This document shows positions 1-64,000 of a stretch of 64,000 nucleotides of DNA, piece by piece. Position numbers and translations under genes: made by a program. The notes beneath the pieces were generated by a model. It was not told where the DNA came from. It did no database searches and worked only from the letters and a program-made list of their open reading frames with translations. The first letter of the stretch is position 1. Each line of letters opens with the position of its first letter. The stretch is taken from the NCBI GenBank assembly GCA_014871385.1, contig CM026423.1, positions 757,308 through 821,307 on the forward strand. Direction: 5' to 3'. The stretch comes from Ceratodon purpureus (lineage: Eukaryota; Streptophyta; Bryopsida; Pseudoditrichales; Ditrichaceae).

Positions 1-618
1 GTGGGCGAGGAGGGTTGGTCCCAACGGAGCTATGAGGTTCACTAGCCACAGTGATAGATGGGCCTTATCAAAGTCCATGGTGGTGGGAACAAAGAGCATG
101 GAGAAGACGACACTTGGATACTTTGGGAATCGTTGTTGTGCTTGTAAAAATATGATCCTGAGAAGAAGTAAGGTCGAGCCATCCATTACCAACCAGGGAC
201 ACAAAACCGATCAGGCCTAATTTCTAGATTGTGAAAGAAGAAATGTACCTCATTTGTACATTTGAGCATATGATCAGTTTTAGGTCCTGACGTACTTTTC
301 ACTTCAAATAATTATAACTATTTGAATAGTGGGAATAAAATCACAGAACTTGTTGCATTCAACAAGAACCTTATGTTTGCACACATGAAAAATCCTAAAA
401 AAATTATATACCTTAATATCATATGCTAAAATCCTTAAGTGGTCGGTTATAGGTGCCTCGACCTTAGTTGAATTGGAAACTATGACCAGATGATATCGTG
501 CAAAAGCAAGAAAAGAATATAGACGAAGCATTGCAAGGGACTACAGTCAACTTTATACAAAACAGTACACATTGGCCTACATAGCAGGGTCCCCTCCCAA
601 TACAAGTCTAAATTTTCA
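1..618. other. no gene recognised
   Basis: I see no supported coding region here. Short open frames lack any recognisable motif. The stretch is AT-rich and leads into the SINE at 630. Confidence 0.5.
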
Positions 619-629
619 TCTGCACAACA

Positions 630-956
630 GATAGATAGATAGAAACTCCGATCCCTGTGTAAGGGGCCGGCGTGAATGAAGTGTCCGTTCGTAATGCTAA
701 TGACCCGATGCCCATCGGTACAAGGGGAAATTGGAACAATACTACTCACCCCTTTCCAAGATGGACACTATAACTACGCTAGTTTCTAGCTAGTTAGAAG
801 TGCCTTGAAGATACCGGACATGGTATCTCCCTAAAGGGCTTTGAGGTACCCATACAACAAGGTCCAAGGACCCCCCACCATAGTTGGGTGGACTATGGTG
901 GTGAGCACCACATGCTGGCATAGGGAATAGAACCCACGACCTCCCCCTTGGAGGCC
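630..956 (-). repeat. SINE with 11-bp target site duplication
   Basis: Read on the minus strand, this 327-bp element starts near a tRNA T-arm-like sequence (GGGTTCTATTCCC, a degenerate Pol III B box) and ends in a short TATC tail. An exact 11-bp duplication, TCTGCACAACA, flanks it at 619-629 and 957-967. A 5'-truncated relative lies at 12188-12341. Target duplication, simple-repeat tail and B-box-like head together are the signature of a SINE mobilised by LINE machinery. No clear A box is present, so the head is truncated or diverged. Confidence 0.85.
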
Positions 957-1294
957 TCTGCACAACAAATTAAAGCGTAGGATGATTCTCAATTATCTCA
1001 CTTGCACATACTCTCTTCAGAAGGCTCTTTCAGGTGGCAACTATTCTCAGCTTTTGTTACTTAACAAGATCAAATCAATGTAGCAATGAGCTTAAAAAAT
1101 CTTAAAACTCATTAAACTTACCTCTTATCCAAAATTTGTATTTTGTCATAAAACTTGCGAAGGAAGAAATTGGAAGAGAGTATGAGACTACACTTAAAGG
1201 GAACAAATTAACCGAGGGGAGGAGCCACTGAAAATAATTGAACTGTTGGAGCATCTTGCAGACACTGCGAAGTGTATTGACAATGGATTAGAAT

Positions 1295-1639
1295 TTATCT
1301 TTGCCATGTTCGAGTTGAGCCCCTCGGGGTGCCAACAATCTCCCTTTGCGCTTCTATATTTTTCAAAACAACCACCGGAGGTCGAGGCGATGTGCGAGAC
1401 CTAGGAGACACTTTCCTGCTGTTGAAGACAAAGCCGTGAATTGCTGCCAGTCGATGATTCACAAATTGCACATGGTCTATAAAAGCCATTGACAACTCCG
1501 CCATGTTTGATGCAAGCTTGGACATGGTCAGCTTCAGACCATCAATCTCAGATGCCCGCTCCTCCAAGACTTCAAGCCTGTTGTTGACACAACAATCATG
1601 ATCCTGCCACAAAGACACAACGAGTGCCAAGCTTGCCAT
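1295..1639 (-). pseudogene. possible retroelement gag remnant (coiled coil)
   Basis: A 114-residue open frame on the minus strand holds a heptad-like stretch (about residues 20-60) and a basic, proline-rich tail. This resembles the N-terminal coiled coil of plant retroelement gag-like proteins. There is no zinc knuckle or protease, so the assignment is weak. It may be a chance frame. Confidence 0.25.
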
Positions 1640-1766
1640 TTAGATAATAAGTTGTTGTTGTTGTCAGAACATGATTTTGTGTACTCTAGGCCTCTTGATG
1701 AAATTGGGCAAAGTGTGTTGATTCGGGGGATAAATGTTGATTGCCTCAGCAGAGTGAGAGTGATTC

Positions 1767-2352
1767 TGTGCAATGTGCGCATTGCAAGAGCACGTCCGCT
1801 AGGCTTTGGGCGCGTCAGGAGGCTCGGTGTCGCCGTCCAACTTGGTGAAAAACCTCTGATGTATCTCCAAGAGCTTTCGAATGTGGAGGCAGGAAGACGC
1901 TCACGAGTATTTGCGATGCCTCATTGAACGCTTGCACAATTGTTGTCTCCCTCCTGAAGTCAAATTGAACTCTTTTGTCTCGCAAGAGCGAAGCCTCATT
2001 CACAAGATTTTTGGATGTCGCTTGCGAAGCCAGGTCGGTTCTCTCTCTTACCCCCTCCATCCAATGTATCATGCTTGGAAATCAATAGAGCGTAGGGTTT
2101 TGAGCATCGAGTTGAAATGCAGGTGAAATGTAGGTGAAATGCACGGTGTGCTCGACGTGCTCAAACACGTATGACCTTCTGCTTGACTTAAGCCTCAAGA
2201 TTGTGCAAGCGGACTCTCTCACCAAAGCTTTGAACCGCTTCACTACTGTGGAAGCTCTCGAAGGCAATAACAAATATCATTGCAGCCATTGTCGGAAGAA
2301 AGTTCGAGCTTTGAAACAGTTTACTGTTGACAACACCACATCTGCTTATGTT
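1767..2352 (+). pseudogene. ubiquitin-specific protease (UBP/USP) pseudogene fragment
   Basis: Two conceptual exons, 1767-2033 and 2134 to about 2352, encode the middle of a plant UBP catalytic domain (UBP23/USP36-like by eye). Visible family marks are CAMCALQEHV, RQEDAHEYLRCLIE, KIFG.RLRSQ, the zinc-ribbon region VKCTVCSTCSNTYD, the DLSLKI segment and CSHCRKKVRALKQ. The exons are in phase across a CAG/GTCGGT donor and a TGTAG acceptor. In-frame TAG (1800-1802) and TGA (1857-1859) interrupt the first exon. The catalytic Cys box and His box are both absent, so this is a decayed internal fragment and not an active deubiquitinase. Retained splice sites argue for a DNA-level copy and not a processed transcript. 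Confidence 0.85.
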
Positions 2353-2689
2353 TGTCATCTATCCATTTTTATTTTTTCATTATTGTGCTAGTTGAATACC
2401 ATTTGTACGCTATAGATTTTCAAGATAAGATAATGTGAATTCGTGAAAATCTACAAAACTGATAACTTGATCATTTGTATTGATTTTAGATTTTTAATTG
2501 AATTTCAAGAGAAAACCTTGCAAAATTACTTTAAAAATATTGATAAAAAATATGATGAATCAAACTGCACAAATGTTATCTTCAATTTGACATTTACAAC
2601 TTTGTTTTGAACATCAAGTCATCAACTCTACTTTCGTTTTTCATCAACCATTCTATAACAAATCTTTGAAAACACTGTTGAATCGGGAC

Positions 2690-2965
2690 GTTAAAGGGTT
2701 AAGCATAATCTTAATCCATATTACTTGAATCATTTGTAACAATATTGAGTGATAAGGGTTAGGCATGTGCCTAATCTCTTTACATATATGTTATCCAGGC
2801 TTTAATAACCAATGAGAAGAGCATACATGTATGTCTAAACTCCCCTCCCCCCACTGACATTTATTATTTAAAATATCAAGTGCTATGGATTAGACATAGC
2901 CTTAACTCCTGTCAAATGATAGAATTAGACATATGTCTAATCCTTTTACTTTAATTAATTTTCAT
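2690..2965. repeat. array of short palindromes, left part
   Basis: Four spaced, degenerate palindromes occur here (for example TTAGGCATGTGCCTAA and TTAGACATATGTCTAA), each flanked by GTGATA/TATCAC-like sequence. Matching units resume at 4600-4870 beyond the solo LTR, so this was once a single array. Confidence 0.6.
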
Positions 2966-3031
2966 ATCGCTTTATGGATATATCACTTGTTTTCCTTAAA
3001 GGCTAGAGGGTATAATAGTGCAAACTCATCT

Positions 3032-4566
3032 TGTCGGAATCCATTTTTTGATTTGTAGTCCTCTTAGTCTAGTTTGCGTAATAAGAATACGTACAATGTG
3101 TATTTTCTGATTTAGTTTGGAGTGTGCCATAATATATTAGGCAAAATAAGGATTTGGTATATGTGCCAAAAGCTTAGTTGTTAATAGTGTTAAGGAAAGC
3201 AACTTGGCTCATCCATATTTCATCACTAAAGATGTGTCAGAGGCCGGAATTACTAGGCCAGGCTAAAGTCTGTAAGGATTTTTCAGTGAACGGATTCCTA
3301 CAAAGTACGGATTTCTGCAGAATACGGATCTGTAGAATACGGGTTTATGTAGAATATGTATTCCTCTAGAATACGTAATTCTATAGAACACATATTTTGT
3401 CGAATACGTATTTCTGTAGAATACGTATTTCTGTAGAATACGTATTTATGCAGAATACGGATTTCTGCAGAATTCGGATTTGGACAAGGGTTTTGTGGCC
3501 GGAAGGATAGCGAGTACGGATCCGGATTAGGACCGTATATTTCAGATCTGAGATCCAAGTTTTTAGAAAAGGGAGTTGCTTTCTAGTGTTAGTCTTATTT
3601 TTATACTTAGATTTTAGAGTTCATGCGGCCGCCACTAGGGTTTAGCCATGAACTTTTAGGTTTGTACTTTTTGTACTTATAGGTTGGTTTCCAAACCACC
3701 TTCATTACTTATCTCACTTCTTTTTGCGCCATTCTTGTGTGATCCTTATTGTACTCCCATAGCTATGGTAGAAGTTGTCTAAGTCTAGTATCTACAGTTG
3801 GTGTTCGAGGAGAAGGGGGTAAGTAATCCAGATCCTTGGTAGGACCAGATCTGTGTACGGATAACGGATTGGGGTTAGGGGTATTTTGAGTTCCTCATTT
3901 GTTGGATTTGTCCGTCATACTGAGAGAGGGAAAGGGTTGTTGGGACCAGTTCACGGTCTGGTTGGTCTATGAGTGAAGTGGGCGAGTACGGATTGCTATC
4001 CAGATCCGTATCTGGATTGGTACTCTGGCAAATTAGGGTCTCTCTACTGTCTCTGGGGAAGAGTCAAAGGTGGTACGTGACCGGAGTACGTGTAGACTAT
4101 TCGTATCCGGATTTGGAGCCATGAGGGTTTGTCGTGTAATGGGACTTAGGCAATTGGGGTTTTTTGTGTGACCTGCTGATCTGTAGAAATACGGATTAGT
4201 TGTGAGAAGGTAACAAGTGTCTCGTGGGGTGTCTTGGGTGTGTAGATTAGACGTGGAGGCTTCCGCCACTAAAAAGGATAAGGAAAGAGAGTTTTGGTCA
4301 TCCCCTCTATACAAAGGGATACCCTTGCCAGTCAAGGTTTAAGAGGACGGATTTGAAGTACGGATACGGATTGAGGCCGAATCCGGTTTTGCGTGGGGTT
4401 GTTTGTGTGTGGGAAAGAGAAGATTGGTTGAGTTTGGAGTCATCGGACCAATTCCTTTGGTCTAGTTACTTCACAGAATCCCTGGAACGATACACGAGTC
4501 ACTTGGGTGTGTTTTAGGCACTAATAATGCTTAAGGGAGTGTAATCGGTGTTGGAGGAATCCGACA
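3032..4566. mobile_element. solo LTR (1535 bp) with 5-bp target duplication
   Basis: The element begins TGTCGGAATCC and ends GGAATCCGACA, a short inverted terminal pair in TG...CA format. The 5-bp sequence CATCT is duplicated on both sides (3027-3031 and 4567-4571). No gag, pol or second LTR is found, so I read it as a solo LTR left by LTR-LTR recombination. A short non-autonomous element with the same ends is the alternative. Inside (about 3280-3480) is a degenerate tandem repeat based on TAGAATACGTATTTCTG. The last ~65 bp recur in reverse orientation at 62603-62665, next to a broken gag gene, which supports an LTR-retrotransposon origin. Confidence 0.8.
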
Positions 4567-4599
4567 CATCTATTTGATCAAAGTTAATAACAAGATTTT

Positions 4600-4870
4600 A
4601 AGTGATGCAGGGTTAGGCATATGTCGTACCCCCCTATAATATGCAAATGAATTGTTTTTTTAAATACCAAGTGATAGGGTTAGATGCCTTTCCTCATCAC
4701 TTTGATTAATTTTAAGATTCCTAGTGCTGAGGTTTAGGCGTATGCCTAGAACCCATATCATTTGCATTATTTGTTAAAAGACGTAGTGATAGAAAGATTA
4801 GGCGTATGCCTAACCCTATCACTTCAATTAGTTTTTGAAATTGCAAGTGATAAAGATTGGAATAAGTATT
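4600..4870. repeat. array of short palindromes, right part
   Basis: Further units of the palindrome array are seen, such as TTAGGCGTATGCCTAA followed by CCCTATCACTT, at roughly 55-80 bp spacing. They match the units at 2690-2965 across the inserted solo LTR. Confidence 0.6.
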
Positions 4871-4871
4871 T

Positions 4872-5541
4872 GTTATCGTTGTTGTATTGGAAATGGTAGC
4901 ATCACTTCAATGCTAATAAAAACATTTTAAAAAATTGTGAATCATTTTTACAAATATTTTCATGTGTTTCAATCAATCAAAAGCAAATTATGACCAAAAT
5001 TTAAAGTGCACATGTTATTTTGCACTTTTAACGAATTGAGTGTTGAATGTATTATCTAATATAACAAACACATAGGTGTTCATTTGTCTGTCCAATCATT
5101 TTTGTGAACGAGAGGACAAGGAGACGGACAATAAGAAGACAACCAGACAAGGGGACAAGAAGACGAAGAGTTTAGGGAAAATGAGAACGAGAGAATGCAG
5201 TAACAAGAGAACCATCAAGCGAGTGAATAAGAAAACTGGAACGAAGGGACGAGCAAGCAGGGGAACATTGATCTTAACGAAGTTTTCAACTTCACCTAAA
5301 CTTTCACCTATTGGTACAACGGATTTTCACACTAGTCTTGTGCATAAATAAATAAGAACACCAGACCCCTATACCTTGTTCATACCATCAAGAAACCACA
5401 CTCTATACTAATTTCCTTTCATATTCTCTAATGTCACACTCCTCGACCGGCGTCACCTAGAGTGCGTGGGGTAAGGGTTTGTAGTAGCTACCAAGGAGGA
5501 TGGGGAAGCGGTAAAGGAGCCTCATAGTTATTAATGTATTG
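4872..5541. other. no gene recognised
   Basis: This is non-coding by eye. An open frame at 5076-5351 is Lys/Arg/Thr-rich low-complexity sequence from a purine-rich stretch, with no motif. Confidence 0.45.
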
Positions 5542-6534
5542 GTTTAACCCTTAAAGAGGAGTGGCCTCAAAACTGCCAAAAATCCTCAAAATCGCCCTCT
5601 TTTGATGCAAGATGCAAATTTTCAATCTTTGACAAGTTTTGAAGTATGTAACTGTAGGATCTAGTAGCTAACTTGTACATTTATATGTATAGCAAATCTT
5701 ACAATCAAATCCTCACCATTTGTGAGATCGTAACCTTCAAAGTTGAAAAAAAAGTTTTTTTTCCCTTGTTGCAATAAGGTTCCAGTGTTTTGTGAGCCAA
5801 AAAAACCGATTTTAGAAGAAAATTGGAAATGAGTCTCTTCAAACTCTTGTTCCTAAGTGAGTTAGGTTCATGCCTATATAATTTTTATCCTCATATGACC
5901 TATGAAACCTAGAGAAAAGCTTGATTTTTCCCATGGAGGTATGCTGAAATTCAAATACAAAGCACTAGTAGAAAAGGGGTTCAACTACACCAAAGATGAA
6001 CACCAGAAAGTGACCAATTACACCAAAAAATTTATTTTTTTGGTGTAATCGGTCACTTTCTGGTGTTCAACTTTGGTGTAGTTGAACCCCTTTTCTACTA
6101 GTGAAGGCTGGTCTTTGACAATAAAAAAGGCATGTGGAGAATTATTGGATTGGGAATCCGAACGGTGAGATCATGCCTTGGTACCTCTTCTACATGCTCA
6201 AAAAACAAAACTTGAAAAAAAGTAAAATCTCGATTTTTGGTGAATTTTCAAAGTTTCTGCGTTGTAATTGATTTGGGCAGATTTTGAGAATAAACGAGCA
6301 TATACCGCAGTTAGGGCAGTTTTGGGCAGATTTCAAATAGTGTTTTCAAATTTTGACTGTGAATATCTCCTAAAGTATGAGGAATTTTGAAGCATGAAAT
6401 GACTTTTTGGAAAGGTGTGGAAAAACTCTACAAGCCTCACAAAGTTCAACTTCATACTATCTATATTTAGTACCTGACAGGTTGACCAAAGTCGAAACGT
6501 TCCATTTCGGGCTCTCCTCTCCTTAAGGGGTTAA
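5542..6534. mobile_element. candidate ~1-kb inverted-repeat DNA element
   Basis: The ends are imperfect inverted repeats: GTTTAACCCTTAAAGAGGAG on the left, and a right end that reads TTAACCCCTTAAGGAGAGGAG when reverse-complemented. A 4-bp ATTG flanks both ends (5538-5541 and 6535-6538). No transposase is present, so it would be non-autonomous. A CACTA MITE sits inside it. The superfamily is not assigned. Confidence 0.45.
5963..6103. mobile_element. CACTA-type MITE, 141 bp, near-perfect hairpin
   Basis: The sequence starts CACTAGTAGAAAAGGGG and ends with its reverse complement. The two ~65-bp arms pair almost completely around a short T-rich centre. A 3-bp AAG flanks it at 5960-5962 and 6104-6106, as expected for CACTA (EnSpm) transposition. 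There is no coding capacity, so this is a foldback MITE, nested in the larger element at 5542-6534. Confidence 0.9.
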
Positions 6535-6538
6535 ATTG

Positions 6539-7154
6539 CTAAGGAGGATGCTTGAAGGGTGATTCGGGGCCTGGGGCCCCATTTCTAATTCAAAATCATC
6601 AAAAATGGCCCTAGGGATCTCCAGGGTGCCTCCTTGGTCGCTGCCACGAACCATTACCAGGGTGCGTGACAATATCACAGAATTTTTTTGCAAGTCGCCG
6701 GTTTCCGTTGCAAGTTGCCAGTTGGGAACAGTGCCATGCAACGATATTGAGGATGATCCACCTTGGGGCTCACAAAAGCACCTGTTTACACATGAGCCTC
6801 CACGCAACACACAGTTGTAGATGCCATATACAATTCAAAAAGGACCCCATTTACACCGATCTAAACTTACATGTTGCGAACAATGTTTACCCACCAAGAA
6901 ATATGTAGGCACTTCATCCTCAATCTAATGATTACTGAGTATGAAATGAATACTCCAAAAAATGAATTCCGATTACACACGAAAAGGAATCGTTGACTCG
7001 GGTAAGCACAGAGGTCCACAGAAGATCAAAGGTGAGAGGCTTGCTTCGAGAGGACTTCAGTGGTCTGTTTCATCAGCCCTGCTTTAAGGCATGTTCGGCA
7101 TTGTCTGGTGTGGGGTTCACCACCTGCTATCACTCTGCATAATTACCTACACCC
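6539..7154. other. no gene recognised
   Basis: This region lies downstream of the minus-strand NTPase gene and probably contains its 3' UTR. Overlapping short frames on both strands (6523-6908) show no motif. Confidence 0.45.
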
Positions 7155-9926
7155 TCATCTTGATCCTTGGCTACCTACATCCTCATCATGATCCTTGGCC
7201 ACGGGCGCCGCCGCGCCACCAGAGGAACTCGATGCATAGGTGAGAACGCAGGTACGCTTCTCAAAGTCGGATTTCGCCTGTTGCATTTTTCTTCCACCCA
7301 ACGCCGTGCGTTCCTTGCTTTCGATATAGTAGAGCGGATCACTCCAAGCTCGACAGAGGTCTGACAAACGCTTGGAATTCTTTGACTCCTGAGTTGGTCC
7401 ATAGGTTTGCTTTCCTTCGTCACGAAGACAAGGATAAGCCGCAGGCTTGAGTGAGAAAAGGCCAATAATCATTTGAAAGCGGTCCTCAACGCTTTCGCTT
7501 CCGCTTGCTTCTCTTCTGATGGCGAGTGGTTTTGCAGTATGGTTAGCAACATCGTGCTTTTCATATTTGAGATTGTATACTTTCCCAGATTGATACCCAA
7601 GCTGAAGATAAAGGGCAAGGTATGGATAGTCCGCCGGCTTCCCTGATAAACCTGCATTTTCGGGCCTAACTTGCAAGCTGGCCCACTTAAAGTTTCCATC
7701 TGAATGGGTGTAGTTTCGCACCTGCACCAGAATGTACGACATAATGTACGACACATCTTGACATAACCGCACGGGAATTATCATGTCAACGGCCGCTTGA
7801 TTGCGCTTGCACAAAATGGCAACACCACGCTCGTAGAAATCCTCCAATTCAGACTGTTCGACACTGCGGGTAACTGAGGTAAAGTGGGTAAAGAATACCC
7901 TCCCGCTCATAAACCTTTCCATTTCCTTCGAATCAATTTGCCCTTCGAGAGCAGCATCGAACTGATCTTCGTCAGCCAAGGAATGTAGAAACTCCCGCAC
8001 CACCAGAGGCCTGGTGTAGAGTACATTCTGATGACTTAAAATGGTGAACTGTGGTTCGCATTTAGACGTATTGTTGCAGGCGTGATCCCAAGCTAAGAGG
8101 AAAAGGATTCGTGCCACCAACTCACCTCGTGCACCCCCTTCAACAATTCCCTCCCGTACATAAGTTAACATGGGATCAAGGATTTCACCCACATCTAACT
8201 CCGACTGGTTCATTATGCGACACGCAGCTTCAGCCAGCACTGGTTCCGATGGATACCCGGTGAACACCAAGTGCCTGTCAGAGGAAATAGCAAGGCACAT
8301 GCCAAGGTGCTTGGCAACCAAGGACGATGCCAACTCCGATTGGGGTTTAACAAAAACAGCGGCACGCACAGAAAGCAATGCAACCGCTACATAAGGGTCC
8401 TTAATATCTTTAGTTTCCTGGTCTAAAGAAATTCCCCCAAGTAACTTCGCCGCAGCCAGGCGCACCACATTAGCCAATTTCACCACTTGCTCATCGTCCG
8501 ACCCATCGTCCGACCCAGATTGAAGGTAACTTCCAAACAAAGGCCGACCTTTCATGAAATGCTTGAACAACAAACTTGTCAAGTCACTAGGAGGATCACC
8601 TGACACTGTCCATAACTTTTCCTTGGGAGCCAAGATATCGAAGGTGTCGACTGCGTAGAATGCTGGAAGCAGCTCCTCGCTCTTACCACTGTACCGGAAC
8701 GACGCATCTGGAATCTTGGAGGGCATGAAGTTGCTGATTTTTGAAGTTGTATCAAGCAGTACAATAAAGATGCCACACTTCTCCGCAAGAGAAGAGGCCA
8801 TCCACCGGAATATGCTGAAGTGTGTCGTGGCACCATACTCTCCAAGGAGGCTTCTAGACTCGTCCAGTGCGAAGGTAAGCAACGCCCTATTTGTTGGTAA
8901 ACGAGCGGCCTTGAAACTCTCGCGAAGCTTCTTACAGGACAATTGTATCTTGGACTCTAAGAGCTTCGTGAATTTCTCGGCATCGTTAGAGTGATCTTCA
9001 AGATGATAATTAGCTTGAAATCTGGTCATCCTACTCTGGATTTCCTTCCAAAACTCAACTCCAATCTGTCTATTATCCTCCTTTAGTTGCATCTCGCACC
9101 ATTCTCGCTCAGTACGCTTTGCGGGCCCCTCGATCCAATCGGTCAGACGATCCATGCAGGCACAAAAAAATGCAGCATAAAGAAGGAACCCCTTCAATCT
9201 CTCGAGCTGATCGCCTGGACAGGAAGCCGGGACAAGCGCGTCCGCTATGAAGGAACGTGCAGGAACGCCGGAACTATCCCTCTCTCTAACACAGCAGTAT
9301 ATCACATACCGTTCGTTGGCAAATTCCTTCACCAGTCGGCTTTTCCCGGTACCTGAGCTTTGAACAAGAGACGTATAGGGGGCAAGGTAACTCGCGCTAC
9401 TCCATTCAGCTGCACATGTGTCAACGAAATAGGTAAATGTCTCCAAGCAGGAGTGATCATCATTATACTTCTCAGAGAAAGCCTTCAAAAAGAGATCTCT
9501 AGACTTGTTGCCCAAAGAAAGCTCCAGGGAATACTTCGGGATAGCCTTGAGGGATTCGCCATGCAAAATGGACTTGCACGCCTTCCTGGCTTCGTCAGAC
9601 TCCGCTCGATGAACTGCTTCAACGTATTCCTCCAAAGTACGAGCGTCGCAACCTTCATAATCATCAATACTTCGGTACAGATCCGGTTTAACCTCTATTT
9701 TATGCTTCTGGAGCCAACGGCGTACACGATGTCTCCAAAGCAACTCATCTTCTTCGCCACGTTGCGGAGGCGCCTCCGGAATGACTTCAGTAGGGCCAAG
9801 GCTCCTCTTGCGTTTTCCATCACGGCCAGGGCTACTTCCATCACGGCCAGGGCTACTCTCGCGTTTTCCACCACGGCCAGGGCTCTTCTTGAGTTCTCCA
9901 CCACTGCTAGGGTTAGGACTCTCCAT
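7155..9926 (-). CDS. Crinkler/RHS-type P-loop NTPase with C-terminal restriction-nuclease-like domain
   Basis: This is a single open frame of 923 residues. The N-terminus (about 1-45) is basic and repeats SPGRDG-like units. A P-loop NTPase follows, with Walker A SGTGKSR at 191-197 and Walker B LLTFALDE at 349-356. The C-terminal part carries a helix with GELVARILFLLAWD (601-614), then D714 in AAVDMIIPV and Q735-V-R737-N in YILVQVRNY. That order matches the restriction-endonuclease-like fold found behind NTPases in Crinkler and trypanosome RHS proteins. The usual lysine of the QxK motif is arginine here, so catalysis may be altered. In oomycetes and fungi such proteins can act as nuclear effectors; in other eukaryotes they have been linked to genome conflict. 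No secretion signal or LxLFLAK-type header is visible. The gene is intronless, unlike its neighbours. The role here is unknown. Confidence 0.8.
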   Translation of the reverse strand: MESPNPSSGGELKKSPGRGGKRESSPGRDGSSPGRDGKRKRSLGPTEVIPEAPPQRGEEDELLWRHRVRRWLQKHKIEVKPDLYRSIDDYEGCDARTLEEYVEAVHRAESDEARKACKSILHGESLKAIPKYSLELSLGNKSRDLFLKAFSEKYNDDHSCLETFTYFVDTCAAEWSSASYLAPYTSLVQSSGTGKSRLVKEFANERYVIYCCVRERDSSGVPARSFIADALVPASCPGDQLERLKGFLLYAAFFCACMDRLTDWIEGPAKRTEREWCEMQLKEDNRQIGVEFWKEIQSRMTRFQANYHLEDHSNDAEKFTKLLESKIQLSCKKLRESFKAARLPTNRALLTFALDESRSLLGEYGATTHFSIFRWMASSLAEKCGIFIVLLDTTSKISNFMPSKIPDASFRYSGKSEELLPAFYAVDTFDILAPKEKLWTVSGDPPSDLTSLLFKHFMKGRPLFGSYLQSGSDDGSDDEQVVKLANVVRLAAAKLLGGISLDQETKDIKDPYVAVALLSVRAAVFVKPQSELASSLVAKHLGMCLAISSDRHLVFTGYPSEPVLAEAACRIMNQSELDVGEILDPMLTYVREGIVEGGARGELVARILFLLAWDHACNNTSKCEPQFTILSHQNVLYTRPLVVREFLHSLADEDQFDAALEGQIDSKEMERFMSGRVFFTHFTSVTRSVEQSELEDFYERGVAILCKRNQAAVDMIIPVRLCQDVSYIMSYILVQVRNYTHSDGNFKWASLQVRPENAGLSGKPADYPYLALYLQLGYQSGKVYNLKYEKHDVANHTAKPLAIRREASGSESVEDRFQMIIGLFSLKPAAYPCLRDEGKQTYGPTQESKNSKRLSDLCRAWSDPLYYIESKERTALGGRKMQQAKSDFEKRTCVLTYASSSSGGAAAPVAKDHDEDVGSQGSR

Positions 9927-10211
9927 TGTGCCGGGTTAAGCGAGCTCAACCAGAATCCAAATGTCTTCTCTCCTGTCGAAATATTCGCTACAAGGCCGCC
10001 CTTGAACCAAGCATCTAATCCACCTGATACATGTACGCACCTGCAAACCCGAAACATCAGACACGAAACACGAATCCCCTGTCAAACCCTAAACGTCAAA
10101 CCCCCCCTTCGACAACCGCCGACGGAACCGCGTTTCAAACCTTGCAAATACAAGTTGGCAGCACGGCACAAGCACGTGCCAAGTAGCTCGAATCACTCCC
10201 CAAATTACACC

Positions 10212-10444
10212 AAAAAAAAAGATTGGCGCCTGCTCTCACCCTGCTCGAAGACTGGTCTGCGTTGTGCACGAGCCCCTGCTCGAGGCCGGTTCAAGTGAGG
10301 GCCCGCACGACGACAAGGAGCGGTAGGGACAAGTAGGGACGCGGTCCAGGCGCTGCCAGAAGTATCGAACCGGGAGTTTCCCGACTGTGCCCCCAGTGAG
10401 GATCGAACTCGAAGGGAACGCTCTACCACTAAGCCACGGAGGCG
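10212..10444 (-). repeat. tRNA-derived SINE-like element with head lacking the anticodon arm
   Basis: Read on the minus strand from 10444, there is a tRNA-like head. It has a 7-bp acceptor pairing (GCCTCCG with TGGGGGC, wobbles allowed), a good A box (TGGCTTAGTGG) and a B box (GTTCGATCC). Only about ten bases separate the D arm from the T arm, so no anticodon stem-loop exists and it cannot be a functional tRNA. About 180 bp of unrelated body follows, ending in a nine-base T run on that strand. This layout fits a tRNA-derived SINE of the kind that ends in a T stretch. I found no target duplication. Confidence 0.55.
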
Positions 10445-10449
10445 GAGGG

Positions 10450-12187
10450 TTTGGCAACATCAACTTTTTCATTTATTGATTTGGAATTATAGATATTAAT
10501 GAATAAAATGATCTCTTTCCAAGTGAATTGCAACTACTCAAATGTTGCTTACAAATTCTAATTTCTATTTTACTTTGAAAATTTAAAAATTTGGATATAT
10601 GTTTAGGTAATTTACAAGCTTATTTGTTTATGATTTAAAACTTTTTATCCTATAATTATGGTCTCTTGATACTTTAATAACAATATAAATAAAAAATCGA
10701 TTTGCACCATGATATTTTGCAATGCAGTGTACATCTATGGTGAAAAATAAAAAATATTCAAGTTTTTTTGTGTATGATTTACATTTTTTAACTAATTTTA
10801 GATAAACTAATAATAATCTCAAATTTCTACAGAAAGAATCATAATAATTAAAATTTTTATTATAACTTATAGATGACAAGCAATTTCATCCCAAAGAATA
10901 AAAATATTTTCTTAAATAAATTAATTGCAAAATAGACCATGATAATATTAAAGTAGATCAAAAGGATTAGTAAAAGTTTAACCACATTGTTTAAGGCCCC
11001 AGTGTTTTATAGTTAAAGATCAAGCAATAGCCACACTAAATAGGTAGATTTGTGTTAGATACGTATAAGATTTGAAAGTATTATAGATTTTTACTCTCAA
11101 CAAAAAAAAATGTCAAAGACATTGATTCCAATACTCCCCATCTTGAATAATATAGAGGGTAAAAAGATTGGTCAACAATAAAAACTTACAACATATTTAT
11201 GTAAATTAGTGTATTTAACACTAATCTACCTATTTAGTGTAGTTGAGTGAACACACGACCTCACACACTCTTTCATTTCTTGATTTGCCTCTTGTATAAC
11301 TTCTCACCGTGGGAAATCACTGTCAAGAATTTAGATAACTATTAGAGAACAAATGTAGGGTGTCTTTTATTCATTTAAGAATAAAATTTATAAATTTATA
11401 AAAGTAATATAGGGTGTTTCTAACCAATTTGGCAATATTTTAAGAATATTCATGGAATATAGATGGAATATATGCTAACTATACTTTAAATAGTAGAAGA
11501 TTCCAATTATTTCATAGCCCCCAATTAAATACCCTTTTTTCGCTCATATGTACCCAAAATTTACACTTTAAATGACTTCCTTGAGCTTCTCATTTCTACA
11601 TGGAGAAGATGGAAAGATAACCATGAAAATAATGGTGAATAAATAGTTAGGAACTATTGATGAGTTTTTTAAATCCCTAACCTTCAACATAGCTTTTAGT
11701 TTACATAGTTTACATGCTATATTTGACTATTTTGGTGAGTTAATATTGCATTGAAAAATCTTGGTGAATTCAACTATGAAACATGGTTTTTTTTTAAATC
11801 TAGGGGTTACATTTATGAAATTCAATTCAAACAAATAATATAATTATATTAAAAAATTTGAGTTTAGAAACTTTGAGGTTTCAAATTACAATGTCAATGA
11901 AAATTAAAAATTGAACACAGTTAATGTTAAACCATTAGAAACGTGTGACCAAAATATCATACATAATATTTAAAATCTAATTATCAAATCGTGAGTGAAA
12001 TGAAAAATTAATTGAAGAGACAAAAATAATATAGAAAAAACAACATTCAAATATCTAAGAGTAGGAAAAAAAATGAAAACTAGTAGAGATGAATGAAAAT
12101 GGGAGTACAAAATGTTAAATTCAAAATATCATGTTCAAATTTCTTTGTCTGATGTCATGATTGATGAAACCATAAACTAATTCAAAA
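10450..12187. other. AT-rich non-coding DNA
   Basis: Apart from the MITE-like element at 11034-11239, I see no gene. Open frames here are short and AT-driven. Confidence 0.5.
11034..11239. mobile_element. CACTA-like MITE candidate
   Basis: The left end CACTAAATAGGTAGATT and the right end AATCTACCTATTTAGTG are inverted repeats. Pairing continues imperfectly to about 29 bp. The interior (about 150 bp) is AT-rich with no coding capacity. The CACTA start suggests the EnSpm superfamily, but the flanking 3-bp sequences (CCA and TAG) do not match, so the borders or the assignment may be off. Confidence 0.55.
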
Positions 12188-12341
12188 GATAGATAGATAG
12201 AAACTCCGGTCCCTTTGTAAGGGGCCGGCGTGAATGAAGTGTCCATTCGTAATGCTAATGACCCGATGCCTACCGGAGAAGGGGAAATTGGAATAATACT
12301 ACTTCCCCTTCTCAAGGGTGGACACTATAACTACGCTAGTT
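12188..12341 (-). repeat. 5'-truncated SINE, same family as 630-956
   Basis: This 154-bp copy is close to identical to the tail-proximal half of the SINE at 630-956, including the TATC tail. It is flanked by a 12-bp duplication with one mismatch, ACTAATTCAAAA (12176-12187) and ACTAATCCAAAA (12342-12353). It therefore inserted independently and was truncated at its 5' end. Confidence 0.8.
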
Positions 12342-12353
12342 ACTAATCCAAAA

Positions 12354-13784
12354 CCCTAAGTTGAATTATACAATGAACTTTTGTAATTTTTATAAGCTTA
12401 AAATCCTAGTTGAATATAATGAACAAGTTTACTATTTATAGTTCTTAGAAATATTTTAAGAATCCATGGTCAATATTTGTACATGCATGTTTCATTATCT
12501 TTTAATTTAGTACTCATGAATTGGATTGGATTTAATATTGTAATTTACAAAAAATAGAAAATCCAATCCAATCCAATAATCCTAAAACATAAAAGATTTC
12601 TTTTCAAATATTTATGTGCAATTTTGTAAAATAAAGTATACAATATATTCATGTGTTTAAAAACATTAGAATTTTAACAATGAAAAAATATGTTTTCTAA
12701 AAAACATTGATTTTTATTCTGGTATATAGAAACTAAATAATTTGCACAACAATGACAAAATATAGAGATTTTTTTGCTGCACCAATGATTTTTTTTTTTG
12801 AGTACAATGGTTGCATTAGCTCTGATGGAGTTAAGCCCTTTGAGGATGGACCAACAAAATTTGGTTGATTCTGTAGGTAAATACTAAATAGCAGAAAATG
12901 TGTGCAATATATGATGTGGGATCCTTCTAGACGATTGAGGGGGCATGTTCCATGAAGGCATAGCAAAAACAATCAATAGAATCAGACAAATGAGCCGGCC
13001 AGAAATGTAATTCAAGTGAGTGTTGGATAGTAGTAACCTATAGAAAGATAACCCATACGCCTCCACCTGCATAAATATGGATCTCTATGATTGGTGCTCG
13101 CTTGGGTGTACGTTTATCACGTCCGACAAGTGAAACCACATTCTAAGTCCGATGAGCCGGACGGATTTTCCAAACTCAAATGATTTTGAAAATTCCTATG
13201 GATCAAATTCAAATCATTCACGATACCTTAGTTGTATTTCCAAATGCTTAAAAGGTCATTCATGTATTAAAGACCTATTTAAGAATACTTACGTTTATAT
13301 AGAGAATTAGAGATGTTTTAAGTGCTAGCGTGATCAATCTTTTCTTCCAAATTCAAAAGATTGTATGCAAGTAATGTTATAGAGCATATATTAGACCCAT
13401 TTAGAAGTATGTGTGGTTTGGGATTTCAGTAGTATAGATGTCGTACGGAATGTTTTCAAGTTACTTACTTTGCTTTATGTATTTCCAAGCTTTTATTGTA
13501 TTTGTTTTTCTTGGAAATCATAAGTACTTGTATATTTTTATGATAATATATTATTATGATTTATTTTATGTGTAGATTTGTTCTTTTATCTTATTTTCTT
13601 TACTAATTCATTACTGTATTTACAAATTATAAAATGTATTTAAATTGTCAAAAAATTGGTAGTGGTTAGCACCACCGTTTTTTATTTGTGTTGCGCTTGT
13701 CACAATTAAGGGTACGTGGTTGGTTGGTTGTTCCAATTTTCCTGCTTGCCAAAACTCATTTAGCACCAACAAGCCACCAAGTCA
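12354..13784. other. AT-rich non-coding DNA
   Basis: No convincing gene is visible. Runs of A/T and short chance frames dominate. Confidence 0.5.
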
Positions 13785-13792
13785 TGTATATC

Positions 13793-14000
13793 CAGGGTTG
13801 TTCATGGGACAAAAGGACCTGTCCGTCCGTCCGGTCCGCTCGTCCGTCCGTTAGGGGTCAGGGGAGGTCCGTTTGACCAGGACTTACGGTTGACCACCCA
13901 AATGGTGAAATGGGAGTTACCTTGGCCACCTAGGATGCCACGCGTCTGACATGTCACCAAATATTGTTGACTTGGGGGATGACGTGGCTAAGAGGAAGGG
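13793..14000 (+). mobile_element. left terminal region of a hAT element (TIR and TCCGTCCG subterminal repeats)
   Basis: The sequence starts CAGGGTTGTTCATGGGAC, followed by repeated GTCCGTCC motifs. It matches the left end of the complete hAT element at 19069 over about 200 bp. The hAT transposase gene lies just inside it, so this is probably that element's 3' end. The preceding 8 bp are TGTATATC. I found no matching right terminus followed by TGTATATC in the window, so the full element is not delimited. Confidence 0.7.
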
Positions 14001-14265
14001 CGCCAACGCCTTGAGTGAGGGTGGCGCGAGCACGTGAGAGGGGGGGCGCGAGCGTCTTGGGAAGGGGGGGCGCGAGCGAGGGGGCGCGAGCGACTGGGAG
14101 GGGCGCGGGCGCCTGCGAGGGGGGGGGGGCGCGAGCGCCTTTGATGGTGGGGGGGGCGCGAGCGCCTGCGATTGCAGGGGGGCGCAAGCAAGGGGTTTGG
14201 GGTGGGGGCGCGAGCGCCTGCGAAGGGGGGGGCGCGAGCGCCTGCGAAGGGGGGGCGCGAGCTGA
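14001..14265 (+). repeat. G-rich minisatellite array 1 (GCGCGAGC core)
   Basis: Irregular units of about 20-30 bp are built from GGCGCGAGCGCCTGCGA plus a run of 6-9 G. It lies between the hAT terminus and the 3' end of the transposase gene. The G runs could form G-quadruplexes. Long frames across it (Ala/Pro/Arg-rich) are compositional artefacts. Confidence 0.85.
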
Positions 14266-14434
14266 AAACAAGAATCAACCACTGAAGGAAATTAAGACAC
14301 TACTGAATTTTTCATAGTGACATAAATGAGAGAAGTTTCAATTCATGTCGAAACAAAATTACATTCAATAGCCTTAGCTAATGTTTTATGGACATTGACT
14401 AAGGTTAACATATAAGTATCTACGTATAAAATTT

Positions 14435-14438
<4 letters not shown>

Positions 14439-14479
<41 letters not shown>
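14439..14479. repeat. (TA)n microsatellite
   Basis: About 20 TA dinucleotides lie in the region downstream of the transposase stop codon. Confidence 0.9.
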
Positions 14480-14484
<5 letters not shown>

Positions 14485-14571
14485 TTTTTGTGTTTTTTTA
14501 AAATTATTTTGGAGACATATATATTATACTTTCTCTATATAACTTCTATATGTAATATGCTAATAGATGTA

Positions 14572-17500
14572 TTATTTTTTTTTGTTTTTTTTGGCGGTGC
14601 GCCGCTCTGGATTCCTTCGAGTACCGGGCTTACCCAATGGTACTCTTACAACAATGTCTTCATCATCAGGTGCTTCTTCACGGCTATCTTCTGATGAGTA
14701 ATATCCTTCTGAGGATTTCGACCCCTCGTCATCTCCATCTCCCCCCTGATTAGGCACATACTCCTCCACCGTGGAATGAATGTTGCGAATTTCGTGGTCA
14801 ACTGTACCATCCACCACTGTGGTCACAATTCTTTTGATCTTCCGTCTTTTGGTCTTATCGGTGATTCCGTCCACATTCATTACGGGTAATCTACGTTTAC
14901 CCAGAGCCACAGGTACAGACGGGGTAGTTCCAACAGTATATCCTGAAAAAAAAGGGCGAACGTTTGTTGGACCTTTCCGTGACCGTATCACTCCATGACG
15001 CGTCGTAGAAGGTCCAGCTGGTAGACTTCGTCCAGAAGAAGTGAGTGGAATGCTTGTATTCGGTGTTGGAGTTAATGAACCATGCCCAGTAGAAGTGCTT
15101 GAACGAGGTGGGGGGGGGTCGACCCAACCCTGCAAGTACTGCTCCGATTGAAGGTGTACTCTGGGGCAGGGGTGTTTGAAACAATCGGCCAATAGGAATT
15201 TCATCTTCTTGTCCATTTCTGACTGTCTCTGATTGTTCATTTCTTGGAGGGCTTTCATCCAAACCTCCAGACCTGATTGTTTCCTCAACATTTACTGGCA
15301 GAGTGGCCTGGAGTTGTTCAACTTCTTCTCCTCCCTCAACGTCTTCTGGAATTGGAATTTGCTCTCCCATGTTGTTACCCCCTTCTTCATTGTCATTGTT
15401 CGAAACGCTACGAACGGGGTAAATGTCATCATTATTGCCACCATTGTCGCTTTGATGCTGAGTCATTTCGACTTCAAATTCATCGTCAATATCATCGTCT
15501 GCCCGATCGTATGCGACCTCGCCTCTAGCTTGTATTTCATTGACAACGTGGTGAGGCGAAGTAGCTGCCTCTTCATCAAATCCTGCCCAGTCAAAAACTC
15601 CATTCGGCTGGTTAACGGGTTCAGTGCGTGGCATGTCACCATCACCATTGTCCACGGGTAACTCTGGATACTCATCATCCATAGTAGCAGGAGTGTAATG
15701 AACTCCACCGTCATCACCATCGCCTTCATTAACTTCAAGTCCGTCGTGGAATCCTTCATCTCCATCATCATCACATACGTCTTCATCGTACATGGCTGGC
15801 ACTTCTTCATCCGAGTCTTCGGAGAACGGTTGGTTCTCGTACCAAAGAACAGGATCCGCTCCACGTCGTTCTCGAAGGAGCTTACTGTTGGTGTAAATGT
15901 ACACCAAGTCCTCTGCCTTCTTCACGGCCAATCGGTTGCGAACCTTACTGTGAACAAAGGAATACATGCTCCAATTTCGCTCACATGATGATGCCGAGCA
16001 TGTTAACGAAAGGATGCGCTTTGCTATCAACGGTAACGCATCGCCCCCAACCCGCTGCCACCATTGATGAGGTAGCATCTTAGTCTGTCGAATGTTTGGG
16101 GCCTCCAAAGGGCTGAATGGACCGGTGCGTTCCTCAAACTGTGTTAGCTCGAACAACACAGTATCGTGGTCCAGTTTAAGGCACTCACTCAAATGAATTA
16201 GCACTTGCAGGAGTGCACGCTTCGCAGCACTGTTAGTCAATAGCTCGTGGCTCTCCGGGAAAATGTAGGGATTCAAAATGGCGCCTGCGTAATGGAGATC
16301 TGTCAACATCATTTTCCATCTCTTCGTAAAATGTTTCTCAAAGCGATCTGCTATAGCGGGGTCTAGGAAAAAAGGATCACCCCGTAGACGGAACACATGC
16401 TTCTTCAAATTATTCATGGCCAACCATGCCCTCCCCATTGCCGGTGTTTGTCCATCAAATGTCTTCAAGGTCACAACAGCCGGCTTCATAACATGCACAA
16501 GATTCTCACAACGTAACCAAAATGTCTCATCGAGAATGGTACTCCGTACTTGACATGCTAAGGTGTGAGCTCGATACCCGTTTGACCGATTGAATAGAGT
16601 ACCCACATATTCGTCCCATTTCGGACTGGCTACCACCTGGATTAGTGCCTCCCTCAGTTCAAGCAATCGAAAAATCATCAAGTACGAGCATCCAAATCTT
16701 GTCTCCGCTGGTAACAACAGAGACAACTTCGGGCTGAATTGGCGAAACAAAGCCATGGTGACATGACGGCGACGTATAAAATTTGGTATGCGTTTTGCCA
16801 AGGCAATCAGCTCTTTGAAGGTTGCTTCCTTCCCCCAATCTTCTAGTAAGAGGTCCATGATGTGAGCTGCACAACCTTGCTTGTAAATGTGAGGATAAGC
16901 TTCAACCACCTGGTCCATGGCTCCCAACATCGCACTAGCATTGTCGGAGCAAATCTGTACCACATTCTGCGGTCCAACTTCTTTGATGTACTCTTTCAAT
17001 TTCCCAGCTATGTATGCCTTTGATTTCTTGTACCCCGTTGTATCAATGGAACCCAGGAATATATCTCCTGCTGGACACACAAGCATGACATTCATCAACG
17101 GCCGATGAACAACGTTGTCCCATCCATCCGAGCAAATAGTTGCCCCGTACAAGCTAATACACTGCTTCGTTTTCTCCTCTATTCTCAACTTGAGAAGCTG
17201 CTTTGTTGGCTGGATGTGCTTGGTTCGCATTGCGTTGTATGCTGGTGGACGGTACACAAAACCCGCTTTCGATGTTGCCTCCACAGCAGCGATAAAAGAT
17301 GGATGCCTAACCACATTGAAAGGCACATTCGCTTCATAAAAATAGGACGCCCATTTCTCATCCAATTCATTGCGCATCCCAATCTGATAGGCCTCGGTAA
17401 AACTTTGTTGCCGCATAGATCTTGGTGTACATGAATCGCCTCTGCTTATAGGCGGAGTTGACTGAGACGGTTGAACTTGGGGAATCCTCTCCTCTTGGAC

Positions 17501-17857
17501 CTCCTCCGTTCTCTGAGGCACTTCCGTAGATTGCTCAGCAGGCATAGACTGGCTAGAACATGGTGCCAAGTGTGCCAAGTGTGCCTCGCCATCACCACCA
17601 TCAGTGCCGTATATCTCCGCATGTGTCATTCTTTTTGGTATTACATTACCACAATTGGCAAAGCGCCTAAATACGGCGGCGGGGGCCTTGGTACAATGAC
17701 TCTTGCTTGAACCTTCACCCCATCCATAGTGCTTGAAAGCTCTTTGTCGTTTATAACGAAAGGTGAAATTGCACCACACACATTTCACATGGTCCTTATC
17801 AATGAACGTCCACCACGGAGCCCACTCAGCCGTCGACTGACGCTGTTGACCTGCCAT
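14572..17857 (-). CDS. hAT-family transposase (BED finger, DUF659, hAT dimerisation), with an apparent frameshift
   Basis: I place the start at the ATG at 17857, because a TTTTTCAG acceptor lies just upstream and marks a 5'-UTR intron; the open frame itself extends to 17899. The BED zinc finger spans about residues 12-60 (C26, C29, then H43 and H54/C55). A DUF659/RNase-H-like core follows, with D244 (CSDGWD), D305 (CSDNAS) and the CxxH motif C329-H332. The C-terminal dimerisation region contains E626 (SSCERNWS) and HSKVRNRL. All three catalytic acidic residues are present. Past about residue 905 the frame changes at a run of nine G (15110-15118). The other frame continues with low-complexity, acidic and basic (NLS-like) sequence to a stop at 14572. 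The shift may be a homopolymer sequencing error or a real break. The protein should bind the TCCGTCC-rich ends at 13793 and 19069. Confidence 0.85.
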
Positions 17858-18054
17858 TCTCCGTGTCTCTGAAAAAGTACAATGATCTCCTGTCTGCAAG
17901 TGTTAGTATGACACATGTGAGAAAAAAATGGTATGTGTAGACATCAACCACAGGCCAATGTGATGCACATAGTCTCAAGCAAGGAGCCCACAAGGAGTTC
18001 CGGGACTAGAGGCCATGATTTCAAATGATATTGGGCTTGGGCTAAGTTGGTGGC

Positions 18055-18062
18055 ATTTATAC
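18055..18062 (-). promoter_or_regulatory. TATA box of the transposase gene
   Basis: GTATAAAT on the minus strand lies 6 bp from the edge of the G-rich array at 18068 and about 200 bp upstream of the chosen ATG. Its placement right beside a GCGCGAGC array is shared with the genes at 23139 and 26674. Confidence 0.6.
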
Positions 18063-18067
18063 TTGTG

Positions 18068-18470
18068 AGGGGGGGCGCGAGTTTCTCCAGGCGGGGGGGC
18101 GCGAGCGTGTGCAGGGGGCGCGAGTTTCTCCAGGTGGGGGGGCGCGAGCTTCTCTTTCCAGGGGGGGGGCGCGAGCTTTTCCAGGGGGGGGCGCGAGCTT
18201 CTCCAGGGGGGGCGCGAGCTTCTCCAGGGGGGCGCGAGCTTCTCCAACAGGGGGGGCGCGAGCTTCTCCGAGGGGGGGGGGGGGGGCGCGAGCTTCTCCA
18301 AGGGGGGGGGGGGGCGCGAGCTTCTCCAAGGGGGGGCGCGAGCTTTTTCAAGGGGGGGGGCGCAACCTACTGCAAAGGGGGCGCGAGCTTCTCAGAGGGG
18401 GGGCGCGAGCTTCTGGAAGGGGGGGGGGCGCGAGCTTCCAGAGGGGGGGGGGCGCGAGCGGGTTCAGGGG
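18068..18470 (+). repeat. G-rich minisatellite array 2
   Basis: Units are GGCGCGAGCTTCTCCA plus 5-13 G, some 18 in number. The array fills the space between the kinase 3' UTR and the transposase promoter. Confidence 0.9.
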
Positions 18471-18691
18471 GGAGGCACCCTTGTACGAGGGGCAGTCCCG
18501 GTGAATGGGCCATACAGTTTTTTCATTTTTTTTAGAAAACAATTTTTCATTCCATTACAAAACCAACAATACCATTTCATGTTCCACCAAGGCATGTATA
18601 CGCCGAAAAAAACGATTTATTAAAATATTCGAAATGTGCAAACAAGGCCACATAGGCAATCAAAATGTTCCAAACGTAATTCACTATGGAA

Positions 18692-19068
18692 CTACAATGT
18701 GTATCTAAAACAACCATTGGGAGCTTGGAAGTTGTAAGGGGGGCTCATCAAATCATTCACAACTTTTGCAAGTGAAAGCCTCTTTGTAGGATCTTCGTTA
18801 AGCAAGCCATCCAACTTTGATGAGAATACAATCTTTGAGATTGAATCCTTGAAGATTTCTGGGCAATCTTCTTCTCTCCATATCTTCTTTGCCAAATGGC
18901 CTACCGAAAATGCATCAGATAGCGTCGTACATGGATGCATCCTCTTCATGCGCTCCAAATTCCGTTCCTCATCATCTTTTTTGCCATATAAAAAGAACAA
19001 CTCCGGTGCAACTCCTACCCTCCTCTCCTTTACTTGTACAAGTTCATCGGGGTCCATCACACCATAAG
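18692..19068 (-). pseudogene. protein kinase gene, C-terminal part cut off by the hAT insertion
   Basis: This is the rest of the kinase gene that starts at 23139. Read from the target duplication, it gives 122 residues beginning VMDPDELVQVKERR. It contains the APE motif (VAPELFFLYG), an ...HLAKKIWRE... helix and the C-lobe arginine context NEDPTKRLSLAKVV, and ends in FRYTL. It is in phase with the N-terminal part once the element and one target copy are left out. It is separated from its promoter by 2.9 kb and is probably not translated. Confidence 0.85.
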
Positions 19069-19302
19069 CAGGGTTGTTCATGGGACATAAGGACCGGTCC
19101 GTCCGTCCGGTCCGCTCGTCCGTCCGTTAAGGGTCAGGGAAGGTCCGTTTGACCAAGACTTACGGTTGACCATCCAAATGGTGAAATGGGAGTTACCTTG
19201 GCCACCTAGGATGCCACGCGTCTGACATGTGTCACCAAATATTCCACATATAGAGTTGACACGGGGGATGACATGGCTAAGAGGAAGGGCACCAATGCCT
19301 TG

Positions 19303-19765
19303 GGGGAGGGGGGCGCGAGCTTCTTGGGGTGGGGGGGGGAGGGGGGGGCGCAAGCTTCTAAGGGGAGAGGGGGCAGCGCTTCTAGGAGGGGGGGGGGGGG
19401 GCGCGAGCTTCTAGGGGGGGGGGGCGCGAGCTTCTAAGGGGGGGGGGGGGCGCAAGCTTCAGAGGGGGGGGGGGGGCGCGAGCTTCTAAGGGAGGGGGGG
19501 GGGGGCGCGAGCTTCTAGGGGGGGGGGGCGCGAGCTTCTAAGAGAGGGGGCGTGAGCTTCTAGGGGGGGGCGCGAGCTTCTAGGAGGGGGGGCGCGAGCT
19601 TCTGAGGGGGGGGGCGCAAGCTTCTGAGGGGGGGGGGGGGGGGCGCGAGCTTCTGAGGGGGGGGGGGGGCTAGAGCTTATAGGGGGGGGCTAGAGCTTCT
19701 GGGAGGGGGGGCCAGAGCTTCTTGGAGGGGAGGCCAGAGCTTCCGGGAGGGGGGGGCGCGAGGTT
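19303..19765 (+). repeat. G-rich minisatellite array 3 (inside the hAT element)
   Basis: Units of GCGCGAGCTTCT plus 7-16 G, later drifting to CTAGAGCTT and CCAGAGCTT forms. The inner part pairs with array 4 as part of the large inverted repeat. Confidence 0.9.
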
Positions 19766-20361
19766 ATGGGTTTAGGGTGATTCTGGAGAACGGGGCATAC
19801 AATTGATATTTTATTTTTTCCGTTCCATTACAAAAATAACAATAAAATTTTATTCTCCACAAGAGTACATAGCCGTCAAAAAAAGATTTATTACGATTTT
19901 GCAAACGTGTAAACAAAGCCATATAGGCAATCAAAATGTTACATATGCAATTCACTATGGTACTACAATGTGCCTCTAAAACAACTATCAGGAGCTTTGA
20001 AGTTGTAAGGGGGACTCATCAAATCATCCACAACTCTTGCAAGTGATAGCCTCATCGTGGGGTCTTCGTTAAGCAAGCCATTCAACTTCGTTGAGAATGC
20101 AATCATTGACATTGTATCCTTGAAGAGGTATGGGCATTGTTCGTCCCTCCATATCATCTTTGCCAAATAGCCTACCGAAAATGCATTAGATTGCTCCATC
20201 CTGGAACTCTAAATTTTATATTATAATCCCCTTTCTCTTCCAATATTAATGTTTCATCTCTTAATGTTTTGTGCATACTTCCCTCTGTAATGATTCATTT
20301 ATTTATTTCTCTTCCAACCTTGTTCCACTCTATATTATTTTTTATTTTTTTATCTCTTCCA
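19640..20361. repeat. left arm of ~720-bp inverted repeat
   Basis: This arm is nearly identical to the reverse complement of 20828-21545. It includes part of array 3 and the kinase fragment. The kinase fragments of the two arms differ at about one base (a Thr/Met codon), which suggests a recent duplication or gene conversion. A 466-bp spacer separates the arms. Confidence 0.9.
19963..20199 (-). pseudogene. captured kinase 3' fragment, left copy
   Basis: The 78-residue frame matches the C-terminal 70 residues of the host kinase at about three quarters identity: VGYLAKMIWRDE against VGHLAKKIWREE, and LMSPPYNF shared. It is a fragment only, without the kinase core. Downstream 3'-UTR-like sequence is also shared with 18500-18690, so it was copied from the 3' end of a paralogous gene. 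Confidence 0.85.
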
Positions 20362-20827
20362 CTTTCAATATTAATATTTGTGTTTTTTTAACTCTTCCAT
20401 TTATTTTTAATTTTATATTAGAGCATTGTTTGTTTCTTCCGTACTAAATTGATTAATTATTCAAATTTTTATTATTCTTCCAACCTTCTTCCATCCCATG
20501 CTATTGATTTTATATTATCCCTTTCTCTTCTGATTTTAATGTTTGTTTTTTTGTTTTTTTTTTAATCTTTACCATTTATTTTTAATTCTATGTTAGAGCA
20601 TTGTTTGTTTCTTCCGTACTTAACCAATTAATTATCTAAATATTTTTAATTCTATGTTAATTCATTGTTTGTTTCTGGCATACTTCCTTTCATAATTATT
20701 TATTTCTCTTGCAACCTTCTTCCAGTCTATACTCTTAATTTTATATTTTTCCCTTTCTTTTTCAATATTAAAGTTCGATCTATTTTCATCTCTTCCATTT
20801 ATTTTTCATTTTATGTTTAAAAATAAA

Positions 20828-21545
20828 TGGAAGAGATAAAAAAATTAAAAATAGTATAGAGTGGAACAAGGTTGGAAGAGAAATAAATAAATGAATCATT
20901 ACAGAGGGAAGTATGCACAAAACATTAAGAGATGAAACATTAATATTGGAAGAGAAAGGGGATTATAATATAAAATTTAGAGTTCCAGGATGGAGCAATC
21001 TAATGCATTTTCGGTAGGCTATTTGGCAAAGATGATATGGAGGGACGAACAATGCCCATACCTCTTCAAGGATACAATGTCAATGATTGCATTCTCAACG
21101 AAGTTGAATGGCTTGCTTAACGAAGACCCCATGATGAGGCTATCACTTGCAAGAGTTGTGGATGATTTGATGAGTCCCCCTTACAACTTCAAAGCTCCTG
21201 ATAGTTGTTTTAGAGGCACATTGTAGTACCATAGTGAATTGCATATGTAACATTTTGATTGCCTATATGGCTTTGTTTACACGTTTGCAAAATCGTAATA
21301 AATCTTTTTTTGACGGCTATGTACTCTTGTGGAGAATAAAATTTTATTGTTATTTTTGTAATGGAACGGAAAAAATAAAATATCAATTGTATGCCCCGTT
21401 CTCCAGAATCACCCTAAACCCATAACCTCGCGCCCCCCCTCCCGGAAGCTCTGGCCTCCCCTCCAAGAAGCTCTGGCCCCCCCTCCCAGAAGCTCTAGCC
21501 CCCCCTATAAGCTCTAGCCCCCCCCCCCCCCGCCCTCAGAAGCTC
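20828..21545. repeat. right arm of ~720-bp inverted repeat
   Basis: Mirror copy of 19640-20361. A transcript across both arms would fold into a long RNA hairpin. Confidence 0.9.
20990..21226 (+). pseudogene. captured kinase 3' fragment, right copy (inverted)
   Basis: Same 78-residue fragment as at 19963-20199, on the opposite strand, with a single Thr-to-Met difference. Confidence 0.85.
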
Positions 21546-21722
21546 GCGCCCCCCCCCCCCCCTAGAAGCTCGCGCCCCCCCCCCCCTAGAAGCTCGCGCC
21601 CCCCCCCCCCCCCCCAAAGAAGCTCGCGCCCCTCCAAGAAGCTCTGGCCCCCCCTCCCAAAAGCTCTGGCCTCCTTCTCAGAAGCTCGCGCCCCCTTTGA
21701 ACTCGCTCGCGCACCCCTTTGC
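21427..21722 (-). repeat. C-rich (G-rich on minus) minisatellite array 4 (inside the hAT element)
   Basis: Inverted counterpart of array 3, with units read as AGAAGCTCGCGCC plus a run of C on the plus strand. Confidence 0.9.
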
Positions 21723-21927
21723 ATATGTGGAATTCCCCGTCATCGTTCGTTGTCCATGTCATGAATATGTTTCCCCTATAGGTAAGTTGTAAAAAAATGA
21801 AACTAACCCAGTAATTTTCCTCCTCCCCTCAATGCCCGATTATGTCCGGGGACCGACCGGTCCGTCCGTCCGTCCGTCCGTCCATGTCCGGAAATTTTGC
21901 CCATGTCCGTCCGATTAGACAACCCTG

Positions 21928-23139
21928 ACCATAAGGGGAGGCCTTGTTCTCAATGACTCTGCTTGCCACACCCCAATCGCACACACCAATATATACTTTA
22001 TCCTTGTCATGAGGTGGAAAGTGGAGTAGAATGTTGGATGGCGTTAAGTCGTTGTGGAGGATTTCAGCCTTATGGACTATGTCCATAACGTAGATGAGAC
22101 TCCACGCCAACATTCCCCGGTTCTTTCGGTAGGCAACAATTCTTTGGCACTCTTCCATGGGCATATCCCTCGACTTCAAAATTTCTTTGTAATCTATTGC
22201 CTCGGATGCCTTCTCATTTATCTTGAGGAAGTTGCGGAGGCAATCTCCATTCCACCACAGGGTATAAGCTTCCATGGTCTTAGCGCGAATGGCCCAAAAT
22301 TTTATCACACCCGGATGCTCTACGGGGTTAACCGTGGCCTCAATCGCCCGTTCCTCTCGCTTCTTCACTTCGGTTTTAGCCTTGGAAAGTTTTCCCGCAA
22401 ATTCTATGTGAATTGGAATTTTCTTCATATTGGCTATTCGCACTTTTCGCACTTTGCCATACCCCCCCTCGGCATTGAAGCCAGATAATGGCACAACCTT
22501 GGCCGTAACCGGAATCCATATCAATGCACCATACATGTGTGCTTCCAATGCTGAGTTCAATGCTTGCTCATTCCAAGGCATAATCTTTGTTTTCCCCTTA
22601 GAACATCTCTGACATGCCTCCTGAACCGTTGTCAGTTTTTGAATAAACACTTTGTCTTGGTTGCTCCATTCTTCGCCTTGTGGTTTCTTGACATGTGATT
22701 CAAACACATGAATGACATTTGTCGTAGCACTACTCACTTGTTGTGTCAACCACTTCGGGCTGTGAAAATACTTCGTCTTGCAATCCATGTACATCTCTGA
22801 TCCTTCCAATGCGCTCCAAAATTCCCTTTCCAAATCACGTTGGAGGTTGTAGATACCATTCTCTCCGTGATCAAGGTACATTGCCTTCAACATTCGTATG
22901 GTACGGGCCTTGTAGTACTCGACGGCCACCTTCCTGATGAAATGCGTATACTCCAATGGTGGATAACCGTCATCCTTCTCGTGCGCTGGTATACTCTTCT
23001 TCTTTTTACCCTTCGAGCTAGATGAAGGAGTAGAACCACTAGAACCATGAGGTGTTACGCAACTCATAGGGTCCACCGCATCTGGAGCATCCAAGTCCAC
23101 ATACATAGGCCGCTTGCCGGAGCCTTGTCTAGAAGACAT
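21928..23139 (-). pseudogene. atypical protein kinase gene, N-terminal part (split by hAT insertion)
   Basis: This gives 404 residues up to the insertion; with the 122 at 18692-19060 the protein would be 526. The N-terminus (1-60) is Ser/Lys-rich, and an uncharacterised helical region follows. The kinase domain shows a glycine loop GGYGKV (225-230), a probable ATP-binding K250 (FAGK), a catalytic loop HNDLTPSNILL (362-372) and CDWG (387-390) in place of DFG. HND for HRD and DWG for DFG make it atypical, but the Asp residues are kept. The APE motif lies beyond the insertion. The open frame runs on into the hAT terminus, adding about 30 foreign residues, so a truncated kinase lacking the C-lobe could still be made. 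No other lesion is seen, so the break looks recent. Confidence 0.85.
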
Positions 23140-23295
23140 CGCAAAGTAAATCCCTGAAAAAAAAATTCAACAACTTCCCCCCCCCGCCCCAATGAAGACT
23201 TCCCACATAAGCAGTTCCAAGCAAGGCGTGTTTTCACACGTCAGGACAAGGAACCGCAGTGGGAAGGAGTGAGGGGGGCGAGAGCTTCTCCCCAC

Positions 23296-23304
23296 CTTAT
23301 ATAG
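23296..23304 (-). promoter_or_regulatory. TATA box of the kinase gene
   Basis: CTATATAAG on the minus strand lies about 160 bp upstream of the ATG and a few bases from array 5. A T-rich TTTCAG acceptor about 15 bp before the ATG suggests a 5'-UTR intron. The same nonamer lies beside array 6. Confidence 0.65.
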
Positions 23305-23310
23305 TCCCCA

Positions 23311-23388
23311 CGGACCCGCTCGCGCCCCCCCCCTGAACCCGCTCGCGCCCCCCTGTACCCGCTCGCGCCCCCCCTATACCCGTTCGCG

Positions 23389-23439
<51 letters not shown>

Positions 23440-23550
23440 TACCCGCTCGCGCCCCCCCCACCCGCTCGCGCCCCTGTACCCGCTCGCGCCCATACCCGTC
23501 CGCGCCCCCCCCAACCCGTTTGCGCCCCCTCAGACACGCTCGCGCCCCCC
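23311..23550 (-). repeat. C-rich minisatellite array 5 with a ~47-bp C tract
   Basis: Units of ACCCGCTCGCGCC plus a run of C on the plus strand, upstream of the kinase promoter. The near-continuous C run at about 23390-23438 may be misassembled in length. Confidence 0.85.
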
Positions 23551-23749
23551 CCTTCCATTTGTTTTCGATCTCATTTTTTATTTTCTATTTCTCTTCTGGA
23601 AATAGTGAAATCTCTACACTACTTTCTAAGAGAAAAAAATAAAATAAAACAAATTAAAAAATACAAAGTATTGGGATTTTATACTTGCACAACCTCTCAT
23701 GCAGCTCTAGCCTCTCTTCCACTCCATGCTATTGATTTAATTGTAAAAC

Positions 23750-25620
23750 GTCTATCTCACAAACCAATTGCGTCGATCCCTTATTTATGATTCTTTATAA
23801 TATGTTAGAGCATTGTAGGATCCGTATGTACAATGCATTATATTTTTTATGTTATTAAACTGTAATCCTACGTATTTCCACACCATGCTATTCTTTTTAT
23901 TTTAATCCCTTTATCTCTTCCACTCCATGCTATTGATTTAATTTTATTTTTTCCGTTTATATGCCAAACCAATTGCATCGAGCCCTTCTTTATGATTCTT
24001 TATATTTTTAATTATATGTTAGAGCATTGTAGGATCCATATGTTCAATGCATTATATTTTTTATTTTTTTAAACTCTAATCGAACTCTCTTCCACACCAT
24101 GCTATTCTTTTTATTTTAATCCCTTTATCTCTTCCACTCCATGCTATTGATTTAATTTTATTTTTTCCGTTTATATGCCAAACCAAATGCATCGAGCCCT
24201 TCTTTATGATTCTTTATATTTTTAATTATATGTTAGAGCATTGTAGGATCCGTATGTACAATGCATTATATTTTTTATGTTATTAAACTGTAATCCTACG
24301 TATTTCCACACCATGCTATTCTTTTTATTTTATTCCTTTTATCTCTTCCACTCCATGCTATTGATTTAATTTTATTCCGTTTATATGCCAAACCAATTGC
24401 ATCGAGCCCTTCTTTATGATTCTTTATATTTTTATTATATGTTAGAGCATTGTAGGATCCATATGTTCAATGCATTATATTTTTTATTTTTTTAAACTCT
24501 AATCGAACTCTCTTCCACACCATGCTATTCTTTTTATTTTAATCCCTTTATCTCTTCCACTCCATGCTATTGATTTAATTTTATTTTTTCCGTTTATATG
24601 CCAAACCAATTGCATCGAGCCCTTCTTTATGATTCTTTATATTTTTAATTATATGTTAGAGCATTGTAGGATCCATATGTTCAATGCATTATATTTTTTA
24701 TTTTTTTAAACTCTAATCGAACTCTCTTCCACACCATGCTATTCTTTTTATTTTAATCCCTTTATCTCTTCCACTCCATGCTATTGATTTAATTTTATTT
24801 TTTCCGTTTATATGCCAAACCAATTGCATCGAGCCCTTCTTTATGATTCTTTATATTTTTATTATATGTTAGAGCATTGTAGGATCCATATGTTCAATGC
24901 ATTATATTTTTTATTTTTTTAAACTCTAATCGAACTCTCTTCCACACCATGCTATTCTTTTTATTTTAATCCCTTTATCTCTTCCACTCCATGCTATTGA
25001 TTTAATTTTATTTTTTCCGTTTATATGCCAAACCAATTGCATCGAGCCCTTCTTTATGATTCTTTATATTTTTAATTATATGTTAGAGCATTGTAGGATC
25101 CATATGTTCAATGCATTATATTTTTTATTTTTTTAAACTCTAATCGAACTCTCTTCCACACCATGCTATTCTTTTTATTTTAATCCCTTTATCTCTTCCA
25201 CTCCATGCTATTGATTTAATTTTATTTTTTCCGTTTATATGCCAAACCAATTGCATCGAGCCCTTCTTTATGATTCTTTATATTTTTAATTATATGTTAG
25301 AGCATTGTAGGATCCATATGTTCAATGCATTATATTTTTTATTTTTTTAAACTCTAATCGAACTCTCTTCCACACCATGCTATTCTTTTTATTTTAATCC
25401 CTTTATCTCTTCCACTCCATGCTATTGATTTAATTTTATTCCGTTTATATGCCAAACCAATTGCATCGAGCCCTTCTTTATGATTCTTTATATTTTTATT
25501 ATATGTTAGAGCATTGTAGGATCCATATGTTCAATGCATTATATTTTTTATTTTTTTAAACTCTAATGGAACTCTCTTCCACACCATGCTATTCTTTTTA
25601 TTTTATTCTAATATTAATAC
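23750..25620. repeat. 214-bp tandem satellite, about 9 copies
   Basis: Copies repeat every 208-218 bp (TTAGAGCATTGTAGGAT near 23803, 24021, 24232, 24440, 24654, 24867, 25081, 25295 and 25503). Neighbouring copies are nearly identical. Degenerate relatives (TTAGAGCATTGTTTGTTTC) fill the spacer of the inverted repeat at 20362-20827, so both come from one family. It is AT-rich and non-coding. Confidence 0.92.
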
Positions 25621-25979
25621 ACTAATTTTCTTGTAGTCAACTTTATATTATTCATGGTGCATTAGATCAGTATTCCGTTATGGGATATTTCAATTTCTAA
25701 CCACCATGACATTTATTCATCTTGATAACTTCTTTCATCCCATGTTATTCATCTCTTTTTATCCCGAGTCCCTTATTATAGTCATGATTGTTTTTCTATA
25801 ATTTGATTTCTCATCCCGAAATTATTCAAATCAATATTCCTTATTTTCATATCCCATTTTAATTTTTAATTTTTAATTTTATTTTAGAGAGAAATGGTGA
25901 AAAAATCCATTGCATTTGTTTTTATTATTGTCTTCCAACCTTCTTCAATGGTACTCCTAAGGAAATGAGAGTTTGTTTT
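25621..25979. other. AT-rich non-coding DNA
   Basis: No gene seen between the satellite and array 6. Confidence 0.5.
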
Positions 25980-26330
25980 AAGGGGGGACCCTCTCGCGCC
26001 CCCCCTTGATCCCGCTCGCGCCCCCCCATACCCGCTTGCGCACCTCCCCTGAACCCGCTCGCGCCCCCCCCCCCCATACCCGCTCGCGCCCCCCCATACC
26101 CGCTCGCGCCCTCCCATACCCGCTCGCGCCCCCCCATACCCGCTCGCGCCCCCTGCCTCGCTCGCGCCCCCCCCCCCCCCCCCCCCCCCGAGACCCGCTC
26201 GCGCCCCCCCCCCTAAACCCGCGCGCGCCCCCCCTTAATCCCGCTCGCGCCCCCCCTCAGCCGCTCGCGCCCCCCCGACCCCGCTCGCGCCCCCCCCGAC
26301 CCCGCTCGCGCCCCCCCCCCCCCCCCCCGA
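25980..26330 (-). repeat. C-rich minisatellite array 6
   Basis: Units of ACCCGCTCGCGCC plus 5-20 C. The array ends one base before a TATA box. Confidence 0.9.
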
Positions 26331-26339
26331 CTATATAAG
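26331..26339 (+). promoter_or_regulatory. TATA box of the 377-residue gene
   Basis: CTATATAAG abuts the C-rich array. The kinase gene has the same nonamer in the same setting. Confidence 0.65.
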
Positions 26340-26384
26340 TGAAGGGGGCGCCCTCCCCCCCCCACTTTTTTTAGCTCCACCTTG

Positions 26385-26560
26385 GCACTCAGGCCTTGAA
26401 CTACCTCACGGTGGCTTATTGCTGAGTACTTGGGTGGGGTCTACAGTATTTTGACAACGCCACGTACCAGCTTTCAGCCTTATTTTGTACGCTCATCCGG
26501 GAATTCGGGCCCTAAACTACCTCATGGTGGCTTATTGCTGAATACTTGGGTGGGCCACAA
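26385..26560 (+). repeat. direct duplication in the 5' leader
   Basis: Two ~50-bp copies (AACTACCTCAYGGTGGCTTA then TTGCTGARTACTTGGGTGG) lie about 118 bp apart between the TATA box and the ATG at 26674. Confidence 0.8.
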
Positions 26561-26673
26561 AGTATAGTTACAATACCATAATCAACCACGGAGGAAAATT
26601 TTAAAATCAATTGGGGGAAGTTTTGAGGAGTTGGTGTGTTTTTTAACACAGAAAACTTTACCAGTACACCACG

Positions 26674-27807
26674 ATGGAGGGAAACCCAGATCCGGCGGAG
26701 GAAAGGCCACTCACCAAGGCCGAAAAGAAGAAAATCAGAGATCGTGAACGGAAGCGTGGTGGCAAGAAGATGAAGAAGCGGCTCCATGTGCTGAACAACC
26801 CCACAAAGTTGGCATTTAGAGGTTGGCAAGATGAGCCGGAACCGTGGAAATATTCCACATGCGAGGAATTCATTGAGTGGTGCCACATCACAAAAATATT
26901 TCCACATGATCGGCACAGAAAACACAGGATCTCAGACAAGGCTAACCTCTATTATTGCTTGAATGCGGAGTTTGTTGAACGTTCTATACAAGTTTACCAG
27001 CATCTATACAAGCAACGATGTGTTGAACGCAATGAAGTACCATTGTTCATTTGCAGAATGGTGTATGCTGAGGTGGTGCTTCACAAAGTGGTGGATTGGT
27101 CCACCATCAAATCCACGCCGAGTGTTAGGGCGCCGACAGAGCGTGACATTCCCAAACAAAGGAAATACGCAGATGGTGGCCTGGGGAAAAAAATGAAGGA
27201 AAAAACACAAGTGCGGGAGCCTGATACAGCAGAGTCTGAACCAGATTCTGATTCCGATGGTCGTCGTGGAGAACGTCCACCACGTAGAATTGCAGCATCA
27301 GCAAATATGGCTGTAGAGCCTCTAATGAACCATCCAGCGGACGTCATAGAACCTCACGACGATGCGAACAACATCTTCATGGAAAACGATCCAAATACGG
27401 CAGCTAATTTGGACGTGGTCGGAACTGAACCTACGATGGTTCTTGGCATGCCGGTTCTAATTAGAAATGACCAGTCTAACCAGACCGAGGAGGTCGGGGA
27501 GTTACAATTACAGCTAATAGAAAAGGATGGCTTCATTGCAGAGTTACAAGAGACCATCCGAAAACTACGATTGGAATCAGCAGCAAAAGATGCAGTAATA
27601 TCAGATTTGCGCAATCAATTGCAAGAACGAGAAAGACCTCAGTCTTCTCAAGCCAATGATATACCTGTAGTTCAAGATCCAATGTTGGTGGATGAATCTT
27701 ACATCAACAACACGGTTGATGTTGCAACGGCCGGTGTGTTGGAGAATATTTCCACTCCAGCAAAACGACGACGAGTTGGAGTGATATTGCCTATATCAGG
27801 TAACTAA
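26674..27807 (+). CDS. uncharacterised nuclear-type coiled-coil protein
   Basis: The frame has 377 residues. Residues 10-40 are strongly basic (KAEKKKIRDRERKRGGKK). A compact region (45-145) is rich in Trp, Cys and His and may be a folded domain, but I do not recognise it. An acidic serine tract follows at 185-197. A coiled coil runs from about 272 to 320 with clear heptads, and KRRR near 366 is a likely NLS. A CACAG acceptor about 20 bp before the ATG suggests a 5'-UTR intron. The end of the frame, CAGGTAACTAA, could itself be a splice donor, so a further exon is possible. Array and TATA layout link it to the kinase and transposase genes, but its function is unknown. Confidence 0.65.
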   Translation: MEGNPDPAEERPLTKAEKKKIRDRERKRGGKKMKKRLHVLNNPTKLAFRGWQDEPEPWKYSTCEEFIEWCHITKIFPHDRHRKHRISDKANLYYCLNAEFVERSIQVYQHLYKQRCVERNEVPLFICRMVYAEVVLHKVVDWSTIKSTPSVRAPTERDIPKQRKYADGGLGKKMKEKTQVREPDTAESEPDSDSDGRRGERPPRRIAASANMAVEPLMNHPADVIEPHDDANNIFMENDPNTAANLDVVGTEPTMVLGMPVLIRNDQSNQTEEVGELQLQLIEKDGFIAELQETIRKLRLESAAKDAVISDLRNQLQERERPQSSQANDIPVVQDPMLVDESYINNTVDVATAGVLENISTPAKRRRVGVILPISGN

Positions 27808-29319
27808 TTTCATGTATTCCACGTACAGCCAACGGCGGCTCATTCATTAAGACAACTATTAGCGTCCAAATATCTTATGGAGGGCCCAAATGTCAGTGAG
27901 ATCTATAAATCGAGGTCTAGCTCATAATGACACGCTTTAAGACATTTTAAAGAATCAACATATTATGGGGTTCATAGATCCCTCGTCAGCTATTTTTTCA
28001 AGCCATTACGTAATGCTTCGGATGGCCCATTAGAATCAGAGATGATCACACGGTCTGCTTCGAAGGCGCAGGCAGAGTTATCCAGGTCTGTACAGAAACG
28101 GAGGCGTCTTCGGAGGAAGAGGAGGTTAGCGGCTCCGGAGGTCACTGAATCCCCGTACAATTTGCGTTCAGCGATGGGGAAGAAGGGAGGGAATTCTAGT
28201 CAGGCCGTCGGAGGACAAACTAGACGGCCTGGCGCTTCGATTGGACGAGACGATGTTTCACCGCGAACTCTGAAGTATGTGGAAGAGGACGGAACGCCCA
28301 TCCAGAATCCTCGCAGTAAGGTATGCTCCAATTCAATGGGAACCATGCATACGCTTGTCAACTTCGTTCTCTGGTAGACAATAAAAATCACTGTCCTCAT
28401 GAGTATGGGTTACTTCAGAGTTGTCAAGTACATAGTCATCGAGTAGGCTGTAGTTTAGGAATTGAGGGTTTAGTGCGAGACGTTTCCTACGGACGAAAAG
28501 GCCTATTACTCATGTGATTAAAATGGTGACAGATTGAACGATGTTTGAGCCGTTTGAATTCATTTTTTCCGTTCTCGTCATATTATTTACGTACTGAGAA
28601 ATTGCAAAGAGCGAATCATTAATAATAGTTCGTTGGCGGTAATATCGGGGTCGGCACCGACTGAGGCAAGTTCTCGTTGCAATAGCCTAGGGGACTGGTT
28701 CAGACCGCAGCATATACGAGGGACGGGCCTAGGTTAAGAGAGAGGGGGCGCATGCAGCCTCGCAACGACATCCTACGTAGTATTCTGCGTTCCTTGTGAT
28801 TTTGGTGTCCCTTCTGTTGGTCTTCCATTCACCTGCACTGCAGACCTCATTGAGCATTTAGTTATTACTACACCTCCTGGAGCAGATCGAACTCGAGGAC
28901 GACATGGAGGAAGAATCAGTCGACCGGAGTATGCGAGCACCACTAAAGCTGAAGCCCAGCAACCATATTCAGGTGACGACTTCATATGTTATTATGTTCT
29001 GCATTATATACGTCTTCCTTTAGCTTGTTGATGCCATCTATTTCGAGTAATTGGAGCTTCTGGTTAGTACAGCATTAGGTCTCGCGAAAATACCTAATAT
29101 CCAGGGTTTTCTGAGAGAATACAAATTTCGATGTCGCAGCCTCAAACCGGTCCGGGAAGCAGTACCAGCAACAGCGGTGGTCCTTTCATCGCGGCCAGAG
29201 GAGGCAACGTCATGATCGCAACACCCTCAAACAATCAGGTAAGAGCTAATGCTTGGGCTCCAACTCCGATCAGCGCATGTCGTAATATCACTCAATTCTA
29301 CAGCCCTTTCAAGCAGCGT

Positions 29320-30830
29320 CGTAGCCCAGGGCATAATGCCTCGGTTTAGGGTACACCCGCTGCGGCTCCCAGTCTGGTGGTTTTATGTTGATTTGTAAGT
29401 TGTATCGTGTGCCCATCTCGCATCCCCGCAGCCCTCGGCATACTGCCTCGGTGCCCAGGACTTGTGCCGGAGGCTCGAATTGTAGGCTTCTTCTGTTGAT
29501 TTGTAAGTTGCATTGTGTGCCCCTTGAGCAGCCTCGCAGCCCTTGGCATCAAGCCTCGGTGCCGAGGACTTATGCTGGGGGCTCCTGCTCTGGTCTTGTA
29601 ATGTTGATTTGTAAGTTGCATTGTGTGCCCCTTGAGCAGCCTCGCAGCCCTTGGCATCAAGCCTCGGTGCCGAGGACTTATGCTGGGGGCTCCAATTTTG
29701 GTCTTGTTATGTTGGTTTGTAAGTTGCAATGTGTGCCCCTTGAGCAGCATCGCAGCCGTTGGCATGAAGCCTCGGTGCCGAGGACTTATGCTGGGGGCTC
29801 CAACTCTGGTCTTGTTATGTTGATTTGTAAGTTGCATTGTGTGCCCCTTGAGCAGCCTCGTAGCCCTTGGCATGAAGCCTCGGTGCCGAGGACTTATGCT
29901 GGGGGCTCCAATTTTGGTCTTCTTATGTTGATTTGTAAGTTGCATTGTGTGCCCCTTGAGCAGCCTCGCAGCCGTTGGCATGAAGCCTCGGTGCCGAGGA
30001 CTTATGCTCGGGGCTCCAATTTTGGTCTTGTTATGTTGATTTGTAAGTTGCATTGTGTGCCCCTTGAGCAGCCTCGCAGCCGTTGGCATGAAGCCTCGGT
30101 GCCGAGGACTTATGCTGGGGGCTCCAACTCTGGTCTTGTTATGTTGATTTGTAAGTTGCATTGTGTGCTTCCCTAGCAGCCTCGCAGCCCTTGGCATGAA
30201 GCCTCGGTGCCGAGGACTTATGCTGGGGGCTCCTGCTCTGGTCTTGTAATGTTGATTTCTAAGTTGCATTGTTTGCCCCCCTAGCAGCCTCGCAGCCCTT
30301 GGCATGAAGCCTCGGTGCCGAGGACTTATGCTGGGGGCTCCAATTTTGGTCCTTTTTTGTTCATTTTAAAGTTGCATTGTGTGCCCCTCTAGCAGCCTCG
30401 CAGCCCTTGGCTTCATGCCTCGGTGCCGAGGAGTTATGGTGGGGGCTCCAGCTCTGGTCCTTTTATGATGCATTATGAGTTGCATTGTGTGCCCCTTGAG
30501 CAGCCTCGCAGCCCTTGGCTTCATGCCTCGGTGCCGAGGACTTATGCTGGGGGCTCCAATCTTGGTCCTTTTATGATGTATTATGAGTTGCCTTGTGTGC
30601 CCCTGGAGCAGCCTCGCAGCCCTTTGCATAATGCCTCGGTGCCGAGGACTCCCGCTGGGGGCTCCAATTTTCGTCTTGTTATGTTGATTTGTAAGTTGCA
30701 TTGTGTGCCCCTTGAGCAGCCTCGCAGCCCTTGGAATAATGCCTCGGTGCCGAGGACTTACGCTGTGGGCTCCTCCTCTGGTCTTTTTATGTGGATCAGT
30801 CCTCCATAGGGAACTAAGACTGACCAATAT
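29320..30830 (+). repeat. 108-bp palindrome minisatellite in copy A, array I
   Basis: About 13 units, period 108 bp, each with CCTCGGTGCCGAGG (6-bp palindrome arms) and the conserved flank CCTCGCAGCCCTTGGC. Because 108 is a multiple of three and the unit lacks stops, long frames open on both strands. The array lies in the intron between exons 29140-29238 and 30854-30928. Confidence 0.93.
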
Positions 30831-31009
30831 ATGTTTTTTCTCTTTTGGAACAGGTGCCACGAAAAGGTGGTCCAGTAAGCATGAGCGGAGGAGAGGATGA
30901 CGTCGACTCAACACCAACCAACAATCAGGTATGACCATCGTCTACGCTGGGTTCTGTTCAATAGAGTGTGCTTAATGAATGTGTTATTCGATTGTACCAG
31001 GAGACCATT

Positions 31010-33055
31010 AAGATACCCTCGCAGCCCTTGGCATAATTCCTCGGTGCCGGGGACTCCCATTAGGGGCTTTCACTGTAGTCTTTTTCTGTTGATTTTTAAG
31101 TTGCATTCTGTGCCCCTCAAGCAGCCTCGCAGCCCTTGGCATCAAGCCTCGGTGCCGAGGACTTATGCTGGGGGCTCCGATTTTGGTCCTTTTCTGTTCA
31201 TTTTAAAGTTGCATTGTGTGCCCCATGAGCAGCCTCGCAGCCCTTGGCTTCATGCCTCGGTGCCGAGGACTTATGCTTGGGGCTCCAATTTTGGTCTTGT
31301 TATGTTGATTTGTAAGTTGCATTGTGTGCCCCTTGAGCAGCCTCGCAGCCCTTGGCATCAAGCCTCGGTGCCGAGGACTTATGCTGGGGGCTCCAACTCT
31401 GGTCTTGTTATGTTGATTTGTAAGTTGCATTGTGTGCCCCCCTAGCAGCCTCGCAGCCCTTGGCTTCATGCCTCGGTGCCGAGGACTTATGCTTGGGGCT
31501 CCAATTTTGGTTTTGTTATGTTGATTTGTAAGTTGCATTGTGTGCCCCTTGAGCAGCCTCGCAGCCCTTGGCATGAAGCCTCGGTGCCGAGGACTTATGC
31601 TGGAAGCTCCAATCTTGGTCCTCTTATGATGTATTATGAGTTGCATTGTGTGCCCCCCTACCAGCCTCGCAGCCCTTGGCTTCATGCCTCGGTGCCGAGG
31701 ACTTATGCTGGGGGCTCCGATTTTGGTCCTTTTCTGTTCATTTTAAAGTTGCATTCAATGCCCCATGAGCAGCCTCGCAGCCCTTGGCTTCATGCCTCGG
31801 TGCCGAGGACTTATGCTTGGGGCTCCAATTTTGGTCTTGTTATGTTGATTTGTAAGTTGCATTGTGTGCCCCTTGAGCAGCCTCGCAGCCCTTGGCATCA
31901 AGCCTCGGTGCCGAGGACTATGCTTGGGGCTCCAATTTTGGTCTTGTTATGTTGATTTGTAAGTTGCATTGTGTGCCCCCCTAGCAGCCTCGCAGCCCTT
32001 GGCTTCATGCCTCGGTGCCGAGGACTTATGCTTGGGGCTGCAATTTTGGTCTTGTTATGTTGATTTGTAAGTTGCATTGTGTGCCCCTTGAGCAGCCTCG
32101 CAGCCCTTGGCATGAAGCCTCGGTGCCGAGGACTTATGCTGGAAGCTCCAATCTTGGTCCTCTTATGATGTATTATGAGTTGCATTGTGTGCCCCCCTAC
32201 CAGCCTCGCAGCCCTTGGCTTCATGCCTCGGTGCCGAGGACTTATGCTGGGGGCTCCGATTTTGGTCCTTTTCTGTTCATTTTAAAGTTGCATTCAATGC
32301 CCCATGAGCAGCCTCGCAGCCCTTGGCTTCATGCCTCGGTGCCGAGGACTTATGCTTGGGGCTCCAATTTTGGTCTTGTTATGTTGATTTGTAAGTTGCA
32401 TTGTGTGCCCCTTGAGCAGCCTCGCAGCCCTTGGCATCAAGCCTCGGTGCCGAGGACTATGCTGGGGGCTCCAACTCTGGTCTTGTTGTGTTGATTTGTA
32501 AGTTGCATAGTGTGCCCCCCTAGCAGCCTCGCAGCCCTTGGCATCAAGCCTCGGTGCCGAGGACTTATGCAGGGGGCTCCAATTTTGGTCTTGTTATGTT
32601 GATTTGTAAGTTGCATTGTTTGCCCCTTGAGCAGCCTCGCAGCCCTTGGCATCAAGCCTCGGTGCCGAGGACATATACTGGGGGCTCCAATTTTGGTCCA
32701 TTTATGATGTATTCTAAGTTGCATTGTGTGCCCCCCTAGCAGCCTCGCAGCCCTTCGCTTCATGCCTCGGTGCCGAGGACTTATGCTGGGGGCTCCAATT
32801 TTGGTCCTTTTTTGTTCATTTTAAAGTTGCATTGTGTGCCCCTCTAGCAGCCTCGCAGCCCTTGGCTTCATGCCTCCGTGCCGAGGACTTATGCTTGGGG
32901 CTCCAATTTTGGTCCTTTTATGATGTATTCTGAGTTGCATTGTGTGCCCCTTAAGCAGCCTCGCAGCCCTTGGCGTAATGCCTCGGTGCCGAGGACTCCC
33001 GCTGGGGCCTCCAGTTTTGGTCCTCTTATGTTCGTTTTAAAGTTGCATTGTGTCC
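31010..33055 (+). repeat. 108-bp palindrome minisatellite, array II with higher-order repeat
   Basis: About 19 units lie in the intron before the exon at 33108. A block of five units (about 539 bp) is repeated almost exactly at 31476 and 32015, including a shared one-base deletion (GAGGACTATGCT), so blocks were copied as a whole. Confidence 0.93.
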
Positions 33056-34077
33056 ATGGTCTCCATCGTTTTAAAATTGCATCGTGTACATGGTCTCCAT
33101 TTTCCAGGCTGATGGCGGGATGGATGCTCCCCACTTTGAAGAGGACACGCCAGGAAACACCGAAAAGGACGAGGACTCGGTTGATGATGACGACGCTTTC
33201 ACTGGAGATCTAGACGAGATTCGATCTCGCCAGAAGCTTAACTCTGTCACTACGATTTGGAGTCTGAGAGTGAAGCCTTTTGCTTATTTACGTATGGACA
33301 TTCCTCTGTGCAGAATGCAGCCAATGCCTATTGTGCGCCCGATGATGCAGTGCGACCTGTCGAAACTGGAAGAGGAGTTCTCGCACGGGTACCGGGAGGG
33401 GGCATCTGTGTTTTACGTGTCAATTACAGATGAAGGAGGTAGGACTAGGGAAGTTTCGGCTGCTGATAAGGCCAGATGGGGCCCTATCTGGAAGAGGAAG
33501 AACGATTAGTTTAATGATTTCTTGCTATCGATCCCGGAGCTTGCAGGATATGCAGATCTAATGTTCTTTGTTTGTGACGGTAATCATCGTTGTCAAGCAT
33601 GGTTAAACCATATTGAGCGCCTACACAAGGGCGATGAATCGTGGCATTACCTTGTGGACTCTATCCTTCTGGACACAAAGGGTAGAATCGGGTTAGTCAT
33701 GCAGGTCATGCACAACATCAACAAGTAAGTTTCCTAAAGTCTTAATCGTGGTTATCTTTCCATTATTAAGATTCCTTCTGTATTTCATGTTAGTACATTA
33801 AATCTGGTTCTGTTGTACCTGTGCCAGGCATACCGAGGACAGTCATGTGAAGACGAACGATGTTCACACCCTTTTCAGAGTTCAAAAGTACGGCCTCATG
33901 CCCTTCGAGCAATTTAAGGAGCTGTTGTCCCCCTCGGATGTAAAGAGATGCAGGAAAACTAAGCACGGAACGTGGTACACATTACCTGTGAATGTATTCA
34001 CTAGTTTCATTTACCAGGTACACCATGAGATTCAACATCTCTAATTGTTTTATAAATTTCCCTCCGTATGTGCTCTT

Positions 34078-34800
34078 TGATGCAACCTCGGAGCCCTTGG
34101 TTTAATGCCTCGGTGCCGACGAGCAATGCTGGGGGCTCCAACTGTGGTCACTGCATGTCGTTATTACTCTCAGCGTTAGAGCCCTGTGAAGCAGCCTCGC
34201 AGCCCTTGGCTTAATGCCTCGGTGCCGACGAGCAATGCTGGGGGCTCCAACTGTGGTCACAGCATGTCGTTTTTACTCTCAGTGTTAGAGCCCTGTGAAG
34301 CAGCCTCGCAGCCCTTGGCTTAATGCCTCGGTGCCGACGAGCAATGCTGGGGGCTCCAACTGTGGTCACAGCATGTCGTTTTTACTCTCAGTGTTAGAGC
34401 CCTGTGGAGCAGCCTCGCAGCCCTTGGCTTAATGCCTCGGTGCCGACGAGCAATGCTGGGGGCTCCAACTGTGGTCACTGCATGTCGTTTTTACTCTCAG
34501 TGTTAGAGCCCTGTGAAGCAGCCTCGCATCCCATGGCCTAATGCCTCGGTGCGGAGGACTTATGCTGGGGGCACCAACTCTGCTTAGTGCATGTCTTCTG
34601 TCTTCTCAGTACTCGAGCCCTTTGAAGCAACCTCGCAGCCCTTGGCTGAATGCCTCGGTGCCGAGGTCAAATGCTCGGGGCTCCAATGCTGGTCACTGCA
34701 TGTATGTCGTTTCCTCGGTTCTAGAGCCCTTGGCTTCATGCCTGGCAGCACTTGCCATAATGCGTTGTTGCCGAGGACTAATGCTTGGGGCACCACCTCT
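34078..34800 (+). repeat. 109-bp variant of the palindrome minisatellite, array III
   Basis: About seven units occur in the intron 34018-34898. The core is GCCTCGGTGCCGACGAG, so one palindrome arm has changed, and the linker TGTTAGAGCCCTGTG differs from arrays I and II. Confidence 0.9.
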
Positions 34801-34958
34801 GATTACTGCATTCCGTTTTTTTGGTGAGTATTGTCGAATCCCCACTTCTCGCTATGATTCGTTCTATCATAATTTGACAAGTTTCTCGCTTGGTGCAGCA
34901 TGAGATCAGCAGAGCAGCAGACGAGGGGCTACGTGCTTACCTCGAGAATGCTGAGGGT

Positions 34959-35579
34959 TGTTAAAGGGATTTTCTGCCTTTTTACCTAGGAGCAGTTAAA
35001 TAGGAGCAGGAACAGTAAACTGCTAGGAGCAGTAAAAGCAGTTAGGAGCAGTAAAACAGTTAGTTACTGCAGATTTCTTAGTTACTGCGTTTTGGATGAA
35101 GTTTTGACAGTCGGATGAAAAATCGACTTGGATGAAAAACGGACTGATTGGAGGGTGGCGGCTAGGGTTTGGGGGGGGGGTTAGTGAGGAGTGAGGGTGG
35201 CGGCTCTCTCTCTCTCTCTCTCCCCTTGGAGTTTGTGCAGCTATGGAGGATTAGGAGAAGGTTAGGATGGTGGTAGTAGGAGCAGGATTGATAGGGCAGG
35301 ACTGATTGTATGAAGCAGTGAGTAATGGGAAAACAAGGACTCTTTTGAGCAGATTGAGTGTATACATTGAATGCTAGGATCTGTAGTCAGATTTGCTTTG
35401 TGGGTTCTTGCATTAATGGAGCAGTAGATCAGGGCGGTATGGTTAGAATCTGGTGCTGTTCAGGGGCAGAATGGTGTTGAGCAGAATTAGTTAGGTGGGT
35501 ACTAAAATTTCGAGGGTTTCTTCTTAGATCTGGACAGTAAACTTAGCTTCCAAAGGGTGAGCTAAATCACCCTTTAACA
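34959..35579 (+). repeat. 5' LTR
   Basis: 621 bp, TG...CA ends with the inverted pair TGTTAAAGGG / CCCTTTAACA. It contains repeated GGAGCAGTAAA motifs and a CT microsatellite. Confidence 0.95.
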
Positions 35580-35580
35580 T

Positions 35581-35592
35581 TGGCGACCATGC
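35581..35592 (+). promoter_or_regulatory. candidate primer-binding site
   Basis: TGGCGACCATGC starts one base after the LTR, as expected for a tRNA 3'-end complement. The priming tRNA is not identified. Confidence 0.5.
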
Positions 35593-36239
35593 AATAGTTC
35601 AAACCATGTGGCTCTTGCTGCACACGCCAGGACAGTACCTGGAGTGGTAGGTACAGTGGCGATCTAGAAGGGCAGGAGTAGATCTGACAGTGGCAGTGCC
35701 AGATCTGTGACAGTGACTGTCACAGTAACCAGATTTGTGACAAGTGGAAGTTACAGTGACTCGATCTGCAACAGTAGCAGTTTTGGGTAATGAAGGGGAG
35801 CAAATCAACAGTGACGGCAGGACATGTGCAGTCAAGAACCGGTGGGAGCAGTCAACAGCAAGCTGGAGGGGAGGCGCATCTCAGGAGCTGAGGACAGCTC
35901 TACAGCAAAAGGGGGATAGTCAGCCAGATTCAGGTAAGTTGCTGTTACCACTGATTTGAGGTTGCACTGCAATGAATAGTAGGAGGAATTTTTGAGCAGC
36001 AGTAAAAAAATGAACAGTCAGTAAAACAGTCGTAGATCTACTGTCTAGGTAAATATGAAGACAGTAAAAATGACACAGTAAAAATTAGAGAACCTGGCCC
36101 AAGCTTCAAGAATTGGCAGGAGGATGAAGAAGAAATTCGGAAGTACAAGGGACATCCACTATCACCTAGGACCAGCAGGAGGGAATTCCCAAGGCCAGGT
36201 GAAGGAGACACACAGCATTGCTGGAACCCCCAGACCAGA

Positions 36240-39200
36240 ATGGCATCAGCATACGACCATTACCAGGAGGAGGAAAAGAAAGGAGGCAGCAGACCAGACA
36301 CACCAAAACCAGGGGAGAAGACACCAGGTGACTTGGTGGAGACATTGGAGACGCTGAAGAAAAAGTTGGAAGAAGTTAACACTGGGGACAGAGTCCAGAC
36401 AGGAGCAGCAGCACTGTCAGAGATGTACAAAACGGGTAAGCCAGCACAGGTGAATCCCAGGAGACCAGTGGTACATTTTGCACAAGAGCAGTTCCAAGGA
36501 ATGGAGCTGGAGGAAGATGAGGAGGACAGAAGACAGCTGGAGGAGCTAAAGGCTCGACAGCAGGCGAGAAGGCAGGCAAAAAGAGAACGAAGAAACCAGC
36601 AGGCAACAGAGGACCTGTACAGGAGGCAGATGGAGGAGCTAGGCCAGGCAGCCAGGTTCAGAGAGACAATGGAGGCTTAAGAAGAAAAGAATCGGGAGGA
36701 GATCAAACTGAAGGAAGCCATGAAGCTATGGCAGGAAACAAAGAGGCTTGAAGAGCAGGACCAGGAGAAGCAGAGACAGGAGGCTCTCAGAACCTGGCAA
36801 GAGACTCAAAGGAGGGAGGAGATGAAGCAGGCAGCCGAGAGAAAAGAAGCAATGCAGCAGGACTTGCTAAGACAGGAAGCTCTGCGATTATTACAAGAGG
36901 CACAGAGATTGGAGGACCAGAAGAAGAAGGAGGAAGAAATGAAAGAAGCTACCCTGCAAGCGACCCTTTACAAATGGCAGGAGATACTGAGGGAAGAGAG
37001 CCAGAAACTCCAGGCCAAAGCAAGGGCGGATCCATGGGCAGCATATGACCATTCAGTGGTCCAGGGGGACAGACCAGGTCAGCTGAGGGAAGCAGAATTG
37101 ATGGGAGCACCCTACACCACATCTGTTATACCAGGAAGGCCAGGAACAGACCATTTCCTAACTTCGAGGACTCGGGTGAGCCCAACAGGAGGAGGAGGAG
37201 TACATTCTACTTACGTGGATCACCTTACAGGTGATGAGTACAGACCCGAAGTCAACAGAACTGCATACTGGCCAAGCGGAGGAGCAGAAGCTGGAACAGG
37301 AGTTCCGGACATAGGAACAGGATACAGAAGACCAGCGGAGATAATGAGAGGGATGCCATATGATACTAGGCCAGCAGGGGATACAGCGGACAGCAGTTAT
37401 CCAGTGAGGCATGGTCCACCAGCCTATACACCAGCTGCTCGACCTAGAGTACCACCAGTGACAGGACCAGTCCTTGTGGCTCAGAGGAAGCCGCTGACCT
37501 ACACGAAGTACAAGGAAGGGACGAATCCAGATGCCCATATACGGCAGTTTGAGAGGACCCTATGGCACAACGGAGAAACTGATGAGCAGGTGATAATCAA
37601 CCTGATGGGTACCACTTTGCTGGACAAGGTTGGTGCATGGTATGAGAATTTCCTGGAGAACCATGTCTACTGCTCATGGGAGGATGTTAAAGTTGCTTTC
37701 AGGAGGAGGTACAGAGACCAGACCACGGATGAGGCAGTATACAGGGAATTGAAGTCTTTCTACCAAGGGGACAGAGAGAAGGTACAAGATTACTATGATC
37801 GGTTCATGACTCTAATCAAATGTCTACAATCTGATCCAGGAGAAGGGTTCAGAATCACTAATTTTCGAGCAGGACTACTCGAGTATATCAAGATTACTAC
37901 CAGTGTAGCACCAGTCAAGAGCTTAACAGAATTAGTGGATGCAGCCTTGAGATGCGAGGAGAACTGCACTGACTCTAGTGGTAAACCCACTAAGATTGAG
38001 GTGAAGAAAGTGGAGACCAGCAGTAAGGCAGCCACAGTGACCAGGAAGGAAACAAGCCAGGAGGCTCCAAGGAAAGCCTGTGGAATCTGTAAGAAGCTGG
38101 GCCATGACGATGCAAACTGTTGGTACAACCCAGCCAACCAGAGGGGGTCAGGTGCGAAGAAGGAAGGAGAAGAACCTGTTTGTGTCAATGAAGTATCTGC
38201 TTCTAAACCAGCAGGAACTTACAGTTACAGCCAAGGGTACCAGAGACCACCGAACCCCAGGGCAGGCAGTAGTCAACAGAGGAGTTATGGTGATCAACCA
38301 CCGTGTTGCTTTTTGTGTGGAGGAGCAGACCACAGAAGCTGGAACTGCCCCAAGAAGGCACAATGGGATCAATTTTTAGCTGACCAGGAGAAGATGAACA
38401 AAAAACAGGATCACCATGTGAGCAATGTGGAAATTGAATGGCTGGATGAGCCACAGGACCTAGTGGACGTGGCCAATATGACCAGGGCTCAAAGGAAGAT
38501 GGAAGGATTACCTCCTATTGAAGACCAGTCCAAGGAACCAGAACCAAGGAAGGCCCAGACCAAGGAAGACTTGAAGGAGGATGAACGGCTCAGGGATTCT
38601 ATGCTAGAAGCCCTGAAAGAGATTCAGCTCAAGGAGGAGCAGGAGGCCAGAGCAGCAGAGCAGACCAAGACTGCTCACTCACATGAAGCTCAGGAGATGG
38701 CTGAAGCAGAGATACAAGACAGTGAGTGGGCAGGATTCCCAGATTCTGACGTCCTCAATTACAGCTTAAAGACTGCTCAACAGGGACCAGGAGTACCTGC
38801 AAGAACCAGTACAAGGGGGGACCAGGAGCAGGATTATGCAAACTTGGTGGGCAGGAGGATATTGGCCAGTCCAGTCACTGTGCCTTTGGGTCAGCTACTA
38901 CAGATGGCTCCAAACATGACTCAGATGGTCAAGGCTCATGTGTTTCCGGAGTTAAGGGCCAGTAAAGGTTCTGGTCAAGGCGAAATGGAGGGAGTGGAGC
39001 AGATGACCAGAAAAGGAGGTCAACCAGGTCTGATACCCAGCTTGGCAGTAGATGTTGATACAGAATTGCCTATGTTAACTGTGCAGATTGGCAACGGGAC
39101 CTTGAACAAGGTATTGCTAGACGGTGGATCTGGTGTCAATCTCATTACTGAAGAGGAGCAGAAGCGTTTAGGACTGAAGGACCCACAACCTGCTCCCTAC

Positions 39201-41252
39201 AGATTGAAGATGGCAGACCAGACTGTGGTGGAACCAGTAGGGATAATCAGAAATGTGAAGGATGTACTGGTCGTAGAGACAGTAGCACTGCCCCAACAAG
39301 ATGGAGACCAAGAGCCGGTGGCAGGAGCAGCAACAACCTATCTGGACCAATTTCTGACAATCATACCAGAGTACTCGACCAAGGGACTGGTCGAACAGCA
39401 AAAGGGGGATAGTGGTCACATATGCCAGGAAGGGTTCAGTTTAGATGACCAGAACAGAGCTGGCACCAGAGAGAAGCAAACAGTAGGTTCACAGGACCAA
39501 GACCAACTGAAGAGGACAAGAGAGGACCAGGGAGAAGACCAAGACCAGCTAAACAGGACAAGAGAGGACCAGAGAGAAGACCAGGGAGAAGACCAAGACC
39601 AGCTGAACAGGACAAGAGAGGACCAGGGAGAAGATCAAGACCAGCTGAAGAGGACAAGAGAGGACCAGGGAGAAGACCAAAACCAGCAGAGCAAGAGAAG
39701 AGAGGACCTGGAGGCAGACCAAGACAGTGCAGGCCTCAAGGACCAAGACAACAATTTTTTCAAGGATCAAGAAGCAGACCAAGACGAGCGGCGCAGGATC
39801 AGAGAGGACGAGGACAGCAAAAATGAGGAAGGACATGACAAAGATCAGGAGCAGGAGAACAGGTGGGAAGAGGGCCAGAATTTAGAAAAAGGAGATGAGG
39901 GCGAACTAGAGGAAAAATTAATAGAAAAAAGAGAAAAAACAGAGAAAGTAATCAGAAAAGGGGCAGGAGAGAAAGAAAGGAAGCAGCTAGCAGTATTGTG
40001 TGGGGTAGTCGGAATCAGCCCTCTAAAACAGGAAGAGGAGATGGGACAGCAGAAGGAGCACTATCAGGCAAGAAGAGGAGGCAGGCAGGGTTTCAGTAGC
40101 AGCGGCTGCCAAATCAGAGAGAAGCAGGAGCATTGCCAGCCAAGAGGAGGAGGCAGCCAAGTTTATAGCAGGAGCGGTTACCAAGAAGACCAGGAGCAAG
40201 AGCTTGAAGAACAGAAGAAAGTGGTTGGAGACCAAGAAGATGAGGCAGCAGCCAAGATAGAGGACCAGAAGAACGGGAGTCTGGAGAAGGACCAGCAGGA
40301 CATCAATCCAAATGACCAGGAAAAGAGAGTGGATAGGTTGGACCAGGGAAACAGGGACCAGCCAAGGTGGACCAGAAATGGAGGAGGTAAGAAAAATAAA
40401 AAAGAAAAAATTGAAGGTACTGACCAAGAGAAATGGGACCAGCAGGAGGTAGAACAAGAGCAACAAAGATCCAAAGACCAGGCTAGGATGCCACAGGGAT
40501 CTAGAGGAGGACACCAGGTCAAGACAATGGGTGGGCAGGTGAGTAGTCCAATACAGCTCTCCAGTAGCCCAGAGATGGTTTTAGTGTTGGCACCCACCAG
40601 GCAGCAGCCAGTATTAGAAGAGCAGCACCAAGAGCAGCACCAAGATCAGCATCAGGACCAGCCCCAGGAGCAGTCCAAGGAGCAACGCCAAGACCAGGTT
40701 ATAACGGACCAGCCAGAGGAGCAAGATCCTATAGACCAACAGGAGGAGCCAAGTGTGGATTTACCCACAAGCCAGGTAGACACCAGGATCTCAACCAGAT
40801 CAGGAGGGGCAGGACAGCAGGTACCAATGGACCAGGTGAGTATCACCAAGGAGGTGGGCCTATTGGTTCAGCAGTTGCAAGTGGCATTGGCACAAGCATC
40901 TCGTGTGCCGGATTTGCAGGAGCAGGAGGATTGGTCTGGCCCCAGCTACCCAGACCTTATCAGCTTCAGGCTTAGTCAGGAGGAGAAGATTTGGGAGTTG
41001 ACTAACCAGCTCCAACATGCTCAGCAGCGGTTAGTGGCACTTCAGCAGGACCAAAAGAGGGAGAACCAGGCCTGGGTTGATCAAGGGGTCCAGGCAGAGG
41101 TACTCAGGACCAGGAGGATGGAGTTGGAGGTCAAGACCAATGCCCGATTGAACAACTTCGACCGATTGGCACTAGAGAATCAGCAGTTGAGTATGAAGAG
41201 TACTGGTAGGACCAGTGGTAGACTCGGTTTTAAATTTTTTGACACTTTTTAA
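36240..41252 (+). pseudogene. gag polyprotein with zinc knuckles and retropepsin-like segment, interrupted by one stop
   Basis: An ATG at 36240 opens a frame that stops at TAA 36678-36680. The same frame resumes and runs from an ATG at 36720 to 41252 (1510 residues), so one nonsense change splits it. The N-terminal part is Glu/Gln/Arg-rich coiled coil. The retrotransposon gag core spans about residues 265-420 (numbered from 36720), with FRRRYRDQ and YYDRFM. Two CCHC knuckles follow, CGICKKLGHDDANC (about 453-468) and CFLCGGADHRSWNC (about 528-543). A protease-like site LLDGGSGVNLITEE lies near 798, as in plant Ty3-type elements, although the expected D-T/S-G is DGG. The C-terminal ~600 residues are low-complexity Asp/Gln/Glu/Lys with REDQGEDQDQL tandem repeats. 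Downstream translation from 36720 would keep the core. Confidence 0.9.
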
Positions 41253-41309
41253 TTTTTGGCTAACTACATAAAAGTAGAAAGCCGGAGCATCTGAGGGCAG
41301 ATGCAGACT

Positions 41310-41320
41310 AAAAGGGGGAT
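41310..41320 (+). promoter_or_regulatory. polypurine tract
   Basis: An AAAAGGGGGA tract lies immediately before the 3' LTR, the expected plus-strand primer site. Confidence 0.75.
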
Positions 41321-41322
41321 AA

Positions 41323-41942
41323 TGTTAAAGGGATTTTCTGCCTTTTTACCTAGGAGCAGTTAAATAGGAGCAGGAACAGTAAACTGCTAGGAGCAGTAAA
41401 AGCAGTTAGGAGCAGTAAAACAGTTAGTTACTGCAGATTTCTTAGTTACTGCGTTTTGGATGAAGTTTTGACAGTCGGATGAAAAATCGACTTGGATGAA
41501 AAACGGACTGATTGGAGGGTGGCGGCTAGGGTTTGGGGGGGGGTTAGTGAGGAGTGAGGGTGGCGGCTCTCTCTCTCTCTCTCTCCCCTTGGAGTTTGTG
41601 CAGCTATGGAGGATTAGGAGAAGGTTAGGATGGTGGTAGTAGGAGCAGGATTGATAGGGCAGGACTGATTGTATGAAGCAGTGAGTAATGGGAAAACAAG
41701 GACTCTTTTGAGCAGATTGAGTGTACACATTGAATGCTAGGATCTGTAGTGAGATTTGCTTTGTGGGTTCTTGCATTAATGGAGCAGTAGATCAGGGCGG
41801 TATGGTTAGAATCTCGTGCTGTTCAGGGGCAGAATGGTGTTGAGCAGAATTAGTTAGGTGGGTACTAAAATTTCGAGGGTTTCTTCTTAGATCTGGACAG
41901 TAAACTTAGCTTCCAAAGGGTGAGCTAAATCACCCTTCAACA
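41323..41942 (+). repeat. 3' LTR
   Basis: 620 bp, about 99% identical to the 5' LTR by eye. Confidence 0.95.
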
Positions 41943-42789
41943 AGGGTGACGTCGCCGAGAAAGATAAAGCAGCTGCAATGAAGTTGGCGGCTGCAAAGAA
42001 GACCGAGAACTTGATAAAGAAAATGAACAAGTTAACAGCGGTCGCTAACCCGGACCTAACACCAGGTTTCTTGAAAGAGGTATTGTTTCCATTTCTCCGG
42101 AGTACCATACATTATGCTCCACCGATCTATCGAATAAGAACACCACTGATTATGCCATACTGATCTTGGTTCGGGGTCTGCCAATTCAGATTGAGCGGCA
42201 ATACTCGTTGAACGGCTCCACGGGCGCCGAGTTGAATCTTGAAAAGCTGCAATCGATAGCAACGGCGAAGGCTTCTTCAACCGCCAAGATCAGATGGCTC
42301 GAGTTATTCAACTCCTCTATAGCCACAAGAGAGGCCCGGTGCCTACCACCTAAACCATGCAACGAGCAGAGGCTCACCCATTGGCTGGGAAGGGCATGCT
42401 TCTGGGCAGCAGTGAGTCATATCTCTCCACTACACTGTAATGCTATGCTGTATTTCTGTTTCGATCCTATTGTTAACTTCTGCGTACTTAATTAAATTAC
42501 GTATGCCTGGTCGATCTTTCAGTTGAGTGAGGAAGCATCCACTTCTCTGGACGACATTCTCCGCTCGGACCGACCTCCAATCAACATGAACGTCTCAACA
42601 GAGCCCATGGGTTTGGAGACCTACGTAGAGGATTGCAGAATGAAGCTATTTGACCATGCCTTCTTGTCGTACTTCAAAGGTACTGACGCCTTCACCAAGT
42701 CAACCGACTTCAAGGATTTCAAGGGGTCCGACTTAGTGGTTCGAAGAGTCCTTTACAGGTAATTCTCTTATCTTCACTTAGTTTACTAT

Positions 42790-43510
42790 GAGCATCCTCT
42801 TAAAGCAACCTCGCAGCCCTTGGCATAATGCCTCGGTGCCGAGGACAGTTGCTGAGGGCTCCAGCTCTGGTCAGTGCATGTAGTTCTTCATGTTTATTCT
42901 AGAGCCCTGTGAAGCAACCTCCCAGCCCCTGGCATAATGCCTCGGTGCCGAGGGCTTCTGCTGAGGGCTCCAACTGTGATGAGTGCATCATGTTCGTCTT
43001 GCTGCTCTGGAGCCCATTGAAGCAACCTCGCAGCCCTTGGCATAATGCCTCGGTGCCGAGGACCGTTGCTGAGGGCTCCAGCTCTGGTCAGTGCATGCAG
43101 TTCTTCATGTTTGTTCTAGAGCCCTGTGAAGCAACCTCGCAGCCCCTGGCATAATGCCTCGGTGCCGAGGACCGTTGCTGAGGGCTCCAGCTCTGGTCAG
43201 TTTATGTAGTTCTTCATGTTTGTTCTAGAGCCCTGTGAAGCAACCTCGCAGCCCCTGGCATAATGCCTCGGTGCCGAGGACTCCTGCTGAGGGCTTTAAC
43301 CGTGATGACTGCATAATGTTTTTCTTGCTGCTCTGGGGCCCATTGAAGCAACCTCGCAGCCCTTGGCATAATGCCTCGGTGCCGAGGACCCATTCTCAGG
43401 GCACCAGCTCAGTGCATGTAGTTCTTCTTGTTTGTTCTAGAGCGCTTTCTAGCTACCTCGCTGCCCTTGGTACAATGCCTCGGTGCCAATGACTACTGCT
43501 GGTTCAGGCT
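42790..43510 (+). repeat. palindrome minisatellite, array IV
   Basis: About seven units of 106-110 bp lie in the copy A intron 42759-43541, with the same CCTCGGTGCCGAGG core and a GAGGGCTCCAGCTCTGGTCAG flank. Confidence 0.92.
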
Positions 43511-44774
43511 GTAACTTACATGTTGGTCGTACGTAATGCAGGTACTTCAAGTACGAGCTACTGGCGAAAGGGGCAATCTTAAAGCATGATCTTCCGATAT
43601 TTCTTCAGGCTTGGGTTGATCGCTCCAGTCCCAGTTGCATGTTTTCTGCTGCTCAGCAACGAACCTGGACCACATCGCATCTTAGCGGCGGTGCGTGGTA
43701 CCTAGATTGCCTATCCAGCTTCACCCCATCGTTTAAAGTTGAGCTCAGGAAGTCGAGAGACTCCGTAGGTGAATCTGGGGCTGAGATGCAAGATCTTCTC
43801 GGGATCGAAGACGAGGCAGAGAGAGCAAAGGCCTTGAAGCGCCGCGTTGAGGAGGATCGCAGGAAGGCACAGAAGATCAAGGAGGCCGAGGAGAAGGCGC
43901 TTCAGAGGGAGGAGGAGAAGCAGCAGAAGGCCGCGGAGAAGAGTTCGAAGAAAGGCAAGAGGAAAGTGAAGTCCCCCGGCGGGGATGTTGTGAAAAGTCC
44001 TATAAGCAATTCGGGATCACAGGCACCTCCGAACTCAAGGGGCACAAAGCGCAATGTGGACTCTACGTACGAGGAAGCTCTCACTCAGGTCCCTAACATT
44101 AATGTAGGTGACGAGGAGGGGAGCAACAACCGCGAGCTCATCATCAATTCCTCACTGAAGGATGTCCTGGCGGGGTCCTCTAATAACTTCACCCAAGCCT
44201 ACCTCGACATCAAGAGTTTCCTGCTCAAGGTACTTTCTAATGTGCAATCGATTTCATCCAGGATACTGTAACCGTGCGCATGAAAATGTGGCCACGGGGT
44301 GCTATTTCGTTGTAGTCGTAAGTTAGAGTGATTTTGGCTTTGACTCCTTATTGAGGAGTACTTTGCTTGATATTGTGCAGCAGTCGGAAGGGAGATCCCT
44401 GCGCTTCAGGGGCGAGCCGAGGGTGCATCCGTTTGTTGACCTCATCATTGCGGACATTCCTGAGGGACTGCCGGTCCCTGGAGTTTCCGATCCTCCCACA
44501 TCCATCCCCTCATGGAATATTGACACCGATAACTGCTTGCAGCCCATTTTCGATTTCGCCGACAACCATTTACATGATGATGGGGCCGTCATATTATTCC
44601 ACCCCTTTCGTGCCTCAACAAAGGGTGAGATCTTCGGGTACTGCGACGCCTTTGAGTTTGAAGTTCGGAAAGAGTGGTGGGGGACGAATAAGCTTCACCT
44701 CACATCTCCCATCAATCCTACACTGACGGTAAGCTCACTTCTGGGTCACCCCCTAGTACAGTTTGTCATTGGTA

Positions 44775-45232
44775 TATCTTCAGCCCTTTGAAGCAACCTC
44801 GCAGCCCCTGGCATAATGCCTCGGTGCCGAGGGCTCCTGCTGAGGGCTCCAACTGTGATGAGTGCATCATGTTCTTCTTGCTGCTCTGGGGCCCACTGAA
44901 GCAACCTCGCAGCCCTTGGCATAATGCCTCGGTGCCGAGGACAGTTGCTGAGGGCTCCAGCTCTGGTCAGTGCATGTAGTTCTTCATGTTTATTCTAGAG
45001 CCCTGTGAAGCAACCTCGCAGCCCCTGGCATAATGCCTCGGTGCCGAGGGCTCCTGCTGAGGGCTCCAACTGTGATGAGTGCATCATGTTCTTCTTGCTG
45101 CTCTGGGGCCCACTGAAGCAACCTCGCAGCCCTTGGCATAATGCCTCGGTGCCGAGGACAGTTGCTGAGGGCTCCAGCTCTGGTCAGTGCATGTAGTTCT
45201 TCATGTTTATTCTAGAGCCCTGTGAAGCAACC
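44775..45232 (+). repeat. palindrome minisatellite, array V
   Basis: Four units lie in the copy A intron 44729-45254. They alternate as a two-unit higher-order repeat of about 217 bp. Confidence 0.92.
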
Positions 45233-46580
45233 ATTGTTCTTCCTTGTTTTACAGACAATGAAGTTCGGGATTCTACTGGCTGTGAGGAGCTTCAAGTCCG
45301 GCGGCCGCAAATCCCGGTTCTCATTTCGCGAGGTGCCTGCACTGGAGCGCCTTGGATACGATGTTGGTCGGGATGATGTCCTGCAGAACCACGTTTCCCG
45401 TGGCACCCAGCTCATGAATGCCTCAAGGCCCTGGCGCGGCCCTCGCGAGAAGTCCGTTCCTCTTCTGCAGATGCTGATCGAGGCCACGACCGACCCTGGA
45501 AGTGTGGTTCTTGACTGCACGACCTCGACTGGTAAGCTACAGTCCTCTTCGTTATAGTTCTCAGTTTCCATTTTCCAGGTATCCTCAGTAACGACCTTGC
45601 TCTCCCTCTCAGGTTCCTCAATTCATGCATGCCGACATGCCGATCGGCATATTGTTGGTTTGGAGGCCGACCAGGAGATCTTCGCAGCTGTATTGAAACC
45701 TCTCATTCGAACTACTGCTGCCCCGAACGTTACTACCGCAAGACTGGTCACTAGTGAGGATCCCGATGGAGAAGTCAATGTGACAAAGGTTGCAAAGAGG
45801 TCCCGGTTCACTACGTGAGTTTAGAAACTTGTTTTCTAATGTTACATACTCTTTATAATATGATTTGCTCTGGACTGGATTTATGAACATTGTGCCATTT
45901 ATATTTGCAGATGCGGCATTCTGAGCACTTCAATGAATCTTCCTTTTTTTTGTCATCCACATTTTTTCCCAAGCCCCCCAAAGTCATGGCATCTTCCCAG
46001 TTACGCGAACGATGCAGCTATTCAACTAGCTTGTGGCAACCACCGTACCTTTCAGTCCAGAAACCCCCCTAGTAGGACTCTGGAATTCATCGATGGCGAA
46101 GCTCTTGAGTCCGATGGTGAGGCTGTTTCTGATGGTGGAGCTTCCTTTAGTAGTTCCTCGAGTATCACCTCCTCCTCATCCGAGCATACAGACTCGAGCG
46201 TCACTTTGTTCAGTACAGATCCTAGCGACTCCAATCATCTAATGTAGGAACCCAGTCACGTGATTAGCCTTCTGTTGAGTTAGTCTACACGGTATTTGTA
46301 TTTGCTTTCCAAGTAATGAACATTCACGACTATATATTTATACAATACGGTGGCCCATAAGCAACTACGCTGCAAAGGGCCCTAGCACATGGCAAAGCAG
46401 ATGATAAAATCACCACATGATAAAATTAGCACTTTCTAAAATTACTGTGATGGAGTGCTTCACGGTCGCTTCAATTCGCTCCATTACGAACGACAAACAT
46501 ACATCCGTTGACCAGACTGTGAGCCCCTGTGATTGAGTTAGTGGATACCCAAGACAGACCCGCTCTGCTCCAATTCGTCA

Positions 46581-47115
46581 CTGAAATTGTTTTTCCCTTC
46601 ATGGTCTATAATTTGATTTTTAATTTAATTCCCTTTCCTTTTTATTTTGAATGGTATACGACTTATTTGTTGTTTTTTTTTTGGGAGACGAAACCCACTA
46701 AGCCATATCCTAAGTTCGAATCACAAAATGTCCATTCTCACAGGCCTGCCCTTTAATTGAAGTTCGTTCTCTAAGATGAAGTTGGTCAATTATATCCAAG
46801 CACTCTTGACATCAAGTAATCTTATTTGCAAGCACAGTAATTTTTTATATGTTTAACCCATGCAGTCACACTAACTAATGCAGTCAGAGTAATTATTTAT
46901 ATTTTTAACCCATGCAGTCACACTAATTAATGCAATCACAGTAATTCGGCTTCAAGTACTCAGCACTTATCCGGCTGTCGAGACCGCAGCACTTCAAACT
47001 GTTTTGACGAAATTATTAACCACATTATTAACTCCCAAACCACATTATTAACTCGCAAAGCAAAGCACATTATCCCATAAGCATTGTAAACCCTGGATTT
47101 CACTTCGATATAACC
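46581..47115 (+). repeat. 535-bp direct duplication, copy 1
   Basis: Nearly identical to 48242-48777. It starts CTGAAATTGTTTTTCCC and ends CACTTCGATATAACC. It has no coding content, and its ends show no obvious terminal repeats. Confidence 0.93.
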
Positions 47116-47129
47116 AATGCCACGTAGAA

Positions 47130-47330
47130 CACAATGTAAAAGGACCAGAGTTCGAGCCCCCAGCGGGAGTCCTCGGACCGGGGCCTTGTGCCAAGGGCTG
47201 CGAGGTTGCTTACAAATCAACATAAGAAGACCAGAGTTCGAGCCCCTAGTGGGAGTCCTCGGCACCGAGGCATGATGCCAAGGGCTGCGAGGCTTGCTAG
47301 AGGGGCACACAATGCAACTTACAAATCAAT
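47130..47330 (-). repeat. two dispersed units of the 108-bp family, inverted
   Basis: On the plus strand these read CCAGAGTTCGAGCCCC ... GTCCTCGGCACCGAGGC ... GGGCTGCGAGG, the reverse complement of the intronic units. The segment AGTTCGAGCCCC resembles a Pol III B box. Another partial unit lies at 47780-47860. Confidence 0.8.
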
Positions 47331-47339
47331 GCAGCGAGT

Positions 47340-48240
47340 ATGCCTGAAAGGGCTCTGGTTCGAATCCCATTAACTACAATAAAATCTGCAGTTGCTTCGC
47401 AGTCTTTTTCTCTCTCTTTTCGCCTAGACCCTAGAAATGTTGTTTTACCTCCTGAATCTATGTATCCAGTGGTCCACATTACCTATTCTCTACTATGTTA
47501 TGTTTTAACTCAAGTCACCTACTGATTTACTTTATTATATTAAGAATACCTTTAAGCAACCATTTTGTTGCTAAAATGGAAGATTAGAGCGAGATTGTTC
47601 ATAGAGACTGTGGTTCTTATAGGAGCCCCTTTCTAGAGACTTAAAACTTATCAATTCGTAAATTACAAAAGCCGCTTTGTAGAGACTTATCAGTTATCAA
47701 TTCGTAAATGTAAGAAGTAACTAATTAAAATCTAAACTATCCTGTGTTCCTCTTGAACTGAGAAGAACAACGTCATGCATTGACCAGAGTTGGAGCCCCC
47801 ACCATTGGTCCTTGGCACCGAGGCATTATTTGAAGGGCAGCGAGGTTGCTTCAAAGGGCTCTGGTTCGAATCCCACTAACAACACACACTAAGCAGTTTC
47901 ATATCCCCCACCAGGGGTCCCTATCAAAAAAACCTGCAGTTGCTTCGCAGTCTTTTTCTCTCTCTTTTCGCGTAGACTCTAAGAATGTTGTTTTACTTCC
48001 TAAATCTATGTATCGACTGCAAGATATTACCTATTTTCTTCTATGTTACATTCTAACTTAAGGTACATAATCACTTCGATTATTATATTAAGAGTACCCT
48101 AAACCGTATTACGCATCTTGTGCTATGTTACATTTTAACTGAAGTCACATAATCATTTAATTTATTACATTCTTTTCTTTCTTTCATGCTTATTCTTTTT
48201 CCCCTTCTTCGTACATGTTATTAAACTTATTCCATTTCTT
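47340..48240 (+). repeat. SINE-like repeats with B-box heads (at least two copies)
   Basis: GGGCTCTGGTTCGAATCCC (B box) occurs at about 47348 and 47858. Each copy is followed by CTGCAGTTGCTTCGCAGTC and a CTCTCTTTTCGC tract, and a third, diverged tail lies near 48950. The matching order of head and tail suggests one tRNA-related family. Borders are not resolved. Confidence 0.5.
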
Positions 48241-48241
48241 T

Positions 48242-48777
48242 CTGAAATTGTTTTTCCCTTCATGGTCTATAATTTGATTTTTATTTTAATTCCCTTTCTT
48301 TTTTATTTTGAATGGTATACGACTTATTTGTTGTTTTTTTTTTGGGAGACGAAACCCACTAAGCCATATCCTAAGTTCGAATCACAAAATGTCCATTCTC
48401 ACAGGCCTGCCCTTTAATTGAAGTTCGTTCTCTAAGATGAAGTTGGTCAATTATATCCAAGCACTCTTGACATCAAGTAATCTTATTTGCAAGCACAGTA
48501 ATTTTTTATATTTTTAACCCATGCAGTCACACTAACTAATGCAGTCAGAGTAATTATTTATATTTTTAACCCATGCAGTCACACTAATTAATGCAATCAC
48601 AGTAATTTCGGCTTCAAGTACTCAGCACTTATCCGGCTGTCGAGACCGCAGCACTTCAAACTGTTTTGACGAAATTATTAACCACATTATTAACTCCCAA
48701 ACCACATTATTAACTCGCAAAGCAAAGCACATTATCCCATAAGCATTGTAAACCCTGGATTTCACTTCGATATAACC
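48242..48777 (+). repeat. 535-bp direct duplication, copy 2
   Basis: Second copy of 46581-47115, with only a few differences. Confidence 0.93.
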
Positions 48778-49375
48778 GAACCTGCAACATTATAATTTCG
48801 TCACTTGGGCAGTGGCTTCGGTGTGTTATACTTCCCGAGAGAAAACAATGGACGTCGTACCTCGCAAAGGGTAATCGCCGGGGCCATTCCCAAACTGACA
48901 TAAACAAATTCAAATCGGATAAAACAAAAAATCTGAAAAAAGAAAATCTGCAGTTGCTGAGCAGTCTTTTTATCTCTCTTTCTACCTAGACCTTATAATT
49001 ATAATAGACTCAACGACTAAATTGAAATCCATTCTATTAATGGAGACAATTCCAAGTAGTCTAATAGTGGTCAAGAATTTATCCTTTGTCTCTCTTACAT
49101 GGCTATACTTTATATTGATATTAGACTTACTTTATATTGATAATAGACTTAGATACTAAGCAAAGGATAAGACTGTATTCATAAAAAATTCCTGAATAAT
49201 CTGATAGTCTTCATTACCTAAATCTGTATCCATGCATGCACGGGAATAGGCACGCACGGTGATAGGTGTTTTTAAGGTCATGCTTTTTGAAAATAAAAAT
49301 AAAAATAAAACCAACATGCTGCAGTTATAGAGTGTGAGAAACTTCACCAAAAACATCAAAATATCCGCAAACTTA

Positions 49376-49404
49376 CCGCTCACCGCTCTCCGCTCACCGC
49401 TCAA
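49376..49404 (+). repeat. CCGCTCA heptamer repeat, upstream of copy B
   Basis: Four tandem CCGCTCA/T units. The similar repeat at 61464-61500 lies downstream of copy B, and both are followed by a shared TAGC.TTTCCC sequence. Confidence 0.7.
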
Positions 49405-49845
49405 GGCTCGCAGAATAGCATTTCCCCGAAATCGGCTCAACTGGCAGAACTACGTCCACTGTACTAGTGCCTTTAACACCTGTCATACTCGAGACGTAAT
49501 AGGTACTGACCAAATAGACTTACAACGGACTCGAATGGGCTCTATACTTATACTATCAACTAACAGCTTCAAATATCAGTGTCCCTCAAAAAGTAGTTAC
49601 CCTACATGATAAAGGAGTATCTGTAAGCGCCGACTTTAGGCTTTTAAGAGGTCCAAGAGCATAATTATTCTCTTAATTTTATTTAGTGCACACGATGTGA
49701 GAGCCATTTATAACACGCAGTCTAGTAATAAAATCCGCATTTATCAACATCTAAAATTATGAACAAATGAAGAGGTCATAGATTTGTCCCTTGTGATTGT
49801 TTGAAGCACATAAGTAGTGGTCCTAATGGCTTATAGAGCACAGAG

Positions 49846-52800
49846 ATGATCACTCGGTCCGCTGCGAGAGCTCAGACTGAATTGAGCAGGACCATAGAGA
49901 AACAGAAGCGTATTGACAGAAAGCAGAGGTTAGCACTTAGAGAGGACATTGAAACCCCGTACAACTTGCGTTCTACAATGGGGAAGAGGGGTGGGAATTC
50001 CAGCAGAGGGGCAGCGGTACAACCTAAGCGCGGCACAGGATCGAATGGACGGGACGATGTTTCACCACGGAACCTATTAACATGTTACGAAGACGGAACT
50101 CCCATGAAGATGCCCGTCACTAAGGTATGATCATTCATGATGTCTAACACTTTCACTATAGAGAGAACCTGTCTGATTTTTATCGTGTATTATTATAGAG
50201 AGATGGTATCACCGATATTGCGTCTAGTAGTGTAGCTTTAATCGTGAGTCACAATCATTACCTTAGGGATGTGAGTGTCTCCTTTCACTAGACAAACATC
50301 ATTTGACAGTATTCGGTGTGCATAAGAAATTGTAGTGGCTAATCTAGACTAAGGTTTCCGTATTTTTATTATGAAGATAAATCGACAGTCGAGTAATGTA
50401 GAGTAGCGTCATAGTACATGTTTTATTCTTTGTTGAATATATGTCGTTGTCATGAAAGTTTTTGGATTTACTGATGGGATGCACGTTCAGAGCAGACGGA
50501 TTAATGACTAAGTAAATCGTGATCGTGTCTAATGCCATGCATACTATTTTCATTCCTGTAAGAGCACAAGCAGATGAATGTTCCGCAATTATTACATAAT
50601 GTAGATCCCATTTTCTCATCGTGTCTAATGCCATGCATACTATTTTCATTCCTGTAAGAGCACAAGCAGATGAATGTTCCGCAATTATTACATAATGTAG
50701 ATCCCATTTTCTCATCATTGACATCTGAGCCAGAAGTGCTATTCTAAGTAGGTCGTCTTTCCCTTGTCTTGCAGCGTGGTCGAGGGTCGACAGTCTGTGA
50801 ATCAGGTGATTCATCGAAGTCACTGGGCAACGAAGAGAACGTAAGGCCGGTTATACTAGGAAGGGGTAACATCATGTAATCGAAATGTGTTTTGCTGTAC
50901 AACATGTATGCTTTATCATTGTCCGACTTTTGAATGAGACCAGCTTCCTTCCTCGCATATTGATTTTGGTGGGGATTACTTGCAGACTCGAGTTCGACAA
51001 AGAGCTGAAGTAGGGATGGAGGGCAACTCAACGGCCATGTCTTTGGGTACTCAAGCGTATGTAAGTATTCCTCAACTTCGCTCCTTCCGTTCAGATTTGA
51101 AAGTACTAGTACTGGGTTGCGTTCTTTTCCGCAACAGTTTAGGGTTGGTGGTCCTCGAAATCATTGTATGAGCGGATTTATGGGTACCTAGGTTTATCCA
51201 GGTTTGCGGGCTGAATTTTCGTTTGCGGGTTTTATTTGCTGCTTGCGGCTTGAGGGAGACTCAATCCAGGCTTGGGAGACCCGAGCTGCCAAACGAGAGA
51301 AAGGAGTAATGTAGGTTTTCATCGGAGAGTACAATCAGGGGTTATGAGATCACTTCTAGTTTTCTAGAACGAATGATTGATTTTAGTGCTGAAAGTGATT
51401 CATGTCAATGGTCAAGTGTTTTTGGGCTTACTTGGGTTCCATGTTGTTCGTAGAAATCATGTTTGTTATCCTCGATGTGATTAGATGTAGACTGGTTCTA
51501 GGGTAATTTTAAATTAAAGTGGAGTGTGATGAGAAGGTTTAAGAGGTAGACCTTCACTCTTTAATTTATACCATTTGAATTTCATGAGCAGAAACTACCG
51601 TTTGAACCCATTTAATCAAGTTCAATTTGTTTCCTCATTCAAGTGTAGTGTAGGGCAGGATTCCTCTCGGGTCCGAATGGTTAACTTCAAAGATGTGAGT
51701 TTGATATGGTAGGATTACTGCCGGGCCCGAATCGTTGCATTCAGAGACGTGAGTTTCATATTGCTGCAATGTGCCGAACACAGTATCACGCGTCACGCAG
51801 AGAATAGGACATGTCTTAGTATCAAAAACTGTTTTCCAGAATCAATTCCTTCATGCATTCTTAGCATTTCGGGCCAGAATTCCTCAGGTCACGTTTCTCT
51901 CTATGTCGATGTTGCACAGTGGACATGTCAAAATCTGCAACTTGAAAAACACAATCGGACCCGAGACCCTTAACATTGTGAAAAATGTTTCAGCTTAGTG
52001 TATAGAATTCTTGATATTTGTATGCACGTCTATTCCGCATTCAAACAAGTATATCCTATTGGTGACATGTAATTGAATATACAATATCTTCAGTGACATC
52101 ATTCTGGTCCGATAGGTAGTCTTGTGTGGAGGTAATTTGATATAATATTTGACAAAACAAGGGTTCTCTACTAGGAAATATTCTCAATATTATATTATCT
52201 GAAGCCTGTTAGGTTTTCTCGGAGCATAATTGGGTGATATCGGAGAAGGAAGCCTTCCATCGGATCCGATATATCTCGAACATGACATATCATATCAAAA
52301 CCTGTCTCATGAACCTTACTCTCGGACCCGATGGCATTTGCTTTGCTTTACAGTTTTGATATTTGGTCCATATTATCATCATCGCTTGATCGTTTCAACA
52401 TTATGATTTCGGATCAATTGAGCACCGTGAATAGAGCTCTCGGATCCCATACGCCTAAGATAAGTCCCAGGATTTGATGATGTCAATAGATTGTTTCATG
52501 AACTAGCAGCTCAGATTATTTTCAAACGGACTTTTGCTCAGAATCAACCGTAGTCAAAAACTCATTCGGAGCCGATACCACTTGGGATGCTCATAAGTTT
52601 GTTATCAATTCAGAAACTTTGAGAATGATTTAGTCATGTTTCCAACGTATTGCGAATCCGGTGTCTCACTCCAGTGACCATTCTCATTTTTTTAGTTATC
52701 TCATCTTCTTCTCGTACACCGTCATCTGGTGCTCAAGATGTTGCCATGTTGCTAATGCTCTGCTTAGCATTTCTGTTTTATCTTTACGTACTAGTTGGTA

Positions 52801-55800
52801 TAATTCGTACTATTGCTTTTTTTGCCCGAGCTGAATGATCAGACATTGTCTCGTGCTGTACTTGAACACAGTGGGCAGAGGTATTACTTAGAGGATTTTG
52901 GGAAGTTGATGGGTGGGTTTGTTTTTGCTGATTCTCTTTCAATTTGCATGCTACCTGTTCATTTTCTGGTTCTTGAGAAGAAGCGAATACAATAAAGGTT
53001 TTAGTCGAAATAGCTGTGTAAGGGAGATCGGTTGTGTAGAATTCATTATGATTGCAGTGTGAAAATGTCTCTTCTTTTTGTATTTTCACGTTTGGATAGA
53101 CTTTATAGTGCTTAACGGACAGCTTTGTGATAAGGTTGATTGAATTGCAGCCAGCTCAACAGCGAGTGTTTTTCTGCTTGAGATTCCTGTTATTATTATT
53201 GAAGCATCATTTTCATAGTCACGAATTGTACAGATTTATGAAAGGGGGCTATTTCGGCTGAGTTTTCACCTTTCGTGTACATTAGGAGCTACACTGAAGT
53301 GAGTTACAAGATATGTTTATGCCATCTTTGACCTTTTTCTGATTAATGCAACTGGGTTTCTAAATCAGGATTCTTCTCAACTCCCTGCTCAACAATAGAC
53401 ATAGAGGTACAAAAGTTCAAATGGACTTCTTTGAGTAATCTTCTATTGTTCACAGCGATACTGATCACCGTGTCTCTCTGTTGCAAAAAACGCTTCAGCT
53501 TCTGGTTTATAGCTTTTCTGGTGGTTTCTTTGTGATTCTTGTTCTTGAAAGTCACATTTATGCCTGTTCGATGTGATCATATTTCTAATCTGGTGTGGGC
53601 TCCTTGAATTTGATGAGGTCGAGAAGGATTTTTTGCATGAGGGTTTCACATAAGTTTTTGATGAATAGCAGGAATCATACATTCAGTCGAACGCTTTCTC
53701 TTGTATAGGTTTCATAGATATAGCTTTCATAGGTTGTGAATGGCCTCGAAGGTCAGTGCATTTCATAGGACCCGAAAGGTCGTGGAACAGTGATGACTTG
53801 CAATCAAAAAATACTCTCAGATCTCTCCACTCGGACCCGATGCCACTACCGAGGCTCTACAGCTTTGACATCGAAGCTCATGCTCGGTGGTCACTTCTAG
53901 TTTCTCCTGAACCAGATTAGCGCAGGTGTAAAGCTCATCTAGGAGATATCAGACCGGTCCAAGAATGAGGGATTAAGAACTCGGGCCAGTAGTTCGATCC
54001 CTTGAGCGCCGTCAGCTGACCTCGTCTCTGTGAGTTAGACTGCGTTAGATGTTGTTACTATATTTTGATGGAGCGGTTATGGATTTCTTGGTAATTGAAT
54101 TACTAACAGTTTTTTGTATAGCCTGAGTTGTAGAATCAAGGAAGGCATTTGTAACCGAGATTTTGTCTCGTGGTTTAGCTCGAGTCTGAGTGCTCTCGTG
54201 AATTGGGTCATGTTGATATAATATGCGTGCTGATATGCACCACAACAGAGCGTTTCACTGAATTCATTTTGAACGTGCCTGGAATTCCAGCATCATCTTT
54301 TTATATCGGTTCTTAAAATCTTCTCCTGTTCTGATCTCAAAGTAGCCAATAGTATATGGTATAGTCCGTTCTGGCTTAAAAGTGTTGCAGAGTACTCTGT
54401 TGGTAAGATGATGCGGTGTTTAGAAGAGTTGAATGACAATACTGGTGTAAAGATTGTGTGCTGTGTCGGATTTTCAGACGGGGACAGACAATCTATTCAT
54501 GATTAATTTGTTCTGTGGCGGAATGAGGGAGTAGGCAGATGGTGTGATATGCAGCAGCAATTTTTTGGTATGCAATTTCAATTTAATGTTAGCATTGTAA
54601 CATGTTGGTATCCTTCACTACGTTTCTTGAATAGGATGAGGTCGAGAAGGATGCTACAACTTCATCAGCCGAACCATTGTTACAAGTGGGGCAGGAAACC
54701 GATATGATTCACGTCGATGCTGACGGTGACCAAGAAACTCCAGAGGATGAGCATTTTGGGTTAGATGAAGATGCAATTCGAACGCGGCAGAAATTGAACT
54801 CAGTGGCAACGATTGCTTCCTTGAGATTTCAGCCATTGTCTTGCTCAAGGTTTCCTATACCTCTATGCAGGATGTTGCCCATGCCCATGGTCAGACCTAC
54901 TCTTGAGAGTGACTTGTCCAAGCTTGAACAAGAATTTGTTCATGGCTATCGTGACGGCGCTTCAGTCTTTTATGTTTCTATCACTGATGAAGATGGCAAG
55001 AGCAAGGAGATTTCATCAAAAGACAAGGAGAAGTGGAGCCCTATGTGGAACTCCAAGAACGAAGAATTCAACAAGTACTTGTCTTCGGTTCCAGAATTGT
55101 CAGGATTTACTAATATGATGTTTTTTGTGTGTGATGGAAATCACAGACTTCAGGCCTGGTTAAATCACATTGACCGTCTTCATAAAGATGACTCCACTTG
55201 GCATTACATGGTAGACTCCATTTTGCTAAACACCGCGGGAAAAATTGGACTTGTCATGCAAGTTATGCATGACATAAACAAGTAAGTATTATTCACTTTT
55301 TCATTAAGTTTACTAGATTGAATGTGAACTATTTCATTCCTATCATGTGGTGTTCATTTATTTTAATTGCTCATTTGCTTCAGACACACAGAGGATTCAC
55401 ATGTGAAGACAAACCTGGTTCATACACTCTTCAGAGTGAGGAAGTATGGGCTTATGGAGCTTGAGAAATTCAAGGATGTCTTATCACTGTCTGACTTTAG
55501 GCGTTGCCAGGGATCTAAGAAGAATACGTGGTATTCGTTGACTCAAAGCGTGTTCACATCTTTTATATTCCAGGTACTTATGATGTTCAATCTTTCTTCT
55601 TCGTTTAGATTTAGTGAGAGCACTAGGCAAATCAGAAATCAATAATTACATATTACATCTGCATATAGTTCATGTTAAGTTGTTAATGCAGCATATAGTT
55701 CTCATTCTTGAACAGTTCTGTTCGGAGTTTGTAATTTTAGATATAATGGTAAGCTTGATGTAGCATCATACCTTTGATGTAGCTCTGATGTAACATAACC

Positions 55801-58800
55801 GCCCAAAAAACTAAGGTCAAACATTTTGTGTTAATTCAGTATACAATGGATTACTTCTTTTTTCGAGCATTAAATCTTTCCTATTTATCTACTGATGCGA
55901 ACTTTGCAAATTTACAATCTAATACTTCCTACCATTTTCAATATACAGCATGAAATCAGCCAGGCAGCAGATGAAGGCGTTCGCATTCTAATAGAACAAT
56001 CAGATGGGGATACTACACCACGTCAGAGAACTATGGCTATGAAGACTGCTGCTGAAAAAAGACATGAAGCCTTGTATCAGAAGATGGGGAAACTTCTTGC
56101 TGTGGCAAACCCTAATCTCACGGATGGTTGGTTGCAAGAGGTTTGTAAAAGAACCCAGAGTTAGTGGAGGTATATTATCACTGAATTATCCTACTTTGCT
56201 ACTTTCCAGTACAATTCATGTCCTAACTTTTACTTTGGAATCTTTGTAGATCGAGAGGCACTACACACTCAATTCTATAACACCAGAGCTCAATCTTGAG
56301 AAACTACAAATCATTGTTATAGCTAAAGCTTCTACTAACTTCAAGATCAAGTGGTTAGAGTATTTTAACTCATCCGCTGCTACTCGTGAGGCAAGGAGAG
56401 TTCCACCGTCCACCATCACAGAAGAGAAGCTACATTTGTTCCTAGCTAAAGCAGCGTGGTGGGCTGGGGTGAGTTAGCATTCATCTTTTAAATGACGTAT
56501 TTCATTCAGGAACGTAATAATGGTTTCTCATGTGCTTATCATCCAAAGTAAGATTAGAGCTCTCATATCGACAGACAGTCATGTATAGTTAGTCTTCTGC
56601 ATATGTACAGTCACTAATCTATACTCTCACTTTGAGATTTCAGTTTCGTACATACCATAGATGGCACATACATGATCATGCAAGGCTGAACTGTGGATCA
56701 TACCATCTATATGGATGTACATACATGATGGCCATATACATGGTACATGGATGGTACATCATGGATGGTACATACATGATGGCCATCATATGGGCAACTG
56801 ATGGATCATACCATATAGATTGTATATACATGATCATCCATCATATGGCCAATTGTGTTCTCGGATTTTAATTCCAGGTTTTTCTTTTTTAAAAGGTTTT
56901 GTATTACTTGGTCGCTGATTCTGATTCAATGGATATGATTGTATCTCAATCTTCAGATTACAGATCAGGCACAGAGCATGTATGATGAAATGATCCGACA
57001 CGACCGGATTGTCGTTGACCTGACAGTGGCATCTGAGCCGATGTCTTTATCAGAGTACATTGAAGATTGTAGAATGAAGCTTTGGGACACGGCTTTTTCT
57101 TCTTCATTTCGGGGTCACGAATGCTTCAAGAAGACGGATGAATTCTCAAAGTATAAAGGAGCTGACCTTGTTGTGAAGAGAGTTGTTTTCAGGTAATTTT
57201 TATTCAACTGTTATGCATTGCTTTCAATTTGTAAACATTTCATCATTAATACAGCTTTGGAACTTTGTTCCTATTAGTTTCCATGCTTTTTGAATTACTT
57301 GCAGTACATTGCATAGATGGGTTCATGGGCATACATAATACTTATTGGGTATAGATGGCCATACATGTCAAGAAATTAATGTTCTGTTATGAGTTGTTAT
57401 GAGTTGCGTTCAGTGCTGAATGTACAAAATTATAGCTGGTGCTGCGGCTAGTCTCTTTTTGATGTTTAATGCTGTGTCATGGTCTGTCTAATGTTGTGTC
57501 ATGTACATGCTGTGTCATGGTCTCTTTGGTGTCTTATGGTGTGTCATTGATTGGACTGTCATTGCCTTGTTAGGAGCATCTGCTGAATTTTAATTGGGAG
57601 CACATGCTGAATTTTAATTGATTGGACTGTCATTGAGTTGTTAGGAGATCATGCTAGATTTTAATTCAGAGCACCTGCTGAATTTTAGTTGTTAGGAGCA
57701 CCTGCTGAAATTTAATATGCTCTCCATTTATGGAGAATTGCTAATATCTTTGGTTAAATGATGTAGGTATTTCAAGTACGAGCTATTAGCAAAGCAGGCA
57801 ATTACCAAGGAAAATCTCCCTATTTTTTTGTCTACTTGGGTCGATCGATCGAATGCAGCATGCATGTTTTCAGCATTGCAACAGCGGACATGGACAACTT
57901 CGCATCTTACTGCAGGCGCCTGGTACCTTGACTGCGTTCCTAGTTTCACTCCTTCCTTTGAGATTGAGCTCAGGAAGTCCAGGGAGGCTATAGGTGAGTC
58001 GGGAGTAGAGATGGTGGATCTTGCGGGGATAGAGGATGAGACAGAGAGGGCAAAGGCAATCAAGAGAAGAATTGAAGAGGATAGAAAAAAGGCTCTTAAA
58101 GTGAAAGAAGCAGAGGTCAAGGCACAGCAGAAAGAGTTGGAGAAGGAGCATAAGGCGTCTGAGAAGGCATCTAGAAAAGGAAAAAGGAAGGTTAGTACTC
58201 CAGGGGAAGTGCAAGGTAAAAGCCCCAATGCCCCAAGTACTACTGTGAATTCAGGAAGTGTTTCAACAAAGGGGACAAAGAGAGATACTACTTTTGAGCT
58301 CCAGCTCACTCAAGTGCAGGTATTAGATTGCACAGAGGAAGCCAACAATTCTATTGGAGAGTTTATTTTGAACTCTTCAATGGATTTGATTCTGGGGGGT
58401 AAATCAGATGTCCCCACACCGGCCTACTACGAACTTGTGGGTTTTTTAAGGAAGGTAATATGATTCTCTTTCAGCTTCTACTTATGTGAATGCTTCATAT
58501 CACTTGTTCACCATGTTCAGAGGAGATTTAATATATGCTGAAATTAATTAGTTCATTTTGGCTGCTCTGGATTCGCATGCATTGTTCTGAATTCATATCA
58601 ATCTTCTGAATTTTTGTTCATGTGCTCTTAGCCTCTTACTAGATCAATGAATAGTTTACTAGATCTTAGCTTTTAATTTGAAATTCTTTGCATGGAGATT
58701 TTATTGCAGCAACATTTGATAAGGAAATATTCTCCATGGAACTACTGATGTAATTATGATTTTGTATTCCTAAAAATTGTTTCAGAGTATAGTTATTTAT

Positions 58801-60279
58801 CTATAGAAATATTTACAACCTTGATATACTAATTATTTGTCTTTTTTTACAGCATTGTATTGGTAGAAGCCGCCTGTACAAGGGTTCTTCCAAGCCCCAC
58901 CCTTGTGTTGACTTGATGCTTGTGGACATTCCCGAGGGACTTCCAGTTCCAGGGATCTCCAACCCAGGTGATTCCATTCCTCCTTGGAACCAGGACTCCA
59001 AGATGTGGCTGAATCCAGTATTTGAATTTGCTGAGCAACACCTCTCAGATGATGGTGCTATGATCCTATTTCATCCTTTTCGAGTGACGACAAGATCCAA
59101 CATGCTGGGATATCTGAAGACTTGGAGTTACGAAATCAAAAAGGAGTGGTGGGGGATGAACCGCCTCCATCTTACTTCTGGAACTAATCCACTTTTGACT
59201 GTAAGTACTTTTATTTTCTTGATATTGATTTAAATGTTGTATATATGCCGTGTATGTCCTGCAGTTGTAATAATATTCTACATCATGTTGTGTGTAACAG
59301 ACCCAACGGTTTGGGATATGCCTTGCTATACGCAAGGCACCAACTTCCAACTTCAAATTCCAGACCATTCCCGCTCTGGATCGGCAAGGAGTGAATGTTG
59401 CCGTTGATGATATTTTGCCAAATATTGTCACAAGAGAGGAACAACACATGAATGGGGACGTGGCATGGCGTGGACCTCGAGAGAAATCAGTTTCGTTTAT
59501 GCAGACGCTTGTTTTGGCTTCAACCCAGCCTGGTGATATTGTTCTTGATTGTACTGCTTCGACAGGTATGAAATTCTCCAGTCAAGTTAGTTTCTTCATT
59601 TCATTTCACTCAATTTAATGTCATTAATTCTGACAAGTATTTGGAATGTGTTTGTCGCAGGGTCTACTATCATTGCTTGTCGCAATGTAAATCGCCATGT
59701 AGCTGCTTTGGAGCCAGATACTGAAATCTACAACGCCCTCATAGCTCCTTTGATCCAGCAGGCAAAAGAGACTGTTGCACTTGTTGAAGAAACTGGCATC
59801 AGTCTAGATGATATCAGTGTTGAAGATGCTCCAGTTGAGAAGATTACGAAGAAGTCTCGTTTTATGTTGTGAGTATGTTTCATAGAGTGGACATTCTATT
59901 ATTTTGTTTGAAGGATTTCCTGATTTCGTTATTTTATATACATGATATCTTTGGCCATTGCAGATATGATAATCTGAAGTATCCTGTGCACCGTCCTTTT
60001 TTTTGTAACCCTCATTTCCATTCGAGCCCTCCAAAATCGTGGCACCTTCCCTCATATGCTGATGCTATGGCTATTCAATTAGCTCAAGGGCATTACCGTA
60101 CTAATCATTCTACTAGAACTATCCCTAGGCAGTTAGAATATGTAGATGATGAGGCTGTTGAGTCGGATGCAGTAGCCTCTTGTGATGACGAGAGTATTGA
60201 TCTAGATAGTTTTTCAGAACCTGGATCTTCCTTCATTTCAGATTGCGCTAATTCTGAGACACTCTCTTCATCAGATTGA
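49846..60279 (+). CDS. ParB-like/N4-N6-methyltransferase-like fusion protein, copy B (intact)
   Basis: Thirteen exons join in phase with GT-AG borders: 49846-50124, 50775-50840, 50986-51060, 54635-55281, 55384-55573, 55949-56140, 56250-56468, 56957-57192, 57767-58454, 58853-59200, 59301-59565, 59661-59868, 59964-60279 (3729 bp, 1242 residues). Small exons could be missed in the 3.6-kb third intron. Residues ~200-355 hold a ParB/Srx-like region with VCDGNHRLQAW near 302. Helical regions and a Lys/Glu-rich segment follow. The C-terminal part is a permuted (beta-order) DNA amino-methyltransferase fold: VDIPEG at 888-893 where active enzymes have DPPYG, a strand-helix part with SDDGAMILF, then WRGPREKSVSFMQTLVLAS and VLDCTASTG (1061-1069) where enzymes have LDPFAGSG. 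The tail is acidic and Ser-rich. Both catalytic motifs are altered, so a non-catalytic or changed activity is likely. ParB-methyltransferase fusions are common in bacteria and phages. Confidence 0.8.
50525..50716 (+). repeat. 96-bp tandem duplication in intron 1 of copy B
   Basis: Two essentially identical 96-bp copies, starting GTGTCTAATGCCATGC at 50525 and 50621. Confidence 0.93.
51061..54634 (+). other. large intron 3 of copy B
   Basis: This 3.57-kb intron has no recognisable coding exon. It contains about ten scattered CTCGGACCCGAT-like motifs, for example near 51665, 52322 and 53842. Copy A has two extra small exons at the equivalent place, so unannotated exons remain possible. Confidence 0.6.
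56640..56835 (+). repeat. degenerate CATGATGG/ATGGTACAT repeat in intron 7
   Basis: Interspersed CATACATGATGGCCAT and CATGGATGGTACAT motifs form an imperfect, partly palindromic repeat. Confidence 0.7.
57550..57720 (+). repeat. degenerate tandem repeat in intron 8
   Basis: Several copies of GGAGCAYCTGCTGAATTTTA, with partial GATTGGACTGTCATTG repeats. Confidence 0.75.
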
Positions 60280-60765
60280 CTTAGTCCATAGGACATGAGC
60301 AGTTAGCTAGAGACCATACACCTGTTGATGATGTTTTGGAAAAATTCCTACATTAGTTGAAGTCTTTCACTGTAGGGCAGATTTTCAAGATTTATATGAT
60401 TTTCAAGGATTACAGTTGGTTGAATCTTTAGTAATCTATTTGGCGCATGCTGTATATCTGGTACCTTACAGTTCCCGAGCACGGCCTTTGTTATGATAAG
60501 TATTCCTAACCGTCTTTGCTTTTCAACGTCCATGTATATTTAACTTCTAAGACATAATGTGTGATGCACCTATTGTTGCTACAAGACTTTCTATCTTTAA
60601 GGATGTCGGTTTAGGAAAACTTGCTTTGTCAAATATTATTCTTCTAGTAACTCTATTACTATATCTACTACATGAATGCCATGTGTCATTTTACATACAC
60701 TTCATTCCCATTATAGTTCTGTACCAAAACCCTATTATTGCATAAGTTAAGGCTTTAGACGCTAA
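60280..60765. other. copy B 3' flank, no gene
   Basis: Probable 3' UTR and intergenic sequence. I see no further coding region. Confidence 0.5.
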
Positions 60766-60769
60766 ACCG

Positions 60770-61250
60770 GTTCTCAAGCTTAAGAAAAAAGATAGAATGG
60801 AAGAACAAATGAAGAATATTAAAAATTTTAAGATTGAATGGAATAAGAATGGTTGAATTTAGATGAAATGGAAAAAGAATGGAAGAAGAAATGAAATAAA
60901 TGAATAAAGAAAAGAAGAATGGAAGTTTAAGTAAATAAGAAGATAGAATCGAATGAGAATGAAAAATAAAAATAAAAATAATAATATGAAAGTGATTAAG
61001 AATGGAAGAATAAATAGATATTAAAATGGAATGGAAGAAGAATAGAAGCAAAAATAAATAAATGATTAAATAAAATGAATGGAGGAAAGATGGACGAAAA
61101 ATGGAAGAAAAAAAAAATGAAAAAAGATAGCAAATTAGTTAACTAAAAAAAATAATGAAAACATAAAAGAAGAAGTTTAATAAACAAGAAGATAGAATGG
61201 GATTCAAATGGAATTCCAAAAATTTAAGAAATAAAGTTTGGAAGAATAAA
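60770..61250 (+). repeat. purine-rich GAATGGAAGAA low-complexity tract
   Basis: Almost all purine on the plus strand, with recurring AATGGAAGAA and AAATAAATGA. The open frame on its minus strand is compositional. Confidence 0.8.
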
Positions 61251-61463
61251 TAATTTGCACTATCTATTATATATTATAATATTTACATCCTTGCATTCCG
61301 TAAATTCTCTCAAGTGCCTGAACCACGGATATAGGCATGCCAAAATTCTTCATTTATATACCATAGGCCCTAAATGTTTTAATAATATTCAAAATAACTA
61401 CCAAATCCACGGTCATAGGATATGCTTCACGAGACAGCAAATTTCCAAAATTACAGAAAAGTT

Positions 61464-61500
61464 ACCGCTCACCGCTCACAGCTCACCGCTCACCGCTCAC
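61464..61500 (+). repeat. CCGCTCA heptamer repeat, downstream of copy B
   Basis: Five tandem CCGCTCA/CAGCTCA units, related to 49376-49404. Confidence 0.7.
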
Positions 61501-62602
61501 TAAATAGCTTTTCCCGCAATTGAAGCTGCGAGAAAGTTTGGACGTGCACGAGTGGACTGGACTGAAGTTTGCTGGGACTGAGTTAGGCGGACTTTTTCGC
61601 CTCCAACTTGCACTTCTTCCCTCCTCCTGACCAACAGAACACCTTCCATCGGCTGCCCGCCGACTTGGTCGACCCGTTTGTGCGGCCTTCAAATATATGA
61701 TTTACTCATTGACCTTACGGCTATGCTTTCAGGGAAATAGTTTTCCGAGTAGGTTATAATGTGATAGGATTTACGTCAACTTGGTACATAGTGCTGGGTG
61801 TAGACTTAATGTTGTAGGACTTCATGACTCAAAGTGCTACGGGACTAGTTAGTTTAGCGTGTTCTATTATCGGCGGGTCGCCGACTCTGTATTGTACATT
61901 TCATTACTTGAATCAACATGATATTCTTTAAAGTATTCATTGTAACTCTTATTCTGCATTATATGTCGCAATCTTTGGGTTCATATATCCATCACTGGCA
62001 AATTCCGCCCATGCACATCTCGATGTCTAGTTTTGCATTCCATATTCTGTGGTATTCATGTACAATGACACTGTTCATCTGTGGTCTCCATCCATCGGCG
62101 GTCCGCTGAGTTCGCATTGGTCATTTTTGAATTCTGGACTTTTTTTTGTCCAGAATTACCTAAATATCCCTTACATGTATCTATTTTCATAAATGAATTT
62201 CTTTCATGCACGCATCGTCCATCCAAATTCTTGGACAGATTAGGAAGAATGAGAAACAAATACACCAATGTCGAATTTCCCTCTTCAGATTAGAAATCAT
62301 AAAGCATTGCTTATTTTACGAATTTGGAAATATTATAGCGATTGGATGATATCCACGTCCCACAAAAAGAGATGGTAATGCTTTCACCCACGACACATGT
62401 TCATAAGTTATACGACCACTTGGACCACAGCTTTTACTATCGTATGCAGCTTCCTCGAAATTCCCACTTATATTCACGCACGTAAAGGATAAAAGTAAAT
62501 TACGCCTATCAACATAAGATGAAAGTAAATTGCATATTTTACGCTCTTCCTCCAAAAGCATCCACTTTTTAAGGTATATTATGTCCACAAAATTTATGTC
62601 TA
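61501..62602. other. no gene recognised
   Basis: Short frames only, on both strands. None shows a motif. Confidence 0.45.
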
Positions 62603-62665
62603 TGTCAGATTCCTCAAACACAGATTACACTCCCTTAAGCATTATTAGTGCCTAAAATACCCCCA
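62603..62665 (-). mobile_element. LTR terminal fragment, same family as 3032-4566
   Basis: Read on the minus strand, it matches the final ~65 bp of the solo LTR (TTAGGCACTAATAATGC, then TTAAGGGAGTGTAAT) and ends GAATCTGACA. The other end of this element lies outside the window or has been lost. Confidence 0.75.
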
Positions 62666-63779
62666 AGTGAATTGACGAACTCCGTCTTCTACCTCCCAAT
62701 TCTCTGGGTCCGCCAGGGGGTCGTAATCCTCCTTATCGGGCGAGTCCTCCCAATCCTGCTCTCCCAACTTCCGTACTACACCCTTCTTGACAGGGGCAGT
62801 GGGAGTTTGGCAGGCAGGGTCGGCCAATAGTTCAGGGGCCGGATTCTTACCTTTGTCCTTAGGACTAACAGGGTTGGTGGATGGCCCTGCTTGCTCGCCT
62901 TGCGGTTGCGCTGAAGGGGCTTGGGATGGCACCTTGTAAGGGGTTGTCGCCAGCGGGGTCGGAGCCGTCTCGAGCTGGTCAATCCGTCCTCGGACGGAAT
63001 TAAGAATCTCGATCACCTCCTTGTCCGACCTCTCCACCTTCTTCGCGAAGCCCATGGAGATCTTGTAAAACTTCTTGAACGCCTCAGCTTGGAAAGCCTC
63101 TACCCTGACGGTAGAGGTCCGCATCCAGGCGCGCTTCTCCGGGCACCTCAAAGATCTCCGCCATCCAAGCTACGTCCTTGTGGGCCTACTCCAACAGAGT
63201 ACGGTTCCGTCCTAGCTCACCTCCTTGGAGTTTGGTGGTCTCTCGAAGCCGGGTGTTGCTGAACAGGAGATCCACGATGCGCTTTTGGAGCGCCTCGATC
63301 TCCAGCTTGTGGGCCGCTTCCGTCTCCCTCATCACGGTCTCGGCGTTCCTCGCGGACTCCTCCTTGGCATCCTCGGTCATCTTCACATACTAATTGTGTG
63401 AAGATTTCAAGGACGTCATGTGGGCAAGCATGTCCGTCTCCATCTTCTGGACATCCTCCGCGCTTACCCTGGTCTCCCATACCTTGGCTAGATCACCCAA
63501 CTTTCCGACCCCGAAGTGTTTACAGCACCCATCGATCGCTGTCTTCATTTCGAAGTACTCCGCCCTCGCATATCCGATCGCCATGCACGCATTCATCATG
63601 GCGTCCGGATGTTGCTCCCATAGCGCTGGCCTGAGGTCGGGTCGAGAGGCCGGAATTGGGGAGGACGGAGGTTGAGGCGAGGACTGCTCTCCTAACTCAA
63701 TCGGGTCCGCCTTGGATCCCGGTTGAGTTGATTCTTTAGGCTTAGGCGCCTTTAGCGCCTCTGATCCATTTGCTCCCAC
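62645..63779 (-). pseudogene. gag-like retroelement gene, broken
   Basis: From an ATG at 63779 the frame reads a Pro/Ser/Glu-rich N-terminus, then helices. It stops at TAG 63390-63392 and continues in the same frame to another TAG at 63186. The homologous reading then moves to a different frame (62645-63151) with coiled coil, a Pro/Gln-rich linker and an acidic EDSPDKEDYDPLADP segment. Two stops and a frameshift mark it as decayed. No zinc knuckle, protease or polymerase is seen. It abuts LTR-family sequence at 62603-62665 and is therefore taken as the internal region of that retroelement. Confidence 0.6.
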
Positions 63780-64000
63780 TCAAGTCAGATCCAATTGAAG
63801 CAATTTGACCTCCAAATGCTAGATCTAGATGTCTACTTCACACACAAGGTGTGGTTGAACCTCTAAGCACTCAAATCACCCTTAATACAAGAAAATGAGC
63901 ACTTGTGCACTCCATACACTAGATCAGCCCTCAATCTATGTCAACAAAGCTTCAAGATCCACAAATCACACAAGTCTAAGCTTAGGAGTCTCAAAACACC
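63780..64000. other. window edge, probably leader of the gag-like element
   Basis: CA-rich sequence with no coding feature. It lies upstream of the ATG at 63779 on the minus strand. Confidence 0.4.

Follow-up and report, generated by a model that had tools for sequence, protein, structure and literature searches.

A hAT derivative carrying a kinase inverted repeat and its very probable nesting in the cargo kinase gene of a related element in the moss Ceratodon purpureus

The locus and related transposon systems

Pairs of autonomous and non-autonomous hAT elements, such as Ac/Ds of maize, are characterized by 8-bp target-site duplications, short inverted ends starting with CAGGG and a transposase with a hAT dimerisation domain, and systems of this type also show deletion derivatives and nested insertions. 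Mu killer of maize is an inverted-repeat derivative of a transposon, and Pack-type elements carry a gene fragment within a non-autonomous element. Accessory genes occur in DNA transposons of fungi, namely in IS3EU (alpha-kinase, TET/JBP) and hAT7 (TET/JBP) (PMC12730594).

The locus analyzed here lies in a window (the whole stretch of DNA under study) of 64,000 nucleotides from Ceratodon purpureus. It resembles Ac/Ds in its 8-bp duplications, CAGGG-type ends, hAT dimerisation domain, deletion derivatives and nesting, but differs in the size of the complete family member (11.6-11.85 kb), in its kinase and RING genes and in the long internal inverted repeat of the derivative. The latter is, like Mu killer, an inverted-repeat form of a transposon; unlike it, the moss hairpin is amplified and mobile, is present in tens of copies and has no exact 21-nt match to the examined resident copies outside a minisatellite. 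The likeness to Pack-type elements is the gene fragment in a non-autonomous element, the difference being that the fragment here stems from the lineage to which the family's cargo gene belongs. IS3EU and hAT7 share with the moss element the presence of a kinase or regulatory enzyme as an accessory gene of a DNA transposon; the kinase of IS3EU is an alpha-kinase, whereas the moss element combines a Pkinase-type kinase with a RING protein in a hAT element with 8-bp duplications (PMC12730594).

We consider it very probable that a non-autonomous hAT derivative has inserted here into a larger member of its own family, a hAT element that carries a kinase and is truncated on the right, and that the kinase gene was the site of insertion. 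Most likely, the resulting nested pair is dead and has no regulatory function. The features of the locus are as follows.

13793..27792, no strand: larger hAT element of the three-gene family; its left end is intact, its right end absent here
14572..17857, minus strand: hAT transposase gene, its C-terminal part in another frame here (ORFs 14897-17902 and 14572-15291)
18069..18475, no strand: G-rich minisatellite (GGGGGGGCGCGAGCTTCT) in the transposase/kinase interval; the small element has similar arrays
18692..19068, minus strand: cargo kinase gene, 3' part beyond the insertion point; ORF ends in ...CFRYTL and is continuous in 20/20 paralogues
19061..19068, no strand: left target-site duplication, 8 bp, ACCATAAG
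19069..21927, no strand: non-autonomous hAT derivative with kinase inverted repeat, mapped onto the larger element
19750..20364, minus strand: left arm, kinase 3' end plus downstream sequence, with a 78-aa ORF at 19966-20199 (-)
20365..20824, no strand: A+T-rich spacer separating the arms, with 74% similarity of 20402-20528 to the larger element's 214-bp repeats
20825..21439, plus strand: right arm, the inverted copy, with an ORF at about 20990-21223 (+)
21928..21935, no strand: right target-site duplication, 8 bp, ACCATAAG
21928..23139, minus strand: cargo kinase gene, 5' part (Pkinase, E 3.2e-9; K, HND and DWG motifs)
23306..23552, no strand: C-rich minisatellite
23713..25605, no strand: 214-bp tandem repeats within the larger element, matched by the fetched copies
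25988..26328, no strand: C-rich minisatellite
26674..27792, plus strand: third gene of the larger element, truncated; complete in 4/4 extended copies (792-793 aa, RING finger)

The small element measures 2,859 bp, carries CAGGGTTGT at 19069-19077 (+) and 21919-21927 (-), and is flanked directly by the exact duplication. Its two arms, each of 615 nt and 99% complementary, are separated by 460 nt; with the G/C-rich minisatellite included, the inverted repeat covers 19501-20364 and 20825-21695 (879 columns, 94.8%), and folding of 19750-21439 gives an MFE of -1143.7 kcal/mol. The element interrupts the reading frame of the kinase between the DWG and APE motifs, a point at which the kinase is uninterrupted in all 20 fetched paralogous loci; in each of these, the two alignments overlap by 8 bases, the signature of an empty site with a single target copy. 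Such a structure is not a product of chance, and the assembly artefact that a preliminary description of this DNA had considered is unlikely, because all eight fetched small copies, from several chromosomes and with the window copy included, carry exact 8-bp duplications. MITEs are smaller than about 800 bp, and seven of the small copies (2859-3082 bp) lie above that class.

The observation made in the preliminary description is thereby confirmed: it had recognized a hAT element, the kinase inverted repeat inside it and its insertion into a related kinase gene, between DWG and APE. It did not mention the enclosing element, whose left end lies at 13793, nor the transposase (14.6-17.9 kb) or the amplified copies, and the host gene that it implied as the target proved instead to be cargo of a second, larger member of the small element's hAT family. 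The interpretation offered there is thus partly supported.

In the enclosing element, CAGGGTTGT recurs at 13793, and its first 471 bases align at 77% with those that open the small element. The transposase in the window has a DUF659 domain (E 7.8e-33) and a Dimer_Tnp_hAT domain (E 1.2e-6), the latter above the curated cut-off. The right end of this copy is missing, since homology to four complete copies from elsewhere in the genome stops at 27792 in all four comparisons. The left ends of the two elements differ at one base (13812 vs. 19088), where the four complete autonomous copies in the comparison have A and the eight hairpin copies T; some other left ends have T as well, for instance that at C6:17087612 adjoining a divergent transposase, on a contig (C6) that, judging from the name of the C. 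purpureus protein KC19_VG232100 (P0145), is probably the male V chromosome.

A three-gene family and its hairpin derivative

Genome-wide, at least 105 matches to the kinase (94-100% identity; 97 without stops) and at least 55 matches to the transposase (50 without stops) were found, both counts being lower bounds from the part of the candidates that was scored. A listed kinase match lies within 7 kb of 48 of the 55 transposase matches (counted by eye), the remaining seven being without one. Twenty autonomous loci were fetched, chosen because both a kinase and a transposase were listed for them; all have the left end and an intact kinase, and in 18 the transposase is 1094-1097 aa long. The four copies that were extended span 11,584-11,846 bp, end in ACAACCCTG, share CAGGGTTGT at both ends with the small element of the window and are bounded by exact 8-bp duplications. 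All four hold a transposase on the minus strand (1094 aa in three, interrupted in the fourth, L029), a 526-aa kinase on the same strand and, on the opposite (+) strand, a RING-finger protein of 792-793 aa. It is this joint presence of transposase, kinase and RING gene in complete elements with 8-bp duplications that identifies the kinase of the window as transposon cargo.

Judged from its sequence features, the family belongs to the hAT superfamily, with 8-bp duplications, a dimerisation domain and CA(G)GG-type terminal inverted repeats all found. Its kinase, putatively a catalytic one, retains the conserved Lys, the Asp/Asn of catalysis and the metal-binding Asp: in an alignment of 39 proteins, hand-picked from 105 related ones, K250 and N369 are invariant and D364 and D388 at least 90% conserved, with an HNN exception in one kinase (P0019). 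Mean pairwise dN and dS of the kinase are 0.0048 and 0.0155 in 20 copies (ratio 0.31), and the mean ratio for the transposase is 0.23 (12 copies of equal length). Searches for relatives returned 36 for the RING protein (query, its C-terminal 533 aa) and 38 for the transposase; among solved structures, the sole matches were weak ones to PRP4 kinase. In a search for kinase relatives beside transposases, viral_contigs gave none and genome_contigs three weak candidate matches. No paper on the element was found in the literature searched; the Ceratodon genome paper lay outside that search, and hence we do not claim that the element is undescribed.

The nested insertion itself is ordinary, and we see the more interesting finding in the surrounding family, a plant hAT with the unusual cargo of a RING protein and a kinase that is conserved at its catalytic residues and has a dN/dS not far above that of the transposase. 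This raises the question of why a transposon should need a kinase and a possible ubiquitin ligase, for instance for evading host silencing; somewhat speculatively, the two proteins might be accessory factors that serve the element, possibly against such silencing. A practical caution also follows for moss genomes, in which kinase-like sequences may be transposon cargo.

Mapped onto a complete large copy, positions 1-468 and 2489-2859 of the small element correspond to the left and right ends, 329-1126 to the kinase 3' region and 1927-2649 to the same region inverted. Thus, both ends are kept, the transposase and the RING gene are absent, and the kinase 3' end is present twice, in inverted orientation; by the overlaps of the mapping, the outer joins fall in G- or C-rich minisatellites and the inner joins at the spacer. 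The search for further copies that the preliminary description had proposed was productive, with 46 two-armed pairs and 19 single arms counted among 111 arm-like matches (at least 88% identity, out of 150 listed arm-peptide matches), these counts too being lower bounds; a few single arms have longer frames and might instead be remnants of kinase genes. An arm-junction pattern (up to 3 mismatches) gave 107 genomic matches and its reversed control none; the 100 matches listed comprise 82 in 41 convergent pairs and 18 unpaired. A left-end pattern (up to 2 mismatches) gave 352 matches, both kinds of element included. The derivative has been amplified with 8-bp duplications. One fetched copy, L003, lies in reverse orientation and has one changed base in its right end alongside an exact 8-bp duplication; an inversion of its spacer was considered and rejected, the orientation accounting for its swapped arms.

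Insertion of the family into itself is recurrent, since the case in the window is one of three among 28 loci examined. Autonomous copy L016 is inserted inside a hairpin element, its flanks matching positions 482-117 and 116-1 of that element, and L017 sits in the 214-bp repeats of a relative. For the remaining 18 autonomous loci, left flanks of 213-389 bases gave no sign of such nesting, nor did the right flanks of L028 and L029 or the flanks of L002-L008; the right flank of L030 has a 70-base A+T-rich match only. The arrangement at L016 (left flank; right stretch L036) is the reverse of that in the window. A second hairpin element with nearly identical arms, L002 (G000:C3:751990-754861), lies about 22 kb from the window copy; this proximity may reflect short-range transposition, and L004, on another chromosome, is about equally close in sequence.

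Origin and concerted evolution of the arms

Against the four complete resident copies, the identity of the derivative is 95.6-96.9% over its left 160 bp and 94.7% over its right 150 bp, but 86.0-86.9% in its kinase part. With P0002, a protein of a different data set, the arm peptide shares 83% identity, as against 75% with the resident kinase. By these comparisons, the arms derive from a kinase lineage different from that of the resident kinase. Searches with P0145, P0002 and the arm peptide revealed no intact parent kinase among the matches scored. The direct parent seems to be absent or decayed, because no frame of at least 343 aa exceeds 76% identity to the arm peptide (150 scored of 762 candidate matches); shorter frames at 80-96% identity may be its relics. 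Stretches fetched around three divergent candidates held a kinase in one case (82% to the arm) and none in the other two.

A plausible route would lead from a sister lineage to the derivative via breaks in the G- and C-rich minisatellites and an inverted duplication. The resident transposase would then move the product in trans, as suggested by ends that match at 94.7-96.9%, and gene conversion would partly homogenise the arms.

Arms of the same copy are indeed concerted. With an equal arm-peptide score taken as a proxy for equal sequence, 34 of the 46 pairs have equal-scoring arms (28/40 after removal of the pairs with both arms at the top score), and shuffling of partners (10,000 times) yielded 3.2 such pairs on average and at most 10. 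A variant occurs in 11 junction pairs and, in nine of these, is shared by both arms; the nine represent seven distinct variants (three pairs share one). Among the eight sequenced small copies, those that best match the one in the window, some variants are in both arms and others in one, and the arms differ by 0.97% on average within copies vs. 1.38% between copies; homogenisation is therefore partial. Independent formation of each copy is unlikely, because 28 of the 41 junction pairs lie 762-773 bp apart. Gene conversion is the simplest reading of this pattern, and the hairpin derivative offers a natural example of how one arm can homogenise the other when an inverted repeat is mobile.

Possible activities of the locus and its surroundings

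The preliminary description had proposed that the locus might produce small RNAs against a kinase family. In the manner of Mu killer, read-through from the kinase promoter would yield a hairpin RNA whose diced products silence the kinase-carrying family, either directly or once they spread into the kinase 5' half next to the hairpin; we judge this to be unlikely. The locus could yield silencing small RNAs, since its hairpin, a near-perfect stem with the MFE given above, is joined to a kinase 5' half that matches the residents: the 20 resident loci each share 981-1121 of its 1192 21-mers, and spreading would reach them. When up to two mismatches are allowed, the three copies tested match 98 (L013), 107 (L016) and 121 (L029) of the 550 arm 21-mers, and a shuffled arm has no 21-mer match below 6 mismatches. 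Exact matches to residents occur in the low-complexity minisatellite part (19501-19794; 3-61 of 274 21-mers, the locus with 61 probably being L016, which holds a hairpin-element flank), and the arms match other hairpin copies (350-550 of 550 21-mers in seven copies). But outside the minisatellite (19795-20364) none of the 550 arm 21-mers and none of the 547 24-mers occurs on either strand of the 20 resident loci (a single 19-mer is found in 19 of them), and all 16 arms of eight copies are likewise devoid of exact 21-mer matches to resident loci. Thus, the inverted duplication of Mu killer is present, and perfect identity of small-RNA length is absent outside the minisatellite in 20/20 resident loci; nor do at least 105 well-preserved kinase matches resemble an effectively silenced family, unless silencing is recent. 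The count of 0/550 exact 21-mers outside the minisatellite in the resident loci gives no support to silencing by small RNAs of perfect match; small RNAs that match imperfectly or spread may still act, and the silencing interpretation as a whole is weakened. We regard as decidedly improbable a wider role in which hairpin derivatives, kept near-perfect by arm-to-arm conversion, act on the kinase/RING hAT family through small RNAs that spread from the hairpin and could silence the cargo kinase.

The hairpin element might alternatively be a peptide-coding parasite, with its two outward-facing 78-aa ORFs for the kinase C-tail translated and interfering with the cargo kinase. The frame is stop-free in all 111 arm-like matches, 4.7% of single substitutions giving a stop, and the 101 differing pairs among 16 arms of eight copies have a mean dN of 0.0097 and dS of 0.0312; yet these values rest on about 10 variable sites, and an open frame may simply be inherited in copies that are young and partly converted. 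Selection on the ORF is thus suggestive at best, with too few substitutions, and this is a very improbable reading. Most improbable of all is a Pack-type capture, in which the target would be an independent host kinase gene and an element would have picked up its 3' end: the arms do derive from a kinase and lie inside the element, but the kinase has at least 105 genomic matches and is flanked by the hAT transposase and the RING gene inside 8-bp duplications in 4/4 complete copies, a co-location on which we rejected a host-gene target, and by sequence comparison the arm fragment belongs to the family's cargo kinase lineage rather than to a host gene.

Some further observations concern the window itself. 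The stop-free 78-aa frames of its small element, 19966-20199 (-) and about 20990-21223 (+), perhaps reflect youth or weak selection. At the gathering score, no RNA family was found in the window. A 926-aa ORF at 7155-9935 (-) is without a Pfam match and has a GTGKSRL stretch that, in our reading, resembles a nucleotide-binding loop. Arrays of an approximately 108-bp repeat (29383-33053, 34075-34820, 42803-43487 and 44782-45232) separate ORFs that look like the exons of a gene that was duplicated (43537-44271 and 57762-58463 are examples); those scanned had no Pfam match above cut-off. Finally, a 1523-aa ORF at 36681-41252 (+) has a retrotransposon gag domain.
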